Assembly: GCA_017519685.1 (NCBI GenBank) | Contig: JAFWRV010000090.1 | Span: 1 to 19,252, forward strand | Reading direction: 5' to 3' | From: Clostridia bacterium | GTDB lineage: Bacteria > Bacillota > Clostridia > Oscillospirales > Acutalibacteraceae | DNA length: 19,252 nucleotides | Shown here: one piece after another, positions 1-19,252 of the stretch | Layout: every line of letters starts with the position of its first letter | How positions within the stretch are numbered: the stretch's first letter is position 1 | Made by a program: the position numbers and the translations under genes | The notes under the pieces: model-generated | What the model was told of the DNA's origin: nothing | The model's database searches: none | What the model saw: the letters and a program-made list of their open reading frames with translations, nothing else

Positions 1-483
1 AAGCTCAAGCTCCTTGGGCGGAGTGTCAACCTTCTTGCCGTCAACTATAAGCTCATAGTTTGTCAGGTTGATAACAAGCTTGTCATATCTGACTTCCTTG
101 ACATTCTGCTTTGCCTGGCCGCCGCTTCTGCGGAGCACCGCTTTGACTCTCGCCATGATTTCCTTCGCGTCAAACGGCTTTGTAACATAGTCGTCCGCGC
201 CGAGTTCAAATCCGAGCACCTTGTCAAAAGTTTCTCCCTTTGCGGTAAGCATTATAATCGGCTTTTCCGAAAACTTCCTGACCTCGCGGCATACCTGCCA
301 TCCGTCAAGTTTCGGAAGCATAATATCAAGCAGCATCAGATCGGGGTCGATTTCTTTATATTTTTTTACGGCGTCGGCGCCGTCATTCGCGATTGTTACC
401 TCATATCCGTCTTTTTCAAGATAAAGTCTGAGCAATTCGCATATATTGGTATCGTCATCTACCACAAGAATTTTTTCTGCCAT
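1..483 (-). CDS. OmpR/PhoB-family response regulator (3' end outside window)
   Basis: Reading down from the ATG at 483 gives 161 codons without a stop, and the gene continues past the window edge. The N-terminal receiver domain is complete: acidic cluster D9-D10-D11, phosphoacceptor D53 in LLDIMLPKLDGW, T80 (MLTAK) and K102 (VTKPFD). From about residue 128 the start of an OmpR/PhoB winged-helix DNA-binding domain is visible, ending in TPPKELEL. An AGGGGGA ribosome binding site precedes the ATG, which fixes the start. Family knowledge: such regulators are phosphorylated by a membrane histidine kinase and bind DNA as dimers. The partner kinase would be expected downstream, outside the window, so the stimulus cannot be inferred. 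Family assignment is secure; the specific regulon is unknown. Confidence 0.95.
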   Translation of the reverse strand, partial: MAEKILVVDDDTNICELLRLYLEKDGYEVTIANDGADAVKKYKEIDPDLMLLDIMLPKLDGWQVCREVRKFSEKPIIMLTAKGETFDKVLGFELGADDYVTKPFDAKEIMARVKAVLRRSGGQAKQNVKEVRYDKLVINLTNYELIVDGKKVDTPPKELEL

Positions 484-515
484 TGACAACATCCCCCTTT
501 TTGATTTCACTTTCA

Positions 516-546
516 ATTATATAAACTTATATAAATATTCTGTGAA
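516..546 (-). promoter_or_regulatory. possible sigma-A promoter for the response regulator
   Basis: On the minus strand a perfect TATAAT (521-516) lies about 33 bases upstream of the response-regulator ATG. The best upstream hexamer is TTCACA (546-541), 5 of 6 to TTGACA but with a long 19-base spacer. The -10 is convincing and the -35 is not. The -35-like hexamer is one arm of the palindrome at 541-552, so a repressor or activator bound there would compete with or help polymerase. Confidence 0.4.
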
Positions 547-552
547 TTCACA
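541..552. promoter_or_regulatory. perfect 12-bp palindrome upstream of response regulator
   Basis: TGTGAATTCACA is a perfect palindrome lying over the candidate -35 of the response-regulator promoter, between galM and the regulator. A second AT-only palindrome (AAATAATTATTT) starts immediately after it at about 552. It could be an operator half-site pair, for instance for autoregulation, or chance in AT-rich DNA. Confidence 0.3.
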
Positions 553-572
553 AATAATTATTTATTAATTTC

Positions 573-1604
573 TTATTTTACCGAAAATCTGAATACAGTG
601 GAGCTTTCATATTTCTCGCCTGCGTCATAAGTGCACTGCGGAAAATCGGGCATATTCGGTGTGTTGGGATAAAACTGGGTTTCCAGACAGAAGCCGCAAT
701 GCTTGATAAGGGGAACTCCCTTTTTACCCGCTCTTGTGCCGTCAAGGAAATTGGCGCAGTAAAGCTGAACGCCGGGAAGGTCCGTAAATACCTCCATAAC
801 TCTTCCGCTCTGAGGATCGTAGGCGACAGCCGCGGGACCGTCGGATTCATTCAGGCAGAAATTATGGTCATATCCTTTGCACTGAATAAGCTGCTCGTCA
901 TTTTCTCCGATATCCCTTCCGATGGGCTTCGGCTTTCTGAAATCAAACGCCGTTCCCTCAACGCTTCTGAGCTCTCCGGTGGGAATGCTGTTCGCATCTG
1001 TCGGAGTGAAGCAGTCGGCGTTAATCATAAGCTCGTGGCCGAGAATATCGCCCTTGCCCGCCAGATTGAAATAGGCGTGGTTTGTCATATTTATAACCGT
1101 CTTTTTATCGCTGACTGCAAAATAATCTATTTTGAACGAATTATCCTCATAAAGCGTGAAGGTAACCTTGAAATCGACCTTTCCGGGGAAACCCATTGCC
1201 CCGTCGGGACTTGTGTAAGTCATCTCAACGCTTGAATCGTCAACTATGATTGCCTTCCAGACCGCGTGAGAAAGCTCTCCGCCGCCGTGAAGACAGGTGA
1301 TACCCTTCTCGTTACGGACAAGGTCATAAACCGTGCCGTCAAGTGTGAATTTGCCGTCGGCTATGCGGTTGGCGTATCTGCCGACGGTCATGCCCTGATA
1401 GTTTGAAAGCTTCTCGTGGCCCTCAATCGTGTCAAAACCCATGATTATGTCTGCTTTGTCGCCGTTTCTGTCCGCTGTGAAAATGCTGTTGACCGTCGCG
1501 CCGTAGGTAATGATGTCAACCGCTGTTCCCGAAGAATTCTCAATGGTGAAAAGATCCACCTGCTCTCCGCCCTCTGTTGTTCCGAATGGTTTTTTAACTG
1601 TCAT
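573..1604 (-). CDS. galM: aldose 1-epimerase (galactose mutarotase)
   Basis: The 343-residue protein has the usual GalM length. It interconverts alpha and beta anomers of glucose, galactose and related aldoses in the cytoplasm. The family's active-site landmarks are present: R80 in GRYANRI, H106 in CLHGG, catalytic acid H176 in NMTNHAYFNLAG, and catalytic base E308 in CLETQFYPNTPN. The ribosome binding site AAGGAGG sits inside the last codons of the upstream EFR1 gene, four bases away, so the two are almost certainly co-transcribed. It is the last gene of the long minus-strand run. With the GPH symporter and GH3 beta-glucosidase in the same run, its job is probably mutarotation of sugars released from imported glycosides. 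No GC-rich terminator is visible after the stop. Confidence 0.95.
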   Translation of the reverse strand: MTVKKPFGTTEGGEQVDLFTIENSSGTAVDIITYGATVNSIFTADRNGDKADIIMGFDTIEGHEKLSNYQGMTVGRYANRIADGKFTLDGTVYDLVRNEKGITCLHGGGELSHAVWKAIIVDDSSVEMTYTSPDGAMGFPGKVDFKVTFTLYEDNSFKIDYFAVSDKKTVINMTNHAYFNLAGKGDILGHELMINADCFTPTDANSIPTGELRSVEGTAFDFRKPKPIGRDIGENDEQLIQCKGYDHNFCLNESDGPAAVAYDPQSGRVMEVFTDLPGVQLYCANFLDGTRAGKKGVPLIKHCGFCLETQFYPNTPNMPDFPQCTYDAGEKYESSTVFRFSVK

Positions 1605-1608
1605 TGTT

Positions 1609-2373
1609 TTAATCCTCCTTATCTGAGTTTCCGCTTATATTCATTATATAATATCTGCCTCTTTTACCTGTGCCGACTCCGAACTGAATCGCCTTTTGCG
1701 GGCACCTGTTGATACAGGCGGTGCAATGCTGGCACCTGGGTTTTGTCCAGACCGGCTTTCCGTTTTTAATTGTTATAACTTTGTCGGGGCAGACGGATTC
1801 GCATTTTCCGCATCCGACGCAGTTGTTATCCGCCCTGAAAAGCAGCGTGGTGCGGAACAGATTGTAAAACGGATACATAACCGCAGTGAGAAAATCCTTC
1901 TTGAAATTAGTGTTTCTGTATCTTCCCCTCTGGTTTATGACCTCCGCTATCTTATCGAGTTTCGCGTCCGCTTCCCTGATACGCTCTTTTGCAGTTTCGG
2001 GATCGGAGGGTTCGTAGGCAATAACATAATTGTCGGGCATTCTCAGCTTGATGCTGAAGTCGATTTCCCTTCCGAGCGCGTTTTCGAGCTTTTTATCCGC
2101 GGCGGCCATTTCTGCTCCGCAGGTTATAACGCAGTAAACATAAGAGCCGAGGTGCGACCTGATTTCCGGGTGAGAGGCAAACCTCTTCACTATTTCGGGG
2201 AGACCCGAAAAGTAAACCGGAAAAACAAAGCCGGTCACATCGCTTTTACCCGAAACGGAAGAAACCGTTCCTTTGAAAATAGAAGCAATGTTCACGCACT
2301 TGTCGCCCGTCAGCCGCGCGAGCTTCTGCGCCGCGTAATATGAATTTCCCGTGCCTGAAAAAAAGTATATCAT
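1609..2373 (-). CDS. EFR1-type protein: flavodoxin-like domain plus 2x[4Fe-4S] ferredoxin
   Basis: The 254-residue protein starts with a flavodoxin-like phosphate-binding loop (SGTGNSYYAAQKLA, residues 6-19), where FMN would bind. It ends with two [4Fe-4S] motifs: C185-x2-C188-x2-C191-x3-C195 and C214-x2-C217-x2-C220-x3-C224, each followed by P as in bacterial ferredoxins. This architecture is the EFR1 family of anaerobic Firmicutes, soluble electron-transfer proteins of mostly unknown partners. There is no signal peptide. The start ATG overlaps the upstream pseudouridine synthase stop by four bases (ATGA), with GAGGAC as ribosome binding site, indicating translational coupling. Nothing nearby is an obvious redox enzyme, so its position may only reflect operon packing. 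Family is secure, role unknown. Confidence 0.9.
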   Translation of the reverse strand: MIYFFSGTGNSYYAAQKLARLTGDKCVNIASIFKGTVSSVSGKSDVTGFVFPVYFSGLPEIVKRFASHPEIRSHLGSYVYCVITCGAEMAAADKKLENALGREIDFSIKLRMPDNYVIAYEPSDPETAKERIREADAKLDKIAEVINQRGRYRNTNFKKDFLTAVMYPFYNLFRTTLLFRADNNCVGCGKCESVCPDKVITIKNGKPVWTKPRCQHCTACINRCPQKAIQFGVGTGKRGRYYIMNISGNSDKED

Positions 2374-3029
2374 AAACTGTCCTCTGTATTAAATTCCGTT
2401 AAGATTTCCCGGAACTGATTCCATGGGTATTTATCCGTGTCGGGAAGGTGCATGAAGCGCATTTTCTCTCCCGTAATCGGATGGTAAAAAGAAAGATAAT
2501 AAGCAAAGAGAGCGAGCTCTCCCGCTCCGCCGCCGTACCTGCCGTCCCCGTAAAGAGGAAGACCGCGGCTTGAAAACTGAACACGTATCTGATGCGTTCT
2601 GCCGGTGTGAAGTTTTATTTCCGTCAGCGTCAAACCCTCTGCGCAGCCGAGCGTTCTGTATTCAAGCGACGCTTTTCTGACTCCCCTGCGCTCCCTTTTG
2701 ACAACGAAGGTCTTGTTCTTCTGCTTATCCCTGAACAGCAGGTCCTCAAGAATTCCCTCTTCCGCTTCCGGCTTTCCCTTCAGCACGGCAAAATATCTTT
2801 TTTCAAATTTATTCTGCCTTATCTGCTCCGAAAGCGCCGCGGCGCAGGCGGAATTTTCCGCAAAGACCATTACTCCGCCCGTTTCCCTGTCAAGACGGTG
2901 AACCGTGAACAGCTCGGTATCCGGATAACTGTCCTGAACCGACGGTCCGTTTCCTTCCGCCTTCTGACTCATTATTCCCGCCGGTTTGACACAGACCAGA
3001 ATGCTGCCGTCATTTATCAGAGCTGTCAT
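2370..3029 (-). CDS. RluA-family pseudouridine synthase, short form without S4 domain
   Basis: This 219-residue protein isomerises specific uridines in RNA to pseudouridine. The family signature HRLDRETGG carries the catalytic aspartate D47, and the second signature GRTHQIRVQF lies at residues 143-152. It begins directly with the catalytic fold (VCVKPAG at 12-18) and lacks the N-terminal S4 RNA-binding domain of RluC/RluD. It therefore resembles the short RluA/TruC/YlyB-like subgroup. The target site (23S rRNA, tRNA or other) cannot be read from the sequence. Its start lies 20 bases inside the TetR gene, preceded by GAGG, and its stop overlaps the next start. It appears to be a housekeeping RNA gene carried within a sugar-related transcript. 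Confidence 0.92.
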   Translation of the reverse strand: MTALINDGSILVCVKPAGIMSQKAEGNGPSVQDSYPDTELFTVHRLDRETGGVMVFAENSACAAALSEQIRQNKFEKRYFAVLKGKPEAEEGILEDLLFRDKQKNKTFVVKRERRGVRKASLEYRTLGCAEGLTLTEIKLHTGRTHQIRVQFSSRGLPLYGDGRYGGGAGELALFAYYLSFYHPITGEKMRFMHLPDTDKYPWNQFREILTEFNTEDSL

Positions 3030-3588
3030 TTTTTATCTGCCTCTGGGTTCTCATCATGGTCGGGATGATTGTTTCAAACACAACCATGAATTTCTTAAGC
3101 ATATTGTCGGGCGTTTCATACATACCCGTTCTGAACCATTCCGAAAGAGTTCCGATTATCGCGTACATATAAAACGACGCCGTGAAATCAACAATATCCT
3201 CGGAGATATTCCTTCCCTCGGATATTTCGTGAATGAATTCCGAAAGAATAATCTTGCAGGATTTGAACATATAGTTTTCGAGATACTCATAGCTTCTCGA
3301 CGCGCAGATATTGTTGATGATTTTTTTGTTGTTGTAAGCAGTCGTCAGCAGATTTGAAAATCCCACCAGCCAGCGGAAGCCGTTGCGGTGTTCGGCGACC
3401 ATTTCGGTGAATTCGCGCGTGAACATCTCCTCGAGCAGCTCATAAATGTCGCTGTAATAATAGTAGAAGGTGTTACGGTTGACATTCGCTCTCTCGACTA
3501 TATCGCGCACGGTTATTTTGTCAAAAGGTTTTTCTCCGAGAATCTCAACAAATGTTCTGAAAATCAGATTTTTGGTATTAGTTGACAT
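3010..3588 (-). CDS. TetR/AcrR-family transcriptional regulator
   Basis: The 192-residue protein has a typical TetR N-terminal helix-turn-helix: ITVRDIVERANVNRNTFYYYY at residues 25-45, after LIFRTFVEILGEKPFDK. The remaining 140 residues form the variable helical ligand-binding and dimerisation domain. The pattern NTFYYYYSDIYELLE resembles clostridial DhaS-like TetR proteins. The start codon overlaps the stop of the GPH symporter gene by one base (TAATG), so it is probably translated from the same message. It may control that symporter or the whole run, possibly through the palindromic hairpin at 5022-5054, but the ligand is unknown. The best ribosome binding site, GAGG, is rather far (about 13 bases), consistent with translational coupling. 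Confidence 0.88.
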   Translation of the reverse strand: MSTNTKNLIFRTFVEILGEKPFDKITVRDIVERANVNRNTFYYYYSDIYELLEEMFTREFTEMVAEHRNGFRWLVGFSNLLTTAYNNKKIINNICASRSYEYLENYMFKSCKIILSEFIHEISEGRNISEDIVDFTASFYMYAIIGTLSEWFRTGMYETPDNMLKKFMVVFETIIPTMMRTQRQIKNDSSDK

Positions 3589-5003
3589 TATTCAGCCATT
3601 TCCTCTCTTTTTCTGATAACGGCATCAAGGACTTCTCTCTTGAAGGAGCCGTAAATCTTGTATTTACCCGCAAAAATAATATGTGAAATGATAAGCATTA
3701 CAGGCGGCACAATAAACATCATAAAAGTGATGGCGCTGTTTGCCGCCTCATTGACAACCGCCTTGCTGACTCCCTTGCTGAAGTCGTATTTCGTCGCGAC
3801 GAAAGCCGAGTACATAATGATTGACTGAAGGGTATATGCCATTTTCTGAAGAAATCCCTTCATCGAGAAGGTTAAGCTCTGGTTTCTTACTCCGAGTTTG
3901 TATTCGCCGTAGTCAACAATATCGGCGAGCATAACAGTCTGGTTGACAAACATACTGCCGATACCGACAGACGCAATCAGGAAGCAGATTCCGAGAGCGA
4001 TTACATTTCCGCCGAGCACATAGCCGACGAGCGCCATTCCTATATAACCCGCCGTTGCCACCGTCAGGGAGAATCTGTAAGTGGCTCGGTTGGACATGAA
4101 CTTTCCGCAGACAGGTATGACAAGTATCGAAACAATCGAGCCGACAGAGCCGAGCAGATTGAATTTTGACTGAAGCGTGAGGTCGCCTCTGACCTGGAGG
4201 AAATAATATGAGCTTATTCCCGAGGTCATATAGTAACCGCAGTTTGAAATCATCGCGAAAAGCATGAAGGTCAGAAGCTGGTCGTTTTTGCGGATTATTC
4301 CGAGCGCCTTGCGAAGGGAGAATTTTTCATCTCCGGATATAACAACGTTTCTCTCCTTTGTTGAGGCAACGCAGATGAAAGCAAAGAAAATGAGGGCGGC
4401 GGCGGAAATGATGCTCCATTTTCCGAAACCGGTGCTCAGCGCCGATGACTCCATTTCATCAAGGTCGCTGCCCGCGACTCCTCCGAAATACGCCACGATA
4501 ATCGAGGTGAATATCGCGACTATTCCCTGACCGAGTCCCGAAAAAGTTCTCGCTATTGTCGAAACAAGGTTTCTGTCCTTTTCCTCGGTCGCGAATGACG
4601 GTACCATGCTCCAGAACGGAATATCGGCAAGCGTATTTGTCATTCCCCAGAGAACATAGAAAACGGCGACATAGACATAAACCCAGACGGACCCTTCTGA
4701 AAAGCCGGGGTTGTTGAAAAGAAGAGAAAGCACAATCGCGTTGAGAACCGCACCTGTCAGAATCCACGGACGGTATTTTCCCATCCTCGTTTTGGTCCTG
4801 TCAACAACGGAGCCCATCATCGGGTCATTGATTCCGTCCCATATTCTCGCGAGAGGGGCAAGAATCAGCAGAAACAGCGGACTTATTTTAAGCGCGTTTG
4901 TAAGATACAGCGACAGATAGGAATAAAACAGACCGTAACTCAGGTCAAGTCCTATCGCTCCGACTCCGTATCCGATTTTTTCTCTCAACGGTACTTTATT
5001 CAT
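3588..5003 (-). CDS. GPH/MelB-type glycoside:cation symporter (MFS)
   Basis: This 471-residue protein has about twelve hydrophobic segments and the hallmarks of the glycoside-pentoside-hexuronide:cation symporter family. By alignment from memory with MelB, D56 and D60 (in DGINDPMMGSVVDRT) match the cation-site aspartates D55 and D59. D127 (ADIPFWSMVP) matches D124, and D20 matches the sugar-binding D19. The KTRMGKYRPW loop is typical. It should import a glycoside or oligosaccharide with Na+ or H+. The GH3 beta-glucosidase and galM in the same run suggest a beta-glucoside, but specificity cannot be read directly. Its start follows a weak AAGG/AGGG ribosome binding site just downstream of an inverted repeat. 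No promoter is evident in the 59-base gap, so read-through from upstream is likely. Confidence 0.92.
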   Translation of the reverse strand: MNKVPLREKIGYGVGAIGLDLSYGLFYSYLSLYLTNALKISPLFLLILAPLARIWDGINDPMMGSVVDRTKTRMGKYRPWILTGAVLNAIVLSLLFNNPGFSEGSVWVYVYVAVFYVLWGMTNTLADIPFWSMVPSFATEEKDRNLVSTIARTFSGLGQGIVAIFTSIIVAYFGGVAGSDLDEMESSALSTGFGKWSIISAAALIFFAFICVASTKERNVVISGDEKFSLRKALGIIRKNDQLLTFMLFAMISNCGYYMTSGISSYYFLQVRGDLTLQSKFNLLGSVGSIVSILVIPVCGKFMSNRATYRFSLTVATAGYIGMALVGYVLGGNVIALGICFLIASVGIGSMFVNQTVMLADIVDYGEYKLGVRNQSLTFSMKGFLQKMAYTLQSIIMYSAFVATKYDFSKGVSKAVVNEAANSAITFMMFIVPPVMLIISHIIFAGKYKIYGSFKREVLDAVIRKREEMAE

Positions 5004-5021
5004 AACTTCAGCCCTGCCTTC

Positions 5022-5054
5022 TCCGCGGACACGGTTACCCGCCGTATCCGCGGA
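5022..5054. promoter_or_regulatory. GC-rich inverted repeat between phosphatase-like segment and symporter
   Basis: Two copies of the self-palindrome TCCGCGGA (5022-5029 and 5047-5054) form the outer stem, and ACGG/CCGT (5031-5034/5042-5045) forms the inner stem after one mismatch, with a 7-base loop. No T-run follows on either strand, so it is not a standard intrinsic terminator. It lies 19 bases upstream of the symporter ATG. That fits an RNA hairpin affecting symporter expression (attenuation, processing, 3' end protection) or a DNA operator for the co-encoded TetR protein. Confidence 0.55.
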
Positions 5055-5062
5055 ATTGATGT

Positions 5063-6721
5063 TTAAAAGATTTTACTGATGAATATAATCACAGGCGATA
5101 AAATTTTAAGAATGAAATTGGGCAGCTGCCACAGGAAGCCGGTATTCATTTCCGAAAGCAAAGTTCCGATAATACCGGTGCTGTCCTTTACGGCGGGTCT
5201 GCTTTCTGCTTTTGAAATTCCGAAGGAGTCGGCGAGCTTTGCTTCGCCGTCCTTGACCTGATACGCGCTGTAATACAGCTTGTCTCCGTCAACGGTGACC
5301 GCCGCAAACATCCGCGTGTTATCGCTTATGACACATTCGGGTTCCGGGAACGATTTGGCGGTGTCCTTGGGAGCCGCCTGCTCAAATTCCGAGACTCCGG
5401 CGCGCCCGAGAGCGGCGTAAACCGTTCCCTTCGGGTCTGCCAGCATTTTATATGTCTGACCGTTATATGTTTCTTCCTCTGCCGCTGTGGGAATCACGCA
5501 GTTTGCGCTCATGGGCAGCGTTCTCGAATAAACGCCGTCCTGCCCCGAAAGGACAAGGTCAACTCCGAGATACGGAAGCAGCGCCCCGAGACGGTTCCTC
5601 AGCGACTTGACATCGTCGTCATCAAAGTTTTCACCGACCGAGTAAACCGACTTGTGAAGGACAAGTATCTTCCACTTTGCGTCTGAGGAGCTTATATCCT
5701 TCTTCATCCAGTCAAGCTGGGCATCTCCGAGCTTGTCATCGGTGATATCGTTTGTGTTCAGCACGGTGAAATGCGCGTTATTGTAATCGTATGAATAATA
5801 TGTTCCTGTTTCCTCATCCTGCTCGGGCACTCCGGGCAGGGTGAAATTCGTTTTTATCGCCGCTTCTTTGTTTTCGCCTGTTCCCGCCGCGGGCATAAAC
5901 GGAAGATTGAGGAAGGTGTCGGTTGAATTGAAGAAATTCTTCCACTGCTTGACGTTCAGTCCGTAATCAACCTGGCTTCCGGTTGAAACGGTGAATCCCG
6001 CCGAGGGATAAAGCTTCGTCGCGGCATCCATAATTCCGGCAAAATTTTCAAAGTGGCTCGCTCTCTGCGCCGAGGGGTCGGCAATCCCGATGAAGGTGAA
6101 CGCCTCATCTTTGCCGCCCGGAAGCGTAAAGCTGCCCGTATCGCTCCACCAGTTTCTCTCCTCGCTGCCGACACGGTAGTAATAGGTCTTTCCGGGTTTC
6201 AGCCCGCTTAGAGTTACGGTGTGTTTGACATAGTCTTTATAGAAAGGAAGGAAAGCGAAAACTCCGAGGTCCGCTCCGGGATAAGCTCTCGGGCAGATTT
6301 CGGCGGCAGAAGCAATGCCGCTTCCTTTTGTCGCCTTTCCGGTAAACCGGGGTTCCTTATCCGCCTCGATAAGCTCAATATCGCTGTCCTCAATGCTGTA
6401 TTTGGTGTACCAGGTGACGGTTCTTTCCGTCAGGGAATCCTCTCCGAGATTCAAAACTGTATTCGCGGGCAGTCTGCAGTTTGCTTTTGTCGCTTCAACC
6501 TCTTCCGCTCCGGAATATGTTATCGTGATGTTATTATCAAACTGCGGCTCGGGGTTATTATCAAACACAAGCGTGCTTATCATCCACGAAATCGTGGCGC
6601 CCCATGCCTCATACTGACTCTTTGTGAAATACTTCTTAAGAAGAAGGGTGTCGAGTATGTTTTCAATTGAACTGTATTTTTCCGGAACAAGATCAATCGA
6701 AAGAACAGACTCAACGATGTT
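5063..6721 (-). CDS. purple-acid-phosphatase-like segment with degraded metal site (probably the 3' part of a split gene)
   Basis: The frame is open up to 6859, but 6722-6859 overlaps the upstream gene and reads as an unnatural Ser/Arg-rich peptide. There is no signal peptide and no fitting start. The convincing protein (552 residues) begins at about 6721 with NIVESVLSIDL. A fibronectin-like purple-acid-phosphatase N-domain follows (RTVTWYTKYS ... LKPGKTYYYRVGS), then a calcineurin-fold domain. The fold's landmarks are recognisable but the ligands are changed. GD becomes GS (STGSQVDYG), GNH[DE] becomes GTGE, and GHDH becomes GQDG (SGQDGVYSRT). Only the first Asp (IADPSAQ) and the His of LHKSVYS remain. 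It is probably not a metal phosphatase; a binding role is possible. The C-terminus is hydrophobic (FILKILSPVIIFISKIF), perhaps a membrane anchor. Joined to the upstream gene it would give 1,162 residues. Confidence 0.75.
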   Translation of the reverse strand, partial: NIVESVLSIDLVPEKYSSIENILDTLLLKKYFTKSQYEAWGATISWMISTLVFDNNPEPQFDNNITITYSGAEEVEATKANCRLPANTVLNLGEDSLTERTVTWYTKYSIEDSDIELIEADKEPRFTGKATKGSGIASAAEICPRAYPGADLGVFAFLPFYKDYVKHTVTLSGLKPGKTYYYRVGSEERNWWSDTGSFTLPGGKDEAFTFIGIADPSAQRASHFENFAGIMDAATKLYPSAGFTVSTGSQVDYGLNVKQWKNFFNSTDTFLNLPFMPAAGTGENKEAAIKTNFTLPGVPEQDEETGTYYSYDYNNAHFTVLNTNDITDDKLGDAQLDWMKKDISSSDAKWKILVLHKSVYSVGENFDDDDVKSLRNRLGALLPYLGVDLVLSGQDGVYSRTLPMSANCVIPTAAEEETYNGQTYKMLADPKGTVYAALGRAGVSEFEQAAPKDTAKSFPEPECVISDNTRMFAAVTVDGDKLYYSAYQVKDGEAKLADSFGISKAESRPAVKDSTGIIGTLLSEMNTGFLWQLPNFILKILSPVIIFISKIF

Positions 6722-6743
6722 AAAGCAGACTGTTGTCTCCGCC
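6720..6743 (-). other. frame-change junction CTG CTT TAA C
   Basis: The upstream phosphoesterase frame stops at TAA 6722-6720, exactly where the next frame (+1 relative) takes over with protein-like sequence. Skipping one T in CTTTAAC joins the frames smoothly as ...GGDNSLL-NIVESVLS.... CTT followed by a stop and C resembles the prfB +1 shift site (CTT TGA C). However, the Shine-Dalgarno-like GGAG (6740-6737) is 11 bases upstream of CTT, not the 3 bases used in prfB. A true mutation, a base-call or assembly error, and programmed shifting all remain open. Confidence 0.65.
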
Positions 6744-8552
6744 GAAAATCTGAACGGTGATGAGCTGAAGAAGCTTTCCGAGCATGCTGAATACCGTTCC
6801 GTCGGGGAACAGCGCGCCGGGATTGAGATTGATATCCTTGAGAATGATATTTTCTGCAAGGTCCTTTACCACGACCTCAATAATCAGATTAAACAGCTTC
6901 TCGGTTGTTTCGCCGCTGTCAAATCTCCTGAGCGCGTCCTCCGCGAACTCATAACCTTTCTGACCGATTATGTTCTCGTCTCCGCCGTAATAGAGGAGCA
7001 GGGCGGTGGTTGCGTATTCGCCGATGGTGCAGGGTTTTCCCGTATTCTTAACATCGAGTTTCTCGCAGTTGTAGGTGTTCGGATATGTGCTGACCTCAAA
7101 CGCGAGCAGTTTCCTGACAAGCGTCATGACCTTCGCGAGTGTCTCCTCGGGTTTATTGATATATTTTTCCAGTATCTGGCTGTCGATATCGCGGATGAGC
7201 CCCATCGCGTTGGTTCTGACAGTCAGTATATCCTGACCGGCAACGGATATTCCGTTTGTGCCGATCAATCCGATAAGCAGCTCCTCAACGTCGATATCCT
7301 TTGTTTTGAGGAACGGAATAATTCCGCCCGCTTCGGAAATCTGAGTGAAATAATTTTTGACAAGGTCGGTGAGCAGTCTTTCAACAAAATCACCGATGTC
7401 GTTTCCGAAGGTCTGCTCATAGGATGATGTGTATTTATAAGGTCTTGCGATTGTTTCCCCGAAATCGGTGGTAATCTCTCCGAGTCCGAGTCTTTCATCG
7501 TCAATGTCGTAATTCGTCATATCAAGACGGGTGCTTCTCATATCGGTCGTAAGGTCAACCGTTCTGAAATAATTCGGATAGCCCGTCAGCGTCGGGGTAA
7601 GGATATCGGTTATTCTCTCGCCGTTGTCATTGACATAGGAAGCGGTGTCGCTCGCGTGAAGGTGACCGGTGAAAACATAGTGGATTCCGGCGTCTGCGTA
7701 GAAATCGCAGATTCTCTCCCAGTCCCTGAGAACAAAGGCGAAAAATGTCGCCTCCTCAATATCCATGTGCTGAACAAGATTGTGGTGCTGCATAACGATC
7801 GGCTCTCTGCCGTTCTTCTTTGCCTGCTTTGCCTGGTCGCAAACCCATTCAAGCAGAGCGTCGCCGACGCATCCGTCGGTGAGATGCTCGTTTCCGGGAG
7901 CGCCGTTGTCTTCACTGTACATGCTGGTATCGACAACTATCAGCCTGAAACCCGTTCCGAGGTCCGCGGCATAGGAAAGCATACCGCCCTTTGCTTCGGG
8001 ATATCCCTTCGGAGTGAAGAAAGCGTCTGCCTTGTCAAAACCGAGATTCGCGTAAATCTGACGGAACTGCTCGGGAGAGGTCTTTGTTCCCTGCTCCTTT
8101 TTTCCGTTGACAAAAGTCGTCACGTTGGAATTGTTGATATCGTGATTTCCGTTTGTGACAAATACGGGAATTCCGGTTCTCGCCTGCCACGCCTCAAGCT
8201 TCTGAGCAAGCTCGATATGGCACTCTATCTCGCCGTCTTTGGTAAGGTCGCCGGGAATAAGAAGGAAATTCGCTTTTTCCTCCTCCGCCTGTTTAAGCAC
8301 GGTTTCAACTCCCTGAAGGGCGTTGCCGAGCAAGGCGTTGTTTTCGGCGTATTCCTTATTCTTCAGATAGGTAAACTCTTTATACGCGTCACAGAAGTTT
8401 CCCTTTACGGCGTCGGCAAAATAATGAACATCGGAAAATACTCCGATATGTATCGTGCTTTCTTCGGCGCTTACCGCGAGAGGCAGAAACGCCGCGAGCA
8501 GCGCGAAGCACAAAACTGTTGCCGTAAGCTTCAGCAGAATGCTTTTCTTCAT
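6720..8552 (-). CDS. secreted calcineurin-like metallophosphoesterase (N-terminal part of a split gene)
   Basis: The 610-residue frame begins with a clear signal peptide: MKK, a hydrophobic core at residues 5-26 and a likely cut after AVSA-29. The AAGGA ribosome binding site is well placed. The calcineurin-type dinuclear metal site is complete: D41 and H43 in FSDVH, D102 in PGDLTKDG, N136-H137-D138 in NGNHD, H256/H257 in MQHHN, and GHLH at 296-299. It should be an active extracytoplasmic phosphoesterase; the substrate (phosphodiester, nucleotide or other) is not evident. Residues from about 350 to 610 are helical and unrecognised. The frame ends abruptly at the junction with the purple-acid-phosphatase-like segment, so this is probably the front part of a larger protein. 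It follows the GH3 gene by 17 bases, in the same transcript. Confidence 0.88.
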   Translation of the reverse strand: MKKSILLKLTATVLCFALLAAFLPLAVSAEESTIHIGVFSDVHYFADAVKGNFCDAYKEFTYLKNKEYAENNALLGNALQGVETVLKQAEEEKANFLLIPGDLTKDGEIECHIELAQKLEAWQARTGIPVFVTNGNHDINNSNVTTFVNGKKEQGTKTSPEQFRQIYANLGFDKADAFFTPKGYPEAKGGMLSYAADLGTGFRLIVVDTSMYSEDNGAPGNEHLTDGCVGDALLEWVCDQAKQAKKNGREPIVMQHHNLVQHMDIEEATFFAFVLRDWERICDFYADAGIHYVFTGHLHASDTASYVNDNGERITDILTPTLTGYPNYFRTVDLTTDMRSTRLDMTNYDIDDERLGLGEITTDFGETIARPYKYTSSYEQTFGNDIGDFVERLLTDLVKNYFTQISEAGGIIPFLKTKDIDVEELLIGLIGTNGISVAGQDILTVRTNAMGLIRDIDSQILEKYINKPEETLAKVMTLVRKLLAFEVSTYPNTYNCEKLDVKNTGKPCTIGEYATTALLLYYGGDENIIGQKGYEFAEDALRRFDSGETTEKLFNLIIEVVVKDLAENIILKDINLNPGALFPDGTVFSMLGKLLQLITVQIFGGDNSLL

Positions 8553-8569
8553 CTCAAAGTCCTTCTTTC

Positions 8570-10990
8570 TCAGATTTGTTTAAGAAGAGGTCCGACTCCC
8601 TTGATTGCCGCCGGAATTCCCTTCAGTATCTGTCTTAATCCGCCCTTTTCTCCGTTGAGGAGTTTGCAGAGTCCTTCCGCCATGCTCTCGCTGAATACTC
8701 CGCCGCTCATACTGATGAAACTGCGTATGGGCACCTGGAACGCGATTGCCTGGGCGAATCCTTCGGGGATAAATGTCTTAAGAAGGTTAAACATCTTCTG
8801 TCCGTTCTTCTTGCGTCTCGCGCTTTCGAAACTGTCCGCGATTGTTACGGGAGCGTCGGGCGAATAATCCGAAGGAGGCAGCTCGCTGCCGTAAACGGCT
8901 TTGAACTGATCGTCGGGAACATTCTGTACATCGCCTGTGAAGTAAGCGGGCGCGGTTTTTGAATAATCGGGGATTTCAACCTCGGCGGCGTTGATTTTAA
9001 CGGTCGCGGTGAGTCTGATGTCCGCGCTCGATGCGCCGACAATGATATCAAAGTCTCCGCTTTCAACCGTCCAGTCATTAACCGCGACATTGTAGAACGC
9101 GAACGCTCTCTTTCCGAGCTCAACCGAGATTTCCTTCTCCTCGCCGGGCTCAAGGAATACTTTTCTGAAGCCCTTGAGTTCCTTTACGGGACGGAAAACG
9201 GTGCTCTCTTTATCAGCGACATAAATCTGCGCGACTTCCGCGCCTGCCGCGGCGCCCGTGTTCTTAACCTTGAACGAAACGGTTACCGTGTCGTTTTCAC
9301 CGGCTTCGGTTTTGTCAAGCTTTATATCGCTGTATTCAAACGTTGTGTAGGAAAGGCCGTGTCCGAACGGATAGAGAACCGCCTTGTTTGCCTTTTCATA
9401 ATATCTGTATCCGATGTAAATGCTCTCTCTGTGCTCAACAGAAGCGGGATTTCCGGGATAGTAGTTTCTCGCCGGCGTATCGTCATAGGTAAGAGGATAG
9501 GTTTCGGGAAGCTTGCCGGAGGGATTGACCTTGCCGGAAAGAATATCCGCGACCGCTCCGCCGCCCGCCTGGCCGCCGAGATAGGAATTGAGAATCGCCT
9601 TTACCTTGCCGTTCCAGGGGATTTCAACGGGTGAACCGCCCGTGAGAACAACAACGGTATTCGGATTTGCCTTTACAACCTCTTCCACAAGCGTGTTGTG
9701 GGAGGCGGGCATATTCATGTGCTGTCTGTCAAAGCCCTCTGACTCGAAATCGTCTGTAAGGCCGACAAATACCACGGCTATGTCACATTTCGCGGCAAGC
9801 TCCGCGGCCGCTTTGATGAGGGGAGGATTCTTTTTCTCTTTTTTGATTGAGCGCTCATAACCCTGAGCGTATTCGATATTGAATCCGAGCGCCGCAAGCT
9901 CGTCGTAAGCGTTATCTATTTTGGTCGGATTAATCTGTGATGAACCCGCGCCCTGATATCTCGGATTCTTTGCCATATCGCCTATCACGGCAATCTTCTT
10001 ATCCTTCGCGAGGGGAAGAATGCCGCCTTCGTTTTTGAGAAGCACCATTGATTTTCCGGCGATCTCTCTCGCAAGGGGCTGATCGTCAATGTCATTATAG
10101 GGATAATCCTTCTTTGAGTTGTCAACCGCCTTTTTGATGAGGTTGAGTATGTTGAGAACTCTCTCGTCAACAACCGCTTCATCAAGCGAGCCGTCTTTGA
10201 CGGCGTTGATTATCTTCTTTGTTCCCGAGCCGAATGACGACGGCATCTCAATATCGTTGCCCGCCTTCATGCCGAGAACTCTGTTGTTGACCGCGCCCCA
10301 GTCGCTGACTATCGCGCCCCGGAAACCCCATTCGTCTCTGAGGATTTCGGTCTGGGTATGTTTGTTTTCCGAACCGTGGAAACCGTTAATCTTGTTATAT
10401 GAATTCATAACCGTCCAGGGCTGCGCCTTTTTGACGGCAATTTCAAATCCGCGCAGATATATTTCACGCAGCGCTCTCTCGTCAACGACCTCGTTGACGG
10501 TCATTCTGCGGGTTTCCTGACTGTTGACCGCGAAATGCTTGAGAGAGGTTCCGACTCCCTGGCTCTGAACGCCGTTGATAAGACCTGCCGCCATCTCTCC
10601 GGCAAGCTCGGGGTCCTCTGAAAAATACTCGAAGTTTCTTCCGCACAGGGGACTTCTCTTCATATTGATGCCGGGGCCGAGCAGAACGCCGACCTCCTCC
10701 TTGAGACATTTCTTTCCGAGAGCGACACCCATTCTGTTGACCAGTTCGGGGTCCCATGACGCCGCTGTTGACGCCGCCGTCGGGAAGCAGATTGAGGGAA
10801 CAGAGCACTCAAGACTCGAGCCCTTCTTGCTGTAATCCTTCTTGCGCAGTCCGTGAGGTCCGTCGCAGACCATTACAGCGGGTATGTCGTATTTCTCCAT
10901 CTCCTGGAGATGCCAGTAGTCTCCGCCGTCACACATAGCGGCCTTTTCCTCAAGAGTCATCTGAGCTAAAATTTCTTTGGGGTCTTTCAT
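8570..10990 (-). CDS. glycoside hydrolase family 3 beta-glucosidase, cytosolic
   Basis: The 806-residue enzyme removes terminal beta-linked sugars, most likely glucose. The first domain carries the GH3 nucleophile D230 in AIVSDWGAVN, plus KHFAVNSQETRR (151-162) and GRNFEYFSEDP (118-127). The second domain carries the probable acid/base E418 in FESEGFDRQH. PFGHGLSYTTFEY (541-553) leads into the fibronectin-like third domain (to about 665). A C-terminal extension of about 130 residues follows, including MSGGVFSESMAEGL. There is no signal peptide, so it should act on imported glycosides, which fits the symporter in the same run. Its ATG overlaps the rmuC stop by one base (TAATG), with AAGGAGG seven bases upstream. 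Xylosidase or another beta-glycosidase activity is possible. Confidence 0.93.
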   Translation of the reverse strand: MKDPKEILAQMTLEEKAAMCDGGDYWHLQEMEKYDIPAVMVCDGPHGLRKKDYSKKGSSLECSVPSICFPTAASTAASWDPELVNRMGVALGKKCLKEEVGVLLGPGINMKRSPLCGRNFEYFSEDPELAGEMAAGLINGVQSQGVGTSLKHFAVNSQETRRMTVNEVVDERALREIYLRGFEIAVKKAQPWTVMNSYNKINGFHGSENKHTQTEILRDEWGFRGAIVSDWGAVNNRVLGMKAGNDIEMPSSFGSGTKKIINAVKDGSLDEAVVDERVLNILNLIKKAVDNSKKDYPYNDIDDQPLAREIAGKSMVLLKNEGGILPLAKDKKIAVIGDMAKNPRYQGAGSSQINPTKIDNAYDELAALGFNIEYAQGYERSIKKEKKNPPLIKAAAELAAKCDIAVVFVGLTDDFESEGFDRQHMNMPASHNTLVEEVVKANPNTVVVLTGGSPVEIPWNGKVKAILNSYLGGQAGGGAVADILSGKVNPSGKLPETYPLTYDDTPARNYYPGNPASVEHRESIYIGYRYYEKANKAVLYPFGHGLSYTTFEYSDIKLDKTEAGENDTVTVSFKVKNTGAAAGAEVAQIYVADKESTVFRPVKELKGFRKVFLEPGEEKEISVELGKRAFAFYNVAVNDWTVESGDFDIIVGASSADIRLTATVKINAAEVEIPDYSKTAPAYFTGDVQNVPDDQFKAVYGSELPPSDYSPDAPVTIADSFESARRKKNGQKMFNLLKTFIPEGFAQAIAFQVPIRSFISMSGGVFSESMAEGLCKLLNGEKGGLRQILKGIPAAIKGVGPLLKQI

Positions 10991-12330
10991 TAATCTTCCT
11001 CCTTAATCTCTGTTTCTGCCGGACCGGTCAGTCCGGGAATATCACCGGCTTCGGCGCCGTCGATTAATTCCGCTTTTCCTAATTTTTTCAATATAATGTT
11101 ATTTCTCTTGTCCGCGTCGTCAAGGGTCTTTCCCGCCTCATCGATTTTCTTTCTCGCCTTGCGGATAAGATTTCCGAATATGTCATACTGCTGTTTTGCC
11201 GCGCCCAGAAGAATTCTGACCTCGTTTGCCTTTTCGTTTATGGCAACCGCGCGGAAGCCGAGCGAAAGGGAATTTAGAAGGGCGGTAACGGTTGAAGGTC
11301 CGGCAATCATAACGCTGTATTCTCTCTGTATTCTCTCGGCGATTCCCGAGCGCGCCGCCGTTATTTCGGCATACAGCCCTTCGGTGGCAAGATACATTAT
11401 AGCGTAGGGTGTGGTAACCGGAACGTTGATATATTTTGAAATTGATTTCGCCTCGCTGAGCACCCTTGCCTCGAGCGTCTTTCTTGCCGCTTCGAGCGCC
11501 GCGGAATCCGCCGCGTCAGCCGCGTCGCAGAGCCGTATATAATCCTCCATCGGAAACTTTGAGTCAATCGGGAGATAGGCGGTAATCCCGTCGCCCGACG
11601 GAATTTTAACGGCAAACTCCACTCTGTCCTGTGAACCGGGCACACAGACGAAATTGTTTTCGTACATACCGGGTATTGTCTGGTCGAGAATCGCGCCGAG
11701 CTGAACCTCCGCCCAGGTGCCCCTCGCTTTGACATTGGTCAGCACCCTGTTGAGCGCGGTGACATTCGTCGTGACTCCTGTTGAGAGCTCCTTCATCTCG
11801 CCGAGGGACTTGTTGACGCTCTCAAGTCTGTCGGAAACCGTTCTGAACGACGCCTCGAGCCGGGTTGAAAGGGTGGCGGTCAGTTTTTCGTCAACCGTCG
11901 TTCTCATTTCCTCGAGTTTTTTCTCGTTGCTCTGACGCATTTTTTCTACCGATTCGGAGAGCATCCTCGTCTGCTTCTCGCTCTGCTCGGCATCGTTGAG
12001 TTTGATTTCGCTCAGCGACTGTATCATCATTTTTTCGAGAGCCGCCGCCCTTTCGGAATTGTCGGTCCGCATCTGCTCCATCCTGGCGGCAACATTGTTC
12101 ACCGACCTTGCGGTTTCCTCTCTCATCGCCGCCTGGCTTGCGGCGTTTTCACGCCTCGAGCGCTCAAATTCATTGTTGACGGTTTCTCCGAATCCCGCAA
12201 CCTTGCGGCTGATTTCGTCAATCTGTCTTTTGCTTTCTCCGGGGTCGGACCTGCTTTGCCGTATAAGAACAATTATAAGCAAAATCAGCGTTACTCCGAT
12301 TAATGCCCATGTGATGTAATCAAGGACCAT
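10990..12330 (-). CDS. rmuC: RmuC-family DNA recombination protein
   Basis: The predicted 446-residue protein has one N-terminal membrane helix (about residues 6-25). A long coiled coil follows (about 30-190, rich in Glu, Lys, Arg and Met). The RmuC nuclease-like core then begins with RGTWAEVQLGAILDQ (203-217) and contains LPIDSKFPMEDYI (253-265). E. coli rmuC affects recombination at inverted repeats, and the domain is related to restriction-type nucleases; the exact reaction is unsettled. An in-frame ATG lies four codons upstream at 12342, but it has no ribosome binding site. The ATG at 12330 has GGGGG five bases ahead, so it is preferred. This is the first gene of the run; its genome-maintenance role is unrelated to the sugar genes it is coupled to. 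Confidence 0.92.
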   Translation of the reverse strand: MVLDYITWALIGVTLILLIIVLIRQSRSDPGESKRQIDEISRKVAGFGETVNNEFERSRRENAASQAAMREETARSVNNVAARMEQMRTDNSERAAALEKMMIQSLSEIKLNDAEQSEKQTRMLSESVEKMRQSNEKKLEEMRTTVDEKLTATLSTRLEASFRTVSDRLESVNKSLGEMKELSTGVTTNVTALNRVLTNVKARGTWAEVQLGAILDQTIPGMYENNFVCVPGSQDRVEFAVKIPSGDGITAYLPIDSKFPMEDYIRLCDAADAADSAALEAARKTLEARVLSEAKSISKYINVPVTTPYAIMYLATEGLYAEITAARSGIAERIQREYSVMIAGPSTVTALLNSLSLGFRAVAINEKANEVRILLGAAKQQYDIFGNLIRKARKKIDEAGKTLDDADKRNNIILKKLGKAELIDGAEAGDIPGLTGPAETEIKEED

Positions 12331-12359
12331 ATATACCCCCATTATAAAATATATATTTT

Positions 12360-12388
12360 ATATTATCATATAAATTATTTTAAGTCAA
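12360..12388 (-). promoter_or_regulatory. sigma-A promoter with extended -10 for the rmuC-galM run
   Basis: On the minus strand TTGACT (12388-12383, 5 of 6) is followed by a 17-base spacer and TAATAT (12365-12360, 4 of 6), with TGA directly in front as an extended -10. Transcription would start near 12,353, leaving a leader of about 22 bases before the preferred rmuC ATG. It is the only convincing promoter found ahead of the nine-gene run. Confidence 0.65.
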
Positions 12389-12416
12389 TAAATAGCGGAA
12401 TATTTATTTTATTTCA

Positions 12417-12445
12417 TTGCATATTTGACGGCTGTCCGTTATAAT
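12417..12445 (+). promoter_or_regulatory. sigma-A promoter for mtnN
   Basis: TTGCAT (12417-12422), a 17-base spacer and a perfect TATAAT (12440-12445) precede mtnN by about 30 bases. The -35 is weak (3 of 6). A TTGACG at 12425 is only nine bases from the -10 and cannot pair with it. The promoter is divergent from the rmuC promoter, with about 30 bases between the two -35 elements. Confidence 0.6.
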
Positions 12446-12474
12446 ATTCTCAAATCCGCAAAGGGGGATAAAAA

Positions 12475-13170
12475 ATGATAGGCATTATAGGCGCGATGAA
12501 AATCGAAATAGAAAAAATCGACTCTCTGATTCAAAACAAATCGGAAAAACAGATTGCCGGCACTCTTTTCGTTTCCGGAACTCTCAACGGAAAGGAAATC
12601 GTCACCGCGGTCTGCGGTATCGGCAAGGTTGCCGCGGCGATGTGCGCCCAGACAATGATAATGGCATACAGCCCCGACTGTATAATCAACACCGGTGTCG
12701 CCGGCTCGCTCTCGGATAAGGCGGGCATTCTCGATACCGTAATCGCGGATTCGCTCGTCGAGCACGATATGGACACAACCGCTCTCGGAGACCCTCCCGG
12801 ATTTATATCGGGTATCGACACGGTATATTTTCCGGCGGATAAATACGTAAGCTCCCTTCTTTTTGAATGCGCCTCGGGTATCGGAGGTTTCAAAGCTATC
12901 ACCGGCAGGATAGCAAGCGGGGACCAGTTTGTCGCCTCCGCGGAAAAGAAGGATAAAATTGTCGCTCAGTTTGATGCCTGCGCCTGTGAAATGGAAGGCG
13001 CGGCGATCGCTCACACATGCTTCTGCAACAAAGTTCCTTTCGGTGTTATCAGGGCAATCAGCGACTGCGCGGACGGTTCTTCTCACATGGATTACGCTCA
13101 GTTTCTGCCTCAGGCGGCGGCAGCGGCGGCGGAAATCATCAGACTGTTCGTTGAAAAATACGAAAAATAA
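12475..13170 (+). CDS. mtnN: 5'-methylthioadenosine/S-adenosylhomocysteine nucleosidase
   Basis: This 231-residue protein hydrolyses the adenine N-glycosidic bond of methylthioadenosine and S-adenosylhomocysteine, relieving product inhibition of methyltransferases and polyamine synthesis. It starts MIGIIGAMKIEIE, with E11 equivalent to catalytic E12 of the E. coli enzyme. It has INTGVAGSLS (71-80) in the nucleoside-phosphorylase fold, CEMEGAAIAH with E172 and E174 at the ribose site, and AISDCAD with D197, the general acid. Length matches the family. AGGGGGA lies seven bases before the ATG. The gene has its own promoter and terminator and no luxS neighbour, so it is best seen as a monocistronic housekeeping gene. 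Confidence 0.95.
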   Translation: MIGIIGAMKIEIEKIDSLIQNKSEKQIAGTLFVSGTLNGKEIVTAVCGIGKVAAAMCAQTMIMAYSPDCIINTGVAGSLSDKAGILDTVIADSLVEHDMDTTALGDPPGFISGIDTVYFPADKYVSSLLFECASGIGGFKAITGRIASGDQFVASAEKKDKIVAQFDACACEMEGAAIAHTCFCNKVPFGVIRAISDCADGSSHMDYAQFLPQAAAAAAEIIRLFVEKYEK

Positions 13171-13192
13171 AAAAGCGGATAAAATCTTTTTG

Positions 13193-13234
13193 CGGCACAT
13201 TTGAGCAGATGAAGCGCGGATGTGCCGTCTTTTT
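13193..13234 (+). terminator. intrinsic terminator after mtnN
   Basis: CGGCACAT (13193-13200) pairs perfectly with ATGTGCCG (13220-13227) across a 19-base loop, followed directly by TCTTTTT. It lies 22 bases after the mtnN stop. The long loop makes it moderately strong. Confidence 0.75.
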
Positions 13235-13295
13235 GCAGATATGTAAAAATTATTTTATTTTTAACATATTTTTTATTAAAAATCTATACATTTTG

Positions 13296-13324
13296 TTGAC
13301 ATTGACTAATATATTTGATAAAAT
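13296..13324 (+). promoter_or_regulatory. near-consensus promoter of the SCP2-aminotransferase-transketolase operon
   Basis: A perfect TTGACA (13296-13301), a 17-base spacer and TAAAAT (13319-13324, 5 of 6) with an extended -10 TGA at 13316-13318 make this the strongest promoter in the window. The surrounding DNA is AT-rich, as for an UP element. Transcription would begin near 13,331, giving a leader of about 48 bases that ends in AGGAGG. No operator palindrome is obvious. Confidence 0.8.
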
Positions 13325-13378
13325 TACTTTAATATTATTGTGTCGCTCTATCGGTGATGCAAAACAGGAGGAAATAAT

Positions 13379-14137
13379 ATGACAGACCAGAAAACCCTCG
13401 CATATATTAATCTTTATGCTGTACTGGGCGCTCTTGAAAACCTCTGTGATCTTGTTCCCGAAGCAAGTGAGGCGCTTACCAATAAGAAGCCCCTTTCCAT
13501 CGGCTTCGATGTAAAAGGCGGCCCCAAAGCAACTCTCACTTTCTATAACGGCAAGTGCAGAATGGACCAGGGCTGCGGCAAATGCGATGTTAAACTTCCC
13601 TTCGCGACATGCGAGAAGTTTAACGGCCTTATCGACGGAACGGTTACTCCGATTCCCTCAAAGGGCTTCACACATATCGGATTTCTTCTCAAGGATTTCA
13701 CCACGCTTACCGATATTCTCAATAAATATATGAGACCGACGGAAGAAGACCTGAAGGATCCCGCATTTATGAGAATCAACACAGAGCTTACTCTCTATGT
13801 TGTCGGCGTCGCGATAGCGCAGGTCGGAAATCAGGATGAAATCGGTAAATTCTCCGCTTCTCACATTGTTGACGGCAGTATAATGATTTCAATCAAAGAC
13901 GGTCCCGCGGTCGAGATTGCCTGCAAGGACCATCATCTGCTCTGCTATAAGAGAAAGCCCGAGAAATACCGCTGCCAGATGGAGTTTGCCGATTTTGAAA
14001 CAGCGAACGCTCTTTTCGGCGGCAGAGTAAACGCCATGAACTGCATCGGCAACGGCAGTGTCGGTATGCACGGTCTCAACGGTATGCTTGACAACGTAAA
14101 CAGAATTCTTGACAGAGTTTCTCTGTATCTTGCATAA
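13379..14137 (+). CDS. SCP2-like protein, Cys-rich, first gene of operon (function unknown)
   Basis: The protein has 252 residues, with no signal peptide or membrane helix; AGGAGG stands seven bases ahead of the ATG. Its layout suggests two sterol-carrier-protein-2-like halves: CDVKLPFATCEKFNGLIDG (69-87) and RCQMEFADFETANALFGG (198-215). In each, a beta strand is followed by the Phe-rich helix that closes the lipid pocket in SCP2 folds. It aligns over most of its length with the last gene of the operon (17412-18224), at low identity. Nine cysteines are present, including C60-x5-C66-x2-C69; the paralogue lacks this cluster. SCP2 domains bind lipids, acyl-CoA or other hydrophobic molecules, so a carrier or binding role for the operon's substrate or product is plausible. 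The family call rests on pattern only. Confidence 0.6.
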   Translation: MTDQKTLAYINLYAVLGALENLCDLVPEASEALTNKKPLSIGFDVKGGPKATLTFYNGKCRMDQGCGKCDVKLPFATCEKFNGLIDGTVTPIPSKGFTHIGFLLKDFTTLTDILNKYMRPTEEDLKDPAFMRINTELTLYVVGVAIAQVGNQDEIGKFSASHIVDGSIMISIKDGPAVEIACKDHHLLCYKRKPEKYRCQMEFADFETANALFGGRVNAMNCIGNGSVGMHGLNGMLDNVNRILDRVSLYLA

Positions 14138-14150
14138 GGAGGATATGAAA

Positions 14151-15425
14151 ATGGCCGCAAAGAAAACAAAATATCCCTGCTTCAAAACAGATAAATCCAA
14201 TGCTCTTTTCGAGAGAGCGATGAATGTTATCCCCGCCGGTATTTACGGTCACCTCGGCCCCGGCGAAGGTCAGTTCATTCCCGTAAACCGCTGGCCCAAG
14301 TTCTCCGAAAGAGCGCAGGGCTCACATATCTGGGACGTTGACGGTAACGAATATATCGACTATATGTGCGCTTACGGTCCCAACGTTCTCGGCTACAACG
14401 ACCCCGATGTTGACGCCGCCGCTCTCGCTCAGCTCAAACTCGGCAACTGCACAACCATACCCGGCAAGGTAATGGTTGAATGCGCCGAACTTCTTGTTGA
14501 CACCGTCGCTTCAGCCGACTGGGCGTTCTTCGCGAAAAACGGTAACGACGCGACCCAGGGAGCGATTCTCACCGCCCGCGCCCATACCCACAAGAAAAAG
14601 CTTATTTTCTTCAACGGTTTCTATCACGGCGTTTCCCCGATGGTTCAGAAGATTGACTATCCCGGCGTAACTCCCGAGGATGTCAAAAACAATATTTATA
14701 TCGACTGGGACGATATCGCGGGTCTGAGAAAGATTCTCGAAGAGGATGACGACGTTGCCGCCGTTATCGCTCAGCCCTATGACCACGGTAATTTCTACGA
14801 TAACAAATTCCCGAAGGAAAACACCTGGAAGCAGGTAAGAAAACTCTGCACCGACAATAATGTCGTTCTTATCATCGACGATGTCCGCGCAGGTTTCCGT
14901 CTTGACCTTGCCGGCTCCGACCATTTCTTCGGATTTGAAGCTGACCTTATCTGCTTCTGCAAAGCCCTCGCAAACGGCTACAATATGTCCGCTTTCTGCG
15001 GTAAAGAATTCCTCAAGGATGCCGCTTCGTCACTTTCATACACCGGCTCATACTGGATGAGCTCGGTTCCGTTTGCCGCATGTATCGCCTGCATCAACAA
15101 GATGAAGAAGCTCGATACTCCCAAGCTTTTCCGCGAACTCGGCACTGAGCTTACCGAAGGCCTCAAGGAAGCCGCGGCAAACAACGGTTTCGACCTCGTT
15201 GTTTCCGGCGCTCCCGCTCTGTTCTATATGAGAATAGCAAACGATGATTCGCTCTTCCTTCATCAGGAATGGATTGCGGAATGCGTCAACAGAGGCGCCT
15301 TCTTTGCTTCGCATCACAACCATTTCATCAACGCTTCGCTCACTAAGGAAGATATCAAGACAACCCTTGAAATCGCAGAGGAAGCATTCCACGCGGTCAA
15401 GAAGAATCATCCGGAACTCGGTTAA
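14151..15425 (+). CDS. class III PLP aminotransferase, glutamate-1-semialdehyde-aminomutase-like (not HemL)
   Basis: The 424-residue PLP enzyme belongs to the glutamate-1-semialdehyde aminomutase/class III fold. It has the Schiff-base lysine K271 in ICFCKALANGY, pyridine-nitrogen aspartate D243 in LIIDDVRAGFR, YHG at 158-160 and WDVDGNEYIDYMCAYG (61-76). The cofactor-phosphate loop reads KNGNDATQGA (129-138), unlike the SGTEAT of HemL, and no other haem gene is nearby. It is therefore more likely an aminotransferase of a sugar or other ketone. An upstream in-frame start at 14109 would lie inside the previous gene, and ATG 14145 is only two bases from GGAGG. ATG 14151, eight bases away, is chosen. 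It lies between the SCP2-like gene and the split transketolase, which suggests it acts on a ketol made by that enzyme. Confidence 0.85.
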   Translation: MAAKKTKYPCFKTDKSNALFERAMNVIPAGIYGHLGPGEGQFIPVNRWPKFSERAQGSHIWDVDGNEYIDYMCAYGPNVLGYNDPDVDAAALAQLKLGNCTTIPGKVMVECAELLVDTVASADWAFFAKNGNDATQGAILTARAHTHKKKLIFFNGFYHGVSPMVQKIDYPGVTPEDVKNNIYIDWDDIAGLRKILEEDDDVAAVIAQPYDHGNFYDNKFPKENTWKQVRKLCTDNNVVLIIDDVRAGFRLDLAGSDHFFGFEADLICFCKALANGYNMSAFCGKEFLKDAASSLSYTGSYWMSSVPFAACIACINKMKKLDTPKLFRELGTELTEGLKEAAANNGFDLVVSGAPALFYMRIANDDSLFLHQEWIAECVNRGAFFASHHNHFINASLTKEDIKTTLEIAEEAFHAVKKNHPELG

Positions 15426-15480
15426 CGGTAATTCTGCGGTTACACCCGCTTCAATATGAAATATAAAGGAGGAATTTCCC

Positions 15481-16359
15481 ATGGCATTAACAAAACAAGA
15501 ATGGCTTGATCTTGAAAAGAAAGCCCATGAGCTCCGCCACCTTACTCTCCAGACCACAGTCTGGGCGGGCAGCGGCCATCTCGGCGGCGGTCTTTCAGTT
15601 CTTGACCTTCTGACAGTTCTTTATCACAAATATCTCAACATCAAGGTTGACGAGCCCAAGTGGGAAGACAGAGACAGATTCATCCTTTCAAAAGGACACG
15701 CTGCCATCGCTTACGCTCCCGTACTCTGCGACAAGGGATTCAACGATCCCGAAATGCTCAAGACATTCAACCTTTCCGGTTCAAAAATGGGAATGCACCT
15801 TGACTCAAATAAAGTTGTAGGCGTTGACGCTTCAACCGGCTCACTCGGTCACGGCTGTTCGATAGCCGCAGGCACCGCTCTCGCGGCAAGAATCCTCGGC
15901 AAGGATTACCTCACCTATGTGGTAACAGGCGACGGCGAGCTTGACGAGGGCTCAAACTGGGAAGCTTTTATGACCATGAATCAGTACAAGCTTTCAAACT
16001 GCATTGTCTTTGTTGACAGAAACCACAATATGATAGACGGTCCCACAGAGGAAGTTATGGCTCTTGAGCCGCTCGCCGATAAGCTCACATCATTCGGCTT
16101 CAACACCATCTGCGTTGACGGCAACAATATCAAAGAGCTCTGCGACGCGATTGATGTCGCAATAGAGCGCTCCAAAGAGGCGCAGGCACCCACCTGCATC
16201 CTTATGGATACACTCAAGGGCGCCGGCATTCTCAGTGTTCAGGGCGATTATCACTGCCACTATATGGCAATTGACGATCCCACCTTCGAAAAATACAAGG
16301 CGGAACTTGATCAGTATTACGCAGACCGTGTAGCTCGCGTAGAAAAGGAGGCTGAATAA
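15481..16359 (+). CDS. transketolase, N-terminal (TPP diphosphate-binding) subunit
   Basis: The 292-residue protein corresponds to the first half of transketolase. It shows SGHLGGGLS with H33, SKGHA with H73, GSLGHG (120-125), and the TPP/Mg motif GDGELDEGSNWEA (150-162) ending at N181 in VDRNHN. With the next gene it forms a split transketolase that transfers two-carbon ketol groups between a ketose and an aldehyde acceptor, using thiamine diphosphate. GGAGG lies eight bases before the ATG, and the 55-base gap after the aminotransferase has no terminator. Split transketolases are common in Firmicutes and Archaea. The presence of the aminotransferase and SCP2-like genes suggests a specialised acceptor, though pentose-phosphate function cannot be excluded. 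Confidence 0.93.
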   Translation: MALTKQEWLDLEKKAHELRHLTLQTTVWAGSGHLGGGLSVLDLLTVLYHKYLNIKVDEPKWEDRDRFILSKGHAAIAYAPVLCDKGFNDPEMLKTFNLSGSKMGMHLDSNKVVGVDASTGSLGHGCSIAAGTALAARILGKDYLTYVVTGDGELDEGSNWEAFMTMNQYKLSNCIVFVDRNHNMIDGPTEEVMALEPLADKLTSFGFNTICVDGNNIKELCDAIDVAIERSKEAQAPTCILMDTLKGAGILSVQGDYHCHYMAIDDPTFEKYKAELDQYYADRVARVEKEAE

Positions 16360-16361
16360 TT

Positions 16362-17369
16362 ATGGCAGGCGGATTTGTTTATAACGCAATAGACCAGACC
16401 GAAGTTGCCACCGCCGAAATTTACGGCAAGGCAATAGCAGATATTATGTTGAATGATCCCAAGGTCGTCGCCATCACAGCCGACCTTGCGAAATCGACCA
16501 AGCTCGGCGATGTACTTAAGGTCTGCCCCGAAAGAGTTATCAATGTCGGTATAGCGGAGCAGGATATGTTCGGCGTAGCCGCAGGTATGGCGAGAGCCGG
16601 CGTTATTCCCTTCGTTTCGGGTTTCTCGGCATTCTGCTCAATGAGAGCCTGCGACCAGCTTCACACCGACATCTGCTATCAGAATGTCAATGCCAAGATA
16701 GTCGCCACCCATTCGGGCACATCCTTCGGTCAGGCGGGTTCAACGCATCACGCCATCACCGACCTCGCTATCACAAGAGCGATGCCCAACCTTACGGTTA
16801 TTGTTCCCGCCGACGGATTTGAGACCGCGAACGCGGTCAACGCGGCGTATAACACCGAAGGTCCCTTCTATATCAGAATCAACCGCGGTTTCGACCTCGT
16901 TCTCTATGATAACATGGATTACGGTTTTGAGGTCGGCAAAGCGGTTACAATCAATGAGGGCACGGATATCACCGTCATCGCCTGCGGCTCATGCGTAGCT
17001 CAGGCAAAGAAAGCCGCCGAATTCTTAAAGAACGCGGACGGTCTGAGCGTGAGAGTGCTCAATATGCACACAATCAAACCCATCGACAAAGACGCCATTC
17101 TCAAGGCAGTGCTTGAAACCAGAAGAATCATCACGGTTGAGGATCACCTTGTTACCGGCGGTCTCGGCTCGGCAGTTGCGGAGGTTGTTGTTGACAGCGG
17201 CAAGGCCTGCGCTTTCAAGATGCTCGGTCACAAGGGCTTCGCAATGATAGGTCTTCAGGAAGATATCATGGCAGACGCCGGCATTGATGCAAACGGCATC
17301 ATCGCCTCGGTTCGTGAAGTCATGAATAAAGACTTTGAAGAAGATAACGACTGGGATGACGAATATTAA
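16362..17369 (+). CDS. transketolase, C-terminal (pyrimidine-binding plus C-terminal domain) subunit
   Basis: The 335-residue partner of the preceding gene carries the pyrimidine-binding domain with catalytic glutamate E66 in NVGIAEQDMFGVAAG, which activates the TPP aminopyrimidine. The acceptor-site stretch THSGTSFGQAGSTHH (116-130) and MPNLTVIVPADGFE follow. The C-terminal domain (about 195-320) contains TVEDHLVTGGLGSAV. The ATG is two bases after the previous stop, with AAAGGAGG inside that gene's last codons, so the two subunits are made in coupled amounts. The final residues are unusually acidic (FEEDNDWDDEY). Sulfo-sugar and aminosugar pathways also use split transketolases of this type, but no other genes of those pathways are here. 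Confidence 0.93.
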   Translation: MAGGFVYNAIDQTEVATAEIYGKAIADIMLNDPKVVAITADLAKSTKLGDVLKVCPERVINVGIAEQDMFGVAAGMARAGVIPFVSGFSAFCSMRACDQLHTDICYQNVNAKIVATHSGTSFGQAGSTHHAITDLAITRAMPNLTVIVPADGFETANAVNAAYNTEGPFYIRINRGFDLVLYDNMDYGFEVGKAVTINEGTDITVIACGSCVAQAKKAAEFLKNADGLSVRVLNMHTIKPIDKDAILKAVLETRRIITVEDHLVTGGLGSAVAEVVVDSGKACAFKMLGHKGFAMIGLQEDIMADAGIDANGIIASVREVMNKDFEEDNDWDDEY

Positions 17370-17411
17370 TATTCCCGTAAATTTTAAGGAAACACGGAAG
17401 GATTGATATAT

Positions 17412-18224
17412 ATGGCTTCAAGAGACGATATGTTTACCAATAAACTGTTTCTCTGCGCCGCTCTTCCTCTTATGAAAACGATAGCCTGCGATGTGCCCGA
17501 TCTCGCGAAAAAGTTTGAGCACGCTCACGCGGTTATCCAGATAAGCGCGGATGATCCCGAAGCTCCCGACGGAAAATTCGCCACTCACTTCATTATTAAT
17601 TCCGGTGAATGGGTGGTTCACGCCGACAAGGTCAGTGATAAAGAGCATACCGACATAGAGCTCGAATTCAAGAGCGTTGAGCAGATGAACGCGTTTTTCA
17701 AGGGCTCGATAGGCCCCAAAACTCTTCCCAAAATGCACGGCATTACAAAGAAACCCGGCCTCTTCCTTTCATTTATGATGGTGCTTCTCAAGATGAGCTC
17801 ACTGCTCACCGCAAAAGAGGCTCCCGAAGATGAGGAAACCCAGAGACTCATGGTCAAATGTTTCTTTTATCTGCTTACAAGCGGCATAAGCACACTCAAT
17901 AAACAGGGTCACGATGAAGTTCACGCATGGACTTCAAAGAGCCCCGACAGAGTTTATGCGCTCGCTGTAAACGATCACCCCGAGGTATCCGCGTTTATCA
18001 GAATAAAAGCGGGTCACTCAAAGGCAGGCAGGGGAGAATACAAGAGAGCGATGCCTTTCTTTACGCTGCGTTTTGATTCATTCAAGAGCGCGCTCGGCAC
18101 ACTGCTCGGCACCGACGATATGCTCGATGCTACAAAGAGCGGCAGGATAATCATGGACGGCGGCCCCGAATTCGGCGCGCAGTTCGGCGGATTCCTTCTG
18201 ACCGTAGGCGGCTATGTTCAGTAA
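17412..18224 (+). CDS. SCP2-like protein, last gene of operon (function unknown)
   Basis: The 270-residue protein has no signal peptide. Two SCP2-like halves are suggested by IELEFKSVEQMNAFFKGSIG (82-101) and MPFFTLRFDSFKSALGTLL (214-232). The latter is followed by SGRIIMDGGPEFGAQFGGFL (243-262), a small-residue-rich stretch like the closing turn of SCP2 domains. A hydrophobic segment (LFLSFMMVLLKMSSLL, 117-132) lies between them. It is a distant paralogue of the first gene of the operon, sharing the order of motifs but not the Cys cluster. A TTG nine bases upstream is too close to AAGGA (17398-17402); ATG 17412 has the right spacing. A hydrophobic-ligand carrier for the transketolase/aminotransferase pathway is inferred only. 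Confidence 0.6.
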   Translation: MASRDDMFTNKLFLCAALPLMKTIACDVPDLAKKFEHAHAVIQISADDPEAPDGKFATHFIINSGEWVVHADKVSDKEHTDIELEFKSVEQMNAFFKGSIGPKTLPKMHGITKKPGLFLSFMMVLLKMSSLLTAKEAPEDEETQRLMVKCFFYLLTSGISTLNKQGHDEVHAWTSKSPDRVYALAVNDHPEVSAFIRIKAGHSKAGRGEYKRAMPFFTLRFDSFKSALGTLLGTDDMLDATKSGRIIMDGGPEFGAQFGGFLLTVGGYVQ

Positions 18225-18234
18225 AAGTTTAAGT

Positions 18235-18272
18235 AAAAACAGTTCCACGGTTTCCCGTGGAACTGTTTTTTT
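18235..18272 (+). terminator. very strong intrinsic terminator of the transketolase operon
   Basis: AACAGTTCCACGG pairs perfectly with CCGTGGAACTGTT across a TTTC tetraloop. The stem can extend to 16 base pairs through A/T pairs, and a run of eight or more T follows. On the opposite strand the flanking A-run becomes a T-run, so it could also stop transcription from the right. Confidence 0.95.
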
Positions 18273-18589
18273 CAATGCATAATTCATAATGCTTAATGCT
18301 TAATCGAGGGTCGCTTCGCTACGTCGTCACAAGCTACGTATCTCTTGCGCCCGTGTCTTGACAAATCTGTTTACACGGGCTCTCAATCACTCCGCTGCTC
18401 CTCCTCTCCCCAAAAAGTCTGTCGGACTTTTCGGGGGCCCCATTATTATGTTTCGCCACACCCGCCCTTCGGGCACCCTCTCCGATCTCGGAGAGGGCCA
18501 AACTCTAAGAAACCATTATTATAAATAGGAGCGCAGCGACCCTCAATTATTCATTATTAATTATTAATTATTCATTTCATTATGCATTG
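18273..18589. repeat. 317-bp non-coding element with inverted ends and internal hairpins (MITE-like)
   Basis: The outer ends CAATGCATAA (18273-18282) and TTATGCATTG (18580-18589) are exact inverted copies. An inner pair, GAGGGTCGCTTCGCT (18306-18320) against 18530-18544, matches at 14 of 15 positions. AT-rich TAAT/ATTCAT repeats fill the space between outer and inner arms. Inside are four hairpins: GCCCGTGT/ACACGGGC (18349-18380), CCCC-AAAAGTC/GACTTTT-GGGG (18408-18436), GCCC-TTC-GGGC (18464-18474) and CCCTCTCCGA/TCGGAGAGGG (18476-18497). No reading frame of interest is present. This has the build of a non-autonomous mobile or dispersed structured repeat. No target-site duplication was clearly identified. 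Confidence 0.65.
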
Positions 18590-18725
18590 TGTAATGAGTA
18601 TTATTTGTTCATTATCCGTGAATAATAAAAGCCGTGAAAATATTGATTCTTCAATATAATTTAAAATAATTATTTTCTGTTTTTCACTGATTCACATTTT
18701 TTATTTTCACTGTTTTCACTTTATC
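18590..18725. other. AT-rich intergenic stretch with three TTTTCACT repeats
   Basis: This stretch is AT-rich with no supported gene. TTTTCACT occurs at 18681, 18704 and 18713, just upstream of the promoter for the YgjV-family gene, with a related ATTCACA between copies. Nothing else was recognised. Confidence 0.45.
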
Positions 18726-18754
18726 TTGCAAAAGCGTTTTTGCTGTGATATAAT
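18726..18754 (+). promoter_or_regulatory. sigma-A promoter with extended -10 for the YgjV-family gene
   Basis: TTGCAA (18726-18731, 4 of 6), a 17-base spacer and a perfect TATAAT (18749-18754) preceded by TGA form an extended -10 promoter. The predicted start near 18,761 leaves a leader of about 25 bases. The ribosome binding site is weak (GGTG). Confidence 0.7.
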
Positions 18755-18785
18755 CTCTGCATATTTTGTAGAAAACGGTGAAAAA

Positions 18786-19252
18786 ATGAAAGAATATTTC
18801 GAAAGTCTTTTTTCCTCTCCGCTTATGTGCGCGGCGCAGATAATGGGTTTTATTGCCATGATTTCCGCCGTGATATGTTTTCAGCAGAAGGACAGAAAAA
18901 AGATTCTGATTTTTCAGATATTGGTAACGGCAATCTGGACCCTGCATTTTATTCTGCTTAAAAATCCGACAGGCGCCGCGATTAACGCGATGCAGGTCGT
19001 AAGAAGCATACTTTTTCTCAAAAAAGAAGAATATAAATGGACTCAATGGATGGGTTGGCCCGTTATCTTTATCGTCATAACGGTTATTATCGGCATTATA
19101 ACCTGGGAAAGTCCGCTGAGTCTGCTGCCTGTTATCGGCACATCGTTCTCAACGGTTTCACTCTGGATGAAAAAGCCGAAAACAATACGGCTTCTCACTG
19201 TTCCCGTTTCGGTTCTCTGGGGAATCTTCGATGCCGTGAACCGCTCTGCCGC
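18786..19252 (+). CDS. YgjV-family inner-membrane protein (3' end outside window)
   Basis: From ATG 18786 there are 155 codons to the window edge with no stop. The protein is strongly hydrophobic, with about five membrane segments: residues 13-32 (MCAAQIMGFIAMISAVICF), about 40-57, 91-108, 112-127 and 138-149. The order QIMGFIAMI, FQQKDRKKILIFQ, AWTLHF-like TAIWTLHFILL, GAAINAMQVVRSILF and SLLPVIGTSFSTVSLWMKKPK matches the Imp-YgjV family of uncharacterised bacterial membrane proteins, normally about 160-190 residues. Little is therefore missing. The function is unknown. It stands alone with its own promoter. Confidence 0.85.
   Translation, partial: MKEYFESLFSSPLMCAAQIMGFIAMISAVICFQQKDRKKILIFQILVTAIWTLHFILLKNPTGAAINAMQVVRSILFLKKEEYKWTQWMGWPVIFIVITVIIGIITWESPLSLLPVIGTSFSTVSLWMKKPKTIRLLTVPVSVLWGIFDAVNRSA

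What the first reader, a model, noticed from the sequence alone, without database searches (positions are those of the whole stretch)
13379..18224. Candidate undescribed pathway: SCP2-like / aminotransferase / split transketolase / SCP2-like operon
Five plus-strand genes between a near-consensus promoter and a very strong terminator combine a ketol-transferring TPP enzyme, a non-HemL class III aminotransferase and two SCP2-like proteins. Transketolase plus transaminase is a known cascade for making 2-amino-1,3-diols: aldehyde plus ketol unit, then amination of the ketone. With a long-chain aldehyde as acceptor the product would have a sphingoid-base-like head group, and SCP2-like proteins could hold the hydrophobic chain. 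Amino-sugar handling, as the split transketolase does in AHBA biosynthesis, is an alternative. The gene order is seen; the chemistry is hypothesis. The plain alternative is pentose-phosphate transketolase with unrelated neighbours.
Basis: partly seen in the sequence, partly recalled or inferred. Interest (0 to 1): 0.78.

Follow-up and report, generated by a model that had tools for sequence, protein, structure and literature searches.

The report
Transketolase–transaminase operon tied to sphingoid bases
Some gut and rumen Clostridia carry a conserved five-gene unit that pairs an unusual transketolase with a transaminase and two lipid-binding proteins, and comparing genomes links it to making or breaking sphingolipid-like backbones by a route I found no description of.

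Summary
The five genes are real and form a conserved unit: all five in order in 72 of 80 related loci; 7 of the other 8 are cut by a contig end. Both flanking proteins model confidently as SCP2-type folds. The aminotransferase is FumI-like (38.6% identity). The split transketolase has Ala at the acceptor position EcD469 in 91 of 91 rows and no basic residue at EcR358 in 88 of 91. A second split transketolase lies elsewhere in the genome. Unexpected: of 11 aminotransferase-positive genomes among 295 in the window's order, 6 have this transketolase and no detected serine palmitoyltransferase (SPT) or ketosphinganine reductase; the other 5 have both of those and not this transketolase. In 3 of those 5 the SPT-reductase pair adjoins the SCP2-aminotransferase genes. 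Best reading: a node converting fatty aldehyde plus C2 ketol to and from a sphingoid-type 2-amino-1,3-diol, without SPT. Direction is unresolved and no chemistry was tested. Against it: the replacement is one clade on the tree, and the aminotransferase persists where SPT already makes sphinganine.

The parts
13296..13324 (+). promoter-like site TTGACA-17-TAAAAT with TG before the second hexamer
   Evidence: consensus scan, 11 of 12 positions; not tested for conservation
13379..14137 (+). ORF1 (O1): 252-aa SCP2-type protein, always the gene before the aminotransferase where the locus is complete
14145..15425 (+). ORF2 (AT): class III aminotransferase, FumI-like, not HemL
   Evidence: PF00202 133 bits; best PDB chain FumI 6hbs 290.5 bits, next GSAM 162.4 bits; 38.6% identity to FumI, 28.8% to GSAM 3bs8
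15481..16359 (+). ORF3 (TKN): ThDP-binding half of a split transketolase
   Evidence: PF00456 133 bits; best PDB chain 6yak split transketolase N half, 205 bits
16362..17369 (+). ORF4 (TKC): pyrimidine-binding plus C-terminal half of the split transketolase; A18 and A125 stand where E. coli R358 and D469 stand
   Evidence: PF02779/PF02780; best PDB chain 6yaj 249 bits; residue counts
17412..18224 (+). ORF5 (O5): 270-aa SCP2-type protein that travels with the transketolase
18235..18270 (+). intrinsic terminator: 16-pair hairpin and T run
   Evidence: fold -24.2 kcal/mol, z -8.06

Best explanation
The operon encodes a two-step node of long-chain (sphingoid-type) 2-amino-1,3-diol metabolism that does not use serine palmitoyltransferase. 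The split transketolase makes or breaks the C2-C3 bond by moving a two-carbon ketol between a sugar phosphate (or another ketol donor) and a hydrophobic, non-alpha-hydroxylated aldehyde, giving a 1,3-dihydroxy-2-ketone. The FumI-like aminotransferase swaps that C2 ketone for the amine. Each enzyme has its own SCP2-type protein to hold or present the greasy chain: ORF1 for the aminotransferase, ORF5 for the transketolase. In the window's genome, where no SPT, no ketosphinganine reductase, no class 3 aldehyde dehydrogenase and no AOR was found, I think synthesis (aldehyde to amino-diol) somewhat likelier than breakdown. Shown: gene content, order, folds, residue changes, co-occurrence. Inferred: substrates, chain length, presentation role of SCP2. 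Unresolved: direction. The confidence given is for the sphingoid-type node; for synthesis given the node I would say about 0.55.
For: (1) Conserved self-contained unit, also in distant lineages. (2) The aminotransferase is nearer FumI (290.5 bits; 38.6%) than GSAM (162.4 bits; 28.8%); FumI takes the C2 amine off hydrolysed fumonisin B1, a sphinganine-like long chain, with pyruvate as acceptor (PMC2933618, passages). (3) Transketolase: EcD469 position is Ala in 91 of 91 operon-type rows, EcR358 position is not R or K in 88 of 91 (K in L125, L126; R in L143); EcS385, EcH461 and EcR520 positions kept in all rows counted. In 19 other transketolase-family proteins from the same genomes the D469 position is D in 15, N in 3, L in 1, A in none. 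Engineering work names R358, S385, D469 and R520 as the positions that open E. coli transketolase to bulky non-sugar aldehydes (PMC7661550, PMC5073344, passages). (4) Tracking with sphinganine-making genes: of 11 AT+ genomes in 295 of the order, 6 have the operon-type TK and no SPT or KDSR match, 5 have SPT (71-100% to the L138 one) plus KDSR-like SDR and no operon-type TK; TK+ genomes are all AT+ (6 of 6, Fisher 5e-10; exclusion within the 11, 0.002; not corrected for kinship). The pair adjoins O1-AT in L138, L139 and, in another order, L140. The AOS scores best with SPT models and with SPT 3a2b (436 bits), the SDR with the 3-ketodihydrosphingosine reductase model. (5) Where the unit is split, it splits as O1-AT and TKN-TKC-O5 (genomes G160 and G444), and O1-AT without TK has no O5 nearby.
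Against: No substrate was tested. The AT is kept in genomes where SPT plus KDSR would already make sphinganine, which simple synthesis does not explain. The five SPT+ AT+ genomes are one clade on the AT tree, so the replacement may be one event, and most SPT+ genomes of the order (36 of 41 at E<=1e-120) lack AT. Exclusion is not strict outside the order: G159 has both, L037 has a KDSR-like SDR near a TK operon, and the 6.4-6.8 Mb genomes G219, G812, G923 have O1-AT, an amino acid permease before it, no operon-type TK and no SPT, which hints at a small imported amine there. The nearest annotated FumI-like genes on plasmids sit in small-molecule catabolic settings. The SPT and KDSR scores lie below the curated cut-offs (536 and 516 against 640; 229 and 218 against 400). 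G000 is 84.8% and G444 60% complete, so absences there are weak. No downstream sphingolipid gene was found to be shared by TK+ and SPT+ genomes (only SPT neighbourhoods were looked at).
Confidence: 0.55

Rival explanations
1. Same node, run as breakdown: the aminotransferase deaminates a sphingoid base from diet, host, protozoa or neighbouring bacteria, and the transketolase cleaves the resulting dihydroxyketone into a fatty aldehyde and a sugar phosphate, a phosphate-free counterpart of sphingosine-1-phosphate lyase.
For: FumI itself deaminates (PMC2933618). In L188 (G444) a class 3 aldehyde dehydrogenase, 411 bits to human fatty aldehyde dehydrogenase 4qgk and 454 bits to 6k0z, follows O5 by 71 bases on the same strand. 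AORs adjoin the TK genes in L124 and L128, the latter beside CoA transferase-, thiolase- and acyl-CoA dehydrogenase-like genes named from their sequence by eye. A ceramidase-like protein (38.3 bits, cut-off 32.1) is near the operon in L122. AT kept beside SPT could be turnover.
Against: The aldehyde dehydrogenase is in 1 of the 6 TK+ genomes of the order, 0 of 5 SPT+ ones and 6 of 20 AT- ones. AOR is in 1 of the 11 AT+ genomes of the order and in 4-10 copies in many of the distant ones, so adjacency there may be chance. The operon carries no transporter or secreted hydrolase. Exclusion of SPT is not expected from a scavenger.
Confidence: 0.27
2. The aminotransferase works on serine and hydroxypyruvate, not on the lipid: it supplies hydroxypyruvate as ketol donor to the transketolase, or serine to SPT, and only the transketolase or SPT handles a lipid.
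For: Serine/hydroxypyruvate is the one small-molecule currency common to a transketolase and to SPT, so it would explain why the same gene sits beside either.
Against: The SCP2-type O1 stays with the aminotransferase even without TK; the nearest solved enzyme, FumI, acts on a long-chain amine; most SPT+ genomes do without it.
Confidence: 0.08
3. Ordinary pentose-phosphate transketolase with unrelated neighbours, or an amino-sugar route like that of AHBA.
For: Split transketolases are common; S385, H461 and R520 equivalents are kept, so a sugar phosphate may still be one substrate.
Against: A second split transketolase with the usual GEDG motif and Arg is in the same genome; this one lost D469 in all rows; it occurs in 6 of 295 genomes of the order, all with the aminotransferase; order conserved. 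No AHBA synthase or kinase gene was seen in the window, but none was searched for by name.
Confidence: 0.1

Closest known systems
FumI, aminopentol aminotransferase of Sphingopyxis (PDB 6hbs)
   Same: Class III aminotransferase subfamily; best PDB match by far (290.5 against 162.4 bits); shared DYMCAYGPN-like block
   Different: 38.6% identity only; FumI groups with plasmid-borne proteobacterial relatives, outside the operon clade; no SCP2 or transketolase partner was seen in the 7 plasmid neighbourhoods viewed
Split transketolase of Carboxydothermus hydrogenoformans (6yaj/6yak)
   Same: Same two-chain architecture, best PDB match for both halves
   Different: It keeps the GEDG motif and the ATRE arginine; the operon enzyme has GQAG and ATAE. 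Characterised with hydroxypyruvate and several aldehydes (PMC7661550, passages)
De novo sphinganine synthesis by SPT plus 3-ketosphinganine reductase
   Same: Would give the same kind of 2-amino-1,3-diol; the SPT/KDSR-like pair adjoins O1-AT in L138, L139, L140
   Different: Starts from acyl-CoA and serine; the window's genome has no match to either gene
SgaAB polyketide synthase plus alpha-oxoamine synthase sphinganine route (PMC12134224, passages)
   Same: A bacterial variant of sphingoid-base synthesis
   Different: Still uses an SPT-like alpha-oxoamine synthase; no transketolase or aminotransferase
Engineered transketolase-transaminase cascades to amino-diols (PMC5813273, listing only)
   Same: The same two reactions in sequence
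   Different: Man-made, short polar products
UbiJ and other SCP2-type proteins that bind lipids for soluble enzymes
   Same: SCP2 fold (UbiJ-SCP2 6h6o, 6h6p among the matches)
   Different: ORF1 and ORF5 are about twice that length, with two SCP2-like halves; the presenting role is recalled for UbiJ and inferred here

Membership tests
FumI-like class III aminotransferases | Class III aminotransferase domain | tested here: met
   PF00202, 133.1 bits against a cut-off of 30.5
FumI-like class III aminotransferases | Nearer FumI than GSAM/HemL | tested here: met
   290.5 against 162.4 bits; 38.6% against 28.8% identity; below every HemL cut-off
FumI-like class III aminotransferases | Inside the clade of FumI itself | tested here: not met
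   FumI groups with plasmid aminotransferases; the operon rows lie apart (quick tree, SH-aLRT only)
FumI-like class III aminotransferases | Deaminates a long-chain C2 amine with pyruvate | not testable with these tools
   needs enzyme assay
Transketolase (split form) | ThDP-binding, pyrimidine and C-terminal domains on two chains | tested here: met
   PF00456 on ORF3; PF02779 and PF02780 on ORF4
Transketolase (split form) | Residues for hydroxylated, phosphorylated acceptors (EcR358, EcD469) | tested here: not met
   D469 position Ala in 91 of 91; R358 position not basic in 88 of 91; other phosphate-site positions S385, H461, R520 kept
Transketolase (split form) | Ketol transfer activity | not testable with these tools
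   needs enzyme assay
SCP2 superfamily | SCP2 fold | tested here: met
SCP2 superfamily | Hydrophobic ligand pocket | not testable with these tools
SPT-dependent sphingolipid synthesis | SPT gene in the genome | tested here: not met
   No match at E<=1e-15 in G000 with the L138 SPT; G000 is 84.8% complete
SPT-dependent sphingolipid synthesis | 3-ketosphinganine reductase in the genome | tested here: not met
   No match at E<=1e-25 in G000
Pentose-phosphate transketolase | Sole or main transketolase of the genome | tested here: not met
   A second split transketolase on C191
AHBA-type split transketolase | AHBA synthase and kanosamine genes nearby | not tested
   None recognised in the window's Pfam hits, but not searched for by model

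The most novel reading that the evidence does not exclude
Some Clostridia and other Bacillota build sphingoid bases without serine palmitoyltransferase: a transketolase adds a two-carbon ketol to a fatty aldehyde, a FumI-like transaminase aminates the dihydroxyketone to a sphinganine-type amino-diol, and two dedicated SCP2-type proteins present the chain. In the window's order one lineage replaced the transketolase module by the classic SPT-reductase pair while keeping the transaminase.
Probability: 0.3. Interest if true: 0.92.

Novelty: new variant of a known kind. Interest (0 to 1): 0.77.

Why it matters
Sphingolipids of gut bacteria affect host immunity and metabolism (PMC10865984, passages), and SPT is the marker used to call a genome a producer. 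A second, SPT-free route, or an anaerobic breakdown route, would mean producers or consumers of sphingoid bases are being missed among common gut and rumen Clostridia. It would also be a natural transketolase for hydrophobic aldehydes, a property so far obtained by engineering, paired with a transaminase for amino-diols.

Tried and rejected
AOR as a fixed partner: dropped, since 1 of 11 AT+ genomes of the order has one and many distant genomes have 4-10. Class 3 aldehyde dehydrogenase as a fixed partner: dropped, in 1 of 6 TK+ genomes of the order but also in 6 of 20 AT- genomes. Ceramidase: one locus only, a weak match, not followed. Extra conserved neighbours of the five genes in the 81 sets: none; the next cluster was in 17 sets, by its position in the gene lists apparently an antisense reading of the operon, then 14. 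Conserved neighbours of the SPT-reductase pair: none beyond the pair, which was seen side by side in 22 of 26 loci. Rfam matches in the window: none. ORF1 by sequence against the PDB: no match at E<=1. Literature: no paper on this combination surfaced (PMC open-licence library only), so I say only that I found none.

Taxon guess: the large genomes G219, G812 and G923 look like Paenibacillus to me; that is recall, no call names them. Gene names given in running text for neighbours seen only are read from the sequence by eye unless a family call is cited. Rows dropped: 75 of 80 loci gave a full-length TKC for the residue counts; L129 (partial) was left out; one of the 20 control stretches (L187) was operon-type and is not among the 19 controls, five of which look like DXS. 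The tree used 25 of 80 near loci, and GSAM and L108 have long branches in it.
Full report

Conservation. Of 80 loci fetched with the AT (best of 570 candidate stretches), 72 show all five genes in order, 7 are cut by a contig end and one (L029) has ORF1-AT only. Neighbours beyond the five are not conserved. The unit is sparse: ORF1 in 7 of 398 genomes of the phylum, AT in 11 of 295 of the order, ORF1 in 12 of 97 of another class and in 4 of 246 of the order of G219. In that other class the full order is seen in L094, L121, L122, L123, L124, L125, L126 and L127, and it is also in L091, L092 and L133. Over 111 loci sorted by profile, 82 read ORF1-AT-TKN-TKC-ORF5.

Two sub-modules. In genomes G160 and G444 the unit is split over contigs exactly as ORF1-AT and TKN-TKC-ORF5, and the ORF1-AT loci without transketolase have no ORF5 (one of those, L045, is cut by a contig end). 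So ORF1 goes with the aminotransferase and ORF5 with the transketolase. One locus breaks the pattern: L128 has TKN-TKC with a reversed, ORF1-like SCP2 gene and no AT in 16 kb.

The aminotransferase. Its best solved relative is FumI (290.5 bits; next, a GSAM, 162.4), at 38.6% identity. FumI moves the C2 amine of hydrolysed fumonisin B1, a long-chain amine, to pyruvate (PMC2933618, passages). The FumI-like group is broad: 31 plasmid records match the AT at E<=1e-40 (9 of them Escherichia and some annotated as HemL or aspartate aminotransferase, so not all are FumI-like), and the seven neighbourhoods I viewed carry peptide-type transporters, kinases, aldolases and amidases. FumI kinship alone therefore does not fix the substrate.

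The transketolase. Aligned to human and E. coli numbering through (the correspondence of human R318, S345, H416, D424, R474 to E. coli R358, S385, H461, D469, R520 is my recall), the acceptor Asp469 is Ala in 91 of 91 operon-type rows and Arg358 is A, S, G or T in 88 of 91; L125 and L126 have Lys and L143 Arg. The Ser, His and second Arg of the phosphate site are kept, so one substrate may still be a sugar phosphate. The other split transketolase of the same genome keeps Arg, Glu and Asp. Of 19 other transketolase-family proteins from these genomes the position is D in 15, N in 3, L in 1. Papers on engineered E. coli transketolase name the same positions for accepting non-sugar aldehydes (PMC5073344 and PMC7661550, passages).

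The link to sphinganine genes. Five AT+ genomes of the order (G428, G433, G504, G518, G662) lack the operon-type transketolase. All five have an alpha-oxoamine synthase 71-100% identical to that of L138 and an SDR 50-100% identical to that of L138. The synthase scores best with serine palmitoyltransferase models and with SPT 3a2b (436 bits), the SDR with the 3-ketodihydrosphingosine reductase model, all below the curated cut-offs. In L138 and L139 (one genus) the order is ORF1-AT-SPT-KDSR, in L140 SPT-KDSR-ORF1-AT. The six TK+ AT+ genomes (G000, G537, G601, G629, G657, G444) have neither. Counts: TK+ 6 of 295, all AT+; SPT at E<=1e-120 in 41 of 295, 5 of them AT+. Fisher values are 5e-10 for AT with TK, 0.01 for AT with SPT and 0.002 for TK-SPT exclusion within AT+; they ignore kinship, and on the AT tree the five SPT-linked rows are one clade (SH-aLRT 99) among transketolase-linked ones, so I count one replacement plus the adjacency in two gene orders. 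Outside the order the picture is looser: G159 has both, distant TK+ genomes have no such SPT, and G219, G812 and G923 have neither.

Mechanism. The compounds that link SPT-KDSR, a C2 transaminase and a ketol-transferring transketolase are sphinganine and its 1,3-dihydroxy-2-ketone. I therefore propose: aldehyde plus C2 ketol to and from dihydroxyketone (TK with ORF5), and dihydroxyketone to and from amino-diol (AT with ORF1). For synthesis speak the exclusion of SPT and KDSR and the lack of aldehyde-oxidising companions in the window's genome. For breakdown speak FumI's reaction, the class 3 aldehyde dehydrogenase after ORF5 in L188, AORs in L124 and L128, and the AT kept beside SPT. The last point is the weakest spot of the synthesis reading, and I have no good answer to it beyond turnover, side-product removal or a change of configuration at C2.

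Novelty. My nine searches of the open-licence library found no description of this combination; subscription papers were not searched. The enzyme families are known; the arrangement and its tie to sphingoid bases are, as far as I could see, new.

Noticed in passing
window 5063-8552 (-): Two overlapping minus-strand ORFs, a metallophosphoesterase (6720-8552) and a purple-acid-phosphatase-like one (5063-6859), may be one gene with a frame break; only described.
   Followed up: no
window 573-12342 (-): Minus-strand set with aldose epimerase, MFS_2 sugar transporter, TetR regulator, GH3 glycosidase and RmuC: an ordinary glycoside-use neighbourhood.
   Followed up: no
window 12475-13170 (+): PNP_UDP_1 nucleosidase/phosphorylase gene just before the operon, same strand.
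   Followed up: no
window 18270-18560: Region after the terminator whose ends carry GAGGGTCGCT / AGCGACCCTC inverted copies, like a small mobile or repeat element.
   Followed up: no
L134:8334-9674, L093:10476-11825, L135:9482-10831: Amino acid permease-like gene directly before ORF1-AT in three large genomes without operon-type transketolase or SPT (family call only for the L134 copy).
   Followed up: partly
L133:14483-15157, L092:6128-6775, L091:4602-5249: Similar TetR-type regulator close after ORF5 in three loci, a possible local regulator.
   Followed up: no
L128:506-12878: Operon-type transketolase next to an AOR and a run of fatty-acid-oxidation-like genes, no aminotransferase in 16 kb.
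   Followed up: partly
L188:2366-3733 (-): Class 3 (fatty) aldehyde dehydrogenase 71 bases after ORF5 in G444.
   Followed up: yes
L179, L180, L181, L168: Other transketolase-like proteins with Asn or Leu at the D469 position, of unknown role.
   Followed up: no
L102-L107 (plasmids): FumI-like aminotransferases in proteobacterial catabolic clusters with peptide-type ABC transporters, dimethylformamidase-like proteins or four-carbon acid kinases.
   Followed up: partly
L148-L167: SPT plus reductase is a free two-gene module in many genomes of this order of Clostridia (41 of 295 with SPT at E<=1e-120), which suggests sphingolipid makers there.
   Followed up: partly
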